Below, piece after piece: positions 1-64,000 of a stretch of 64,000 nt of DNA (its first letter is position 1; each line of letters begins with the position of its first letter). Source of the stretch: Phytoseiulus persimilis (Eukaryota > Arthropoda > Arachnida > Mesostigmata > Phytoseiidae); contig CM075104.1 in assembly GCA_037576195.1 (NCBI GenBank), forward strand, positions 1,804,775-1,868,774, read 5' to 3'. The position numbers were made by a program, and so were the translations under genes. The notes under the pieces were generated by a model. The model did no database searches and was not told the DNA's origin. It saw only the letters and a program-made list of their open reading frames with translations.

Positions 1-912
1 CCATGGACGCTATCCTCGCGGAACGAAGTCTCCTCTGTTCTCCGCTTCTAGACTCCCGATGGAGGCAGCCACTGAGATTGTACCTGTGGAGCACAACCGG
101 ACCGCTCGCCGCCAATCAGCGGCTGTCAGGTCTCGTAATGTGACCAATTTGCAAGATCTTCACGAGGCACTGATTTCCAGCGAGATTCGGGGATACACGA
201 CAACAATGGACGGAGAACGCATCACAAGTTTAAGATGTTCAAGGCAAGACAGCGTCGTCCTGACGACGAGACGCCAACTCGATCTTCTATGCCATTCATC
301 GCTATATACGCTTCATGCGGACGCCACCTATATAGTAGTGCCCAGAAGCCTATGTTATCAGCTCTTCACCATACATGGCAACTGTTATGGTGACCATGTA
401 AGCACAGTTTCGTTTCTCTGTCCACCGTTTCTGTCTTCTTCCAGCCTGAGAAGTTCTTGAAGCCCACTGCCAAAGAGCGCTGCCCAGTAACTTCGATTAC
501 ATTTGAAGGTAGGAATGGTCGCATGCGCCCTGATGATGAACCGCTCGACAGAAGCCTACTCAGAGGTGTTCCAGCGTCTCAAGATTCTGCAGCCAGCACT
601 TAGCATCCTCCGGTATATGGGAGATAGGGATGGAGCGATGAGGGCAGCGGTGCACGACGAGTTCGTTCGTGCCCGTGTATACGGATGCCTCTTTCACTAT
701 GCTCAGTGCATGGTGAAGCACGCAAGCTCACGTGAAGTCGGTCTCTCACGGGAAATTCGGCGCCCAGGCCAGGAGCTCGAAAAGTTCCTAGCTTTCGCTT
801 CCCTACCCCTCTTTCCGGCCGCTGACATCAAGGCGACCTTCGAGCTTTGTGCGCAAGAGGCTCTCGCGGTGAACGAAGCAGTAAGCAGAGTGATCATTCC
901 GGGCTTGAGCAC
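1..912 (+). pseudogene. MULE (Mutator-like) transposase fragment, left arm
   Basis: The reading frame at 59-397 contains the first conserved block of MULE transposases (HADATYIVVP, then CYQLFTIHG and GDH). The next block starts at about 509 with VGMVACALMMNRSTEAY and continues through MGDRDGAM, where the second acidic residue is expected, to the GCLFHYAQC block. Between them a GT at 398 and an AG at 507-508 define a plausible 111-nt phase-0 intron that restores the family order GDH-V. The C-terminal third, with the third catalytic acid, is missing, and the match fades by about 905. A 69-base deletion near base 27 removes upstream coding sequence kept in the other arm. This is a dead, truncated DNA transposon. 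Confidence 0.8.
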
Positions 913-984
913 AAAATTGGTTGGAATGCTTGATTTTGGTTCATATTTGAAGAGTCCCGGGAAGGTTGTCGATATGGCGATGAT

Positions 985-1764
985 TCATAGCTCTCGATCC
1001 CACAGTCCCAGCCTTTCGTTGACTATTGGATTTTGGTTTTGGCGAGTTCTATGTGGATCAATTTGTTTTATCCTCTCGAGAAACATCACTTTGCTCATGG
1101 TTTCTCTGGCATCGAAGGAGCTCCATCCGAGTTCTCCCTCAATGAACTCCTTCGCTATAGTGGAGTGCGGTATGCCAAGAGCCCATCTTACCGCGTCTCT
1201 CTGCCTGACTTTTATGTGGTTTCTCAGTCTTTTTGGCATGGTAATCACTGCATTGCAGTATGTGAGCTGCGGGACTGCCGTAGCTTTCCGGAGTATTTTG
1301 GAGACTTCGAATCGGTCGAAGCTCCAAAGTGCTTTCGCGTTTAGTTTCTGGATTGCTTGGTCGGCTTTTTCTGACAGTTTAGGCCATTGTCTAGCCAAGT
1401 GGTCTAGTTCATCTAGCAAAGCTACATCTCTATAAAGACCCCTCGGCTGGTACATTTTTTCAAGTTCATCCCAGATTTCCTTTCCGGTCTTCTTGTCCCG
1501 TATGGATGAGAACAGATTGCTCATGATACCTGACACGATGGCTCCTTTCGCCCTCTTTTCGTGACGCTCGTTTGTCCTTGTGCCGTCAACGAAGTCCCAC
1601 AGATTGCAATTGAACAAATGCGCCTCCATGGCGAAATTCCAGTCGAGGTAGTTGCATGCTCCCTTTGATTTCTCGAACGAACTTGACACGGCAACGTTCT
1701 GTACGTCTCCTGCGCCAGACGACGCCACGATCTCGACCTGTGACATGTCCCCCGCTCTCCTCAC
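985..1764 (-). pseudogene. Chimeric frame: Copia gag N-terminus joined to non-LTR C-terminal segment
   Basis: This is one open frame of 259 codons. Residues 1 to about 129 are Copia-type Gag (YLDWNFAMEAHLF, the WDFVDG segment, KEIWDELEKMYQ). Residues from about 130 (SEKADQAIQKLNAKALW) match the thumb/C-terminal part of the non-LTR protein encoded at 9683-10760 (same FNRFEV/FDRFEV, AGRWAL, FIDGELGW-type blocks). The switch happens with no stop or frameshift. The Copia half is correctly placed behind an LTR and primer-binding site (1833-2014). A near-identical copy is at 19088-19831. It could be a template-switch product or a nested insertion with deletion. No function is claimed. Confidence 0.78.
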
Positions 1765-1832
1765 GTGAGCTTCTTCGGAAGCGTCCTCGAAAACTACTTC
1801 TTGGTAATCACCTTCTTACCCTTTTGGGTGTC

Positions 1833-1845
1833 CTGGGCCCATAAC
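1833..1845 (-). promoter_or_regulatory. Copia primer-binding site
   Basis: On the minus strand this reads GTTATGGGCCCAG, the half-tRNA (initiator Met) primer site known for Copia elements. It lies just downstream of the LTR and upstream of the gag frame. Confidence 0.65.
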
Positions 1846-1846
1846 T

Positions 1847-2014
1847 TGATGAGTTACCCTATCCCAGATGGTAACTGGCTAGACAGGGTGAGAGACGAAG
1901 CACACGTGGACTAGTGGTGGGACGAAGTGAAGTATATTTATTTCCACACCTATATATATACTGTCTGGATAACGAAGACTGATCATGAGCAGTTTTTGCT
2001 ACGTCAGCTCAACA
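1847..2014 (-). mobile_element. Copia-type 5' LTR (left arm)
   Basis: Read on the minus strand this begins TGTTGA and ends in CA, contains a TATATATATA run and an AATAAA, and is followed at once by a sequence complementary to an internal part of initiator tRNA-Met (plus-strand 1833-1845). That arrangement is typical of insect Copia elements. The outer LTR edge abuts the 45-bp minisatellite, so the element inserted into, or recombined with, that array. There is no matching 3' LTR in the arm. It is about 168 bp. Confidence 0.75.
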
Positions 2015-2725
2015 GACGTATGGTCAGATTGGTCCCAGAATCACCCCTCCAGAATTGGAGAAGTATGGTCAGATTGGTCTCGGAATGACCCATCCAGGTT
2101 CGGAAAAGTTTGGTCATATTGGCCCTGAAATCGCCCCTCCAGTTTCAGAGAAGTATGGTCAGATTAACCCGGAATCACCCTCCCAGGTTGGGAGAAGTAT
2201 GGTCAGATTGGTCCCGGAATCAGCCCTCCAGACTCGGGGAAGTATGGTCAGATTGGTCTCGGAATCACCCCCCCCAGATTCGGAGAAGGATGGTCAGATT
2301 GGTCCCAGAATCGCTCCTCCAGGTTTGAAAAAGTTTGGTCAGATTGAGCCTGGAATCAACCCTCCAGATTTGGAGACGTATGGTCAGATTGGTCCCAGAA
2401 TCACCCCTCCAGAATTGGAGAAGTATGGTCAGATTGGTCCCGGAATAACCCATCCAGGTTCGGGAAAGTATGATCATATTGGCCCTGAAATCGCCCCTCC
2501 AGTTTAAGGGAAGCATGGTCAGATTAACCCGGAATCACCCTTCCAGGTTGGGAGAAATATGGCCAGATTTGTCCCAGAATCCCCCCTCTAGGTTTGGAGA
2601 AGTCTGGTCAGATCGATCCCAGAATCATCCCTCCAGGTTCGGAACAGAATGCTCAGATTGGTCCCAGGATCACTCCTCCAGAATTGGAGAAGTATGGTCA
2701 GATTGGTCCCGGAATCACCCCTGCG
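2015..2725 (+). repeat. 45-bp minisatellite array (left arm)
   Basis: About 16 units of a 45-bp repeat (core GGTCAGATTGGTCCCGGAAT followed by a CACCCCTCCAG-type segment). The period is a multiple of three, so several frames stay open. The right-arm counterpart (18225-18799) is about 136 bp, i.e. three units, shorter. The units are more diverged from each other than in the arrays at 30-32 kb and 60-64 kb. Confidence 0.93.
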
Positions 2726-3644
2726 GAAAATCACTTTCCGGACCATAGGACCCGGGCAAATTATTTATCAGACTGACTGGTCCGATGAATGATCGGCCTG
2801 GTCATTCATCGGACCCGTCAATCCGATAAATCATCGGTCTGGGGTGGATGATTTTCCGGACTTGGCTGTCCGACTCGATCCGACCAGCAGTGCGGTGCTG
2901 AATGTTTCAGGGGAGGATGTTCGGTTCAGCAGAATCAGGGCTGAAGCGGTGAGGAATCCCACAACAGTGTCTCTCCCTACGGGAAATCACTTTCCGGACC
3001 ATAAGACTAATAAAAATGATTTATCGAGCTGGCCAGTCCGGGAATTGATTCATCGGACCAGCTGGTCCGAAAATTCAGATTCCAGACCGGTCGGTCCGCG
3101 GCGGATTCCGGACTCCGGAAAATGATGTCCACTGAGAAGAACCAAATGTGGTCTTCGGAAGCTCAGGGAGCTCGAGAAGTTCTGGTGGAATTCAGTAGCG
3201 GAGACGACGGTATCCGTTCTCTGCGAGACACTTCAACAGAATCTGAACTCGCAGACGCTCGTCTGTGATGGACGACGCCAGAGTCGGCTTGATGTGATAA
3301 AACCAGGTATCAAAGGTGAACTCAGCCTCCGAGGTGTGCGTAAATGTGCCAAGGAGACTCTGTAGGTTGAAGAGAACTGAAGCTGAAGGTGCAGGTGCAT
3401 CCTGCGACGCTGGACATGCGACCGTGTCTCAGCCAGCTTCTCCGAGATCGCCGTGTATCGAGTGAGGATGGGCTCGTGTTAAAGCTCACCCCCAGCTTCC
3501 GTATTCTCTCGTTCAGATCCAGTATCGACTGTGCCAATCAATGAGTCCTTCTTTTCGGCCCCAAAGAATGACATAGCGGGAAGTATACGAGTCGGCTCGG
3601 ACAGAATCGTTATCTTATGAGCAGACACACGTTATATACATGAT
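2726..3644. other. Arm linker, no recognised gene
   Basis: This stretch has short repeated motifs around GGTCCG and TTTCCGGACC up to about 3125. The rest carries only short frames with no recognisable domain. It is repeated in the right arm (17312-18224). The bases near 3637-3638 are the empty TA target site of the MITE that sits in the other arm. Confidence 0.6.
2779..2815. repeat. Perfect 14-bp hairpin
   Basis: Arms GGTCCGATGAATGA (2779-2792) and its reverse complement (2802-2815) flank a 9-nt loop. Related fragments (TCCGGACC, GGTCCGA, CGATAAATCATC) recur through 2725-3125, so this stretch is built from short inverted motifs. The same structure is present in the right arm near 18150. Confidence 0.8.
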
Positions 3645-4709
3645 GGGTGCGTGCAAAAGTTCTGAGCCCTAAACTTTGACAGCTCATCACTCCGCTCCCG
3701 GGAGTGGCAGAAAGATTATGAAAACTCAAAATATGCGGAATTCAGTCAGCTCCCAGAGGCTGTCAATTTGATCTGATTTAACAATCGGCCTGCCAACAGC
3801 GACGGCTCCACTGAAAGAGTCGAAAATCGGAAAATCGCGATTTTCCGATTCCGGCAAAACTAAAGCTTTGACCCCCGCTTTCTCTCAGGAATCATGAAGT
3901 TCGTCGAGAATCAAGCTGTTTAAAAAAAATGAGCGATTCGGTTGCTGCCAAGCGGAGATATCGGCCTCGGAAGTTTCCATTTTTAGCCCTCTCGATAGAT
4001 AATGAGTAAATAGAAAAAATATGGGCTCTCTCAAAAAATGCTTCCTCCCCACCCGAAGACCAGCCAATTTGAGATGCCGCATGGCGCATCTTATGGCCGG
4101 GCTCAAAGCTTCGAAAACATGTCATCTGAACCAATTTTCGGCGCTCCACCCATAGCTTCAAATTGCGAGCTGGAATCACAATCTTCAGTTTCGCTTGCAG
4201 TCGCCCCATGGCTGCCACCAGCACGATTTTTCCTGGAAACTCATTGAAAGCCTGAAACCGGATCTTATGACATGTTTTCGAAACCTTGAACCCGGCAATT
4301 AGATGTGCTATGCAGTATCTGAAACTGGCTCTTTCTTTGGGGGAGATGGAGCCTTTTTGGAGAAGGCCGATATTTTACCTATTCACTCAGCAGAGATCGA
4401 GAGGGCTGAAAATCGAAACTTCTGTGACAGATATCTCCGCTTGGCAGCGGCCAGATCGCCCATTCTTTTTTGAAAGCAGGGGGTCATAATCTTTGTTTCG
4501 CCGGAATAGGAAAATCGCGATACTCCGATTTTCGACCCTCTCAGCGACACCGTCGGTGTTGGCAGGCCGTTTCATGGATCAGAACGAAATCGACAACATC
4601 TGGAAGCTGACCAAATTCCGCGTACTTTGAGCGCTCCATCATCTGCGACTTCTGGAAAAGGAGTTATGAGGTCTCAAAGTTTAGCGCTCAGAACTCCTGC
4701 ACGCACCCA
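3645..4709. mobile_element. Foldback (long-TIR, palindromic) element, left arm
   Basis: The first and last ~500 bases are imperfect reverse complements of each other. Both ends read GGGTGCGTGCA..GTTCTGAG..CTAAACTTTG going inward. Internal GAAAATCG/CGATTTTC palindromes add structure. There is no transposase frame, so this is a non-autonomous element. The flanks are AT on both sides, suggesting a 2-bp target duplication, though this is too short to be certain. An inverted copy is at 15361-16424. Confidence 0.8.
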
Positions 4710-5576
4710 TTAGTTTATTGACTCGGCAGCGGCGTCCGCGACAGTATATCCCTCTGAACAACGATCCACTGGTTTCCAGACTGAATTCAACCCGCCGATA
4801 GCTATGGATTCAGAGAGCATTCACGAAACGTACACATGATTCAATCAACTCGGCTTTGTGCCTCAACAAAGGCCAACCGCTGGGGCGTGAGCCAATATTC
4901 GAAAAGCCTGGTGCAGATCATAAGCCTAACATTTTTCCGAATGCTCATGCATTTCGCTCAGCCCTTCACGAATTATCACGGAAACGGTTCCACAAGCGCG
5001 GTTCAGCAGCCATATCGCTATGCGCTCCGAGGCTCTGTCTGAGTATACGTTGTTGATTTGGTCGAATTGGGAAGCGAACTTGAAACTTGTATATCAAAAT
5101 GGGAGCGCACCACGAAGGACGATACAGTTGATTTAGCGCTGATATTGAGTTTATTACTGATAGAGGGCGAGCGAGTATCCCATGAGAGTAGCGAAACGAT
5201 CTTTTAAGGAGCTCGATCTCTCTCCTGAAGTTCCCTATAGAATACTCCATGGAACCGACGAGGTACGGATCGCGTATTTCATCCAACACCAACAGCAGCC
5301 GCTAGCACACTGAGCTCACGAATGAATGGCAATGGAACCCTGTTCTAACCTTATTATTTATTACGAATCGGATCACATTTCTGGATCACTGCGCCTCATT
5401 CGAAAGATATGTTGTGGGCGACGGTTTCATGAGGACCCTCTTTTTCGAATAAAGTTCTCGGTGGCACAGAGCCCTCCACTCTACACGTCTCTTGCGTTGT
5501 CGCTCTTGTTGTCGACTGAGCTGGTGCTCCACACCTTCGATCCTCCACCTCCAAAACCCTACGACATCCTGTCCTA
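4710..5576. other. No gene recognised
   Basis: The part up to about 5073 belongs to the inverted-repeat arm. Beyond it is single-copy. Short open frames on both strands have no family signature. Confidence 0.5.
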
Positions 5577-6366
5577 TCAGTTACCGATGCAGAACTCTGT
5601 GAGGCCCTGTTCTTCTTTGACTCTCCGTATAAGCGTGGAGAAAGGAGGATGACTGGTTCTCACTCTTTCGGCGAAAGCAGAATGCCATGCTTCCACCTCG
5701 TTATTGGTCCGGGCCAAACCGGCCAATGTTGGCGTGTAGGCATTCCACCATGTTGCTTTCATATGAGCAACATTCCAATCGCGACCGATCCACGTGGTTT
5801 CGAAATAGTTGACGAAGTTGGTCAGTATATAATTGTTCTTACGTACGAGATCGGAAGCGAGGAGCTCCACGAGAGCAGCGCGGATCTCAGAAATCGGTAC
5901 GAACGCCAGTGCAGCGAATATGCGGACGTGAAGTGCGAAATCGTGGTCCTGGAGGTACTCATCTCGGAGAATGCCTTCCCTCCGTACATGCTTCCGGATG
6001 CACTGGTTGGAGTGGAAATCGCACCCAATGATTTGGGCCGTTAGGTAGAAGCTCTCTAGCTCCTTAATCTATCACGGCACTGACTCTGTTCAGCAGTCTG
6101 CGGTATACCGAGGAAGATTTTCCGTGCAGGAAACCAAAGAGAACTGGCACCACTTTGCCAGCCAATAATCTCACATGTATGGTGTAGAGCTGATAGAATA
6201 TCGAGGTACAGACCTTGATGGTACCGTCCACCAGCCATTCGACACTATCTTTGAGGAGGTTCACATTCTCAGATGTTGCGTATATGATGAGCCTTTCGGT
6301 GTCGCCCTCACCGGAGTCATGAAGGAGGAACGCTCCGTTCTTGTTGGTCACCTTGTTCGACAACAT
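5577..6366 (-). pseudogene. Second MULE transposase, internally deleted
   Basis: Read on the minus strand, the N-terminal block (DGTIKVCTSIFYQLYTIH, with the first catalytic Asp) lies at 6064-6366. Then, after a break, comes GCDFHSNQCIRKHV (the MULE Cys/His block), and then a C-terminal block with YFETTWIGR and TLAGLARTNNEVEAWH, which holds the third catalytic acid. The segment between the first block and the GCDFH block, which would include the second Asp, is missing. The order of blocks is correct for one element on this strand. It is a different lineage from the MULE in the arms. Confidence 0.8.
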
Positions 6367-6493
6367 CGTTCCACAAGAGGATCAGTGGTAATTTTCCATT
6401 CCCATCGTTTAGTTCCAAAATTGCCTTCAAACCATCCGGGATTATTAGAAACTCGCGCCGCGGCGCATCCGTCGGAACTATGGGCTCGGCACG

Positions 6494-7165
6494 TTTGCGC
6501 GCACGTGATTACAGCCCATTGGCCTGAAATCCTAATCGCCTGAATACCCATTGGCCTGAAAACCCATTGACCTGAAAACCGGCTTGCCCGAAAATTCAGA
6601 GAGTACTCTCTGGGCTAGCAAGGCTTCTAGGCGCAGCGCTGATCCCGCAGACAGGTAGACAAATAGACACGAATTTCCGGACTTCGGGATTTCGAACTCT
6701 CGGAAAATTGGGATTGGAACTTAAGAGTGCTCTGGAAATGGATTTGGGCGATTCGGAAATCGATGTCCGCTCGTAGGTAAACTCCCGATCCTCTGCACGA
6801 GTGTGAGATTCGAATTAATGTTACGGCTGTAGTGTTCCATGGAACTACAGGGAACATGATACAATTGTAGGTTTGCACGGTGAATAACAGTGTGAAATTA
6901 TAATTAAGACTTTCAGTGATAGAATGAAGCATACCATCCTGGTCATTGTCATGTAGAGCAATCTATCTGGAGGGAACGAGATGCCGCTTGATAGCGCGAC
7001 TGCTCCGCGCTGCGCGTAGAAGCTTCGGTCTCGCTTAGAAAGCTCTCGAAGAATTCGGGCCAATGGGTTTTCAGGCGAATGGGTTTTCAAGCGAATGGGT
7101 TTCCAGGCGAATGGGTTTTCAGGCCAATAGGATTTCAGGCGAATGGGTGCGCACCGCGCACGTAA
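6494..7165. mobile_element. Foldback element with subterminal 17-bp repeats
   Basis: The left end holds several copies of a ~17-bp unit (TGAAAACCCATTGGCC-like) at about 6510-6590. The right end holds 5-6 copies of the reverse complement (GGCGAATGGGTTTTCA-like) at about 7060-7147. Outside these, GTGCGCGC-type sequence is also inverted (near 6494 and 7165). There is no transposase frame inside. Terminal tandem repeats in inverted orientation suggest a non-autonomous DNA transposon whose subterminal repeats bind transposase, but the family is not identified. Confidence 0.65.
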
Positions 7166-8213
7166 CCTGTTGCCGGAGAAGCTGCGCGCTCGGCATCCTC
7201 CCGTATACCGCGGATGAACTGTTGTCCCCAACAACTTCTGCAACAACAGCCATCGAGTGCACCCACGTTTCTCGGATGGCCGAGTCTCTCAGATGACTTG
7301 ACTGCCGACGCACATCGAGATTTCCGGATTGTGGGAGTGCTCCCGTTCTGCCTAAAAAAACTCGCATTACGATAAGCATCCTTCCTCAGTTGGGGGTATC
7401 GATGGTACACGAATCGATCTCTTGTGACATTCGTTTCATCTGATGCGCGGTTCCACGACTGCAGATTCGAGTGGTCTGATTGTCGGCGTTGTGAGCTGGT
7501 AGTTGAGCTGGCTGTACCGATACCAGCAGTCGGCAACTCCGAAATTGACTTCTTATCCTCCTCGGGCGAATTCCGAAGCAGATCTCGCAGGCGTCTGGCA
7601 CCGGAGGTCAACCTTGCTGCAGGTCCAGACCCTCAAGATGGAGATGCAGAAAGCGACTGCATTCCACTTCGTCCTCCCATCGACACTCTGTACTCTTGAC
7701 GATCGAGAGCTAGACTTGTGCTCCAAGGATCGCGGAGCGGTATGAGGGACAGCATCGGGACGAAGAATTCTGGGTTCGCAGCCAGAGGTCCCAAACACGC
7801 CCCGACAGAGCAAAATCTTGGAAAGCTCGTCATACACACTCTTTCTTTGTTTCCCTGCTCCATACATTCAGTGATCATGGGATAATTATTCGATGATTGT
7901 GATCACCATGATAATGAATAATATTTGAGTGAAATACTTACCCCCTGCTGTGGTTACGCGTACGTCGCAGGTCTTGTCCGCGCATCGTCAAGTCGTTGCA
8001 TGGGGAGTTGTTGGCTTTCGGTTAACGTAGCCGTTTACGCAAAGCAGCGGCTTGTCGCGTGTGGAGTTCACGTACTCTAATGCCATCTTCAGTTGATGCC
8101 CACCGGAACACAAACAGTACAAACAAAAAACCCTGGAGCAGCCTCAGGAGAAATTTCCCGAAATGTTCTACCGGTTCGGAGAACACCGCAGCCTCCAGCC
8201 GTTTTGCTTTCGT
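7166..8213. other. No gene recognised
   Basis: A minus-strand frame of 158 codons at 7135-7611 has a low-complexity Ser/Arg/Thr composition and no domain signature. Nothing else in this kilobase could be supported. Confidence 0.4.
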
Positions 8214-8473
8214 TCAAATAAGCCGGGCCCGCCCGAAGCGACTCAAAACCAAGCTCTTCAGATGACGACGAAGGGGGAATCGCGAAGATTGTCTGGAGCT
8301 CCATCCGCTCTGGGCGTTCTTGATAAGAAAGTTTAGAAAGAAAGAAAGTAAGATAAGAAAATATGTATAAAAGGTTGACGGAAGCTGGAATTTCGCGAAC
8401 TGGGGAGTCTTCAAGATGAGCCTGCCATCGTCCAAGGGAAGAATTTCGCAGGTTTTTGCGAGAAGTTCTCTCA

Positions 8474-9251
8474 TTAACTCACCAGCTCCGTGGTGAAAGA
8501 CCCTCCAGAGGAGATGAGCGCCCACAGACTTTTCAGGAAGACCAATGAAATCGTTGACATCAGGGAGAGATCTCTCTCCATCTCTTCCGATGTAACTCTT
8601 GAGCGCAGCTCTTGGAATGTATCTGCCTCAATATTTGACTCAGGGAACGGAGGCCCGCTGTTTACCGGATGATTTCCGGGGGCTGGAAGCGTCCGTTTAT
8701 GATGGATCTCCGTTTTCCAAGTCGAATATGGATTTCCGGGTCTCAAATCATTTTCCGAGTCCCCCGTCTCGGAAATTTACATGGAAAATATACGCTTCCT
8801 CATACAATTCACGACGGCCGTCCGCTCGCTGGAGGATTTTATGTTCGCAAAGCTCAGACAGAGAAACAAATATGGAGTCAATGAAGGTACATGGCATTGC
8901 GTAAACAGAGACGTTTCTGCTAGGTTGGTCAACGTTCGAATCATACCACCGAGCAAACGTGTAAATAAAATGCTCAGCAGACGTCACGAAGGAGATGCTA
9001 GAGCCCTCCGATCCACGCAGAACCTTGTCCCTCTTATCGAAAGAAGGTCCGGAATTACCCACTAAACGGTTGACAAATTCCAGCTCGAAAAAAATCTTGG
9101 AACTCTCTGCATGGAGGCTGGGCTCAGGATGTCTTCGGGCTCCAATCGTTTCCGGGCTCAAAACGTCTTCGAGCTCAAATCGTCCCTGGGCTCTGAATGT
9201 ATCCGGGTTCAAAATGATCCACACCGCACTTGCACCCCCTTTGAGGATCAC
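8474..9251 (-). pseudogene. Possible chemoreceptor-like relic, minus strand
   Basis: Frames at 8748-9251 and 8474-8746 read as hydrophobic, receptor-like segments (FIDSIFVSLSELCEHKI; LSLMSTISLVFLKSLWALI). The second ends at a good donor (GTGAGT near 8479). Stops and frame changes lie between them, and there is no start. The intact gustatory receptor at 12989-14283 lies on the same strand, which is the main reason for suggesting a receptor. The polypyrimidine stretch near 8330-8375 looks like intron rather than a membrane segment. The family assignment is a guess. Confidence 0.3.
9115..9205 (+). repeat. Degenerate ~24-bp tandem repeat
   Basis: Four to five imperfect copies of a GGGCTCAAATCGTC-like unit (GGGCTCCAATCGTTTC, GGGCTCAAAACGTCTTC, GAGCTCAAATCGTCC). 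It resembles the degenerate CGCTCAAATC repeats at 22135-22300. Confidence 0.5.
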
Positions 9252-9682
9252 TGGTTCAGCCGGTTAGGTGCCCGACCTCTATGGATTTTCCTTAGAACAA
9301 CAGGATCGTGTTCCCTATGTGAAAGAACGTATTCCTGAAGTTTCCAGCCTCTTCAGTTACCTAGATCCAAATCTACTAAAATTAATCGTTTTAACTCGGG
9401 AACCGCCGGGCGGGAGCGTAAAACGACAAATTTCTGGAAAGCTCTTTTCGATGACTACAGTGACGAACTATAGGCAGGCTATGTGAAGACTGACTTCTTT
9501 ATTTCTCGAATATAACTATATACTGTCGGTACTCTTCCCCCCACGGAATTCTTCCCCCCTGGGATGGAATTTAATCACGTTGATTGATTGTTTGTTGACC
9601 ATCTTCATGCCGTATTTTTATTCCAAATATAGCTGAAGACCCTTAATACGGGCGATGACTCAGCTGGTCGACGGTGCGGTTA
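9252..9682. other. No gene recognised
   Basis: Short frames only. The end nearest 9682 is probably the 3' untranslated end of the adjacent minus-strand non-LTR element. Confidence 0.4.
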
Positions 9683-10760
9683 TTATTTTTTCTCGGGCAT
9701 ACGGTCTGGGTCGTTTTTCCGTTCCCACTTCTCAAGCATTCTCTTGGTGTCGAATATCATTCTTGGTGTGCTCTCTTCGTGTAGTCCTAGTCTTTTCTGT
9801 ATTGTACACTCAGCATCTGGGATTTCTTCGCATTCAAGAAGCACATGTTCCATAGTTTCGTCCTCCCTTCCACACCGTCGGCAGATCGCTTCGATGTCTA
9901 TGTATCTTGACGTATATTTCCTAGTCTGTAGACATCCCGCTCTGGCGTTCGCGAGCAGTCGACTGCCTCTACTGTTATCATATATGTGTTCGATATTTCC
10001 TCGAGCTTTTTTGAAATTGCGATATCGGTCAAGCGTTCTCTTTTCCGACATACCCTTTCGCCATTCCTTATCCAGCTTGTTATTCAGCGTGTCTTCCACA
10101 TATTTCTTGTAGCTTCTGAGACCCATCCTTGCCTCGCTGGTTGATAGTTCTTTCAATTCCTGGCATTTGTATCGTTTCTTAACTTGGTTGATTCTTTTCT
10201 TCAATGAGGTTTGCGTCTTTGTGATCTCCAGCATGGTATGGATCGCTTTTGGCCACCTGGCTTCATTCATTTCGCTTATTCTGGCAGAGTACATGAGTTT
10301 CGCTTTCGTTACGCGTGCCTCGAAGGGTGACCATCCTAGTTCTCCGTCTATGAATTCGACGGCGGTGTTCGCGTTTGGTTGTCTCAAGGCCCACCGTCCT
10401 GCCTCGCGTTGCAGGTTTTCGAGCCGTTTCCGCAATTTGACGGGCATGGTTGTAACCGAGTTTACATACGTTAGTGCTGGGACTGGTGTGCTTTTCCATT
10501 GGATCTTTGTGACTTCAAACCTGTTGAATCTCCACAGCGACTTGGCGTGCATTTGTCTGATCACTTTCTCTGCTTTTTCCTCCCAGATCTTTTCCTGTTC
10601 CTGGAGGTAATTTTTCTCGCTTCAGAGCGTGATTCCTAGGTATTTGTCCCGGTCGAGAACCGGTATCAGTTGGTTCTGTATTCGAAGTGTTTCCTCCGAT
10701 TCTGAGTCTTTTACTTTTGCAAATTCTACAATGATGGTTCTTGATGGCAGCCGTTTCCAT
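9683..10760 (-). pseudogene. Non-LTR retrotransposon, C-terminal part of ORF2
   Basis: A 293-codon minus-strand frame (10564 down to 9683) carries the region after the reverse-transcriptase thumb. It ends with a CCHC-type knuckle (CRRCGREDETMEHVLLEC) near residues 231-248, as in many non-LTR ORF2 proteins. Upstream sequence to about 10760 continues the match (the DRDKYLGITL block) but contains a stop. No catalytic RT domain or endonuclease is present, so the element is 5'-truncated. The same lineage supplied the non-LTR half of the chimeric frames at 985-1764 and 19088-19831. Confidence 0.78.
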
Positions 10761-10879
10761 TTCGGAACCGTCGATGTGGGTGATCCCTCTCAGTACCCTT
10801 TATTCACCTGAATGGCTTCCACACGGGAAGGACCACAAAACGTGATGTTCTGCTTACTACCATCTCTTCGAACGAGTAC

Positions 10880-12490
10880 CTAATCGCCAACCGTGACACA
10901 CGGAAGCTTGGCTCCATGACGTCGATTGAAATTCTTAGCTTGTTCCGACCTACTTCCATCTTCCTTGAGTGCCGAGTCTTTCTTTTCTCTCAAACGTACA
11001 GAACTCCTGATTCCGAGACGATCGTCGGCAGGCAGATACGACGGATTCCCACTCACGGCAAAACCAGGAGAGCAACCAATCGTGCTACAGAAAGAGCGAT
11101 TGTGGTGTCTTCTTGCGGCTTCCAGACAGCCTTTCCAGCCCTGACGATGTCCTGGATACATTGATATGAACATCCTCAAATCTCCAATTGGCCGTTCTGC
11201 CAAACTGTTAGATTTTTGGTTATACGGGCTGCTAACGACGATTTCTATTCTTCGTCCCGCAGCCCATTCGTGCAATCTTGTACTTTGAAACACCTCGGCA
11301 TGGTCGGAAACGATCTTCTTCGAGTGATCGAAAACCCTGTTGCTCAACAACGAAATAACCGCTTGCACATTCTGGCCTCTGGCTATAGTCGCCGCGAAAC
11401 ACGTGTTCATCCACAACGAGATGACTCCCATCGGTGCCCTGCATCCCCAGGGCATTGTTGACAACGGGTCCCGCTGTCCACGGAATCCGCAATATAGCGA
11501 CCAAGAAAGCACGGGTGTGTGTACCCGGGCCACTCTTCTTCGACAATTCTGCAAAAACGAGGAGAACCCTATGCATCGGAGGAACCTCGTTAGATCGTGA
11601 ACACAACCTATCACCTCTCGGTCTGAACTTCGCCTTGCACAGCTATCAGGTTTTGCATGACTTCACACACTCAGTCACTTCGTTTCGCAAATTTGGCCAC
11701 GTGAACCGTTTCGAAACTTTCAAGTACGTCCTCCAGATGCCATCGTGACCGCCTTGATCAGGACTGTCGTGGTATCCTTCGAGAATCTCCTTCCTCGAGC
11801 CTGGCGGCACGAAGATTTTACTCGGCTGGGTTAGTTCACCCAAACACGGAACGCGGTCCGAGTCTTGTGGCAAGCGAGACAAGGCGTCGGCATGGCCTCT
11901 GCACTACGACAAAATCCAACTCAGCCATTTTATGGATCCACCGGGCCGTTCTTCTTTGGGCTCTTTTGTGGTGAGAAGTTCCTCCAATGCACTGTGGTCT
12001 AAGTGTGCAAGTAGAACTTCTGACCTTCCAAGTAGGTTCTGAAATAATGCACTGCTTTCAAGACCGGCAACATCTCCTTCTCCGATGTTGAATAATTCCG
12101 TTCGGGCTTGCTAAACGTGTATGAATGATAACCGATTGCTTGTTCATTCCCATTGAGATTCTGAGTGAGAACTGCTCCTGTTCCCATATCAGAGGCATCG
12201 GTTGTCAGAACAAATGGTTTCTCGAAATCCGGTGAAGTCAGTATCGGGTTTTCCGTGATTTTCGTTTTCAGGAAATCAAATGCGTCCTTATGTTCTGGAC
12301 ACCATTGAAACCTCGCATCTTCGAGAAACAGCTTCGTCAATGGTCTTGGAATCTTCGCGTAGTCTTCGATAAAAGCTCGGAGATGCCCACATAGACCCAG
12401 GGATTATTGCACCTGTTTCACTGATGTAGGTTCTCTTATGTTCCGGACCTTCTCGGCGAAATCCTCGAGATCTACAAGTTCCACCCCGAG
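10880..12490 (-). pseudogene. Gypsy (Ty3-type) pol remnant: RNase H and integrase
   Basis: Going down the minus strand: RT thumb remnant (about 12490-12340, with a stop near 12400), RNase H at 12340-11999 (TTDASDMGTGAVLTQ, then the NYSTSEKEMLPVLKA block), the integrase zinc-binding segment at 11882-11646 (GHDGIWRTYLKV, CVKSCKTC), and the integrase core down to 10880 (VSDHAEVFQS, SSPYNQKSNSLAERP with the catalytic acid). The domain order is that of Ty3/Gypsy pol. Several frameshifts separate the pieces, and gag, protease, most of RT and LTRs are not recognisable. It is inactive. Confidence 0.83.
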
Positions 12491-12988
12491 CCGCACTTCG
12501 CCCAGCTACGCCCCTGAAGAACCCTCACATCCCACTGAGCCCATGATTGGAGTTATTTGAGAGAGCAGAATTCAGTTTGAGTGCGCATTCCCTTACAAAC
12601 TTTCACGGAACTCAGTCCTGGGAGGACGGACTATCTCACATAATGTGTGAGCGCGGTCCGCTCACAAGCATGTCAAGGCGGAAGGAACTTCGAGATGCCC
12701 CCACAGCCTCGATGCCCAGGGCGGACCGAAACTCCCCCGCGCTCGACGGTACGCTACCGCACGGAACCCTCTAACAGGTCTCAAAACCTGTGACGAGAAT
12801 GGGTTTCCCGGCATTATCAGGAACCCAGAACCAGTTCTGCGAAACGACGCGCTGTAACAAGTCAACGCACGGCGTTCTGTCCGGACGAACATCTCCGCTT
12901 GGGACTTCGTCGATGACTAGAGACGCAGGTGGGAAATGATTGAGAGGAAATCACTTCCGGACCGAAGCTTCATTAATCTCGCTCGGCT
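12491..12988. other. No gene recognised
   Basis: Intergenic sequence between the Gypsy remnant and the receptor. No convincing frame or repeat was seen. Confidence 0.4.
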
Positions 12989-14283
12989 TCACCGAGAATG
13001 CCGAACGCTATCGCCGATCTTCCTTGTGATTCGGTGGTCGAATTGTAAGATGGCTGCAGTGAAGGTTACACTAGTGGCCAGGAAGCTGAAATAGCATTCA
13101 ATTCCGAGGGGGAAACATCCGTTCTGCAGACTATCCCATTCCTCGCGGAAGGCGATAACGGGGAACATTCTCTTAGCGGCCCCCCTACCTTCAGCATGGG
13201 TCTGGATCCGGTTTAGAAATCTTCCTTCAACTTCCAAGCAGGTCTTCTTCAGACTTGAGCTCTTCCAGGCTAGCTGGAAGAGTCGCACCAGGTGGGAGAC
13301 TCCGAGCATCATCACGAAGACTTGATCTACTCGGCCCATGTCTTCGTTCATCACCTCACTCACGATGAAGACGGCCGCGACGAGCGGGTGCACATGATTC
13401 GTCGCCCATGTCCACGAAAATATTTTGTTAACTGTTTTGATGCGATCTCGATACTCCCATTTCCTGCTCCGAACTTTCTCTTGATCGACGTCAATATCCT
13501 CCGAGTATGAAAGCATGTGCTTCAGCGGAGTCTCGAGGTTGGCAAGAACGTCGTTCGAAACGATGAAAAACACTACAGTATTAAGTTGTAGCAGAGCGAA
13601 ATAAATTTCTTTCGACAAGGACTCCAAGCTGCCATCAGATAATATTTTGCGCATCCCTATGGAGAGAGAAGGAATGCCAAGGAGGACTTGCATTGAAATC
13701 TCACTGAGCGGTCTCCCGTTCGGATGGAGGAGTATTCCTAGTTGATGATGAAAACGAATGATTTGGGCATAAGAACAAATCGTACATCCAATGAAGAGAC
13801 AGTCCCCCACGAAGATGCAGAAGAGCGAGGAACTGCCCGTTCGAGCGTCTTGAAGTTCTTGGTGGCACCATTTCACCTCCGAATAGACGCCCAAAATATG
13901 AATGAAGAGCCAGATCACTAGCGTCGCGTATTGGATACGCAGCTTGTTCCTAGAGCTGTGATGAAGGCCGATGCTGGCGTACAAGAATCCAGTCAGCGAA
14001 CAGCTATTCGTCGAGGATGGTCGTTTTCGAGTTTTTTTGATGCTTGTCATACTCAGTCTCATCGCAAAATGACTTCTGGGGCTGTCATCAGCTGCGAAGT
14101 CGTGCGCCCTCGCCAAGTACAATCGAGGACAAACATCCTCACAGTTTGACATCATGAAATAAACGCCGATCAATGCTGATTGAAGGTTCGGCCTGTGTCG
14201 CTTCAATCGATTGATCGAATTGCGCCCCGTTGTGATTACGAGCTGTTGCAGTAGAGGCTTGGCCCGCTGGAAGCCTCTCTCTC
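12989..14283 (-). CDS. Gustatory receptor family protein
   Basis: An uninterrupted minus-strand frame runs from about 14283 to the stop at 12989-12991 (over 420 codons). It has several hydrophobic segments (LVIWLFIHILGVY, SLFCIFVGDCLFIGC, LNTVVFFIVS, PLVAAVFIVSEV, FLATSVTFTAAILQF) and an acidic/basic loop before the last helices. Insect-type gustatory receptors have seven membrane segments, inverted topology, and a C-terminal T-Y/F-x5-Q-F motif. Here TFTAAILQF near the end fits that signature. The first ATG is at 14155 (FMMSNCED), but receptor-like sequence continues open upstream to a TGA near 14284 without an ATG. Either translation starts at 14155 or a short first exon lies upstream. No internal stops. 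Ligand unknown. Confidence 0.75.
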
Positions 14284-14993
14284 AGACCCGTGCGAGGGAG
14301 CAGGAGGATTCAACGCGTACATATTAACGCTGCCTTCCTGCAATCCCTGCTGCTCCCTGAGCTTTGCTGTGCTTGGTTCGGGGACCGTGAGCGCGGCAAA
14401 GAGGCTCGCTCGACCGGGAGAAGGGCGAGGAGTATGAAGGGAGGCGGACCGTTTTGAGCGCATGAATCATTAAGAACACGAATTTTGGAGACTCTGCTGC
14501 CGATTGTACCCGCGAACGGAATCTTGGAAAATAAATTCCCTCTGTGACGAGGGAAATTCTTTTTCGCTCCATTTAAATGTAAATCGGAATCGGCCGGCGC
14601 AATATCATGGCGGATAATGTCCGCATGCGGGAATCGTCACGGAAATTATTGTTGGCCTCACATCCATCGAGCAAAACTGGAGTCGAGCAGCCGGGAGCTG
14701 TGGCGCCAATAGCGTAGCGACACTCGAGGATGCCTGGGGCGGTACCTCCATCTGATGCCCCTCGTGGCGAGAATTTCCTCGAAGTGCGGAACAGAGATTG
14801 ACACTGTGCTGGGGCGATTCGACGAGTGGCAAAATGGAAACATGTCGCGTTTGGATACGTGAGGAGTGCCCTCGCAGAAACAAAAACTCAAGGTACTGAA
14901 CATAATTGCTCGAAAGGATCACGATACGCACTGTTCCCCCGGTAATCGTCACAGACGTTCTGTGACGAGGATTTCTCACTCCGGACTTCGATG
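14284..14993. other. No gene recognised
   Basis: Short frames only. It might contain the first exon and promoter of the receptor, but nothing is distinctive. Confidence 0.4.
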
Positions 14994-15360
14994 GCTTCCC
15001 AATTCGACCAAATCAACAACGTATACTCAGACAGAGCCTCGGAGCGCATAGCGATATGGCTGCTGAACCGCGCTTGTGGAACCGTTTCCGTGATAATTCG
15101 TGAAGGGCTGAGCGAAATGCATGAGCATTCGGAAAAATGTTGGGCTTATGATCTGCACCAGGCTTTTCGAATATTGGCTCACGCCCCAGCGGTTGGCCTT
15201 TGTTGAGGCACAAAGCCGAGTTGATTGAATCATGTGTACGTTTCGTGAATGCTCTCTGAATCCATAGCTATCGGCGGGTTGAATTCAGTCTGGAAACCAG
15301 TGGATCGTTGTTCAGAGGGATATACTGTCGCGGACGCCGCTGCCGAGTCAATAAACTAAT

Positions 15361-16424
15361 TGGTGCGTGCAGGAGTTCTGAGCGCTAAACTTTGAGACCT
15401 CATAACTCCTTTTCCAGAGGTCGCAGATGATGGAGCGCTCAAAGTACGCGGAATTTGGTCAGCTTCCAGATGTCGTCGATTTCGTTCTGATCCATGAAAC
15501 GGCCTGCCAACACCGACGGTGTCGCTGAGAGGGTCGAAAATCGGAGTATCGCGATTTTCCTATTCCGGCGAAACAAAGATTATGACCCCCTGCTTTCAAA
15601 AAAGAATGGGCGATCTGGCCGCTGCCAAGCGGAGATATCTGCCACAGAAGTTTCGATTTTCAGCCCTCTCGATCTCTGCTGAGTGAATAGGTAAAATATC
15701 GGCCTCCTCCAAAAAGGCTCCATCTCCCACAAAGAAAGAGCCAGTTTCAGATACTGCATAGCACATCTAATTGCCGGGTTCAAGGTTTCGAAAACATGTC
15801 ATACGATCCGGTTTCAGGCTTTCAATGAGTTTCCAGGGAAAATCGTGCTGGTGGCAGCCATGGGGCGACTGCAAGCGAAACTGAAGATTGTGATTCCAGC
15901 TCGCAATTTGAAGCTATGGGTGGAGCGCCGAAAATTGGTTCAGATGACATGTTTTTGAAGCTTTGAGCCCGGCCATAAGATGCGCCATGCGGCATCTCAA
16001 ATTGGCTGGTCTTCGGGTGGGGAGGAAGCATTTTTTGAGAGAGCCCATATTTTTTCTATTCACTCATTATCTATCGAGAGGGCTAAAAATGGAAACTTCC
16101 GAGGCCGATATCTCCGCTTGGCAGCAACCGAATCGCTCATTTTTTTTAAACAGCTTGATTCACGACGAACTTCATGATTCCTGAGAGAAAGCGCGGGTCA
16201 AAACTTTAGTTTTGCCGGAATCGGAAAATCGCGATTTTCCGATTTTCGACTCTTTCAGTGGAGCCGTCGCTGTTGGCAGGCCGATTGTTGAATCAGATCA
16301 AATTGACAGCCTCTGGGAGCTGACTGAATTCCGCATATTTTGAGTTTTCATAATCTTTCTGCCACTCCCGGGAGCGGAGTGATGAGCTGTCAAAGTTTAG
16401 GGCTCAGAACTTTCGCACGCACCC
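15361..16424. mobile_element. Foldback element, right-arm copy
   Basis: Inverted copy of 3645-4709, with the same GGTGCGTGCA...GCACGCACC ends and internal GAAAATCG palindromes. There are only scattered substitutions relative to the left copy. Confidence 0.8.
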
Positions 16425-16432
16425 ATCATGTA

Positions 16433-17311
16433 CAGGGTGGCTTTTTTTAGTCGGGAATTTTCGAGCCCGATCTTGTTTTGGCCATAACTTTTCCAAAAAT
16501 CAAACAGTGATCGATAGAGGATTTCGAGGCGGTCATTTTGATACCAAATTCAGGAGGATCCGGTAAAATCCCGGTCAGAAGATGGTTTTGAAAATGACCC
16601 TTCCTTTTTTTTTCGAGGTCTTCCTAAAAGTTATCGTAAAAACGTCAATATTTATCGGATCGGACTCGTGCGGGTCGCATCCGACGCGCAAAAGGAAGCC
16701 GGTCATTCGCCAGAAAACCGAATGAAGTTATCTCGTTTCTCCGAAAAATGGCAACCGATCGTATCGAGAATTCCTTTGGTGTCGAGGGTGATTTTGGCAC
16801 CCGAGGGCGGAATCCTGAGCATGGGTGATTTCCGGTGAAAATCAAAAATCATCGGACCGACCTCGCAGCTCAATGTTCGCATGATTCACCCATTTCTGAG
16901 TAATTTTCACCGGGGATTCTGTCTCGTTGAGGAGTTACGAGAAGAAATGCGGGGAAAAGCGAGGAAAACGAAATTAGCCAATGGGCAAGGCCTTGAAAAA
17001 GGGGTTGATACGATCGCTTGCCATTCTTCGGGGAAATGAGATAACTTCGCTCAGTTTTCGGGCGAATGACGGGCTTCCTTTTGCGCGTCGCATGCTACCC
17101 CCACGAGTCCGATCCGAAAAATATTGACGTTTTTACGATAACTTTTAGGAAGACCTCGAAAAAAAAGGAAGGGTCAATTCTGTATCAAAATGACCGCCTC
17201 GATATCTCCTATCGATCACTGTTTGATTTTTGGAAAAGTTCCAAAAATTGACGAAGTTATGGCCAAAACAAGATCGGGCTCGAAAATTCCCGACTAAAAA
17301 AAGCCACCCTG
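16433..17311. mobile_element. TIR MITE (CAGGGTGG ends) inserted at TA
   Basis: The 879-bp element starts CAGGGTGGC and ends with its inverse GCCACCCTG. The terminal ~110 bases at each end (AGTCGGGAATTTTCGAGCCC and beyond) are near-perfect inverted repeats. It is flanked by TA on both sides (16431-16432 and 17312-17313). The left arm has the uninterrupted site with a single TA (3637-3638). It has no transposase, so it is non-autonomous. TA duplication fits the Tc1/mariner/pogo group. The termini resemble those of the palindromic MITE at 49218-50262. Confidence 0.9.
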
Positions 17312-18224
17312 TATATAACGTGTGTCTGCTCATAAGATAACGATTCTGTCCGAGCCGACTCGTATACTTCACGCTATGTCATTCTTTGGGGCCGAGAAGA
17401 AGGACTCATTGATTGGCACAGTCGATACTGGATCTGAACGAGAGAATACGGAAGCTGGAGGTGAGCTTTAAGACGAGCCCATCCTCACTCGATACACGGC
17501 GATCTCAGAGAAGCTGGCTGAGACACGGTCGCATGTCCAGCGTCGCAGGATGCACCTGCACCTCCAGCGTCAGTTCTCTTCAACCTACAGAGTCTCCTTG
17601 GCACATTTACGCACACCTCGGAGGCTGAGTTCACCTTTGATACCTGGTTTTATCGCATCAAGCCGACTCTGGAGTCGTCCATCACAGACGAGCGTCTGCG
17701 AGTTCAGATTCTGTTGAAGTTTCTCGCCGAGAACGGATACCGTCGTCTCCGCTACTGAATTCCACCAGAACTTCTCGAGCTTCCTGAGCTTTTGAAGACC
17801 ACATTTGGTTCTTCTCAGTGGACATCCTTTTCCGGAGTCCGGAATCCGCCGCGGACCGACCGGTCTGGAATCTGAATTTTCGGACCAGCTGGTCCGATGA
17901 ATCAATTCCTGAGCTGGCCAGCTCGATAAATCACTTTTCTTAGTCTGATGGTCCGGAAAGTGATTTCCCGTAGGGAGAGACACTGCTGTGGGATTCCTCA
18001 CCGCTTCAGCCCTGATTCTGCTGAACCGAACATCCTCCCCTGAAACATTCAGCACCGCATTGCCGATCGGATCGAGTCGGACAGCCAAGTCCGGAAAATC
18101 ATCCACCCCAGACCGATGATTTATCGGATTGACGGGTCCGATGAATGACCAGGCCGATCATTCATCGGACCAGTCAGTCTGATAAATCATTTGCCCGGGT
18201 CCTATGGTCCGGAAAGTGATTTTC
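17312..18224. other. Right-arm linker, no recognised gene
   Basis: Inverted counterpart of 2726-3637, including the GGTCCGATGAATGA hairpin near 18150. A 173-codon minus frame at 17585-18106 is open but has no domain, and in the left arm the equivalent is interrupted. Confidence 0.5.
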
Positions 18225-18799
18225 CGCAGGGGTGATTCCGGGACCAATCTGACCATACTTCTCCAATTCTGGAGGGGTGATCCTGGGACCAATCTGAGCA
18301 TTCTGTTCCGAGCCTGGAGGGGTGATTCTGGGATCAATCTGACCAGACTTCTCCGAACCTAGAGGGGGGATTCTGGGACAAATCTGGCCATATTTCTCCC
18401 AACCTGGAAGGGTGATTCCGGGTTAATCTGACCATGCTTCCCTGAAACTGGAGGGGCGATTTCAGGGTCAATATGATCATACTTTTCCGAACCTGGATGG
18501 GTTATTCCGGGACCAATCTGACCAAACTTTTTCAAACCTGGAGGAGCGATTCTGGGACCAATCTGACCATACTTCCCCGAGTCTGGAGGGCTGATTCCGG
18601 GACCAATCTGACCATACTTCTCCCAACCTGGGAGGGTGATTCCGGGTTAATCTGACTATACTTCTCTGAAACTGGAGGGGCGATTTCAGGGCCAATATGA
18701 CCAAACTTTTCCGAACCTGGATGGGTCATTCCGAGACCAATCTGACCATACTTCTCCAATTCTGGAGGGGTGATTCTGGGACCAATCTGACCATACGTC
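18225..18799 (-). repeat. 45-bp minisatellite array (right arm)
   Basis: Inverted counterpart of 2015-2725 with about 13 units. It lacks three units present on the left, consistent with slippage or unequal exchange after the arms formed. Confidence 0.92.
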
Positions 18800-18969
18800 T
18801 GTTGAGCTGACGTAGCAAAAACTGCTCATGATCAGTCTTCGTTATCCAGATAGTATATATATATAGGTGTGGAAATAAATATACTTCATTTCGTCCCACC
18901 ACTAGTCCACGTGTGCTTCGTCTCTCACCCTGTCTAGCCAGTTACCATCTGGGATAGGGTAACTCATCA
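18800..18969 (+). mobile_element. Copia-type 5' LTR (right arm)
   Basis: Begins TGTTGA, ends TCATCA, has a TATA run and AATAAA, and is followed by the initiator-tRNA primer site GTTATGGGCCCAG. It is the inverted counterpart of 1847-2014, two bases longer. Confidence 0.75.
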
Positions 18970-19087
18970 AGTTATGGGCCCAGGACACCCAAAAGGGGAA
19001 GAAGGTGATTACCAAGAAGTAGTTTTCGAGGACGCTTCCGGAGACGCTCACGTGAGGAGAGCGGGGGACATGTAACAGGTCGAGATC

Positions 19088-19831
19088 GTGGCGTCGTCTG
19101 GCGCAGGAGACGTACAGAACGTTGCTGTGTCAAGTTCGTTCGAGAAATTGAAGGGAGCATGCAACTACCTCGACTGGAATTTCGCCATGGAGGCGCATTT
19201 GTTCAATTGCGATCTGTGGGACTTCGTTGACGGCACAAGGACAAACGAGCGTCACGAAAAGAGGGCGGAAGGAGCCATCGTGTCAGGTATCATGAGCAAT
19301 CTGTTCTCATCAATACGGGACAAGAAGACCGGAAAGGAAATCTGGGATGAACTTGAAAAAATGTATCAGCCGAGGGGTCTTTATAGAGATGTAGCTTTGC
19401 TAGATGAACTAGACCACTTGGCTAGACAATGGCCTAAACTGTCAGAAAAAGCCGACCAAGCAATCCAGAAACTAAACGCGAAAGCACTTTGGAGCTTTGA
19501 CCGATTCGAAGTCTCCAAAATACTCCGGAAAGCTACAGCAGTCCCGCAGCTCACATACTGCAATGCAGTGATTACCATGCCAAAAAGACTGAGAAACCAC
19601 ATAAAAGTCAGGCAGAGAGACGCGGGAAGATGGGCTCTTGGCATACCGCACTCCACTATAGCGAAGGAGTTCATTGAGGGAGAACTCGGATGGAGCTCCT
19701 TCGATGCCAGAGAAACCATAAGCAAAGTGATGTTTCTCGAGAGGATAAAACAAATGGATCCACATAGAACTCGCCAAAACCAAAATCCAATAGTCAACGA
19801 AAGGCTGGGACTGTGGGATCGAGAGCTATGA
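19088..19831 (+). pseudogene. Chimeric Copia gag / non-LTR frame, right-arm copy
   Basis: A 247-codon frame, homologous and inverted to 985-1764. The Gag half (KLKGACNYLDWNFAMEAH onward) passes in frame into the non-LTR half (SEKADQAIQKLNAK onward) as in the other arm. A TAA near 19073 separates it from the upstream ATG-containing context that is still open in the left copy. The two copies differ at about ten residues. Confidence 0.75.
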
Positions 19832-19904
19832 ATTATCGCCATATCGACAACTTTCCCGGGACTCTTCAAATATGAACCAAAATCAAGCATTCCAACCAAT
19901 TTTG

Positions 19905-20814
19905 TGCTCAAGCCCGGAATGATCACTCTGCTTACTGCTTCGTTCACCGCGAGAGCCTCTTGCGCACAAAGCTCGAAGGTCGCCTTGATGTCAGCGGCCG
20001 GAAAGAGGGGTAGGGAAGCGAAAGCTAGGAACTTTTCGAGCTCCTGGCCTGGGCGCCGAATTTCCCGTGAGAGACCGACTTCAAGTGAGCTTGCGTGCTT
20101 CACCATGCACTGAGCACAGTGAAAGAGGCATCCGTATACACGGGCACCAACGAACTCGTCGTGCACCGCTGCCTTCATCGCTCCATCCCAATCTCCCATA
20201 TACCGGAGGATGCTAAGTGCTGGCTGCAGAATCTTGAGACGCTGGAACACCTCTGAGTAGGCTTCTGTCGAGCGGTTCATCATCAGGGCGCATGCGACCA
20301 TTCTTACCTTCAAATGTAATCGAAGTTACTGGGCAGCGCTCTTTGGCAGTGGGCTTCAAGAACTTCTCAGGCTGGAAGAAGACAGAAACGGTGGACAGAG
20401 AAACGAAACTGTGCTTACATGGTCACCATGCCAGTTGCCATGTATGGTGGAGAGCTGATAACATAGGCTTCTGGGCACTACTTTATAGGTGGCGTCCGCA
20501 TGAAGCATATATAGCGATGAATGGCATAGAAGATCGAGTTGGCGTCTCGTCGTCAGGACGACGCTGTCGTGCCTTGAACATCTTAAACTTATGATGCGTT
20601 CTCCGTCCATTGTTGTCGTGTATCCCCGAATCTCGCTGGAAATCAGTGCCTCGTGAAGATCTTGCAAACTGGTCACATTACGAGACCTGACAGCCGCTGA
20701 TTGGCGGCGAGCGGTCCGGTTGTGCTCCACAGGTACAATCTCAGTGGCTGCCTCCATCGGGAGTCTAGAAGCGGAGAACAGAGGAGACTTAGCACATTGT
20801 GTCGGGTCAAACAA
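19905..20814 (-). pseudogene. MULE transposase fragment, right arm
   Basis: Minus-strand counterpart of 1-912. The first block (HADATYKVVP, CYQLSTIHG) is within 20814-20356. The second block (MVACALMMNRSTEAY, MGDWDGAM, GCLFHCAQC) is within the minus frame ending at 19381 and fades near 19905. This copy retains the ~69 bases lost on the left, so the N-terminal coding sequence is longer (start near 20814). The C-terminal catalytic region is absent, as on the left. Confidence 0.78.
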
Positions 20815-20881
20815 TCATGGATAAATTTCTATTCTTCCCAGATGAGCTTGAACTAATTTTCTCGTTCCGCGAGGATAGCGT

Positions 20882-21490
20882 CCATGGGTGACAAAGAGGA
20901 GTTTACTTTGAGTGCCCGCAACCAGTCACCTCTGGCCGTCCGAACGCTACGTCCGTATCCGTTGGCTTCAGGGAAATGGTTGCGTCGGCCGTTGACGTAT
21001 GCTATCTGTCTATCGTTCCGGATCTTGCCCCTAACTGGGCACTTGACGTCCCTCCTGCAACCGGTTACTCTGGTTTGAATCTCATTCAGGCCGAGAGCTC
21101 GCGAACTTTCCTTTCGATACGTGATCGTGTGCTATATCAAATAATCCATCAAATTCCACATGATGGACCAAGCTGGACGGGGATCAGTACTCACGTGAAC
21201 AGCTCTTTGCACTTCACGTATTGTTCCCTCCCGTAGGCCGTTTCTTTATCTCGGTAGAAAAAAAAGTCAGAGACGCCCTCTGCGTCTCCCACTCTGTAGG
21301 AACCCCCAGTATCACACCAAACTTTCTTGCCAAATTGAATGGCATCGCAAGAACTCAGGTATTCCCCTGCTCGCTCCATTTTCAAACGGATGGGACTCCG
21401 TTCCAACAGGAACATTCCACCGACGAGTCCCGCTAACCGCCAAAACTGCGCCGCGCATCCCGCTCCCAATTGGACACACGGCAGCCGTGA
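20882..21490 (-). pseudogene. Probable FLYWCH-type N-terminal exons of the MULE
   Basis: Minus strand. The exon from about 21490 to 21196 ends at a strong donor (TTCAC followed by GTGAGTAC) and encodes FFFYRDKETAYGREQYVKCK. A second stretch, about 21047-20882, encodes KCPVRGKIRNDRQIAY then GRRNHFPEAN. Together they resemble the aromatic-x-Cys ... Cys ... His pattern of FLYWCH zinc fingers, which commonly precede MULE transposase domains. The position directly upstream of the MULE supports this. The intron acceptor is not fixed, and the last His of the finger is uncertain. Confidence 0.45.
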
Positions 21491-22134
21491 GCTCAGAGAT
21501 TCTACGGGGGCTTCTTTTATAACTTTCCTTTATCGGATTCCATTTGTGCTCGGCTGATGGACGATCGGTGCATTTGCGATTCCCTCCTGATAATTTTTTC
21601 TTCCGAATGTGACCGAATTTCTCACTTTATGGCCTTCTGACATCGTGTAGAACATTACTCGTAACACCACTATGATGACATCAGATAGCTCCATGTCAAT
21701 GCGGGGAATTGCAGAAATTCCAGACCATCTGAAAATTATGAACTATCTCTGTACCGGAATACTCTCAATTATATCTTGCCGCCGACGGACCCGAGATAGC
21801 ACCGCAGGCCTATCTAGCTTGAGCTCATCATCCTCAATGAGAGTCACCCATTTATCTTGAGTGAATCGACTTCGTTCTGATAATCGCCTTTTCATTGGAA
21901 ATGAGATGGAGCTTCAATTCCTCTCATGGCAGGTTGCTGATGTATGCTGAGTATTCATCGCCCTCGGGAGCGTTTTTTCTCGAATCTCTTATCTCCTTGA
22001 TCTGGATACAGACGCAAGCTATGAAGATATCACAGCCGCGCTAGAACAGGACAGGAACATGTGTGAATGCATATGAAAAATGCACAAGTGCCTCGGCACA
22101 CTCGCGTCAGCTTGGACTCGAACCAAATTGCTAC
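21491..22134. other. No gene recognised
   Basis: A minus-strand segment near 21850-21790 (encoding LIEDDELKLDRPAVLS) is flanked by possible splice signals and may be an isolated exon. Its family is not recognised. Confidence 0.3.
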
Positions 22135-22300
22135 CCGCTCGAGGATTGTTTCCGCTCAAATCCGGCGTCCGCCAAAATCGGCTCGTCGCTCAAATTGGAC
22201 CTCCGCTCAAATCAAGCTGTTGCTCGAATTCAACTCCCGCTGAGATTCGACTCTCGCTCAAATGCGGCCTCTGCTCAAATCTGCTTCCGCTAAATTCACT
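22135..22300 (+). repeat. Degenerate CGCTCAAATC tandem repeat
   Basis: About eight imperfect copies of a CCGCTCAAATC-based unit, spaced roughly 17-25 bases. An isolated copy (CTTCCGCTAAATTTACTG) occurs near 24346. Confidence 0.6.
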
Positions 22301-23109
22301 GGTAACCGCCTTGGGCGAGTTGCTGGAGTTATTCACTGGATAGTCGGTAGAACTCTGAAACAACAGATCTGCAGCTGATGGTAAGATAACGGCTAATGAA
22401 CAAACGTGTTTATCACTGATAGATACAGTTCCTCACTGTACCGTGTGCCTTTATTCTTACATATACTCATGCCTGGGGAGGGATACTAGTTAACGTCCAA
22501 TGATGGAACCTGGATCTCGATGTGACTCCACAGAAGGCAAGAACTCAAGCGATATGTAGTATATGATGGTGAAGAATCAAGATTCGTATGAGTTCTCATG
22601 AGCCGACAGTTGAGCAGTACTCGAGAAGAATGAAGCAATCTGTGAATCCAAATTGATCAGGGCCTCGGTCTCGTTGACTTCAACAGTGCAGCAAGTACTC
22701 GTCTGACCGATCGCGTGATTTCGTCTCGAGCGGCTCCCAAGAGCCTTCAACATTTTGAATAGCGCACTGTTCGGATGTTCACCTCTTTGATGCCCTCCTC
22801 TCTTTCTCCCTCCCCTGCGTCGCCATGTTTTTCGAAAGAATGACCGTGGTCCCAAGAAAAGTGCCGGCTCTGGGTGAGGAGGTCGGATAAAGAACAGCAG
22901 TTTGCCGACCATTGGAAGGGCGAGCAGACCGCAGAAGCGCGCGAATTCTCAAATATTGAGCGTTCTGGAAATTTTTCGCGCTGACCCGTGCACAGGAACG
23001 CGGTCAAGTGCTCTTAACCCAAAGTTCAGTCAAGGGAGTATCCCTCGAATGGAGCAGTGCAGTGTTCTCAGACAGCATCCGATCATGCGAGGGGAGTTAT
23101 TTCGATCAC
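22301..23109. other. No gene recognised
   Basis: Short frames on both strands with no domain signatures. Confidence 0.4.
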
Positions 23110-23225
23110 TTCATGTTAAAGGGGAAATTCGTCTTCAGTGGTACACTAGCTGAAGGCTCCGTGCACAGGCAGTTTCACCTCGCGGACTCTGATACGGCAG
23201 CAATGAGAAGATCGCACGGCGAATG
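23110..23225. repeat. Dispersed ~115-bp repeat, copy 1
   Basis: Closely matches 26700-26815 (GAAATTCGTCTTCAGTGG, then CGTGCACAGGCAG, then TCACCTCGCGGAC). It could be the end of a mobile element. There is no coding signal. Confidence 0.6.
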
Positions 23226-23626
23226 GATTTGAGACCATGGAATGCCTCACTGACATCCCAATGAGCGAGGAGAAGCATTTGAAGATTTTCCAACTCTTTT
23301 ATTCGGTCATGCGGGGAGTACAAGTACAGATACGAGCAGCTTAACTTGTCCCCCTTCACAAGGCAAGAAGGAACCAGCGGTGAATGTCCCCGAACGACAC
23401 TTCCAATGAGAACTATTCTTCAGAGTAATCATGGTTCATCTTGTGTCCTCAGCCATGGAATGTTATTGATTGTTTTTCACATGAATTGCATCGAGCCTCT
23501 CCAACAAATATCTCGGTTCGGACGCGGATCAGATCCAACTTCTCCTCACGAAATATTGCAATGAAAGACATGAGTTATAGAGTGGGAAACGCCGAATCAT
23601 CTCCAATCACGGGCTTACTGAGCTTT

Positions 23627-24634
23627 TTATTTTGGCGAGTTCAGCACTTTGGACCTCTGTTTCAGCATATGACCGTACATTTGCGGGAAACCTGGTAGGT
23701 AGGTCAGCATGCCGAATATCATGAACAGGTGGTAGTCGAAAGAAACGTTGTACTTGTTCGGCATATTGTAAGTCAGTAGTCCCTTTCTCTTGATGTGAGG
23801 CAGCGCTGAATACATCGAGAGCAGTTCTCCCTGGAATCAAGGCATTGATTCGAAACAAGATGCCAAAGACACAGCACTCAAAGTGTGAATCTATCATAAA
23901 AATTAGCAATGGCGGCATCTACATTGAAACTCACCGACACTCCTGTGGGATATAGGATCAAGAAGAACGAGTATCTGCACCAGATGAGGATGGATGGACA
24001 TGCGTCATACAGAGCAAGAACGTAGAACAAGTAGCGCGTGATTTCGGCAATACACCAAGCTACCATGAGCATGGGTAAACCTAGAAGAGAATGTGCTCGC
24101 ATGTTGTGATAAGTTCGGGTGCTCCACTTGGGCGAGCCGTTCATAGGACGGAAGATTCATCGATGAAACCTTAACTATCTGGGCCCTTGACTCTGGAACG
24201 AGGATCAGGACTCCCCAGTAAACGACAACACGCGAGAGGATCTGAACGAAGGTCAAGAACGGGTTCGATCTGGAAATTATTCTTTCGGATTCAGGTCAGG
24301 CGACGAAAAACGAATCTACCAGCAGGAATGTCACCCTAGAGCTCGGCTTCCGCTAAATTTACTGACTAGAGCTCCGTTCGTTCCTGATTTAGTGAATGCC
24401 TGTCATACGTCACCGTTTCCGATCGTTCATCGCGAGGCTCGGAATCGACAGCGATTGCATGCTCTCGTAACCAGTGCTTCCACGTACCTCACGAGACCGA
24501 TGATGCAATGGAGTACCTCGAGGAACCCTGCAGTTTGTGCCAGCCCAAGCTCGAATTCGACATTCTCGAACGCACCCTTGTAGCATTTCTTTTCGTAGAA
24601 ATAGAGTAGGGTTTTCGCGAGAATGAACGTCCAA
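23627..24634 (-). CDS. Very-long-chain (3R)-3-hydroxyacyl-CoA dehydratase (HACD/PTPLA), 3' exons
   Basis: HACD enzymes are ER-membrane proteins that dehydrate 3-hydroxyacyl-CoA in the third step of very-long-chain fatty-acid elongation. Exons on the minus strand: 24634-24488 (WTFILAKTLLYF, then FLEVLHCIIGLVR), 24269-24170 (SNPFLTFVQILSRVVVYWGV), 24080-23935 (VAWCIAEITRYLFY, ending ILYPTGVS), and 23830-23627 (GELLSMYSALP, then NKYNVSFDYH, FPQMYGHMLKQR, stop TAA). Introns have GT..AG borders, and the junction 24488/24269 is phase-consistent (LVR-SNP). The catalytic Tyr (YPTG) and the Glu seven residues later (GE) are both present, split by an intron. Membrane segments match the family. The N-terminal exon is not found in the window. 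The 24170/24080 junction does not join in phase with any GT..AG pair seen. The similarity is to the HACD1/2 type. Confidence 0.9.
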
Positions 24635-26467
24635 CTGGAACGAGAAGACAGCTGAAGTGAAAATCATATTCGTTTCTTGTCGTGATCCTGCTGAGTCATG
24701 AGGGAGCTCCTCGGTGACAGAAGAACCCATCAACTCTTCGGAGAGCATTTTATTGTGAGTCTTACTCAGCTCGAAGAATTTCTCGTTAAAACCGACCCGG
24801 ATGAGGTGGACTCTCCGTCATAGCGGACGCAGTGGTTTACTCGCGGCTTCCGGTCCCGTCCGTAAACGGAATGGGCGATGCGCCCAACGAATGTTCGGAC
24901 GACGACCTTGTCAAGGTCAGAGCTCAATAATGAGTGGGATGTTGATGAAAAGAGTCCGATATGTTCCATATTCATCCAAAATCTCAATGAGTTATGAACC
25001 GTATCAGAAATCGAACAAATCTTGATCCCTGTTGAAGACGAGGCCCGTAGGTCTTGGGAGTATTCTTGAGCATGAACCGAGCAGGTCCAAAATTCTGCAG
25101 CGATCAATTGTTTCATCATCGTTCCACTCAGTGGTTCCGAACCCTCTTTCCCCCATGGCCTCTCTACCGTATCTTCACGTGTCTCGGGGCCCCCTTGCTG
25201 AAATATGTTCTGGGGTGGAAACAATGGTATGAAGGGGCCAATCCTATCCTTCGATCATTTTCGGTGAATCGGATAGTTGATACAAATATTGCACCATCAA
25301 GATTGAGGACTTTTCGAAAAGAAGGGAGCAGGATATTTTTCTGGCTCCGTGGCCCCCGGGGAAATCGCCATGCCCCGTCGGTGGGCCGAACGGCCCGCGT
25401 TGGTAATCTCTGGTCTGACTCTGGGTCCATGCCTCGGAAGTCATTCGATCCGTCGGTAGTTGAGAATGGCAGTCGGTCGGTTCGTCGTAGCGACATTCAG
25501 TGATAGAGAGAAATTCAGAGCCGCAAAGCTTCGGGGCGCTTCTCGAAGTCTCAGAAATCATGTTGGCGAGCGGAGGATATTTCAGAGCACAAAAATTGAA
25601 ATCTCACTCCGTCATCCTGCTTGCCTTGAGCATAGCAGGATGAACGATCGGGATCGGAAATTAGTTTCCTTCACCGTTTCGGTGCGTCACGTGCGTGTTC
25701 ACTCTGCTAGATTCGGGGCTCCGGAGAAAAAGGAGGGTGTTTTGTGCCTTAATAAGAGACGTTATAATTTCACCGCATTCGATCCACAGGTGCAGGAAAC
25801 CAATTCTGTAGAGTGCTCAATCTGGAGACTGATAGGGCTGTGTCAAAGAATCCAGAGTCCTGTTTTGAGCTGATCCAAAGTCAACAATTGATGCTCAGAA
25901 CGAAGTCGGAATTTCCGTGGAGCAGGATTTCACTCTATTTCGAAACGAAACAGGATGTGTTCAAGGTTTCCGCTTTGAAGAAGGAAAATCTTACGCCACA
26001 GGATAATCGCGAAGACCGCGTATCTTCGCGGACCATGGGAGTTATGATCCTTTCCCATGCGTTCACGCTTCCGATTCGCTTCCAGCGGGTTCATGATCAC
26101 AGGATGAACACCAGCTCAAAAACTTGACGGTCAAGTAGATATCATTGGAAGTTCGAACGAGCTGGGACGCTAGAGAAGCTGACACTTCACTCCTACGACA
26201 GCACACTCCAGCAGGTCTCCACACTCGATTGTGCACAGTTCCGCTCGGAATGATGGCGACATCCCTCTGAATATTCAGACGGTTTCTTGAAAATCTCGCG
26301 CAGATTCGATTGCCATCGGTATGATCGCGTCGTAGACCCGCACCAATTAGACACCTGATATTATAACCTACTGGAGCTGGAGATTGGGAATACCTGGGAG
26401 CGATAGAGGTGACACACCTGTGGCGACCAAGACGTCTGCTCAGCTGACTTCGCAGAATATCTTTCCG
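24635..26467. other. Upstream flank of the HACD gene, no gene resolved
   Basis: This should contain the HACD first exon, which should end in a GG codon part before a GT donor, but no YNxxM-type membrane segment was located. A 152-codon minus frame at 25224-24766 has no recognisable family. Confidence 0.35.
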
Positions 26468-26640
26468 TCAAAGAAGTCGAGTTCTGTTGATTTTCTCCCT
26501 ACGAAATTTCGAGTAACTAACCTCACAGTTTGAATAGAATTGTAGAACGTCAAGTATGCCTTCCCGGTAGAGCTTTGCTCTTTCTTTGTCATTTTCAGCG
26601 ACCGACTGCGTCCACGTCAACAATAACAGAAAACTTTCCT
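26468..26640 (-). other. Possible isolated exon
   Basis: The minus-strand frame encoding AENDKERAKLYREGIL and then VLQFYSNCE ends at a GTTAGT donor near 26523. Coding-like composition, family not recognised. Confidence 0.25.
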
Positions 26641-26699
26641 CCGAAGAGCAGGATGCGGCGCCGCGATGGGTACTGAAGGAAAGGGGAAACGGCAATAGG

Positions 26700-26815
26700 G
26701 TCCTGTTAGAGAGGAAATTCGTCTTCAGTGGCACACTAGCTAGAAGGCTCCGTGCACAGGCAGATTCACCTCGCGGACACTGATACGGTAGCAAGGAGAA
26801 GACAGCACGGCGTAT
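26700..26815. repeat. Dispersed ~115-bp repeat, copy 2
   Basis: Second copy of 23110-23225, with substitutions and a few small indels. It is followed by unrelated sequence. Confidence 0.6.
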
Positions 26816-27438
26816 AGATGAACAGTAGTTTATTCGGGTGTGGGGTGTGGTTATATGGGATGTGATTGGGAGAGTGAGAGTTGTTGAGTTGAGTCTTCGG
26901 GGAGTGCTTCGAGGGTGTTAGTAATTACGGCCCCGAGTTGGGGTTCTAAGGTTTTTGTAATGGAAGGATTGATCACTCTGGTGCCTTCAGTGGCGTGGGT
27001 TCTAGTACGAACCGAGTCTGCTGAATCTAGATTCGGATGCATCCGCTTTCGCGTATTGCATCTCAACAGCCCCTCTGATTCTGGAGACGTAGGGAGTACC
27101 ATGAACAATTCGTAGTTACCTATGACCTAAATGAATGATGAATTTATCGATACCAGAGGGAGTGTTCCATATCTTGTATGTGCTCTAACATTTGAGGGTC
27201 TTGGTTGTTCTAGAGTTGGTCTCTGAGAGCAATCGTAAATGGTACCTGTGTGTTCTCGTTGTAACGTGCCCGAAGACGTTGGGTCTTGTTTGTTATTGTT
27301 CTTGTTGAGGTTCTTGTTGTTGCAGGTGGCGTTGTTCTTGAGTCGTTCGGCCTGCACCGACACGTTCGGCGCAGGGGTTGGAGCCAAAATGGGAAGGGGG
27401 TAGATTATTGTGTTTGTTGAGGTTGAAGGTCTTGAACG

Positions 27439-28272
27439 ATGTCACTTTGGTCGCCAAGAAGAAAAAACATAGTGAAGCATTCCGAGACGATGTCGCAATC
27501 CGAGGGAAAATGTTCGAAGGGTGCCGGCCAAACGAGCCTCAGTGAGAGGGCGCTCCGTTGCGCAAAGAGGGAGCAACGACAGAACGACGAGCCGATAGGA
27601 GATTCTGAGTCAGAATCCTCCTTCGAGTCCGTTAGTGAAGGTTTCGCCGAGATGCCTCAATAGCCTGAGAACATCGGAGTTGATGAAGAGAAGCACACGG
27701 TAACGGAAGCTCCTGTGGGAGAATCGACCTCTGGCTTGGTGGCCAATATTGGATCGTTGGTGGCAGCGACGCCCCCTCTGCGGGTTCGATTTTCGATCGA
27801 CTCTCAGGGGCAAGTAAAAATGGAGGGCTCACGGTCGAGCTTGACTGACCGTCGCCCACGGAATCCATTCGTGTCGTTGAATTTGGAGCCGTAGTCTCTG
27901 ATTTGTCGATCATCCGGGAGGGCGATCAGATCCCTGACGTTGGGTTATTGTATCTTCGGCGCGTTGCTGGTCCTGGTCGGGTCAGGATTCGCGATCGAAG
28001 TCGCAATCGACCTCGGGGGGATTGATGTGAATCCGACCGAGAGAAGTACCACGGTTGCACCTGAGATGTCAACGGTGCCGGCCGATAATTTGTCGCCGTC
28101 GATACCTGGTGGCAAACGCCAGCAGATAATGCTCCGCGGCTTCGATTGTGAGCTTGACATTCAACACATACTCTGCCGATCACGCGTGAGGGGAATTTGT
28201 GTTTTGTTGAAGCAGAGGCGACGACCCTTAGTTGAGGTTGTTCCCTCTGATCCGATACAGAGCGAGAGATGA
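27439..28272 (+). pseudogene. Retroelement-like frames with a membrane-anchored segment
   Basis: On the plus strand, an acidic/basic N-terminal segment (27439-27660, stop, then open to about 27891) precedes a frame at 27940-28272. That frame begins with a hydrophobic stretch (CIFGALLVLVGSGFAIEV) and continues into a region with a GFDC motif and further cysteines. A hydrophobic anchor followed by a Cys-bearing ectodomain suggests the start of an envelope-type gene of an LTR element, but there is no diagnostic match. In-frame stops break it. The orientation is opposite to the neighbouring Copia, so it probably belongs to a different insertion. Confidence 0.3.
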
Positions 28273-28432
28273 AGGGGGTACTTAAGTTACACCGAAGTTT
28301 GAGGTGTACAACAAAAAAAATTGCATTGTAAAGAAGAAGATTTTTTGTTTTTTCAAAACAACATTCTTAACATAAACAAGAGCTGGCTACGCGCCATTCA
28401 AAAAAATGTCTCATCGTTGGGTAGGTGTGTCA

Positions 28433-28448
28433 ATTCTTTCTCTATTCT
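28433..28448 (-). promoter_or_regulatory. Candidate polypurine tract / 3' LTR start of the Copia element
   Basis: On the minus strand AGAATAGAGAAAGAAT is followed by TGACACACC at 28432. This is the arrangement expected at a 3' LTR border, placed just after the last minus-strand frame. The LTR end is not located. Confidence 0.4.
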
Positions 28449-28469
28449 TGTGTGGTACGCTGGGAGATT

Positions 28470-28664
28470 TTACTCTCGGTCTACTCTGTGGAGCGCGTTA
28501 TCTGGGGAGTTGTAAGGTGGAATAGGTTGGTACGATTGCATACGGGCGTAGTTCCGTCTGTAGGTATAAAAGACACTGAAGAGGGCTATCAATAGGATGC
28601 AGTTGAGAATGATTGAAGCATAAGGTAGGGTCTTATTGGTAGTGATATGATGCGGTTGGGGCAT
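28470..28664 (-). CDS. Small membrane-protein frame downstream of Copia pol
   Basis: Starts with a true ATG at 28664 and overlaps the end of the preceding frame by about 32 bases in another frame. It encodes 64 residues with one hydrophobic segment (ASIILNCILLIALFSVFY) followed by a basic stop-transfer stretch and a Pro/Tyr-rich tail. Topologically it resembles the anchor and cytoplasmic tail of a type I membrane protein. The preceding frame supplies a signal-peptide-like start and a Cys-rich region, so the two may be parts of one accessory (env-like) gene split by a frame change, or two overlapping genes. No homologue recognised. Confidence 0.4.
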   Translation of the reverse strand: MPQPHHITTNKTLPYASIILNCILLIALFSVFYTYRRNYARMQSYQPIPPYNSPDNALHRVDRE

Positions 28665-28945
28665 TGGTCGAGTTTCTTTGTATTTCTTCCGAAAGGAATT
28701 CCCCTCCCAGAGGGGAAAAATCGGGCCTCAAGCACACGATGTCAGGAGAAGAACTTTGGATGCAGTTTAGGGAAGACATTGAGCATTGAGTAATGAATTG
28801 TGCGGGCTCGATTTCTCGGATTGTGCAACAGTCGGAGAGATTTTCACATGATCCGCAATCTTCGTTGTCGAAGTAGTAGAATGAGCCAATAACGGGTGTT
28901 CGGAGGATGGCAACGGAAATGGCAGTGATCAGGAAAGTTGTGAAT
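28633..28945 (-). CDS. Secreted/Cys-rich frame downstream of Copia pol (env-like candidate)
   Basis: Just after the Copia RNase H end, an in-frame Met near 28945 starts a hydrophobic leader (FTTFLITAISVAIL) followed by a region with seven cysteines and one N-x-T site (the NST in RNSTN). It is in the same open frame as the RNase H end (DKQLADLLTKP), so it could be a pol C-terminal extension or be separately initiated. Envelope-like third genes are known in some Copia-superfamily elements (Sireviruses, mainly of plants). This is topology-based inference only. Confidence 0.4.
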
Positions 28946-30038
28946 GCCATCTCCGCAGTCCTATAAGTGCAAGAAGTTTTTTGGAAAGCTGGGCGGGGCG
29001 AGGGTTTTGTTAGTAGATCAGCTAGCTGTTTGTCCGTCGTCACGTAAGCGTAGCTGATTTGATTCTTCTGATGTGTTTCTCGAATGAAGTTATATCTGAC
29101 ATCATTGTGTTTTGTCCTTAGACGAAATTGGGGATTGAGTATGAGCCTGATCGCTGAGATATTATCGATGTAAATTTCCGGTCGGAGGGGAAGCTTGAGT
29201 TCTTTGAAGAGAGCGTTAAGCCATAGGGCGTCTTTTGCACCTTCAGTTGCGCTGATAAACTCGCTTTCGGTTGTTTAAAGCGAGATGCTCTTCTGTTGTC
29301 GGCTTGACCACAAGGTGGGACCGCCGTTTAATTTGTAATGGAGCCACTCACAGATCGACGCGTTTCCTTGCAGGATGCGTGATCGTCATCTGTGTAGGTC
29401 TCAAAGGTATCCCGGAGTTTATCGAACGAGCCTCCGGAGTAAACAATGGAAAGATCTTGGGAGTCCTGCAAGTAGCGGAGGACTTTTAGAGCAGCGTTCA
29501 AATGCTCTTCTGTGTGATTGTCGAGAAATCTTGATAGGTAGGAAACTATATACGAAATGTCCGGGCGGGTACATAAGGACGAATACATGAGCGAACCTAG
29601 TAAGCACCGATATGGGCGAGTCGAATTCGAGTCTTTGTTACGTTCGAGAGAATAGATCGAATTATCTGCTGGGGTTACGATTGGTCTTGCGTGTTCCATT
29701 TGGAAATGCTTAAGAATTGACAGAGCATAGTCCTTTTGGTTTAACCACACGTTATGGAATTTATCGATATGGATATGTATACCTAGCAAAGTGTTCAACG
29801 GTGATATTTTTATCTTGGACGATTTCGAGATTCGCGCAAGAAGATCGTCGAGAATGTTTTGATTCGTTGACATAACTAAGACATCGTCTACATAGGCTGC
29901 GAGAAGTGACAGAGCTGATCCAGGGCCATGTCTGAATAACAGACACGGGTCAGCTTGACTTTGAACAAGGTCAAGGTTTGTGAATACTTGTCGTAGTTTG
30001 GTATGGAAGCTTCTTGGTCCTTGTTTGATGCCGTAGAG
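28946..30038 (-). pseudogene. Copia pol: reverse transcriptase (YVDD) and RNase H, decayed
   Basis: Minus strand from 30038: LYGIKQGPRSFHTKL, then AAYVDDVLVMSTN (the RT catalytic motif), the LLGIHI and DYALSILKHF blocks, YRCLLGSLMY, RPDISYIVSYLSRF, and HASCKETRRSVSGS of RNase H. A frameshift near 29328 and an in-frame TAA near 29275 interrupt RNase H, after which IYIDNISAIRL, RTKHNDVRYNFI and TTDKQLADLLTKP follow in order. The 5' part (gag, protease, integrase, RT fingers) is missing. The frame is cut exactly at 30038 by foreign sequence. Confidence 0.88.
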
Positions 30039-30097
30039 CAGAGGTCGTCAAACTTTTCCGACATCGACACCCCAGGGTGTCGAGGGGTGCCGCAGCC
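30039..30097. mobile_element. hAT-like terminal sequence abutting the minisatellite
   Basis: CAGAGGTCGTCAAACTTTT begins at 30039, precisely where the Copia frame is lost. It resembles terminal inverted repeats of hAT elements (CAGNGG..., GG-CAAACT-type). The 8 bases before it (30031-30038) would be the target duplication. A perfect 8-bp hairpin (CGACACCC/GGGTGTCG, 30065-30082) follows, then the 45-bp array. The opposite terminus was not found near 32070-32220. Confidence 0.5.
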
Positions 30098-32068
30098 GGA
30101 GTGATTCCTATCTGACCATAACTTCTCAATTCTGGAGGGGTGATTCCGAAACCAATCTGGCCATAACTTTTCAAGTCTGGAGGGGTGATTCCGAGACCAA
30201 TCTGACCATCACTTTCCAAGTCTGGAGGGGTGATTTCGAGGCCAATCTGAGCATTACTGTCCAACTCTGGAGGGGTGATTCCGAGACCAATCTGGCCATC
30301 ACTTTCCAAGTCTGGAGGGGTGATTCCGAGACCAATCTGACCATAACTTTTCAAGTCTGGAGGGGTGATTCCGAGGCCAATCTGAGCATTACTGTCCAAC
30401 TCTGGAGGGGTGATTCCGAGACCAATCTGACCATCACTTTCCAAGTCTGTATGGGTGATTCCGAGACCAATCTGACCATCAGTTTCCAACTCTGGAGGGG
30501 TGATTCCGAGGCCAATCTGAGTATTACTGTCCAACTCTGGAGGGGTGATTCCGAGGCCAATCTGAGCATTACTGTCCAACTCTGGATGGGTGATTCCGAG
30601 GCCAATCTGAGCATTACTGTCCAACTCTGGATGGGTGATTCCGAGGCCAATGTGAGCATTACTGTCCAACTCTGGATGGGTGATTCCGAGGCCAATCTGA
30701 GCATTACTGTCCAACTCTGGAGGGGTGATTCCGAGACCTATCTGACCATTACTTTCCAAGTCTGGAGGGGTGATTCCGAGGCCAATCTGAGCATGACTGT
30801 CCAACTCTGGAGGGGTGATTCCGAGACCAATCTGACCATTACTTTCCAAGTCTGGAGGGGTGATTCCGAGACCAATCTGACCATCACTTTCCAAGTCTGG
30901 AGGGGTGATTCCGAGACCAATCTGACCATAACTTTTCAAGTCTGGAGGGGTGATTCCGAGGCCAATCTGAGCATTACTGTCCAACTCTGGAGGAGTGATT
31001 CCGAGGCCAATCTGAGCATTACTGTCCAACTCTGGAGGGGTGATTCCGAGGCCAATCTGACCATAACTTTTCAAGTCTGGAGGGGTGATTCCGAGGCCAA
31101 TCTGAGCATTACTTTCCAAGTCTGGAGGGGTGATTCCGAGACCTATCTGACCATAACTTTCCGAGTCTGGAGGGGTGATTCCGAGACCAATCTGACCATA
31201 ACTTTTCAAGTCTGGAGGGGTGATTCCGAGACCAATCTGAACATTACTTTCCAAGTCTGGAGGGGTGATTCCGAGGCCAATCTGAGCATCACTTTCCAAG
31301 TCTGGAGGGGTGATTCCGAGACCAATCTGACCATAACTTTTCAAGTCTGGAGGGGTGATTCCGAGGCCAATCTGAGCATTACTGTCCAACTCTGGAGGAG
31401 TGATTCCGAGGCCAATCTGAGCATTACTGTCCAACTCTGGAGGGGTGATTCCGAGGCCAATCTGACCATAACTTTTCAAGTCTGGAGGGGTGATTCCGAG
31501 GCCAATCTGAGCATTACTTTCCAAGTCTGGAGGGGTGATTCCGAGACCTATCTGACCATAACTTTCCAAGTCTGGAGGGGTGATTCCGAGACCAATCTGA
31601 CCATAACTTTTCAAGTCTGGAGGGGTGATTCCGAGACCAATCTGAACATAACTTTCCAAGTCTGGAGGGGTGATTCCGAGGCCAATCTGAGCATTACTGT
31701 GCAACTCTGGAGGGGTGATTCCGAGACCAATCTAGCCATCACTTTCCAAGTCTGGAGGGGTGATTCCGAGGCCAATCTGACCATAACTTTTCAAGTCTGG
31801 AGGGGTGATTCCGAGGCCAATCTGAGCATTACTTTCCAAGTCTGGAGGGGTGATTCCGAGACCTATCTGACCATAACTTTCCAAGTCTGGAGGGGTGATT
31901 CCGAGACCAATCTGACCATAACTTCTCAAGTCTGGAGGGGTGATTCCGAGACCAATCTGACCATGACTTTCCAAGTCTGGAGGGGTGATTCCGAGGCCAA
32001 TCTGAGCATTACTGTCCAACTCTGGAGGGGTGATTCCGAGACCAATCTGAGCATTACTGTCCAACTCT
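30098..32068 (-). repeat. 45-bp minisatellite, ~44 units
   Basis: Highly regular 45-bp units (GGAGGGGTGATTCCGAGACC followed by an AATCTGACCAT-type part). Subfamilies alternate: TGACCATAACTTTTCAAGTC, TGAGCATTACTGTCCAACTC and TGACCATCACTTTCCAAGTC. Blocks of several units are repeated in the same order (e.g. about 30960-31260 and 31320-31660), showing higher-order duplication. The period is 15 codons, and both strands carry uninterrupted frames of over 560 codons through the array. This follows from the repeat lacking stops and is not evidence of a gene. Confidence 0.95.
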
Positions 32069-32306
32069 TTTTTTTTCTCCCAATTATCGAGTATGATGTG
32101 AAAAATCCCTTCGAAGACCAGAGGTACGCCAACTTTCTGGTACTGAGGTGATTCCTCTAAAAAACACACCTATCTCCGCCCTCTGGTGACTGGGGACTTC
32201 CGAGATACCTGTTCACAGGAATCTGTTGTTTGCATTACTTCCGGGTCACCAGGAGCATTCCTCCCTATACACTCTGTTATCCTGCTATCTGGGTCACTAT
32301 TTCTTT
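32069..32306. other. No gene recognised
   Basis: A short T-rich start, then single-copy sequence. The part nearest 32306 is probably the 3' end of the R1-like element. Confidence 0.4.
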
Positions 32307-34890
32307 TCACGTCTGGCCTGCCGGGGGTTCAGCCTGGCCCGTAGAGACTGTCGTTCTTTGCCGGATGAGCGCGTCCTTCTTCTTGAGGATACATGCTATT
32401 TTACGGCTTATTTTGTTCCACTCTTCCTCCGATTCAAGCATCTTCTTAACCAACTCCGGCCCCGTGGTCGTCCCAAAAGCAACTCTCTGCCCTGCAAAGG
32501 CCGGGCAAACGAACACTGTGTGATGTACGTCGTCTTCTTCCGCGCTGTCACAGTTCACGCATGTCGGGCTCTGTCTCTCCCTGATGAAGTGTAGATACTT
32601 CTCGAGGTTGCCGTGGCCCGTGAATAACTGTGACGTGTAGTAGATAACTCGCCGAAATCTCTCTCGCACCATCTCTTGACATCTGGTATGCATGAGTGGG
32701 TCCATCTTCCCGTGGTTGCAGCGTTCCAGGCACGTTGCCACTTCGTGTAGCTTTCTTCTTTCATGTCTTCTTCCGAACGAGCTTCTTCGTCGTCGGTGTC
32801 GGAATCGTATGGCCGGTCCCTGATCCTCGAGGCCCTGTACAGCTCGGTTCTTTCCTCTGCGAGGATCGGCCATGGGAGTGTCCGTGCCAGAGCCAAGACC
32901 GCTGCAGTGGAGACCGTGCGGTAACAGCGACTTATTCTGATGGCCGTGAGTCTCTGTGCTTTTTCGAGCATGTCTCTATTTTTCTGCAGTCTTAATGCCG
33001 TAGGTGCCCACACTGGCGCTGCGTACAAGGCGATTGACTGTGCTACCGTAGCCAGGACTCGCCGCTGAGCCTCCGTCGCTCCGTATGTGCGGGGTAGGAT
33101 CTTTCCTATGTCCGTGGCGGCTTTTGTTGCGCGCTGTGCGACACACTTGATATGTTCCACGCCTGTTGCTTCTGCCTGAAGTCTCACACCTAGGTATCTC
33201 GCTGAGCGACTTATAGTCACCGGGTGTCCTTCGACTAGGACCCGTAGAAGTCTCTCCTTTCTTCCTTTGAGCAGCATCACAGATTCGGTTTTTTCTGAGG
33301 CAAGAGAGAGTAGGTTTTCCCTCATCCATGCCGATATACTGTCCAGTGCGTCTTGTGTGATCTCCTCAAGTTCTTGGATCGACTTGGCAACGGTTATGAG
33401 TGCTAAATCATCGGCATAGGCTATTGTGGATGCTCCCTCTGGCAGTCGTATGCGAAGTACGTCATCGTAACCAATATTCCAGCGGGTCGGCCCTAGTACT
33501 GAGCCCTGGGGAACCCCGGCGGACATCTGATGTTTCGTTCCCTCTTCGTCGATCACATAGCGTGCTTGAAGATAAGAGCCGATTATTCTCCGCAGGTAAG
33601 GTGACACACCTCTCCTCTTCAGACTGTCAAGGATTACGCTCCACTCTATGGAGTTAAAAGCATTCTTATCGACCAATAGGACGATGAGGCATCTGTTTCT
33701 TCGCTGCCACGGTCTTTTCTTTTCCTCCAGGACGATTGACATTACTCTCTCAATCGCCGACATGGTCGAGCGCCCCAGTCTGAAACCGAATTGGCTTTCG
33801 GACAGTCTATCCTCCTCTTCTAGTTCGTTTTGCAGTCTTCGGTTAATGACGATCTCCACTCCCTTCGCCAGAGTACGGAGGAGGCAAATCGGCCGAAATG
33901 CATCCTTTTTGCCGGGCTTTGGGATGAGAACAAGATTCGCCGTTTTCCATGATTGGGGGAAAACGCCGCTTTGCAAGATACTCTCCACCAGCTCGCCCAC
34001 AATTCCGGGCCACCGCGAGAAGAGAATCTTTGTGATTTCTGGCGGAATCCCGTCCGGACCCGGGGCCTTGCCCGCTGCGATTCTTTCTGCAGCTGCAGTA
34101 ACTTCGCTTCGTAGGACGGGCGGAACTTCTGTCTCCTGGAATAGTTGGTTGACAGCTACGTGGATCTTTTCCGTCGGGGTCTTCAATCTTTTCTGTCCTA
34201 ATTTTCCGCGAACAATCTTATAGGGAAGTCCCCAGATATCTTCGCGCGAGTTCTCGCCAGCTTGCTTTCTTCGCGTTCAGGATTCCTATGTGGAGTTTTC
34301 GCTTGGCCTCGCAGTAGTTTCTCCGGTACGCGTCTGTCGTCTCGGGTTCTGCGGTCGCGGTTCTTCTCGATCGTGTGAAGCTCCTTCTTGCTCTAATGCA
34401 CTCCCTTCTGAGGCGAGACACCTCCTCTGTCCACCAGTACGAGGGTTTCTTCTCACGCAAATGTGGGGAGATCCGGGGGAGCGCCTCGGAGCATGCTTCT
34501 TTGAGCATGTCGCTGATGATATGTTCATCAATTGGTAAGTCCATCTCTCGGATTTCTTTGCATTTACGATCGATATGCGTAAGGAGGGTCTCGCGGTTCA
34601 AATTCCTCGCAGTGAACCTTCGGCCCTGCTCATCAGGCTTCTTTGTCATGGTCAACTAAAGGTTGTATTCTATATACAGGTGGTCGCTCATAGACTCCAG
34701 ATCATCCCTGACCCTCCATCCCGTTATGTCGGTTGGAGCCGTTGTTGCGAGTAAGTCTATGAACGAGCATGATTGTCCCCTGCTGAGGGTCGGGATTTTT
34801 CCGTCATTGATGATGAAGAGTCCGCTTCTTGCAAACATCTCCTCGAGCTCCCTTCCTCTGGTGTCTGTTTCTGTGCCGCCCCTAGAGTTG
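32307..34890 (-). pseudogene. R1/Jockey-type non-LTR retrotransposon ORF2, 5'-truncated
   Basis: Minus strand. The C-terminal end of the endonuclease is at 34838-34656 (SDHLYIEYNL), the linker typical of this group at 34655-34218 (KPSYWWTEEVSRLRRECI), and RT at 34186 to about 33000. RT motifs include GKAPGPDGIPPEI, FRPICLL, SQFGFRLGRST, LVDKNAFNSIEW, GVPQGSVLGP and the catalytic AYADDLALI. The C-terminal part includes a CCHC knuckle (CVNCDSAEEDDVHHTVFVC) in the frame 32873-32307, shifted relative to the RT frame near 32700. The RT frame is open for 543 codons. There is also a frame break around 34200. It begins inside the endonuclease, so it arrived as a truncated copy, and the frame breaks make it inactive. 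Confidence 0.88.
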
Positions 34891-34894
34891 GTTT

Positions 34895-35660
34895 TCCGTT
34901 GAACAGAAAACAGAAATTAGATTTTCTGTTTCCTGTTAGCGGAAAACAGGAATTCGTCCCAGGGGATTGATGGCCCGCTATTCATCAGACGCGGAGCAGA
35001 TGGTTTGACGCGATGCGGAGGACCGTCTAACGCGACGCAACCCCCGCCGCTCGCCTACTAGACGCATGAGGCGGGGAACTGATTTCTGTTTTCTGTGAAC
35101 AGAAATTCGTGTCAGAGGATTGATCGGTCGCGATCCATCAGTCGCGTCAGAGACGCGAATACATGATGTGACGCGGCGAGGAAGATCGTCTCACGCGATG
35201 CGACGCCTGCCCGCCTGACACTCGCGAGCTTTCAAGACGCCTGGGGGAGAAAGTAAATTCCTGTTTTCCGTTAACAGGAAATGGTATGGTCCAATGTTTC
35301 GTCCAAAAATTCGTCTCAGAGCATCGATCGGCCGGGATTCATCAGTCGCGTCAGAGACGCGAAGGTATGATGCGGCAAGACGCGGGGGGGACGCGACGTG
35401 ACGCCTGCCACTCGCGAGCTTCCAAGACGCTCTAGGAAGAAACTGGATCTCTGTTTTTCGTTGAAATCCGTCTTGTGGATTCGACGGGCCGCATTCGGCG
35501 GCTAATTGAACGCGTCGGAAACGCATCTGACGCGACGCGACCGCCGCTCGCTTCTGAAACGCCTGCGGCAGTTACAGTATTTCTGTTTTCCGTTAGCAGG
35601 AATTATGCTCGGAGAATCGTTGGGCCGCGATTCTCGATTCATCAGACGCCCACATTTCTC
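34895..35660 (+). repeat. GC-rich tandem repeat, ~170-190 bp unit, about 4 copies
   Basis: Each unit has a TTTCTGTTTTCCGTTAACAG block (often with its reverse complement, making TTTTCTGTT...AACAGAAA hairpins), then ATTGATCGGCCGCGATTCATC-like, GTCGCGTCAGAGACGCG and GACGCGACGCG-like blocks. Copies start near 34895, 35085, 35265, 35450 and 35580 (the last is partial). It begins immediately upstream of the truncated R1 element and stops before the hAT. CpG density is much higher than in the neighbours. Confidence 0.75.
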
Positions 35661-35949
35661 GTTCCATCCCACATTATAAATCAAGATATCAAGAAATCAT
35701 GGAACGATAGATATCGAATGACGATAGTTCTTGAAAGATTGAATGAGTGATTGAGATCATTGATATATTGAGACTGATTTATTGGATATTGTGATACAGA
35801 TTTACTTAATATATTATGACTGACTCGAATGATATTTTATGCCAAAGTTGGTGGACACATACGATAAGACATATGAAGTGACATGGAGCTCAATATTCAA
35901 CATCTACTGCATCTACTTCGATGTCGTTTATATCGATGATCACCCGCGC
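35661..35949. other. AT-rich spacer
   Basis: Contains many AT-rich ATATC/GATAT words (35690-35900). It probably includes the 3' flank of the hAT element. No gene seen. Confidence 0.4.
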
Positions 35950-36975
35950 TCATTCCTCATCCGTGGTGTCGCTCTCGTCTTCGTTATTGTTCTTCAAGCC
36001 TTTCGCCTTGAGGTATTCTTCCCAGGGCTTTTCCTTAGAATAATAGTTCTTCAAAAAGAGGTAATTCACAAACCTATCGTCGCTTTGCCGCTCCTGGTTG
36101 TACCGACGTGCGAGCCGCGCCTTGCTGAAGGCTCGCTCGGAGGGTACACTGGTGGGTTGGATAACACCCATCGTCTTGTGGATCTCTTGTGGGAACGCTT
36201 TCTTGCCTTCCTGATGACGTTCCATAAGAGCCTCGGGCGAAGCGTTCTCACCGCAGCGTCCGTCAACCTTCTCGTCCTCGTCTCGATGTTTCAGGTCCTC
36301 GAAACGATCGCCTGTTAGGGGCATGGGCGCGCTGGGATGAGTCCCGCGAGATCGCAAGAATACCGCGATCTCGTCCTTGATGTCGCCGCAGGCCGCGAAC
36401 GAGCTGATGATGGAATCGCCGTAATCAATGACCAATTCCTCTGTGGCTTCTCCGAGCCAATTGTCGATATCGGTTCTTCCGTCCCTCTTGCGGAGATAGC
36501 GCGCGAGTCGCGAAGCGACTCCTCGCCGCTGCAGAATTCGATAGCACATATTCCGATACAGCCGTGAGCTGAATTCTGATCCGATTCCTTTGAGGCTTTC
36601 AAGCATCATCTGCAAAACAAAATTAGCTCCGCTAGTCCCGCGTGCATCCCAGACGGGGATCTATCGCATCTCTTGAGTACCATAGCGCAAAACCCGCCCT
36701 GGACTCAACTCACCTCGAGCGCGATGTCCGCCATGCGCAGCGTGATATCGCCTTCCGACAGCCGTTTAGATGCGATCTCGACGTGGGCTAGGCATTCCAC
36801 GATGCCTTCAATCCGGTGGAACTCTTCTTCGGTGATGGGGAAAGTGCCCCTCTTCCGCGCCTGGCTATAAAACCGCGATAGGGCGCTTTTCAGAACAACG
36901 AAGTTCTTGAGCATGTGCTGAGTAGAATTCCAACGCGTCCGGACATCGAGAGCCAACTTCAGAGAGAAATCGCGA
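35950..36975 (-). pseudogene. hAT transposase, C-terminal exons
   Basis: Minus strand. A frame at about 36975-36710 carries KLALDVRTRWNSTQHML (the RW motif of hAT transposases) and ends at ADIALE followed by a GTGAGT donor. After an intron of about 90 bases the frame at 36615-35950 continues with RILQRRGVASRLARYL, an acidic linker, and the dimerisation block VIQPTSVPSERAFSKA. The acceptor is CAG near 36610. Everything upstream of the RW block, including the first catalytic Asp and zinc finger, has been replaced by Copia sequence on the opposite strand. It is related to, but distinct from, the hAT at 44-46 kb. Confidence 0.83.
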
Positions 36976-37223
36976 AGTACGAAGGTACCCCTACGCTCTT
37001 CGTTGATAATGCTGGTGCCGTACGTCTCTCGGAAAATCCAGAGTTTCACAGGAGAACGAAGCATATAGGGATCCGTCACTTCTTCGTTAGAGAAAAAGTT
37101 CTCGAGAAGGAAATAATAGTGCTTCCAATTCCCACGGAAAGACAAGTCGCCGATATCTTGACCAAGCCGCTTGAGAGGATTAGACACAATTATCTGTGTA
37201 AACTCATGGGAATGTCCTGAGAA
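36960..37223 (+). pseudogene. Copia RNase H C-terminal fragment
   Basis: The plus frame contains TPTLFVDNAGAVRLSENPEF, then HRRTKHIGIRHFFVRE, then TERQVADILTKPLER, the standard C-terminal end of Copia pol, and stops at 37220. The overlap with the hAT frame at 36915-36975 is in antisense. The actual junction is near 36975. Confidence 0.85.
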
Positions 37224-37266
37224 CATCATTCTCCCTCTGCATTTTGAACCAAACAACAGGGGGAAG

Positions 37267-37455
37267 TGTCGAAGTCACTGTTGTAGGATAACGACTAATG
37301 TCACCACGTCGCCTATAAAAGTCAGGCGTCGAATAAAAAGCGGATGATTTTATCTCGGGTAGATAACGACGCTAGTGAGTTGTCATTGGCTAGTCTTCAA
37401 TTTAGTGGTTCCGTTGCATATCTCTAATAGAACCAACCGCAGCCACCGAAAAAAT
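37267..37455 (+). mobile_element. Copia 3' LTR (start clear, end approximate)
   Basis: A purine-rich AACAGGGGGAAG (37255-37266) is followed by TGTCGAAGTCAC at 37267, 44 bases after the pol stop. It contains TATAAAA (37314-37320) and AATAAA (37332-37337). The 3' border is uncertain. This is a different Copia family from those at 1.8 kb and 29 kb. Confidence 0.65.
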
Positions 37456-38408
37456 ACGTTCGATCACTTTTTCTTAGTCAGTGTGTGGCTACCATAATTT
37501 CTTGTGCGATTGGCTGCGTTGCTTCGGAGACTCCGAATCAAAACAAGTATACTGAAATTTCCGGCAGGGTTCCAGCGACCTGGTTCATCCATCTGGACTA
37601 TGTGTCGCGATTTTCGAATGAGCGAGGTCGCGAATAACGAAGCGCGAATAAGTAAGGGAAGACTGTAGCTCTTACGTGAGTCTTCCGCCAACGGTCAAAC
37701 CTCGGAGTTCGGCTACTCGGGGGAACGGGAGAGGGGCAGTACCGAGATCAACATTTCATAAAGCGGGTCAACATCACTGCCGTGAAATCACGGACTGGAA
37801 ATGGAGTTTCCTCACTACGGTTGTATAGCGACGAATCCAGTTCGATTGAAAGCCCCTCCCCTCCATGATTTTTCCTTCACGAAACGGATTCCGAGGGAAT
37901 GACCTGGAACCATGGTGAACGGCCGAGAAGTCTATCGTTCTCCTCATCTGATTTCCTTGTTTCAACCTGCTATGATGGAACCCCAAGTTCTATTTCCCTC
38001 CACACTCTGATGGGGGGTGTGAGGGCACTGGGCTCGGAGGGCTCCAAAAATACGCCTCACCGTACATTCAACGCAACTTGATTCCTTCGGAAGATTGGAA
38101 CGAGTGTCGTATTATACCAGGAACGTTCCTCGAGCGGGTCTTAGAGATCTCTCTCGGAACGCAGCGATCTTCGGAATAAGGAACCCGAGAACTATCGGAG
38201 TTCTATTCACTGTGCTGCCATAGGACTCGACCCCGAAGATCATCGGAATAAGGAACCCGAGAATTCTTTCAGTTCTGTTCGCGACGGCGAAGCTTCGTCC
38301 TCGAGATGGCCGCTCCGGAGACGTGCCGAGAAACGCATGCATCCATTTGCGCGTGCAGAGCGGAAACGTGCGATAAACAAGCAGCGCTGTTAGCTTATAG
38401 AGTCCAGC
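37456..38408. other. No gene recognised
   Basis: Contains a short direct duplication (CGGAATAAGGAACCCGAGAA at about 38172 and 38244) but no convincing frame. Confidence 0.4.
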
Positions 38409-38688
38409 TCGGCTCGTTGGCCGTGTGGCATAAACCAACGCCTCAGGTGCCACGCTAAGCTAGCAATCGCGGGCTCGATCCCCGGCCGACAACAAAGATT
38501 TCTTATGTGGTAAAAAGAGGATTTAATTTGTATCAGAAATAAATCTGAACCATCTTAAGACCCAAGCCCACCGCCCGCAATGGGATTTGCGAGGCGATAG
38601 GGAGTGTTACTGAAGCAATACTTAATGTGATTCCGGGACACTCCTGAGGGCTGGCTGAGAGGTTCAGCCGGAAAACAAAAAAAAAAGA
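38409..38688 (+). mobile_element. tRNA-derived SINE, copy 1
   Basis: A tRNA-like head has box A (TGGCCGTGTGG, 38418-38428) and box B (GGCTCGATCCC, 38472-38482). The spacing fits a class II (Leu/Ser-like) tRNA with a long variable arm, and a GCCGACA-type acceptor end follows. A tRNA-unrelated body of about 190 bases ends in an A-rich tail (AAAACAAAAAAAAAAG). The tail runs directly into the 45-bp minisatellite. Confidence 0.7.
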
Positions 38689-39826
38689 TTGGTCTCGGAA
38701 TCACCCCTCCAGAGTTGGAAAGTAATGTCTAGATTGGTCTCGGAATCACCCCTCCAGAGTTGGAAAGTAATGGCTAGATTGGTCTCGGAATCACCCCCCC
38801 CCCCCAGAGTTGGGAAGTAATGGCCAGATTGGTCTCGGAATCACCCCTCCAGAGTTGGAAAGTAATGGCTAGATTGGTCTCGGGATCACCCCTCCAGAGT
38901 TGGAAAGTAATGGCTAGATTGGTCTCGGAATCACCCCTCCAGAGTTGGAAAGTAATGGCTAGATTGGTCTCGGAATCACCCCTCCAGAGTTGGAAAGTAA
39001 TGGCCAGATTGGTCTCGGAATCACCCCTCCAGAGTTCCAAACTAATGGCTAGATTGGTCTCGAAATCACCCCTCCAGAGTTGGAAAGTAATGGCCAGATT
39101 GGTCTCGGAATCACCCCTCCAGAGTTGGAAAGGAATGGCCAGATTGGTCTCGTAATCACCTCTCCAGAGTTGGGAAGGAATGGCTAGATTGGTCTCGGAA
39201 TCACCCCCCCAGAGCTGGAAAGTATTGGCTAGATTGGTCTCGGAATCACCCCTCCAGAGTTGGGAAGTAATGGCTAGATTGGTCTCGGAATCACCCCTCC
39301 AGAGTTAGAAAGTAATGGCTAGATTGGTCTCGGAATCACCCCCCCCAGAGTTGGAAAGTAATGGCCAGATTGGTCTCGGAATCACCCCTTCAGAGTTGGA
39401 AAGTAATGGCTACATTGGTCTCGGGATCACCCCTCCAGAGTTGGAAAGTATTGGCTAGATTGGTCTCGGAATCATCCCTCCAGAGTTGGAAAGTAATGGC
39501 TAGATTGGTCTCGGAATCACCCCTCCAGAGTTGGAAAGTAATGGCCAGATTGGTCTCGGAATCACCCCTCAAGTTGGAAAGTAATGGCTAGATTGGTCTC
39601 GGAATCACCCCTCCAGAGTTGGAAAGTAATGGCCAGATTGGTCTCGGAATCACCCCTCCAGAGTTGGAAAGGAATGGCCAGATTGGTCTCGTAACCACCT
39701 CTCCAGAGTTGGGAAGGAATGGCTAGATTGGTCTCGGAATCACCCCCCAGAGTTGGAAAGTAATGGCTAGATTGGTCTCGGAATCACCCCTCCAGAGTTG
39801 GAAAGTAATGGCTAGATTGGTCTCGG
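38689..39826 (+). repeat. 45-bp minisatellite array after SINE copy 1
   Basis: About 25 units, GATTGGTCTCGGAATCACCC then CTCCAGAGTTGGAAAGTAATGG-type, with frequent C-homopolymer length changes (e.g. near 38800) that shift the frame. It ends abruptly in GTCTCGGACCCC at the second SINE. Confidence 0.93.
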
Positions 39827-40087
39827 ACCCCGCTCGCTGGCCGGGTGGTATAAACCAACACTGGGTGCCACGCTAAGCTAGCAATCGCGGGACAGAAATT
39901 TCTTATGTGGTAAAAAGAGGATTTAATTTATATCAGAATTGAATCTGAACCATCTTTAGACCCAAGCCCACCGCCCGCAATGGGATTTGCGAGGCGATAG
40001 GGAGTGTTACTGAAGCAATACTCAATGTGATTCCGGGACACTCCTGAGGGCTGGCTGAGAGGTTCAGCCGGAAAACAGAAAAAAAAG
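39827..40087 (+). mobile_element. tRNA-derived SINE, copy 2
   Basis: About 95% similar to copy 1 over the body and tail. Box A is TGGCCGGGTGG. The box B region is deleted (GCGGGACAGAAATTTC), so this copy could not be transcribed from its own promoter. It again ends in an A tail fused to the 45-bp array. Confidence 0.7.
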
Positions 40088-41089
40088 ATTGGTCTCGGAA
40101 TCACCCCTCCAGAGTTGGAAAGTAATGGCCAGATTGGTCTCGGAATCAACCCTCCAGAGTTGGAAAGTAATGGCCAGATTGGTCTCGGAATCACCCCTCC
40201 AGAGTTCCAAACTAATGGCTAGATTGGTCTCGAAATCACCCCTCCAGAGTTGGAAAGTAATGGCCAGATTGGTCTCGGGATCACCCCTCCAGAGTTGGAA
40301 AGGAATGGCCAGATTGGTCTCGTAATCACCTCTCCAGAGTTGGGAAGGAATGGCTAGATTGGTCTCGGAATCACCCCCCCAGAGTTGGAAAGTAATGGCT
40401 AGATTGGTCTCGGAATCACCCCTCCAGAGTTGGAAAGTAATGGCTAGATTGGTCTCGGAATCACCCCTCCAGAGTTGGAAAGTAATGGCTAGATTGGTCT
40501 CGGAATCACCCCCCCAGAGTAGGAAAGTAATGGCCAGATTGGTCTCGGAATCACCCCTCCAGAGTTGGAAAGTAATGGCTAGATTGGTCTCGGGATCACC
40601 CCTCCAGAGTTGGAAAGTAATGGCTAGATTGGTCTCGGAATCACCCCTTCAGAGTTGGAAAGTAATCGCTAGATTGGTCTCGGAATCACCCCTCCAGAGT
40701 TGGAAAGTAATGGCCAGATTGGTCTCGGAATCACCCCTCCAGAGTTGGAAAGTAATGGCTAGATTGGTCTCGGAATCAGCCCTCCAGAGTTGGAAAGTAA
40801 TGGCTAGATTGGACTCGGAATCACCCCTCCAGAGTTGGAAAGTAATGGCTAGATTGGTCTCGGGATCACCCCTCCAGAGTTCCAAACTAATGGCTAGATT
40901 GGTCTCGAAATCACCCCTCCAGAGTTGGAAAGTAATNNNNNNNNNNNNNNNNNNNNNNNNNNNNNNNNNNNNNNNNNNNNNNNNNNNNNNNNNNNNNNNN
41001 NNNNNNNNNNNNNNNNNNNNNNNNNNNNNNNNNNNNNNNNNNNNNNNNNNNNNNNNNNNNNNNNNNNNNNNNNNNNNNNNNNNNNNNNN
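40088..41089 (+). repeat. 45-bp minisatellite after SINE copy 2, ending in an assembly gap
   Basis: Same unit as 38689-39826. The order of variant units near 40200-40380 repeats that near 39030-39200. Bases 40937-41089 are 153 Ns, a gap whose true length is unknown. Confidence 0.93.
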
Positions 41090-41808
41090 GGAGTCCGGAG
41101 GAGTTTGATTTCTGTTGGCGCAAATCTCCTTATCACAAACCCGACTGAAATGTTGAACGCTCTAAATCACTGCTCGAAACAGACCCTCATTGATATAGCG
41201 GAGCGGAATCACACATTCAAAAGGCCCCAGACTGGTTCCAGCCTGACCCCGAAACAATCAAACCACATCCGTTTGAGCCGTTCTGGAGAAAAGCCGTGAA
41301 ATCCCATAGACAACGGCATTCACTTCCTTAGGGCATCGACAGACGACCACCCGTCTGATCGTCTGCCTGTATTCTGTTATTTGATTATATTTCGACCCGA
41401 CGGCGTGCTCGGTGCGCGACGTTCGAAGTCAGCTAAACATTCGTGAAACCGTGAGTTTCGTTGAAATTGATCGTATTCCTGGCGAAGCTCTCTCTCGGCT
41501 CGTTAACTCGACGATCTAGCAACTATTCGTGGATCGGAGATACTGTGCATATCCATATCTTACATAATCCTGAGCTTGTTAGGGCATTGCCATAATGGGC
41601 CTGGTCCTGGCTCGAGGCCATATCACGGGGATTTCGTGCTCGCTCAAGTTGTGTCCTTGTGTCCCGACCTCTACAGACTACATTCAGCACTGGGAATCAT
41701 CAGAGTACGCGTTATTTCGAGCGTTTCCAGTAGCTGAAGGCTCCCAGCTTCCGCTGAAAAGCTCGCCCGAGGGAATTCTCCGATCGATTGTTTTTCCCAT
41801 CGTTTTGC
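41090..41808. other. No gene recognised
   Basis: Plus-strand frames here have no family signature. Upstream exons of the hAT-type gene at 42.4-46.4 kb may lie here, but none was identified. Confidence 0.35.
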
Positions 41809-42152
41809 TCAAATACAATCGCTCTCGGGCACGTCTCTCATACTCCTTCCAAATGTTACGGATTTCCCTCTCGCATCCAGCGGTTTCGTCCTTATCAAAC
41901 TCGGTCGAAGTTCGATGGTCGCGCGGAGAGCCTCGAGTTTCTGCCTGAGCGATTCTTCATCTCCTTCCGATTTTTTTTCAGATATTATTAACGATAATTC
42001 AGCCGTCATCTCGGCGATTCGTTCATGGTGAGTTCAATGTTCTCCAACCGTGCTGTCGGACTCGGATCTTTCTTGATCTTGTCCATCCACTTTCTCCTAG
42101 CGTCTAAATTTGAAGACTTCGGTCTGGAATATCGCTTCGAATTAGATGGATC
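41809..42152 (-). pseudogene. Coiled-coil frame, unknown, one frame break
   Basis: From an ATG near 42152 on the minus strand, a Lys/Arg/Ser-rich segment (MDPSNSKRYSRPKSS, then LDARRKWMDKIKKDPSPTAR) passes, after a frame change near 42005, into a heptad-like charged helix (MTAELSLIISEKKSEG then ESLRQKLEALRATIEL). The two frames overlap at the break. Composition resembles retroelement Gag or a DNA-binding protein N-terminus, but no family is recognised. Confidence 0.3.
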
Positions 42153-42394
42153 CATCTTCCCAATGGGTCAGGAAACAACTGGTTAGTAACTTTTTGCAGT
42201 AGGTATTAACCTCGTATCCTACAATGTTTGACAGATGCTCAAGCGCAGCAGCCGTGAGTCGTAGTTTGTGTTACTTGACGAAATAAATCATATTTCCTCA
42301 GCCTAGCTCTCTCGGTGATGATGTTCCCTGATGTGGCGTGATGTCGCAGTCCCTCCAGAATCGGCGGCGATCTGAATATCATCCTGCATTTCAG

Positions 42395-43980
42395 AAGCGT
42401 TGAATTGCTCCCACTCCGATGAGGAGAATGCGGCCCCTCGCCCCAGCATCCGCAAGAGGAAACGTAGGACAGCTGGTTGTCTGAAGCGTCGAGGTGAGCA
42501 TTATGATTTGCTGCGGCTCAAAAATCATTTCCATTCTAATTCTTCACTCACTTCACACACTGTTCGATCTGTCCAACATCCGGCACTGGAACTAGCCCGG
42601 GCACTTCTTCCGAGTTTGAGGGTGAGAGTACAGCATCCCAAGATTTCCCTCATGGCTTCTGGAAGTGCAATTATTTCGCCGACCTGCATTCTCCCTGAGC
42701 TGGTGAACTATAATGAAACCCTCATTCCAGAAAACTATCATAGAGGCCAATCGAGCCAGGGAAATGAAACTGAGGTTGCTCTCTCGAGACGAGAGAACAA
42801 GTGCCAACCTCGTCAAGGAACTTCCACGGAGTATAAAGGTGAGAGGACAGGCTCCCAGAATTCCCTCCAAAGCTCCTGAAAGTACAATAATCGCCCCGAT
42901 GTACATGATTCCTCAATAGATGATCTCCAACGAAACCCTCATTTCAGAAAACCCTCATAAAGCCCAATCAAGCGAGGAAACCGAGGCTACTGAGGCAGAG
43001 GCTCCTGCCGAGTGTGTGGGTGAGAACATAGCCTCCCAGAATTTCGTCATAACTCCTTACAGTGCAAAAGTTTCCCCGATGCACATTGTCCCGGAATGGA
43101 TGAAATCTAACGAAACCCTCATTTCAGAAGACTCTCATGGAGACCGAACGAGCGAAGAGAGTAGAAGAAAGAAGCAATGCCAGCCTCGTCAAGGAACTTC
43201 TACGGAGTGTAAAGGTGAGACGACAGCGGACAACCTCCCGGAATTCCCTCAGAAGCTCCTCCAAGGACAATTAATCTCTCGACCTTGATTGTTCTCAAAC
43301 GGATGGGGTCTAATGAAAGCCTTATTCCAGAAAGCTATCGTAGAGGCCAATCGATCGAGGAAATTGAGGAGGATGCCCAGGCTTCTGAGGCAGAGGCTTC
43401 TGCAGAGTATGAGGGTGAGAAGATGGGCCTCACAGGATTTCCTCTATACTTTCCTGAAGTACAATCGTTTTCCCGATGTACATTGTAGCGGAATGGACGA
43501 AATATATGGAAAACCTCATTTCAGAATGCTCTCGTAAACACCAATCGAGTGACGACGATACTTCTTCCCCCCGGTGGAGGACACAACGCCGATCCCGCCC
43601 AGGAACTTCTGATGTTCACAAGAGTGAGGAGACAGCTTTCCACAATTTCTTTAACAGTCTCCGATAGCATAATTGATTGCCCTGTCTGTTCCGAGCGGTC
43701 ATTTCATTGCGCTCTCATGCATGTCATAGACAGATCACTGTTCGAAAAAGAGATGAAAATGAGAGCAAGCAGCAAGGTCCCCTGCCTCTTGATCCTGAGC
43801 GGAGTATTCCCAACGATAGTTCCATTGCAGAAGCTTCTGATAGAGACCGAGGGAGCATCGGCGGAGATGACACGAGCACTGCTCTAACAGGAAACAGGGA
43901 GTCGCGCGAACGGATATCTCCGACGGAAGTGGGGCATGAAGGTGGACAGAGGCGCTCAGGCCGCCCTCCGAAAGTCAAAG
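42395..43980 (+). CDS. Tandem phase-1 exon array of a hAT-type gene
   Basis: Seven exons each follow an AG and precede a GT: 42395-42493, 42731-42838, 42948-43019, 43128-43214, 43331-43414, 43525-43623, 43831-43980. Lengths are 99, 108, 72, 87, 84, 99 and 150, all multiples of three. Every exon starts with AA that completes a GAA codon from the preceding G, so all junctions are phase 1. The middle copies are clearly homologous: E-N/S-Y/P-HRGQSSEE..., with ends like RQGTSTEYK or AEASAEYE. Their introns (108-116 nt) are homologous too (GAAACCCTCATTTCAG acceptors). A degenerate unit lies near 42570-42622. The product would be a Ser/Glu/Arg-rich, probably disordered region. The last exon ends QRRSGRPPKVK, an AT-hook-like motif, and splices in phase to the BED-type exon at 44127. 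Confidence is for splicing structure, not for expression. Confidence 0.72.
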
Positions 43981-44126
43981 GTAAGGCACGAGCGCTGCCT
44001 GAACATCAGCACCCGAAACAAGAGCGCGGTTCCGGGTAATTTTATCTTGTCTCGCATACGATTGAAATAGTCCCTCCAATTTCGTGGTTCGGAATATCAC
44101 GGATTACAGTTTTTCTCCCATTCCAG

Positions 44127-44310
44127 ACGGCGTATGGCTGCAGTTTGTGCCTGCGGGATTCGAAACAGAAATGCAAGATTTGCGAGAAGATTATTACTAC
44201 AGTGAAGGGCACCAGATGGAAATTGGGAAACTCATGTTGCACTGCACGCTAAAATGGGGGAACGATCGGGTTCACAGGCTGAAAAGGCTACGATCGTATC
44301 TGGCCTTTTA
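44127..44310 (+). pseudogene. BED-type zinc-finger exon
   Basis: After a CCAG acceptor the exon continues the phase-1 frame as DGVWLQFVPAGF, the aromatic start of BED fingers. The Cys pair (QKCKICEKIITTVKG) is in the +1 frame, and a His-containing end (GKLMLHCTLK) is back in the first frame. The finger is therefore recognisable but interrupted by frame changes. BED fingers normally precede hAT transposase domains, and the downstream exons are hAT. Confidence 0.55.
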
Positions 44311-44472
44311 ACGACTCTCAACATTCCTTGTGGCGGGTTCAATAATCCTTTCGCCAAACGCTTGTTAGGCTGGCAAAACTCGGAACAATGAATGACACCA
44401 TCGCCCGGAGATTGACCGATGAGGCAGTTGTGTGAGTTCTGTTTTCACATGCAATTGCACATTACATATTAG

Positions 44473-46415
44473 GGGACGCATCTCGTAACCTGCTGCACCA
44501 GGGCGGCATCGAGGGGCGAGAATTCTCCAAAGTATCACTTCTCAGGGGGGCGAGGGCAATCGTGGCGGCTGATATCAAACTACCACAGGAAAAGAAAGCT
44601 ATTTTCACGCTGAGCGCGGATGAGTTGACGTGGGAACGCCGTAGATTCCCCGGTGAGTTCACTCGACACTTGATACATTCTTCTCGGGTATTTCCTACTC
44701 GTTTGACCCCCGAAGATCACGCTTACTGATTTCGGACATTCTGACATTTGTTTCAGGCGTGACGCTCCACTGCTCGGAAACCATACCGTGTATCAAGGAT
44801 AACTCAATTGAGCTTCTGTCGCGTTTTCGGAAACGCGCAACTGCAGAGAATCTGGGAAAATTCTTTTAGATGCTCTCGGTGAAATCGGACTTCGAATCAG
44901 TGATATTCGAGGACTGACGTCCGACGCAGCTGCGGTAATGAAGAAATTGGGTAGAATCTTGAAAGACTTAGCAGCTCCGAGACTTTTTTATGCCCAATTG
45001 TGTCTCGCGCATGGATTGGATCTGGCGTTGCGGGATGCATTCAAAGGGGAAGCTCGAGCAGAAAGTGTCGACTCCGAGGAGAATGCGGACTCGGATAGCT
45101 GGAAAATCGCAGGGATACTGAACTACGACAACGCGGAGCGATCTGAACTAGACCGTGAGTTTCCCAACGATTTTTTACATTTTTTAAGCTTCGTATCATT
45201 ATTTTCCATTCACTCCGACATCCTGGGTGATGCTGACTATCTTCTGAAATTTCCAGAAGTTCTCCAGGAGGAATTGACTGAAGAGGTCGCAACAGTGGGA
45301 CCGCCGACGTATCTCAGTGCCATTGGTCGGATCGTTGATAAAGCACGTGCTGAGGTCAAGACTTTTATAACGAGCCCCGCCCTGAACGACGAGTTCCGCG
45401 CGGCCTCCGGGGACAACGGGCCGAAACTGGTTCTAACCGTCGCGACGAGGTGGAATTCAACACTACGGATGTTGCGAAACTTCTTGACGCAAGGACACGC
45501 CTTGCGACGATACTACATCAGCCGGAAGTGTGTATTCCGCCTCTCTGCATCAGAGATAGAGTTGCTGAGGGAGGTCACGAACGCCTTACGCCACGTGGAG
45601 AAGGCGTGCCTGCGGCTCTCATCAAAAAGTGCAACGCTTAGACGAGCCGATTTGGCCCTTGAGGCACGATCCCATTGTCAATGAAATACATCAGAAGAGG
45701 ATAAGAAAATGAAAAAATAGGCAATGCTTCCACCTCGTGGTGACGATTGCAAACCCAAAATACTAAGCTTGCAATCATTTTCCTCAGGCGATGTTGAGTG
45801 CGCTGAGAGACGAATCCTCCGAGTTTGCGAAAACTCCATACCGCTGCCTCTGTACTAGAATACTGCAGAGACGAGGTGTTGCCTCCAGAGTTGCGCGATT
45901 CATTGGCAGGAGGGAAGAAGTCTCCACTCTGGATCGCTGGTTGGAGGAGATGCGCGCTCGGATCGTTGCGGAAGGAGATTCGAAGTTATCTCGTACCCCC
46001 CTCCCGGCCGGAAGCTTGTCAGAGGAGGTGGCCAAGCACCTCGAGAAGTCGACTCGTCGGGCGGCCGACTCTCTGCAGGGGGAGGAGGAGGGAAGGGATG
46101 AAGACCCTGACGTCTATGACATGTATGGAGAGCGAATGCTGGATCAGCAACTGCTCCTCGCAGTCGCTGATCCAGCATTCGCTCTCGCCCGCGACTTTGA
46201 TCAATTATCACAAGAAAGGGCTAGCAACCATTCCAGCTGTCCTAGTGCGCACTATGAAGCTGATCCAGCCCGCAAGTGTCCCCGCTGAGAGCGCCTTCAG
46301 CACCGCTCGGCACTTCCGACGGTATTGCCAGGAGAAGCAGATGACGAGAGATTCACCAGTTCTCCGCCTCGAAGGTGGACTCGAGCTTGGGAATATGGTG
46401 GCCCTTGGAATATGA
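44473..46415 (+). pseudogene. hAT transposase exons (RW and dimerisation blocks)
   Basis: Exon 44473-44652 (180 nt) is bounded by AG/GTGAGT and is phase 1 on both sides. Exon from 44757 (GVTLHCSETIPCIK) breaks at a stop near 44868. Reading resumes shifted by one base (LDALGEIGLRISDIRGLTSD), then AAAVMKKLG, LCLAHGLDLALRDAF, to a phase-1 donor at 45155. Exon from 45257 carries VATRWNSTLRMLRNF and LRRADLALE. The next donor is GC rather than GT. Exon from 45788 carries RILQRRGVASRVARFI. The final block LIQPASVPAESAFSTARHFR is in another frame after a 21-bp inverted repeat. Block order is complete for a hAT transposase C-terminal two thirds. At least two frame breaks make it a probable pseudogene. 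Confidence 0.82.
46128..46186. repeat. Perfect 21-bp inverted repeat inside the hAT frame
   Basis: Arms GAGAGCGAATGCTGGATCAGC (46128-46148) and its exact reverse complement (46166-46186). The 17-nt interval adds ACTG/CAGT pairing, leaving a 7-nt loop. It sits where the hAT reading frame changes. Confidence 0.95.
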
Positions 46416-47156
46416 TTCATCGCGTTCGAAATTTGATGAATGTACAAGAATATCCACGGAAAGGAGATAATCCGCTGAGCTGAGCGGCTGGCCCGTTCAA
46501 TGAAACCCGAAAGACTAGCAAAAATCTAGATTTCATCATCATCAACGCATCGAAAGCGGAAAATGATCGTACACTGCAATCAATGAGTGAAATTGTTTGG
46601 GAATGATCTGCGTGGTTCCCGTATTGAGCGGACGAATATTCGAATCCATGCTTAACGGGCGTTTTCTCTCCATTCGCGTACTTCCGATGAGTGGTCCAGC
46701 CAGCGGAGACCATCGACGCATTTTCAGCGAATTCCCATGTTTGACGAAGCCGAGAGATCGTTCCTTCAAGGACCTGGGAGGACACGCTCCACCATCGTAT
46801 GAGTGGGCTCTCCGCGGACGCAGCTGAGTGTATTGTGGGTATGATGAAAGCACACAGGGACGACCCTGCGCTGGGGCCCAATTGACGCTGGCGCCCAATT
46901 GACGCCAGTGCCCAACCGACGCCGGAGCCCAATTGACGTGCATCGGGCCCAATAGACTCGCATTGGCCGGAGACAATTTATCCCGTTACAACACGTGTTA
47001 TCGTTGCAAGCATCTTGCTTGCGCTCCCAAATAGAAAGACACTGCTCCGACGACGATCATGTTTTTGGTCATTCTGTGCTCTGCCGGGAGGCATCGCTCC
47101 TCGAAACTAGCTTGTAGAGTCCTTCATCCACGGCTTGCTGGTAATCCAGGCTTCAC
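46416..47156. other. No gene; short 17-bp tandem repeat at 46871-46950
   Basis: Between 46871 and 46950 there are about five imperfect units of CCCAATTGACGCTGGCG. Otherwise no convincing frame. Confidence 0.55.
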
Positions 47157-47393
47157 GTGGACAGTCTCCCAGCCAATCCAAGGCAGAAAAAAATAATCTC
47201 CACTATCTTGGCTGACTCACACTCTGTACCCCCGATTGTAGGTTTCTTTGATATCCTCCCTCACTCATCGTTTTTCGGTGGGGAAAGGAAGCCATTTGAC
47301 TCCATAGTTTTATTTTCTGCAGTAAGCTTCGAGAACATCGGAGTAGTATTCTTCCCGCCGAATACGACCCCCTTGATTCAACCCATGGACTAC
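47157..47393 (+). pseudogene. Tigger/pogo transposase fragment, copy 1 (deleted)
   Basis: Ends with VVFFPPNTTPLIQPMD, the conserved block between the second and third catalytic acids of Tigger/Jerky-type DDE transposases. It is then interrupted by a MITE at a TA. Upstream, 47205-47330 matches 48250-48390, but the ~800 bases between that and the PPNTT block in copy 2 are missing. Confidence 0.75.
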
Positions 47394-47680
47394 AGGGTGG
47401 TCATCGTAAGTCGGGAATTTTCTCACTCTCTCTTCTTTTGCTCATGAATCGGTGAAAAATTATCCGATTCTGGACTTTTTTTCCATCCGATAGCTGGAAG
47501 GATGGCGCATCCTTTTCCTCTCGATTTTTGTGAATCGGTAGGAAACTGAATTTCGCAAATCGGCTCAAAGATTGCTTTTTTTTTCAAGTTTTTCAAAAAA
47601 AAAACAGTCGGCAAACTTCCGAAGTCGACCGATCGAATTCGTAAGTGTCAAGGTCGACGCAGGATAGGTAGATTCCCACT
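47394..47680. mobile_element. Half copy of the palindromic MITE
   Basis: Starts CAGGGTGGTCATCGTAAG and follows the left arm of 49218-50262 to about GACGCAGGATAGG, then diverges. No right arm is present. The insertion point in the Tigger sequence is the same as in copy 2. Confidence 0.75.
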
Positions 47681-48239
47681 TCTTGTCTATTTCATCTGAT
47701 GAACTTTTGTCCGTGCACTCATCAGTTGCTCTTGTTCCCGGCGACCAATGTAATTATCAATGGCAGTCGAGTACCATGCTGGTGATCCGATTGTCTTGTT
47801 GTAGTTGTCGACGGCCTCATTTTCGTGAAAGAGACGTTTTTCACGTGTCTGTCACACCATTCTCGTGTTCTGAGTCGTGATTCGAATAACGAAAATCCCG
47901 CTGAGTGAGGGCGTCTCCATTGACAATTCCTGTGAGCAGCGTTGAGGAGATCAAGTCTTGTTGTTTTGAAACCGTTTGGAGAGGGTAGTATCCCGAAGAC
48001 TGCCATAGAACAGATCGGTGAAGTCCCCGTTTCACCGGTTCATGAGGGTTCACTCCGCTGGTGCTTTCCTCCCAGGCCTCCTCGTTCCGCTCGTGTTCTT
48101 CTATGACTGTCTTCACGTTGAACTTTCTCTCTGTTCTTCACCAGGAACCGGAGTTTACGTTCAGTAACCGTTATCACATGTTCCTTCTTCCCCGCTCCTC
48201 GTTCACAGCGTCTCGATTCCTAGACACTCCCCGAAGCGC
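47681..48239. other. No gene recognised
   Basis: Short frames only, no family signature. Confidence 0.35.
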
Positions 48240-49217
48240 TTTCTGAGTCGATAATCTCCACTATCTTGGCTGACTCACTCTCTGTACCCCCGATTGTAGG
48301 TCTCTTTGATATCCTCCCTCACTCATCTTTTTTCGGTGGGGAAAGGGAGCAATTTGACTCCATAGTTTTATTTTCTGCAGTAAGCTTCGAAAAAAAAACT
48401 TCAACAATCAAAGTTAACGGATGTAATTCCGATCTCCGTTCTCGAATGAAACTTCCTGTGTCAAGTTTCACACCTCAAGTTCCGGCGCAAATCAGATTCG
48501 AGCATTGTGGCTCGTGCGAGTGTCTCATGCGGAGCCTTGGGTCTTCACGAGGATCTCGGAACATTCAATGTGGATGGAAACGGGACAAGCTCCGAACCGT
48601 TTGTTGGAAGTCGAAGATAGATCGATCGTTTCAAGCAACGAGCAGACTTCCGCAACATCCGCATTTAAGGCGAGTCCGCCAGCGCCGACCACTAAGCGGC
48701 TGCGCTATCCCCTGAGCAACTTGGAGAACTGACCCAGAGAGAAGGCTAGTTGGATGAGCAGATCTTCAATGAAGATGAAACAGGGCTCTTCTGGAAGAAA
48801 AGTCCCTCCTGGACATTCGCAGCGTCTACCGTGAGATCTTCCAACGGTCACAAAATCGCAAGAGATCGTCTGACACTCCTTCTAGGCCTCAACACGGCTG
48901 GAGACTTCGAGCTGAAGCCGATGTTTACCGAGCAGAGAATCCTCGATCTCTCGAGAAAGTTCGCAAAGAGAAACTGTTTGTGCTTCGGCGGTCGAATCCA
49001 AAAGCCTGGATGACAAAAAGACTTTTCTAGGATTGGTAAATCAACTATTTCTGCCAAGCGACAGAAAGATACTGTCGCACGGAGAGAATCGGATTCGAAA
49101 TCCTTCCAATCCTGGATAATGCTCCGGCTCGTCCAACGGACTGTCAACCATTAAGGAGAACATCGGAGTAGTATTCTTCCCGCCGAATACGACCCCCTTG
49201 ATCCAACCCATGGACTA
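48240..49217 (+). pseudogene. Tigger/pogo transposase fragment, copy 2
   Basis: The frame at 48750-49013 contains IFNEDETGLFWKKSPS (the first catalytic Asp block) and ARDRLTLLLGLNTAGDFELK, characteristic of Tigger transposases. After frame changes, ILDNAPARPT (second Asp block) occurs near 49115 and FFPPNTTPLIQPMD near 49180. Sequence stops at the TA where the palindromic MITE begins. The region before 48750 is too decayed to place the DNA-binding domains. Confidence 0.82.
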
Positions 49218-50262
49218 CAGGGTGGTCATCGTAAGTCGGGAATTTTCTCACTCTCTCTTCTTTTGCTCATGAATCGGTGAAAAATTATCCGATTCTGGAC
49301 TTTTTTTCCATCCGATGGCGCATCTTTTTCCTCTCGATTTTTGTGAGTCGGTAGGAAACTGAATTTCGCAAATCGGCTCAAAAGTTGCTTTTTTTTTCAA
49401 GTTTTTCAAAAAAAAACAGTCGGCAAACTTCCGAAGTCGACCGATCGAATTCGTAAGTGTCAAGGTCGACGCAGGATAGGATGCTGCTCAAACGTCCGGC
49501 AACTCCAGATTTCTAGCTCAGGACCTGTGAGGAGGACGAACGATCGTTCCAACCTTGACCTCAAGATCGACCTCCTGACAAGATCGCGTCCTCTTTGCAT
49601 TTTGGCCCTTAACTCCTCAGGGAATTCGAATTCGGGAAATTTTCCGATGGCAAAAAGCTCTTAGATTGGTCCAAGCTGCCTGACGAAGAAGTCAACGGGT
49701 CGATCTGACAACTTTTTCAAAAAATTGAGGAGGCGGGATTTTCGGGGGGGAAAAAAAATTCTCGGATCGACTCGCCAACACCCTGGTCGGGTAGTCTGGA
49801 CCAATCTAAGAGCTTTTTGCCATCGGAAAATTTCCCGAATTCGGCTTCCCTGAGGAGTTAAGGGCCAAAATGCAAAGAGGACGCGATCTTGTCAGGAGGT
49901 CGATCTTGAGGTCAAGGTTGAAACGATCTCTCGTCCTCCTCACAGGTCCTGAGCTAGAAACCTGGAGTTGCCGGGCGTTTGAGCAGCATCCTATCCTGCG
50001 TCGACCTTGACACTTACGAATTCGATCGAAAGACTCCAGAAGTTTGCCGACTGTTTTTTTTTTTGAAACTTGAAAAAAAAAAGCAATTTTTGAGCCGATT
50101 CGCGAAATTCGGTTTTCTACCGATTCACGAAAATCGAGAAGAAAAAGATGCGCCATCCTTCCAGCCATCGAATGAAAAAAAAGTCCAGAATCGGATAATT
50201 TTTCACCGATTTATGAGCAAAAGAAGAGAGAGTAAGAAAATTCCCGACTTACGATGACCACG
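49218..50262. mobile_element. Palindromic MITE inserted in Tigger
   Basis: Two arms of about 450-460 bases (49218-49670 and 49800-50262) are near-perfect reverse complements separated by about 130 bases. The left end is CAGGGTGGTCATCG after TA. The right end has decayed (CGATGACCACGCC...TTTA). It shares CAGGGTGG and GTCGGGAATTTTC with the MITE at 16433-17311, so both belong to one TA-targeting family. No coding capacity. Confidence 0.85.
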
Positions 50263-50302
50263 CCTTTACAGAGACTTATACAGAGGGAAGTCTGCCCCCG
50301 AA

Positions 50303-50586
50303 CCCAAGCCAAGGTTCTTCCTTGGCCGGGATGCATGCTTGAAATCGGTGGGGAACTGGTGGAGAACTAACGAATTTGAGATTGATTACACACTCCGAAC
50401 TTCGAATTCATTCATTCACTGAATGAATGAGTAAGTCGAGCTGCCCAAGCCAAGGTTCTTCCTTGGCCGGGATGCATGCTTGAAATCGTTGGGGAACTGG
50501 TGGAGAACTAACGAATTTGAGATTGATTACACACTCCGAACTTCGAATTCATTTATTCACTGAATGAATGAGTAAGTCGAGCTGCC
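50303..50586 (+). repeat. Tandem duplication, 141-bp period, two copies
   Basis: CCAAGGTTCTTCCTTGGCCG begins near 50309 and again 141 bases later. The copies are nearly identical through GAGTAAGTCGAGCTGCC. Each contains an 8-bp palindrome TTCATTCA-C-TGAATGAA. Confidence 0.9.
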
Positions 50587-50882
50587 ATGTATCAAGTACC
50601 CCTTGTAGTACAGTTTCAAATAGTACGGTTGGACCCGGAACGGACCCACCGTACTGTTTGATGTATTCCCGTACAAGAACAATTGTTCAGGCAGTCCCAC
50701 AACCGACAATCCTCACGGAAGAAGAGATCGCCCAACGCTTTCGCGAGATCGCGACACTCAACTTGACCTCCCAGGAGCCCACATCTTACATCGAATCCCT
50801 TCTGACTCGGAATGAAAGAACAACCAAAAGTTATATGGTTAATCCACGAGCCACGAGCCTTATTTGGGATGAATGGTGGTGA
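50567..50882 (+). other. Open frame, unknown
   Basis: Up to 104 codons on the plus strand, the second half with coding-like composition (ILTEEEIAQRFREIATLNL). It starts inside the 141-bp duplication. No family recognised. It may be part of a retroelement. Confidence 0.25.
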
Positions 50883-51350
50883 TCTTCTCGAAGGCCTCCC
50901 GGGCCCACCTTAAGGGAGGAAAACGAGGATGAAAGTTCCACAGTGGTCTGGGGAGAGATTAGTGGTCCAGTGTCTCGAACCCGCATTGCGGAACCATAAC
51001 CGATCAAACACACCGAACACGCGTGGCGATCCGAAGTAGCCGTTCAGACTCAGACTTCTTGGAGTCGAAGGACAAGGTTACTGTTATTTTCGCAGGGCCG
51101 GAGGGGAGATGGGAAGAAGTTGAGAACCGGGGAGACGTTGAAAGCGCGGATTATCGACAAATGACTTGACAACCTTTCACAGAGATCAAAAAGCCACGCT
51201 TGGTGTTAGGGTACCATACTCGCGAAGTCACACTCGCGTACGTCTCTTTTACTTCTCTCTTCTCACAAGACGCTTCCTCTCAACGGTAGAGGATGAGGGT
51301 TTCTCACAACGGCGCTCATATTCGAAGTCACACATGAACAATATTTAACA
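50883..51350 (-). mobile_element. Probable 3' LTR region of the minus-strand BEL element
   Basis: On the minus strand, after the BEL stop at 51417, a purine-rich stretch (AGGGAGGCAGCC) leads to TGTTAAATATTG at 51350, a plausible 3' LTR start. The other border is not determined. Confidence 0.4.
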
Positions 51351-51416
51351 GGCTGCCTCCCTAGAACGGATTCGGTTCTAGAACACGAGACGGTAATGTA
51401 CAGTTGAGACTATAAG

Positions 51417-54400
51417 TTAAGATGGTTCACAGGGGACGTCGGGTACCTCTAGAGGGATCAACAATTGCGCGGCTCGACGGGACTCATACCCGTTTGCGAA
51501 ACGAATACTATACGTTCTAATGGCTCCATCCCAGCCGGGATGGCCCTGGAGCACCCTCACTAGATTCCACGTCCGACGGGGGACGTTCGATCCGTCAGTG
51601 ATGACACGAGCTCTACCCCGAGCGTCGAGGTTCGCGGAACGCAACAGCAACAAGTAGTTACGCTGCCAGCGAGTGCAGAGGGCCCTGAAGTAGCTCGTTC
51701 GATGGAGTAAGGAGCGTCGCAGATCTCCTGCTTCGTCTGGCGGCTGGACAAACCCATTCGTTCCCAAGGTGTCCAAGGGCGACAACGCACAAAGCGCTGT
51801 TGATGGTGGGCCGCCACGAATGAACTGAGATGGCGTTATGGCTCGGGGTTCGTCGGCTTCAGCGTACGTGTAGGAAGGCGATCGATTGTTGATGACGGCA
51901 GATAGCTCTCGGAGGATCGTTCTGAGCTCTTGTTTTCGCGAGGGAGCCCTTGACCAACCCGACCAAACGTTCAACGCATCCACCCCTCCAGGGCGCTCGA
52001 GGACAATTGAATGACCAATCAATACGCTGTCGAGCGAGGAATTCGCGCACTTCGGGATCCCGGAAGGAGTTGAACCAACGCCGGATATCGGCCGAAGCAC
52101 GCACGAATGATCTCTCGTTATCGGAGACAAACCGACACGCCGGATACTCCGCGATGAATCGGCGAAGCGCGAGGTGGGTCTGCACTGCCGTCATGTCTGG
52201 AACGAGTTCAAGATGGATTGCACGGATACTTGTGAGCAGTGCGATGTAATTCTTGCAGGTACCCTCGCGTGAGCGAGTATAGAAAGGACCGCAAAAATCC
52301 ACGGCGGTTGATGCGAAAGGAGCGACCATTGAAGAGCGCTCGAGGGGTAACGGGGCCTGAACCTGATCCGCCGTTGACCCATGTAAACGCCTGCAGGCGA
52401 CACAATTACGAAGAAGCCTCCTGATCACCTGTCTGCCTCGCAAAATCCAGAACCGGCGCCGGATCGAGTTGAGCACGGCGGTGACTCCCAGATGTACGTT
52501 CGTCCGGTGGTGATGCAGCACGAGCAACGTGGCGAGAGGAGAAGAGCAAATGATTGGGTTCATTTCGTCGAAGGTAAAATCAGGACTCTGGGTCAGTCTC
52601 GTGCAGCCTCGCAGTAATCCGTTGTTGTCCATGAGCAATTGGTACGAAGCCAGGCTTGAGGACTGCAGAGGGCGCTCGCCGGCGAGTGTGGCGCTTATCT
52701 CATCCGCAAAATGAGTCGATTGAGTCTACCTGAGGAGCACCAGCTCGGCGCGGGAGCGAAGATCAGCTTCCGAAGAGGGGGGTAGGCGCCGGCAGCGTTG
52801 GTGAAGCGGAGAATATTTGCCACCTTTCGCACGGCCTTTTCCAGGCTCCCAAAACGCTCCAAATCAACCATCTGCGACGGGGTGATTACAGGAACGACAA
52901 TCGGCCGAAGTTCCACGCCAGCAGATTCGGAATGATGGCCACCGATCGGCAGACGCCTCGCCGGGCGCCGATCCTCCGGCTCGGCCAGCCAAGGTGGTCC
53001 GTTCCACCAATCGGAGTTCGAGACCAAATCGCAAACCGAGACCCCTCTCGAAGCGATGTCCGAAATGTTTGACTTCCCGTCCACGTGCCGCCAGTCCTCC
53101 GGCTTTGAGAGCCTCTGGATCTCGAGGACTCGGTTGCAGACAAACGTCTTCCATCGTGATGGGTCCCGGGCGGTGCAGCAGTAGAAAGCGACAGTGGAGT
53201 CGGTGTAATGGGTCACTCGGTCGATCCGGACGCTGAGGCGCTCCTCGACGAAAAACCTCAGTCGGGTGGCCAACAATGCCGCCATGAGCTCGAGTCTCGG
53301 CAGGGTAATCCCGTCTCGCGTAGCAACTCGCGACTTGGACATGACGAAAACACAATCGCTGCCTCCATCAGCATAGATCAACTGCAAGTACGCAACGGTA
53401 GCATACGCCTGTTCGCTTGCATCGCCAAAGATGTGGGGTTGGCGCGAGACGACAGTTCTGCCCGGGCTTCCGTACAGGCGAGGAATGCGCAGCGATGACA
53501 ACTCGGGAATCTCTTCGGCCCACGCAACAAATTCGCGGAGCACCGATCCCGAAACGGGATCATCCCATCGGAGCGATTTGGAGTACAATTTCCTCAACAG
53601 TAGCTTCCCCCTAACTGTATAGGGGATGAGCCAACCGACGGGATCGAAAATGGCAGCGACAACTCGGAGTACATTCCGCTTGGTGACGCTCCTGAGCTCA
53701 GCCGCTTTTTCTACAATGTGGGCGAGCTGGAATTGGAAGGCGTCCTCCGCTGGAGACCAGGCGATTCCAAGCACCTTGAGCAGTCCTGTCTCCACGAGGC
53801 CCCCGGAAACAGCAGAGGACAGCGAGCCCTCGATGTGCGCGATTACAGCTGAGGAATTCGATTTCCATTTGCTGAGTGCCATGTTTGCTGACTGCATCGT
53901 TGGCACCAATCGGTCGATGAATTGAATGGCCTCTGCATCTGATGAGAAACTTCGGAGCATGTCGTCGAAATAGAAGAATGAACCAAAGTCCATGGCGCGG
54001 TATGGGTCCACTCGGTGAAAATGTTCTCTCAAGACGGCAGCGAGGAGGAATCCACTGGGGCTGGCGCCCCACGTGACCCTGTTCATTTGATAACAGCGAG
54101 GATAGGGATCGTCTGGGCCCTGCCAGAGGTAGCGGAAGTATGGGCTATCCTCCGGCGCGAGGTTGATCGTCATATAGGCTTGAGCAACGTCGACCGACAG
54201 CGCCACCGGTTGCAGCCAGAAATTGAGATTGGACCGGGAAGCAGCTGACAGTTCAGGGACATCTCACCCGGTGCAGATGCGGAGCAGTCGAAAACGATTC
54301 GCCACTTGTCGCCGCCGGCGTCGGGTAATAACCTGACGATGAGGCATGTAGAAAGTGTGACTGCGGGCACTACCGGCAGTGATGTCGACTCCCGGAACCT

Positions 54401-56360
54401 CCTCCGCGTGTCAAGCGCGGACGAAGGCCATGATCTCCTGATCAAAGCGGTGGAAGGCCATCGGATCGCCAGACAGCCCCCGACGTTTAGAACTTGGACG
54501 TCTCCAAGCGACTCCCAAACTGTCGGCAAGGTGAATCATTGAACTCCGTTTAGGCATCTTGACGGTGTACGAAGTACCGTCATACGAGACGCCCTCCCGG
54601 AATTGCCTCAGGGCTTCGAGCTCATCAGCACTGTACTCTCCCTTCTCCGGGGGGTCGGGGACTCCGATCGCCTCGAGTCTCCACAAGGACTCGATGTCCC
54701 GCGCCGGATGAGACAAGGTGGCAGGGCAACAAATAAGCTTGACGCGAATCACGTCTCTACGGGTAGCTCTGGGACTATACGAGCCGTGAACGATCCAACC
54801 AAGACGAGAAGACTTCGCGACCAGACCGCCACCGAGCTCCATCTCGTTGTTTACATGCAGGATCTTGTACATCTGATCAATACCGATCAGGAGCTCGGGC
54901 TCTTTGTCGAATTGGCGATCGATGAATGAGGAATCGGCCAACAGGTGGTTTTCGCCGAACTTCCGGATTAGCTGGAGCATTTTCTCGGAGCAATTCGCGG
55001 GGGGATCAAGTCCAAAATCGTACTCATACGCCTGCAGAGCAATCTGCTCGGACCCGTCGTGAGCACCAGTCAACCGAATCACGAAACGGTCAGCAACTAC
55101 GGTGTGCTCACCGGCGAATCCCTGCAGGTGAAGCTCGACTCGAGCCTGGATTCTGGAGGCTGGATTCCGGATAGGCGCTTGATGAGGGCCGGTGAGACGA
55201 AGGAAGACATGGACCCGCTGTCAATGAAGCATCGCACTCGGATTTTCTGGTCGCCGCTCAGCGCCAATGCCGAGGCTGTCATCACGACAGCACGAACTGA
55301 TGAAACAACGGCCGCGGTGTGCGGGACGCTCGCCGAAGTTTGCTGGAAGGATGAAGACGAAGGGGCATCCTCATGCATGACAGTGTAGTGAGACCGGCTG
55401 TTGCAAACACGGCAGGGCTCTCGAGGCCCGGTGCACGATCGCGGAGGCACGTGGTCAAACTGGAAACAGCTGATGCAGCGTCGACGCTGTGCAAGGACAT
55501 CTCGGCGCTGCTGCAGCGAGAGCTCAGCCGTGCAGGCCGATGGAAGGTGGTCGCCACTTCTGCAGAACAAGCAAGCATTCCTTCGGTTCTTGGGGATTTT
55601 CCTAGGGTCACTCCTGGCTGCCGCCGCTGCGGTCGACACAAGGTGTCTCTTCGGTGGTCCACTGGTCTCCTCGCGCAGTCTTCTCTGACCATGTGAACTG
55701 TGAGCACCAATGTTTGCGGGAACACTTCTCTGACCAGCAATCGCAGCATCACTGTCAGACACTCTCTCGCGGAGCGCGACATATCGCCGAACGAATGAAA
55801 GCCATCCCTCCAAACGATTCTTCGCCGCCGTCGCCTGATCTGGCGGCTCGGCATTGACGGAAACAGTGGTCTCTTGTTGGTAACGATCCTCGAAGCTTAG
55901 TGGTAGACTTGTCGGTAGAGCGCTCCTGATGGTTTGCTCGTGAGGAAGAGCGATGCTGCAGAGTGAAACCCCCACAGCGTCCAAGCGAGAATCGTGCGCT
56001 GAACGACGTTGAGCAATTCACGCAGGGCAAGGGTATCGTTTTGATGACGAACCTGAGGGACAGACGCGATATTGGAAAGCACGTCTCGCTGCCGAAGTTC
56101 TGGAACATCGTAGTTGTCGTCCAGAAGCCGTGGAGCAACCGCGTAGTTCTCGTCGGTCAGCGGAAGTTCACTGATGAGCTCTTTCGGAGATCCCTTGAGC
56201 AATTTGCACAGAGCGACTAACTTGTCGCAGCCGGTAGCCTCTGTTCGACGCTGAACATACGGACCACTGTTGCCAAACCCGCTCGGGATCCTTTAGGAAA
56301 GACACTGGTTGTTGGTCTACTGGCCGCAGCCGCCTGTCCGTGGACTCAACCGACATTGAT
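51417..56360 (-). pseudogene. BEL/Pao retrotransposon, nearly complete coding region
   Basis: Minus strand from about 56360. Gag segment (LLKGSPKELI, SELPLTDENY) in two frames. Zinc knuckles at about 55620-55400 (CLFCRSGDHLPSAC, CISCFQFDH, CRVCNSRSHYTVMH). Protease VRCFIDSGSMSSFVS. RT linker GDKWRIVFDCSA. RT with FFYFDDML at 54206 onward. RNase H (HIFGDASEQAYATVAY, THYTDSTVAFYC). Integrase at 52638-51859 with HHHRTNVHLG...CVACRRLHG zinc binding and the acids VDFCGPFY, FVSDNERSF and GGCVERLVG. A DUF5641-type C-terminus ends at 51417. The integrase triad looks intact. Frame breaks occur near 55900-56200, 54200-54500, 52690 and 52000, so this copy is probably inactive. Confidence 0.88.
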
Positions 56361-57269
56361 CCTCTCGAGGAGTTTCATCTGCTGAAGGAGACCATTGGAA
56401 GAGACGTGGCCAGTTGCATTGCCAGTCCGGAGCTGAATTGCGACAACTACGAAATAGCACGGGACACAGTCAACAAACTCTTCGGACAGACTGCGGTGGC
56501 AGAGGACCGTCTAGTCGATAACGTGGTCGAAGCGTGCAACAGAAGAAATCTCAACGACGGCGCGAATTTTGTGAAATTCGTGACGGATGTCACACAGAGT
56601 ATCCAGTCTCTCATCGCACTTGGATACAGCCATGAAGGTCTGTCCCCCTTCCCTACTAGAATAATTATGAAAGCGTTGCCGTATGATCGCAGGCGAAGAT
56701 TCGATGACGCAGTAGGTTGGCAAGATGAGGATGAGAGAAGTTGTAGGTTGAAAGAACTGCTGGACTTTCTGGAAGCTGAACAGTTTCAAGTGAGAAAGTC
56801 GTCACCATCTGTGTTCAGAACACATTCGAGTCCTGTTCCGAGCTACGGAATGGGAAGAGCTAGGGTTGATACGTCACCTAGAATGCCATCACAGCAAAGT
56901 CAGTTCAGCCGAAAGATCAAGCCCAGGTTCAGCCCTGCGGGGCCGACAGGTTCAATGAGCAATCAGCATGCTTCTGCGGTCACTGCGTCTTCGTCCGCGG
57001 ATCATTCGTGTATCTTTTGCTCAGGACAGCATCTTAGTGGTAACTGTAGGAAGTCGATGTCTCCAGAGGAGCGGAGAAAGTGTGCGACGACAAAGAATGC
57101 TTGTTTCAAATGTCTGGATCGGAACCACAGAGTCGATAAATGCAAGGCAAAGGGTTGCGCGAAGTGTGGCAAGAGTCATCATAAGTTACTCTGCGTGATG
57201 CCGGCTGGGGTTGCGGCAGCGGCGCCAGCGGGAAGTCGAGCGGACGTTACCAGCGTGAATTCGATATAG
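56340..57269 (+). CDS. BEL/Pao gag, second element on the plus strand
   Basis: The 309-codon frame starts at the border with the opposite BEL element. It has an N-terminal Gag region (LLKETIGRDVASCIAS, KLFGQTAVAEDRLVDNV) and a Ser/Pro-rich linker. It ends in three zinc-binding motifs (CIFCSGQHLSGNC, CFKCLDRNHRVDKC, CAKCGKSHHKLLC) that bind element RNA. The frame is uninterrupted but begins without clear 5' Gag sequence, so it is N-terminally truncated at the junction near 56340. It is followed by protease-RT in another frame 25 bases downstream. Confidence 0.85.
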   Translation: MDSTDIDPLEEFHLLKETIGRDVASCIASPELNCDNYEIARDTVNKLFGQTAVAEDRLVDNVVEACNRRNLNDGANFVKFVTDVTQSIQSLIALGYSHEGLSPFPTRIIMKALPYDRRRRFDDAVGWQDEDERSCRLKELLDFLEAEQFQVRKSSPSVFRTHSSPVPSYGMGRARVDTSPRMPSQQSQFSRKIKPRFSPAGPTGSMSNQHASAVTASSSADHSCIFCSGQHLSGNCRKSMSPEERRKCATTKNACFKCLDRNHRVDKCKAKGCAKCGKSHHKLLCVMPAGVAAAAPAGSRADVTSVNSI

Positions 57270-57293
57270 ATCAAAAACATTTCGGAGAAGAGA

Positions 57294-58748
57294 TTGCCTA
57301 CGGGTTACGTCGAGGTAGTTTCAGACGAATGCGTGGCAGTAGGTAGAATCGTTCTGGATAGGCGGTCTGAGAAAACTCTCATCTCCAATAAGTTTGCGAA
57401 TTTGTTGGGAACGAAGGAGGTTGGCCCCGAAAACTTCTATCTGCAGTCAGCAGGTCAGGCGCACCCTAAGAAGTGCAAAGGGAGGATCGTAGAGATCACG
57501 CTGAAGAGTAGATTCTCGGACAACCAAATGGTCATTTACGCGACAGCGTTGCCGAACGTGGTGGAGGGTACTCTTCCGGAGGCTAACTTCGCGGGAAACT
57601 TAGAGCCGATTGCGGATCGGAATGAGGGAGCGTGGTCGGCAGAGATCTGTATGTTGGTCGGGGTAGACTACTTATATCCCATCGTAGGAACGAACACCAA
57701 AAAGGTATGGGGATGCGTTGCGATCGAAACCCTGTTCGGGTACTTTCTATGCGGAACGGGCCAACATCAGGAAATTAAATTGAACCCAGCTCTCGTGAAA
57801 GTGATCCAACAAAAGAGAAAGGCATGGAACGGCAGAGCGGAAAGCCAGCGAGGCGTCAGCGCGACGGTGTCTCTCGCGGCGACAGTTCGTTCGAAATATG
57901 ATCCAGAGGACATCTCGTTCCTGTGGGATACGGAGGTCCTCGGGATCGAACCGTATTTCGAGGAAAATGATGAGGTGCCTAACGAAGAGTTGACGGAATT
58001 CGTTCGTACAACTACTCAAAGAAAACCCGATGGGAGGTATATTATTCATTTGCCGTTCAAACCGAACAAAGACACGTTGGGAGACAACCGCGAGCTGACG
58101 CTGCGGCGTCTGAAAAGTTTTTTGGCCCAGACAAGGAAAAATCAAGCGCTCTTAGAGGCACTTGATGCCGAAATGGTGGACCTGTTGGATCAGGGTTTCA
58201 TTGCGCTCGCGGAATCCCCGAAATCGGGGGAACAATGTCATTATCTACCGCTGCTCGCGGTGTTAAAAAAACAAGCTTCGGCGGAAGCCAAGATGAAAGT
58301 CAGAGTGGTGAACGATGCAAGTGCACGTTCGAGGAACGAAGCTGGCTTGAACGACGTGTTGTTTCAAGGCGAGAATCTCATCGCGGACATTGTCTCAGTC
58401 ATACTCCAATTCCGGCAGCTCCCGATTGCTATCACAGCTGACATAGAGAAAGCATACCTTCAGTTCGAGATAACTCCGGAACATAGCAAGTTTCTGAAAT
58501 TCTTGTGGCCGATAGGCATAAGTAAGAATCCGAGAGCCCCACTCAGGGAAATGCAATCGTGTAGGTTATCTTTCGGGCTGGTCAGTGCGCCTTACCAGCA
58601 TTGTGCAGGCATCAGGCTCCATTTGGAGAATGAAATCAGGAATCGGCCGCAGGACAAGGAGTTACTCGAGTTCGTGAAAAAGTATTTTTATGTAGATGAT
58701 TTTATCGCAGGCGCAGAGAACGCCGGGAGCGGAGAAAAAGTTGTTTAA
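57294..58748 (+). pseudogene. BEL/Pao protease and reverse transcriptase (plus strand)
   Basis: 484 codons. The protease-like N-terminus has VLDRRSEKTLISNKFANLLG where DSG/DTG is expected, so the catalytic motif is altered (D-R-R). RT follows: VRVVNDASARSRNEAGLND, ITADIEKAYLQFEI (first Asp), LSFGLVSAPY, and FYVDDFIAGAE (YVDD) near the end. A stop at 58746 interrupts RT just after the catalytic motif. Reading resumes in another frame toward 58917. Confidence 0.85.
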
Positions 58749-60026
58749 ATCTTACACGAGTCGTTCAAGGCAGGCTGCTTTCCGTTGAAAAAGTGGTCGA
58801 CGAACTCTGCGGAGTTGGGTAGATTCATACGACATCGATACCCTGACGCTACAGTCACGTTCGACGACGAAAATTTCAAGTTTCTCGGTGTGAGATGAGA
58901 TCAGAAAGAAGACACGATGCATATAGATGTCTCGAAGACGATCGCGTTTTTCGAAACAAGCGTTCCAACGAAACGATCTCTGCTCAAAGGAGCTAGCCAG
59001 GTTTTCGATCCGTTGGGAATTGTGGCGCCGATCTCGTTGGGCATGAAGTGTTTACTTCAGCATCATTGGCGGAAGAAGCTAGATTGGAACCAGGTTCTGG
59101 CTGGGGAAGATCTCGAACAGTACAGAGATGTCACGCGCAGACTCGAAAATATCAAGCACGTTAGCATAGCGAGGGACTTTCTAGCGGCAAAAGGTAGCCG
59201 AGGCACTGCGGTGCGAGAGTTGCACGTGTTTTGCGATGCAAGCCTCACAGGTTATCGGTGTGTGGCATACGCGAGGGGTGTTTCGAATCGAAATCAGATC
59301 ACGGTCTCGTTGATCATGGCGAAAGGGCGAATGGCTCCGTTGAAGGGTAATTGGTCAATCCACAGGCTAGAAATGTTGGGCGCGGTTTTGGCAGTAAGGA
59401 TCGCGAAAGAGATCACCCAGGGAGTTGGCTGGCCGTTCGCGTCGATCAATTACTGGTGCGACAATGCATGCGTGCTAGCCTGGATTCGCAAAAAGCCAGA
59501 AAGATGGAAGGCCTTCGTCGAAAACCGGGTAAAGGAAATCCAAGCGTCTTCCGAGGCGAGTCAGTGGAGCTATGTCCGGTCGGAGGAAAACAGTTGCGAC
59601 TTGCTTTCTGGGAACTCAGCGCTGGATTCAAAAGAGCTTCGGAATTTTTGGTTGTACGGTCCAGCATGGTTAAAATCCGGCAGGAAACCGGAAGATCATA
59701 GTTTGAATCCGAGCGGATATGAGTTCGAAGTCGCGAAGGAGAAACGGTCCCAATGTTTCGTAAGAACGGCCGCGGTGAAACAGGACCCAATCGACATCAA
59801 GCCAATGTCGTCATGGGCAAAGACAGTCAGGGTTGTCGCATATTTGCGGCGCTGGAGGTTATTCAGGCGGGAGCTGAAACCGCAATGGTTGGCGTCGATT
59901 GCCACAAAAGAATACACCAACGCCGAGGCAACTATTCTGAAGAACATCCATAGCCAGTACTTCCATGCGGAGCTGGAAGCCGGGTTCGAGAATTTGTCGA
60001 AGCGAAGCCAACTATATCAGTACTAG
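58749..60026 (+). pseudogene. BEL/Pao RT end and RNase H, truncated before integrase
   Basis: The frame at 58917-60026 contains RT connection (QVFDPLGIVAPISL) and RNase H blocks (HVFCDASLTGYRCVAYAR, INYWCDNACVLAWIRKKPER, FVENRVKEIQ). It ends YTNAEATILKNIHSQYF, the start of the integrase zinc-binding region in this family. The HHCC and DDE domains are absent because a different element follows at about 60030. The element is therefore 3'-truncated. Confidence 0.84.
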
Positions 60027-60141
60027 CCGGCCTTCGGCCGACTACGCTGGCCGACCCGTCCCTTGCTCCGGGAGTCTACTGCTGACAGACACACATTGCT
60101 TTACATGTGGTGTCATGAGACCTTCGGGAGTGGCCACCGAT

Positions 60142-60410
60142 TCTCGATAGGATTCTGAGGAATAGGAAAAACCGAGCCTTCATATGCCGAGCTACTTACC
60201 ATGGCTTCCACCACAAAATCTGTACAAAAGAGGACTTTTACGTAGAACGCAATGAGCAATGTATCTGTAAATACTGCGGCGAAAACAGAATCACCCGCCA
60301 TCACTTCCTAAAATGCACATACTTTGAGAACAGAGCGATCAACGAGATCGCTAGAGAGTTACTATGAGCTGCGGAAAATCCGCGAATAAATCGCTATTAT
60401 TATTATTCTG
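60142..60410 (+). pseudogene. Non-LTR retrotransposon 3' end, copy 1
   Basis: A plus frame ending at TGA 60365-60367 encodes NRAFICRATYHGFHHKIC, then CICKYCGENRITRHHFLKC, the CCHC knuckle at the end of many non-LTR ORF2 proteins, then a short tail. An (ATT)n microsatellite follows at about 60396-60408, typical of a non-LTR 3' end. It is a 5'-truncated insertion at the BEL break. Confidence 0.7.
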
Positions 60411-60459
60411 ACCTGGAATCGAGGCACTTCCCTCTCTCTTCACTTGGTCAGCATCATGT

Positions 60460-61126
60460 TTTCAAGGAGTATGATCAGATTGGTGTCGTAATCACTCCTC
60501 CAGATTCGGAGAAGCATGGTCAGATTGGTCCCGGAATCACCCCTCCAGGTTTTGGAAAATATGGCTAGATTTGTCCCGAGATCACCCCTCTAGACTTGGA
60601 AAGTGATAGTCAGATTGGTCTCGGAATCACCCCTCCAGACTTGGAAAAGTATGGTCAGATCGGTCCCGAGATCACTCCTCCAAACTTGGAAAGTAATGGC
60701 TAGATTGGTACCGGAATCACCCCTCCAGAGCTGGAAAGTAATGGCTAGATTGGTACCGGAATCATCCCTCCAGAGTTGGAAAGTAATGGCCACATTGGTC
60801 TCGGAATCACCCCTCCAGAGTTGGGAAGTGATGGCCAGATTGGTCTCAGAATCACCCCTCCAGAGTTGGGAAGTAATAGCCAGATTGGTCTCGGAATCAC
60901 CCCTCCAGAGTTGGAAAGTTATGGCCGGATTGGTCCCGGAATCACCCCTCCAGAGTTGGAAAGCAATGGCCGGATTGGTCTCGGAATCACCCCTCCAGAG
61001 TTGGAAAGTAATGGTCGGATTGGTCTCGGAATCAACCCTCCAGGGTTGGAAAGTAATGGCCAGATTGGTCTCGGAATCACCCCTCCAGAGTTGGAAAGTA
61101 ATGGCCAGATTGGTCTCGGAATCACC
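60460..61126 (+). repeat. 45-bp minisatellite array
   Basis: About 15 units, starting with more diverged units and becoming uniform. It ends where the duplicated BEL terminus begins (AATCACC|AATACACC, 61126/61127). Confidence 0.93.
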
Positions 61127-61365
61127 AATACACCAACGCCGAGGCAACTATTCTGAAGAACATCCATAGCCAGTACTTCCATGCGGAGCTGGAAGCCGGG
61201 TTCGAGAATTTGTCGAAGCGAAGCCAACTATATCAGTACTAGCCGGCCTTCGGCCGACTACGCTGGCCGACCCGTCCCTTGCTCCGGGAGTCTACTGCTG
61301 ACAGACACACATTGCCTTACATGTAGTGTCATGAGACCTTCGGGAGTGGCCACCGATTCTCGATA

Positions 61366-61626
61366 GGATTCTGAGGAATAGGAAAAACCGAGCCTTCATA
61401 TGCCGAGCTACTTACCATGGCTTCCACCACAAAATCTGTACAAAAGAGGACTTTTACGTAGAACGCAATGAGCAATGTATCTGTAAATACTGCGGTGAGA
61501 ACAGAATCACCCGCCATCACTTCCTAAAATGCACATACTTTGAGAACAGAGCGATCAACGAGATCGCTGAAGAGTTACTATGAACTGCGGAAAATCCACG
61601 AAGAAATCGCTATTATTATTATTCTG
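61366..61626 (+). pseudogene. Non-LTR retrotransposon 3' end, copy 2
   Basis: Duplicate of 60142-60410 at an offset of 1216, including the CKYCGENRITRHHFLKC knuckle, TGA at 61581-61583 and the (ATT)n tail. Confidence 0.7.
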
Positions 61627-61677
61627 ACCTGGAATCGAGGCACTTCCCTCTCTCTTCACTTGGTCAGCATCATGTTT

Positions 61678-64000
61678 TCGAGGAGTATGATCAGATCGGT
61701 GTCGTAATCACTCCTACAGATTCGGAGAAGCATGGTCAGATTGGTCCCGGAATCACCCCTCCAGGTTTTGGAAAGTATGGCTAGATTTGTCCCGAGATCA
61801 CCCCTCCAGACTTGGAAAGTGATAGTCAGATTGGTCTCGGAATCACCCCTCCAGACTTGGAAAAGTATGGTCAAATCGGTCCCGAGATCACTCCTCCAAA
61901 CTTGGAAAGTAATGGCTAGATTGGTACCGGAATCACCCCTCCAGAGTTGGAAAGTAATGGCTAGATTGGTACCGGAATCATCCCTCCAGAGTTGGAAAGT
62001 AATGGCCACATTGGTCTCGGAATCACCCCTCCAGAGTTGGGAAGTGATGGCCAGATTGGTCTCAGAATCACCCCTCCAGAGTTGGGAAGTAATAGCCAGA
62101 TTGGTCTCGGAATCACCCCTCCAGAGTTGGAAAGTTATGGCCGGATTGGTCCCGGAATCACCCCTCCAGAGTTGGAAAGTAATGATCAGATTGGTCTCGG
62201 AATCACCCCTCCAGAGTTGGAAAGTAATGCTCAGATTGGTCCCGGAATCAACCCTCCAGAGTTGGAAAGTAATGGCCAGATTGGTCTCGGAATCACCCCT
62301 CCAGAGTTGGAAAGTGATGGCCAGATTTGTCTCGGAATCACCCCTCCAGAGTTGGGAAGTAATGGGCTTATTGGTCTTGGAATCACCCCTCCAGAGTTGG
62401 AGAGTAATGGCCAGATTGGTCACAGGATCACCCCTCCAGAGCTGAAAAGTAATGGCCAGGTTCGTCTCGTAATCATCCCTCCAGAGTTGGAAAGTAATGG
62501 CCAGATTGGTCTCGGAATCACCCCTCCAGAGTTGGGAAGTAATGGGCTTATTCGTCTTGGAATCACCCCTCCAGAGTTGGAAAGTAATGGCCAGATTGGT
62601 CACAGGATCACCCCTCCAGAGTTGAAAAGTAATGGCCAGGTTCGTCTCGTAATCATCCCTCCAGAGTTGGAAAGTAATGGCCAGATTGCTCTCGGAATCA
62701 CCCCTCTAAAGTTGGAAAGTAATGGCCAGATTGGTCTTGGAATCACCCCTCCAGAGTTGGAAAGAAATGGCCAGATTGGTCTCGCGATCCCCCCCCAGAG
62801 TTGGAAAGTAATGCTCAGATTGCTCCCGGAATCACCCCTGCAGGTTTGGGAAGTAATGCTCAGATTGCTCCCGGAATCATCCCTCCAGAGTTGGAAAGTA
62901 ATGGCCACATTGGTCTCGGAATCACCCCTCCAGAGTTGGGAAGTGATGGCCAGATTGGTCTCAGAATCACCCCTCCAGAGTTGGGAAGTAATAGCCAGAT
63001 TGGTCTCGGAATCACCCCTCCAGAGTTGGAAAGTTATGGCCGGATTGGTCCCGGAATCACCCCTCCAGAGTTGGAAAGCAATGGCCGGATTGGTCTCGGA
63101 ATCACCCCTCCAGAGTTGGAAAGTAATGGCCGGATCGGTCTCGGAATCACCCCTCAGGGGTTGGAAAGTGATGGCCAGATTGGTCTCGGAATCACTCCTC
63201 CAGGGTTGGAAAGTAATGGCCAGATTGGTCTCGGAATCACCCCTCCAGAGTTGGAAAGTAATGGCCAGATTGGTCTCGGAATCACCCCTCCAGAGTTGGG
63301 AAGTAATGGGCTTATTGGTCTTGGAATCACCCCTCCAGAGTTGGAAAGTAATGGCCAGATTGGTCACAGGATCATCCCTCCAGAGTTGGAAAGAAATGGC
63401 CAGATTGGTCTCGGAATCACCCCTCTAAAGTTGGAAAGTAATGGCCAGATTGGTCTTGGAGTCACCCCTCCAGAGTTGGAAAGTAATGGCCAGATTGGTC
63501 TCGCGATCCCCCCCCCCAGAGTTGGAAAGTAATGCTCAGATTGCTCCCGGAATCACCCCTCCAGGTTTGGGAAGTAATGCTCAGATTGCTCCCGGAATCA
63601 TCCCTCCAGAGTTGGAAATTAATGGCCACATTGGTCTCGGAATCACCCCTCCAGAGTTGGGAAGTGATGGCCAGATTGGTCTCGGAATCACCCCTCCAGA
63701 GTTGGAAAGTAATGGCCAGATTGGTCTCGGAATCACCCCTCCAGAGTTGGAAAGTAATGGCCAGATTGGTCTCAGAATCACCCCTCCAGAGTTCGAAAGT
63801 AATGGCCAGATTGGTCTCGGAATTACCCCTCCAGAGTAGGAAAGTAATGGCCAGATTGGTCTCTGAATCACCCCTCCAGAGCTGGAAAGTTATGGCCAGA
63901 TTGGCCCCGGAATCACCCCTCCAGAGTTGGAAAGTAATGGTCGGCTTGGTCTCGGAATCACCCCTCCAAAGTTGGAAAGTAATGTCCAGATTGGTCTCGC
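61678..64000 (+). repeat. 45-bp minisatellite array running off the window
   Basis: More than 50 units. Blocks of variant units recur in order (e.g. 62340-62520 with 62520-62700, and about 61990-62200 with 62890-63100 and 63610-63760), indicating multi-unit duplications of 180, ~700 and ~900 bases. Two minus-strand and two plus-strand frames stay open for hundreds of codons. Sequence is still repeat at base 64000. Confidence 0.95.

Follow-up and report, generated by a model that had tools for sequence, protein, structure and literature searches.

A predicted N-terminal row of tandemly duplicated phase-1 exons in a decayed hAT transposon copy of Phytoseiulus persimilis

How did a row of seven short segments, each bordered by AG and GT, come to stand in front of a BED/hAT transposase gene, and could it have belonged to that gene? 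The row lies in a stretch of 64,000 nucleotides from Phytoseiulus persimilis (hereafter the window), for which a first-pass annotation had proposed that one exon-intron unit multiplied into consecutive phase-1 exons. We consider it very probable that the window holds a truncated, decayed hAT copy whose transposase gene carried an N-terminal row of tandemly duplicated phase-1 exons. The seven segments exist in the window with the lengths that annotation had reported (Table 1), and a check of lengths and borders confirmed that they are AG/GT-bordered and open in phase 1. A rule-based chain search of both window strands (YAG acceptor with at least 8/13 pyrimidines, GTRRG donor, exons of 48–201 nt, introns of 70–260 nt; exons open and running from phase 1 to phase 1) returned exactly these seven as its longest phase-1 chain, and the next-best chains had length 1. 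The longest chains in 200 first-order Markov sequences of 64 kb, searched on one strand in phase 1, had length 1 (71 sequences), 2 (120 sequences), 3 (8 sequences) and 5 (1 sequence). The exact chain length depends on the rule, because moving the pyrimidine window by one base broke the chain to 4 (Markov sequences then gave 1–2, n=20), and the same search in phase 0 also yields a chain of 5 in the array. On these sequence patterns we treat the array as predicted exons, putatively joined by splicing.

The finer claims about the array held in part. Exons 2–6 do begin by completing a GAA codon, as had been said of all seven, but exon 7 would start with AAA since exon 6 ends in A. The array introns measure, in order, 237, 109, 108, 116, 110 and 207 nt, so that the range of 108–116 nt given earlier describes the middle four but not the outer two. 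A Pfam scan of the seven exon peptides matched no family. A candidate 19-nt ATG exon lies at 42235–42253 of the window and is absent from the closest sister copy, C1.

One repeated unit gave rise to exons 2–6 with their introns and to the beginning of exon 7, in the order A-B-A-B-A, and comparison of the window with itself revealed a higher-order repeat of ~398 bp at 70% identity. Type A is marked by the peptide ..QPRQGTSTE.K in exons 2 and 4, with a diverged form in exon 6, and type B by ..EAEA.AE in exons 3 and 5. A profile of the five intron-exon units matches 5 times in the window and 5 times in C1, 4 times plus a weak fifth in a second copy (C2a), and at two partial places in a third (C2b); the 5' end of exon 7 with the tail of its upstream intron matches it weakly (E 0.004). 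The multiplication of one exon-intron unit is thus supported by homology that spans exon and intron, with neighbouring predicted exons homologous together with their introns and sharing one symmetric phase. Aligned at the nucleotide level, the five units show exon gap runs of 36, 21, 24 and 9 nt, each divisible by three, and intron gaps of 7 and 1 nt; a further 25-nt gap, with which the first unit opens, is an artefact of where the unit was cut. That exon gaps alone come in threes hints at frame-keeping, the events being few and partly non-independent.

The simplest history would be one duplication, divergence and then duplication of the A-B pair. The ancestral transposase N-terminus would have comprised phase-1 symmetric exons: an acidic/basic exon, an AT-hook exon and then a BED exon. 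Tandem duplication may have copied the 5' portion of the AT-hook exon with its upstream intron, initially as a single unit, from which types A and B arose, and later as the A-B pair of ~398 bp. The outcome would be a row of phase-1 exons adding frame-neutral, probably disordered Ser/Glu/Arg segments before the AT-hook/BED DNA-binding part, and because the exons have phase 1 at both ends the array could grow without breaking the protein. We infer both the order and the source of these duplications.

A DNA search with the whole array gave four other matches at three places among the best candidates scored (C1; C2a, in two pieces; and C2b), all of which carry further parts of the hAT family. The C1 copy is 94.6% identical over window 41090–46364 and belongs to a structurally complete element of ~7.5 kb on another chromosome (C1:2068309–2075802; L006/L007), with terminal inverted repeats of 377 bp at 81% identity. 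Read by eye from the inverted repeat, this element ends in TAGA(A/C)ATGCCTTCCC and is flanked by TGCATTCC/TGCATTCT, a 7/8 target-site duplication; an automated scan for terminal inverted repeats with an 8-bp target duplication found nothing in C1rc 4576–5600 / 10760–11700. Because of its terminal repeats and 7/8 target duplication we regard C1 as an inserted element. The chain rule finds eight exons in C1, with exon 1 taken as a 69-nt variant (the 99-nt form is also present). The extra one is a 63-nt open exon with an acceptor, the counterpart of window 42559–42621, and this acceptor is missing from both the window and C2a, each of them shorter at this point. C1 is also broken, with several frame breaks at places other than in the window. 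Frameshifts and lost splice sites within array exons, which the first-pass annotation had named as evidence against its proposal, do occur in C2a (frameshifts, lost donors and replacement of part of exons 2 and 3), whereas the array exons of the window and C1 are open. Matches to the terminal repeat also flank the C2a copy, and genome-wide there are at least 12 such matches, several of them where the array search found nothing. We considered an assembly artefact and rejected it because contigs C4, C1 and C2 each carry a copy of their own.

Table 1. Coordinates of the array, of the remaining gene parts and of the borders of the hAT copy (positions in the window)
Feature	Position	Strand	Remarks
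Run of N	40937–41089	.	hides left border of homologous stretch; 45-bp satellite to its left
5' part of hAT element	41090–42394	+	94% identical to C1 copy
Phase-1 exon 1 (predicted)	42395–42493	+	99 nt, acidic/basic; by eye like single linker exon of related L069 family
C1 unit-exon counterpart/remnant	42559–42621	+	acceptor missing here; 26 nt fewer plus changes vs. C1
Phase-1 exon 2, type A (predicted)	42731–42838	+	108 nt
Phase-1 exon 3, type B (predicted)	42948–43019	+	72 nt
Phase-1 exon 4, type A (predicted)	43128–43214	+	87 nt
Phase-1 exon 5, type B (predicted)	43331–43414	+	84 nt
Phase-1 exon 6, type A (predicted)	43525–43623	+	99 nt
Phase-1 exon 7 (predicted)	43831–43980	+	150 nt; AT-hook-like SGRPPKVK
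BED exon	44127–44431	+	305 nt, frame broken; shorter than in C1 by a net 2 nt, 2-nt gap near 44161
hAT exon	44473–44652	+	180 nt, leaves in phase 1; same junction in related L070 entered in phase 2
hAT transposase exon	44753–45154	+	borders approximate; frame broken near 44856
hAT transposase exon	45253–45663	+	borders approximate, open; 48–50% identical to L069, L070, L071 loci
C-terminal transposase pieces	45782–46361	+	two frames; true 3' end lost
High-copy repeat	46362–46946	.	many copies at 80–92%; occupies place of element's 3' part
3' subterminal segment	46946–47193	+	common to C1 (95%) and, at 97%, two C3 places; not followed by a terminal repeat in window

The identity of the gene was established through relatives. 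The related locus L069 has ends TAGACATGAATTT.. at both termini and CTCGTGAT on both sides (an 8/8 target duplication), and three of its transposase exons join into an open 476-aa frame. This core matched one protein, P0001, at 35% identity over 99% (among the 7998 candidates scored, those with most words in common); P0001 itself aligns with P0003 (24% over 88%) and with P0004 and P0005 (33–35% over 18%), and P0003–P0005 are listed with PF05699, which we take to be the hAT dimerisation domain. The window aligns with L069 in seven pieces at 36–72% identity, plus one weak, chance-like match, and we therefore regard the window gene as hAT by descent, through L069 and P0001 to the proteins listed with PF05699. 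No Pfam hAT domain was found in the window pieces, the L069 core or P0001; zf-BED scored E=0.003 (18 bits, below the 20.6 cut-off) in the related loci L056 and L075, and a CKIC pattern is visible by eye in the window. The assignment as a BED/hAT gene is thus borne out by homology and by the terminal repeats and target duplications of the sister (7/8 in C1) and the relative (8/8 in L069), the ends of the window copy itself being missing. Like Ac/Hermes-type members of the hAT superfamily, the family has an 8-bp target duplication, terminal inverted repeats, a candidate N-terminal BED-like exon and a transposase core; unlike them, it has seven to eight predicted phase-1 exons ahead of the AT-hook/BED part, and terminal repeats of ~370 bp in C1. 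A second, different hAT transposase fragment lies 4–5 kb upstream in the window on the opposite strand (35950–37010, minus).

These relatives also bear on the age of the array. By eye, L069 and L071 have one 102-nt phase-1 acidic/basic exon, followed by a BED exon that contains a GRP motif, and L070 has the same linker exon at 89 nt, through a 13-nt loss. L076 has a 129-nt phase-1 AT-hook exon before BED, and in L074, by eye, the AT-hook exon stands alone there. The 3.2 kb upstream of the relative at C4:4.96 Mb (L072) hold no array, and no row of phase-1 exons was seen by eye in L073. As the related hAT family has one such exon before BED, comparison of these gene structures makes it probable that the expanded array is the derived state.

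The window copy itself is defunct: a search of it for the terminal repeats of the hAT family found none, and its BED and transposase parts are frameshifted. The open transposase frame expected of an active hAT element is replaced by frameshifts and stops in both the window and C1; in C1 the BED exon has a stop codon early on. The phase-1 frame does run on into the AT-hook and BED exons, as had been proposed, but its continuation into the 180-nt exon is improbable, given that phase 2 is the exit phase of the BED exon in C1 (307 nt) and in L070 (418 nt) and of the last BED exon in L056 (310 nt); the BED exon of L071 (417 nt) does not fit this exit and reads as frameshifted. The earlier suggestion that splicing or copy number tunes a protein of variable length found no support, since the three copies have the same unit order with one exon more in C1, and the window copy is frameshifted downstream and without terminal repeats. 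Near the transposase end, at 46128–46186 of the window, there is a short inverted duplication (hairpin), one arm of which is absent, by eye, from C1.

Could the array instead belong to a living host gene? A functional or domesticated gene, whose alternatively spliced array varies the length of an acidic tether, would account for array exons that lack stops and frameshifts in both of two copies ~95% alike, and for the fewer changes between window and C1 in exons 1–7 than in introns (9/699 nt, with no indels, vs. 36/1034; Fisher p 0.005). However, 8/9 of these exon changes alter an amino acid and one is silent, the BED and transposase exons of both copies are broken, C1 has its terminal repeats and 7/8 target duplication, and C2a is broken; we rejected a functional host gene on the broken transposase and the terminal repeats of C1, and consider it highly unlikely. 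The comparison of exon and intron substitutions that the first-pass annotation had suggested gives weak or mixed signals, for the deficit of exon changes against C1 is not repeated against C2a, where exons (76/432) and introns (111/696) differ alike over well-aligned columns (p 0.51) and codon positions are flat (26/144, 26/143 and 24/145). Between units, codon positions are flat for A-A (35, 32 and 38 of 91), and read 3, 10 and 4 of 24 for B-B and 67, 62 and 52 of 143 for A-B; NG86 ratios are 0.35–0.48 for A-A and 0.51–1.18 for A-B, and the only B-B pair gives 1.00. Our reading is that frame and splice sites once mattered and amino acids hardly, in elements that have since died; plain neutrality after death also fits the same figures. 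The signs are of past frame-keeping, and none are of current constraint.

The flat codon positions between units and copies would also suit a decayed non-coding tandem repeat with a unit of ~200 bp, lying within the element and exon-like in looks alone, as would the phase-0 chain of 5 and an intron divergence between units that does not exceed exon divergence. Such a repeat leaves unexplained the recurring AG/GT borders, length changes in threes that are confined to exons, a chain longer than in random sequence, and the phase-1 exon that the L069 family has at the corresponding place, in frame into AT-hook and BED; we rejected a non-coding minisatellite on the frame-keeping and on this exon of the relative, and judge it improbable. 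There is also the question of whether the transposon captured a host exon rather than duplicating its own. Capture would suit a first unit of unproven origin and seven exon peptides without a Pfam match, but the unit is matched, albeit weakly, by the 5' end of the AT-hook exon together with the tail of its intron, and whole-array matches, among the best candidates scored, all sit with further parts of the hAT family, so that we give capture very little credence and favour duplication of the transposase gene's own exons.

The genome also has a related gene with tandem exons of another kind. This L075/L056 gene (L075 1134–1397; L056 from C3:23280513) has three tandem BED exons with homologous short introns, two of 264 and 234 nt running from phase 1 to phase 1, then one of 310 nt leaving in phase 2; its second BED exon holds a stop codon, and so this copy has decayed too. 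Nearby, L076/L061 has two tandem BED exons, both broken. Because L075/L056 has tandem BED exons and the window family has linker exons, N-terminal exons were probably multiplied twice, in two hAT lineages and with different exons, as far as exon structure can tell. ZBED genes offer a parallel: according to PMC3606216, ZBED6 and ZBEDX have 2 BED domains each and ZBED4 has 4, and these duplications are placed after domestication, from ancestral active transposons with one BED. The multi-BED ZBED genes (ZBED4, ZBED6 and ZBEDX) resemble the present case in that hAT-derived N-terminal modules were multiplied in tandem, but differ in that the multiplication here took place in transposase-type genes, introns included, and concerned linker exons in the window family and BED exons in L075/L056. 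If our reading holds, the N-terminus of a transposase gene has been altered within a mobile element through the multiplication of frame-neutral exons, and a related transposase-type gene has done the same with BED exons, in contrast to the ZBED multiplication that PMC3606216 places after domestication.

What the extra exons did for the protein can be put only conditionally. Most likely they would have lengthened a disordered, charged N-terminal tail before the AT-hook and BED finger. Hermes, according to PMC10368747, binds its left end via several BED domains and requires a sufficient number of them, and by analogy N-terminal modules could plausibly alter end recognition. A broader proposal, which we offer as a rather unlikely speculation, is that the N-terminal DNA-binding region of this hAT clade grows by repeated phase-1 exon duplication (tether exons in the window family, BED exons in L075/L056), that this sets the reach or number of DNA contacts to subterminal repeats, and that it may be switched by exon skipping. 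Runs of small exons are familiar from troponin T, in which the region of TNNT3 exons 4–8 is acidic and variable. These exons are alternatively spliced, as stated in PMC2447309. The run likewise lies near the N-terminus; here the host is a mobile element and the exons are predicted from sequence. A literature search on hAT elements or transposases with exon duplication or several BED domains showed no such array in titles and the openings of abstracts.

The window also holds other repeats. Large arrays of a 45-bp satellite (38686–40936, 30110–32068 and 61692–63999) are open in several frames and yield long repetitive ORFs. A tRNA-like SINE with an A-rich tail lies at 5848–6130 of L071, with GATGATGACCCT on both sides, and the same SINE, by eye, at ~38400–38690 (minus) of the window. 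Long ORFs at 32555–34186 (minus), 52695–54206 (minus) and 57294–58748 read like proteins of LINE and BEL/Pao-type retroelements.
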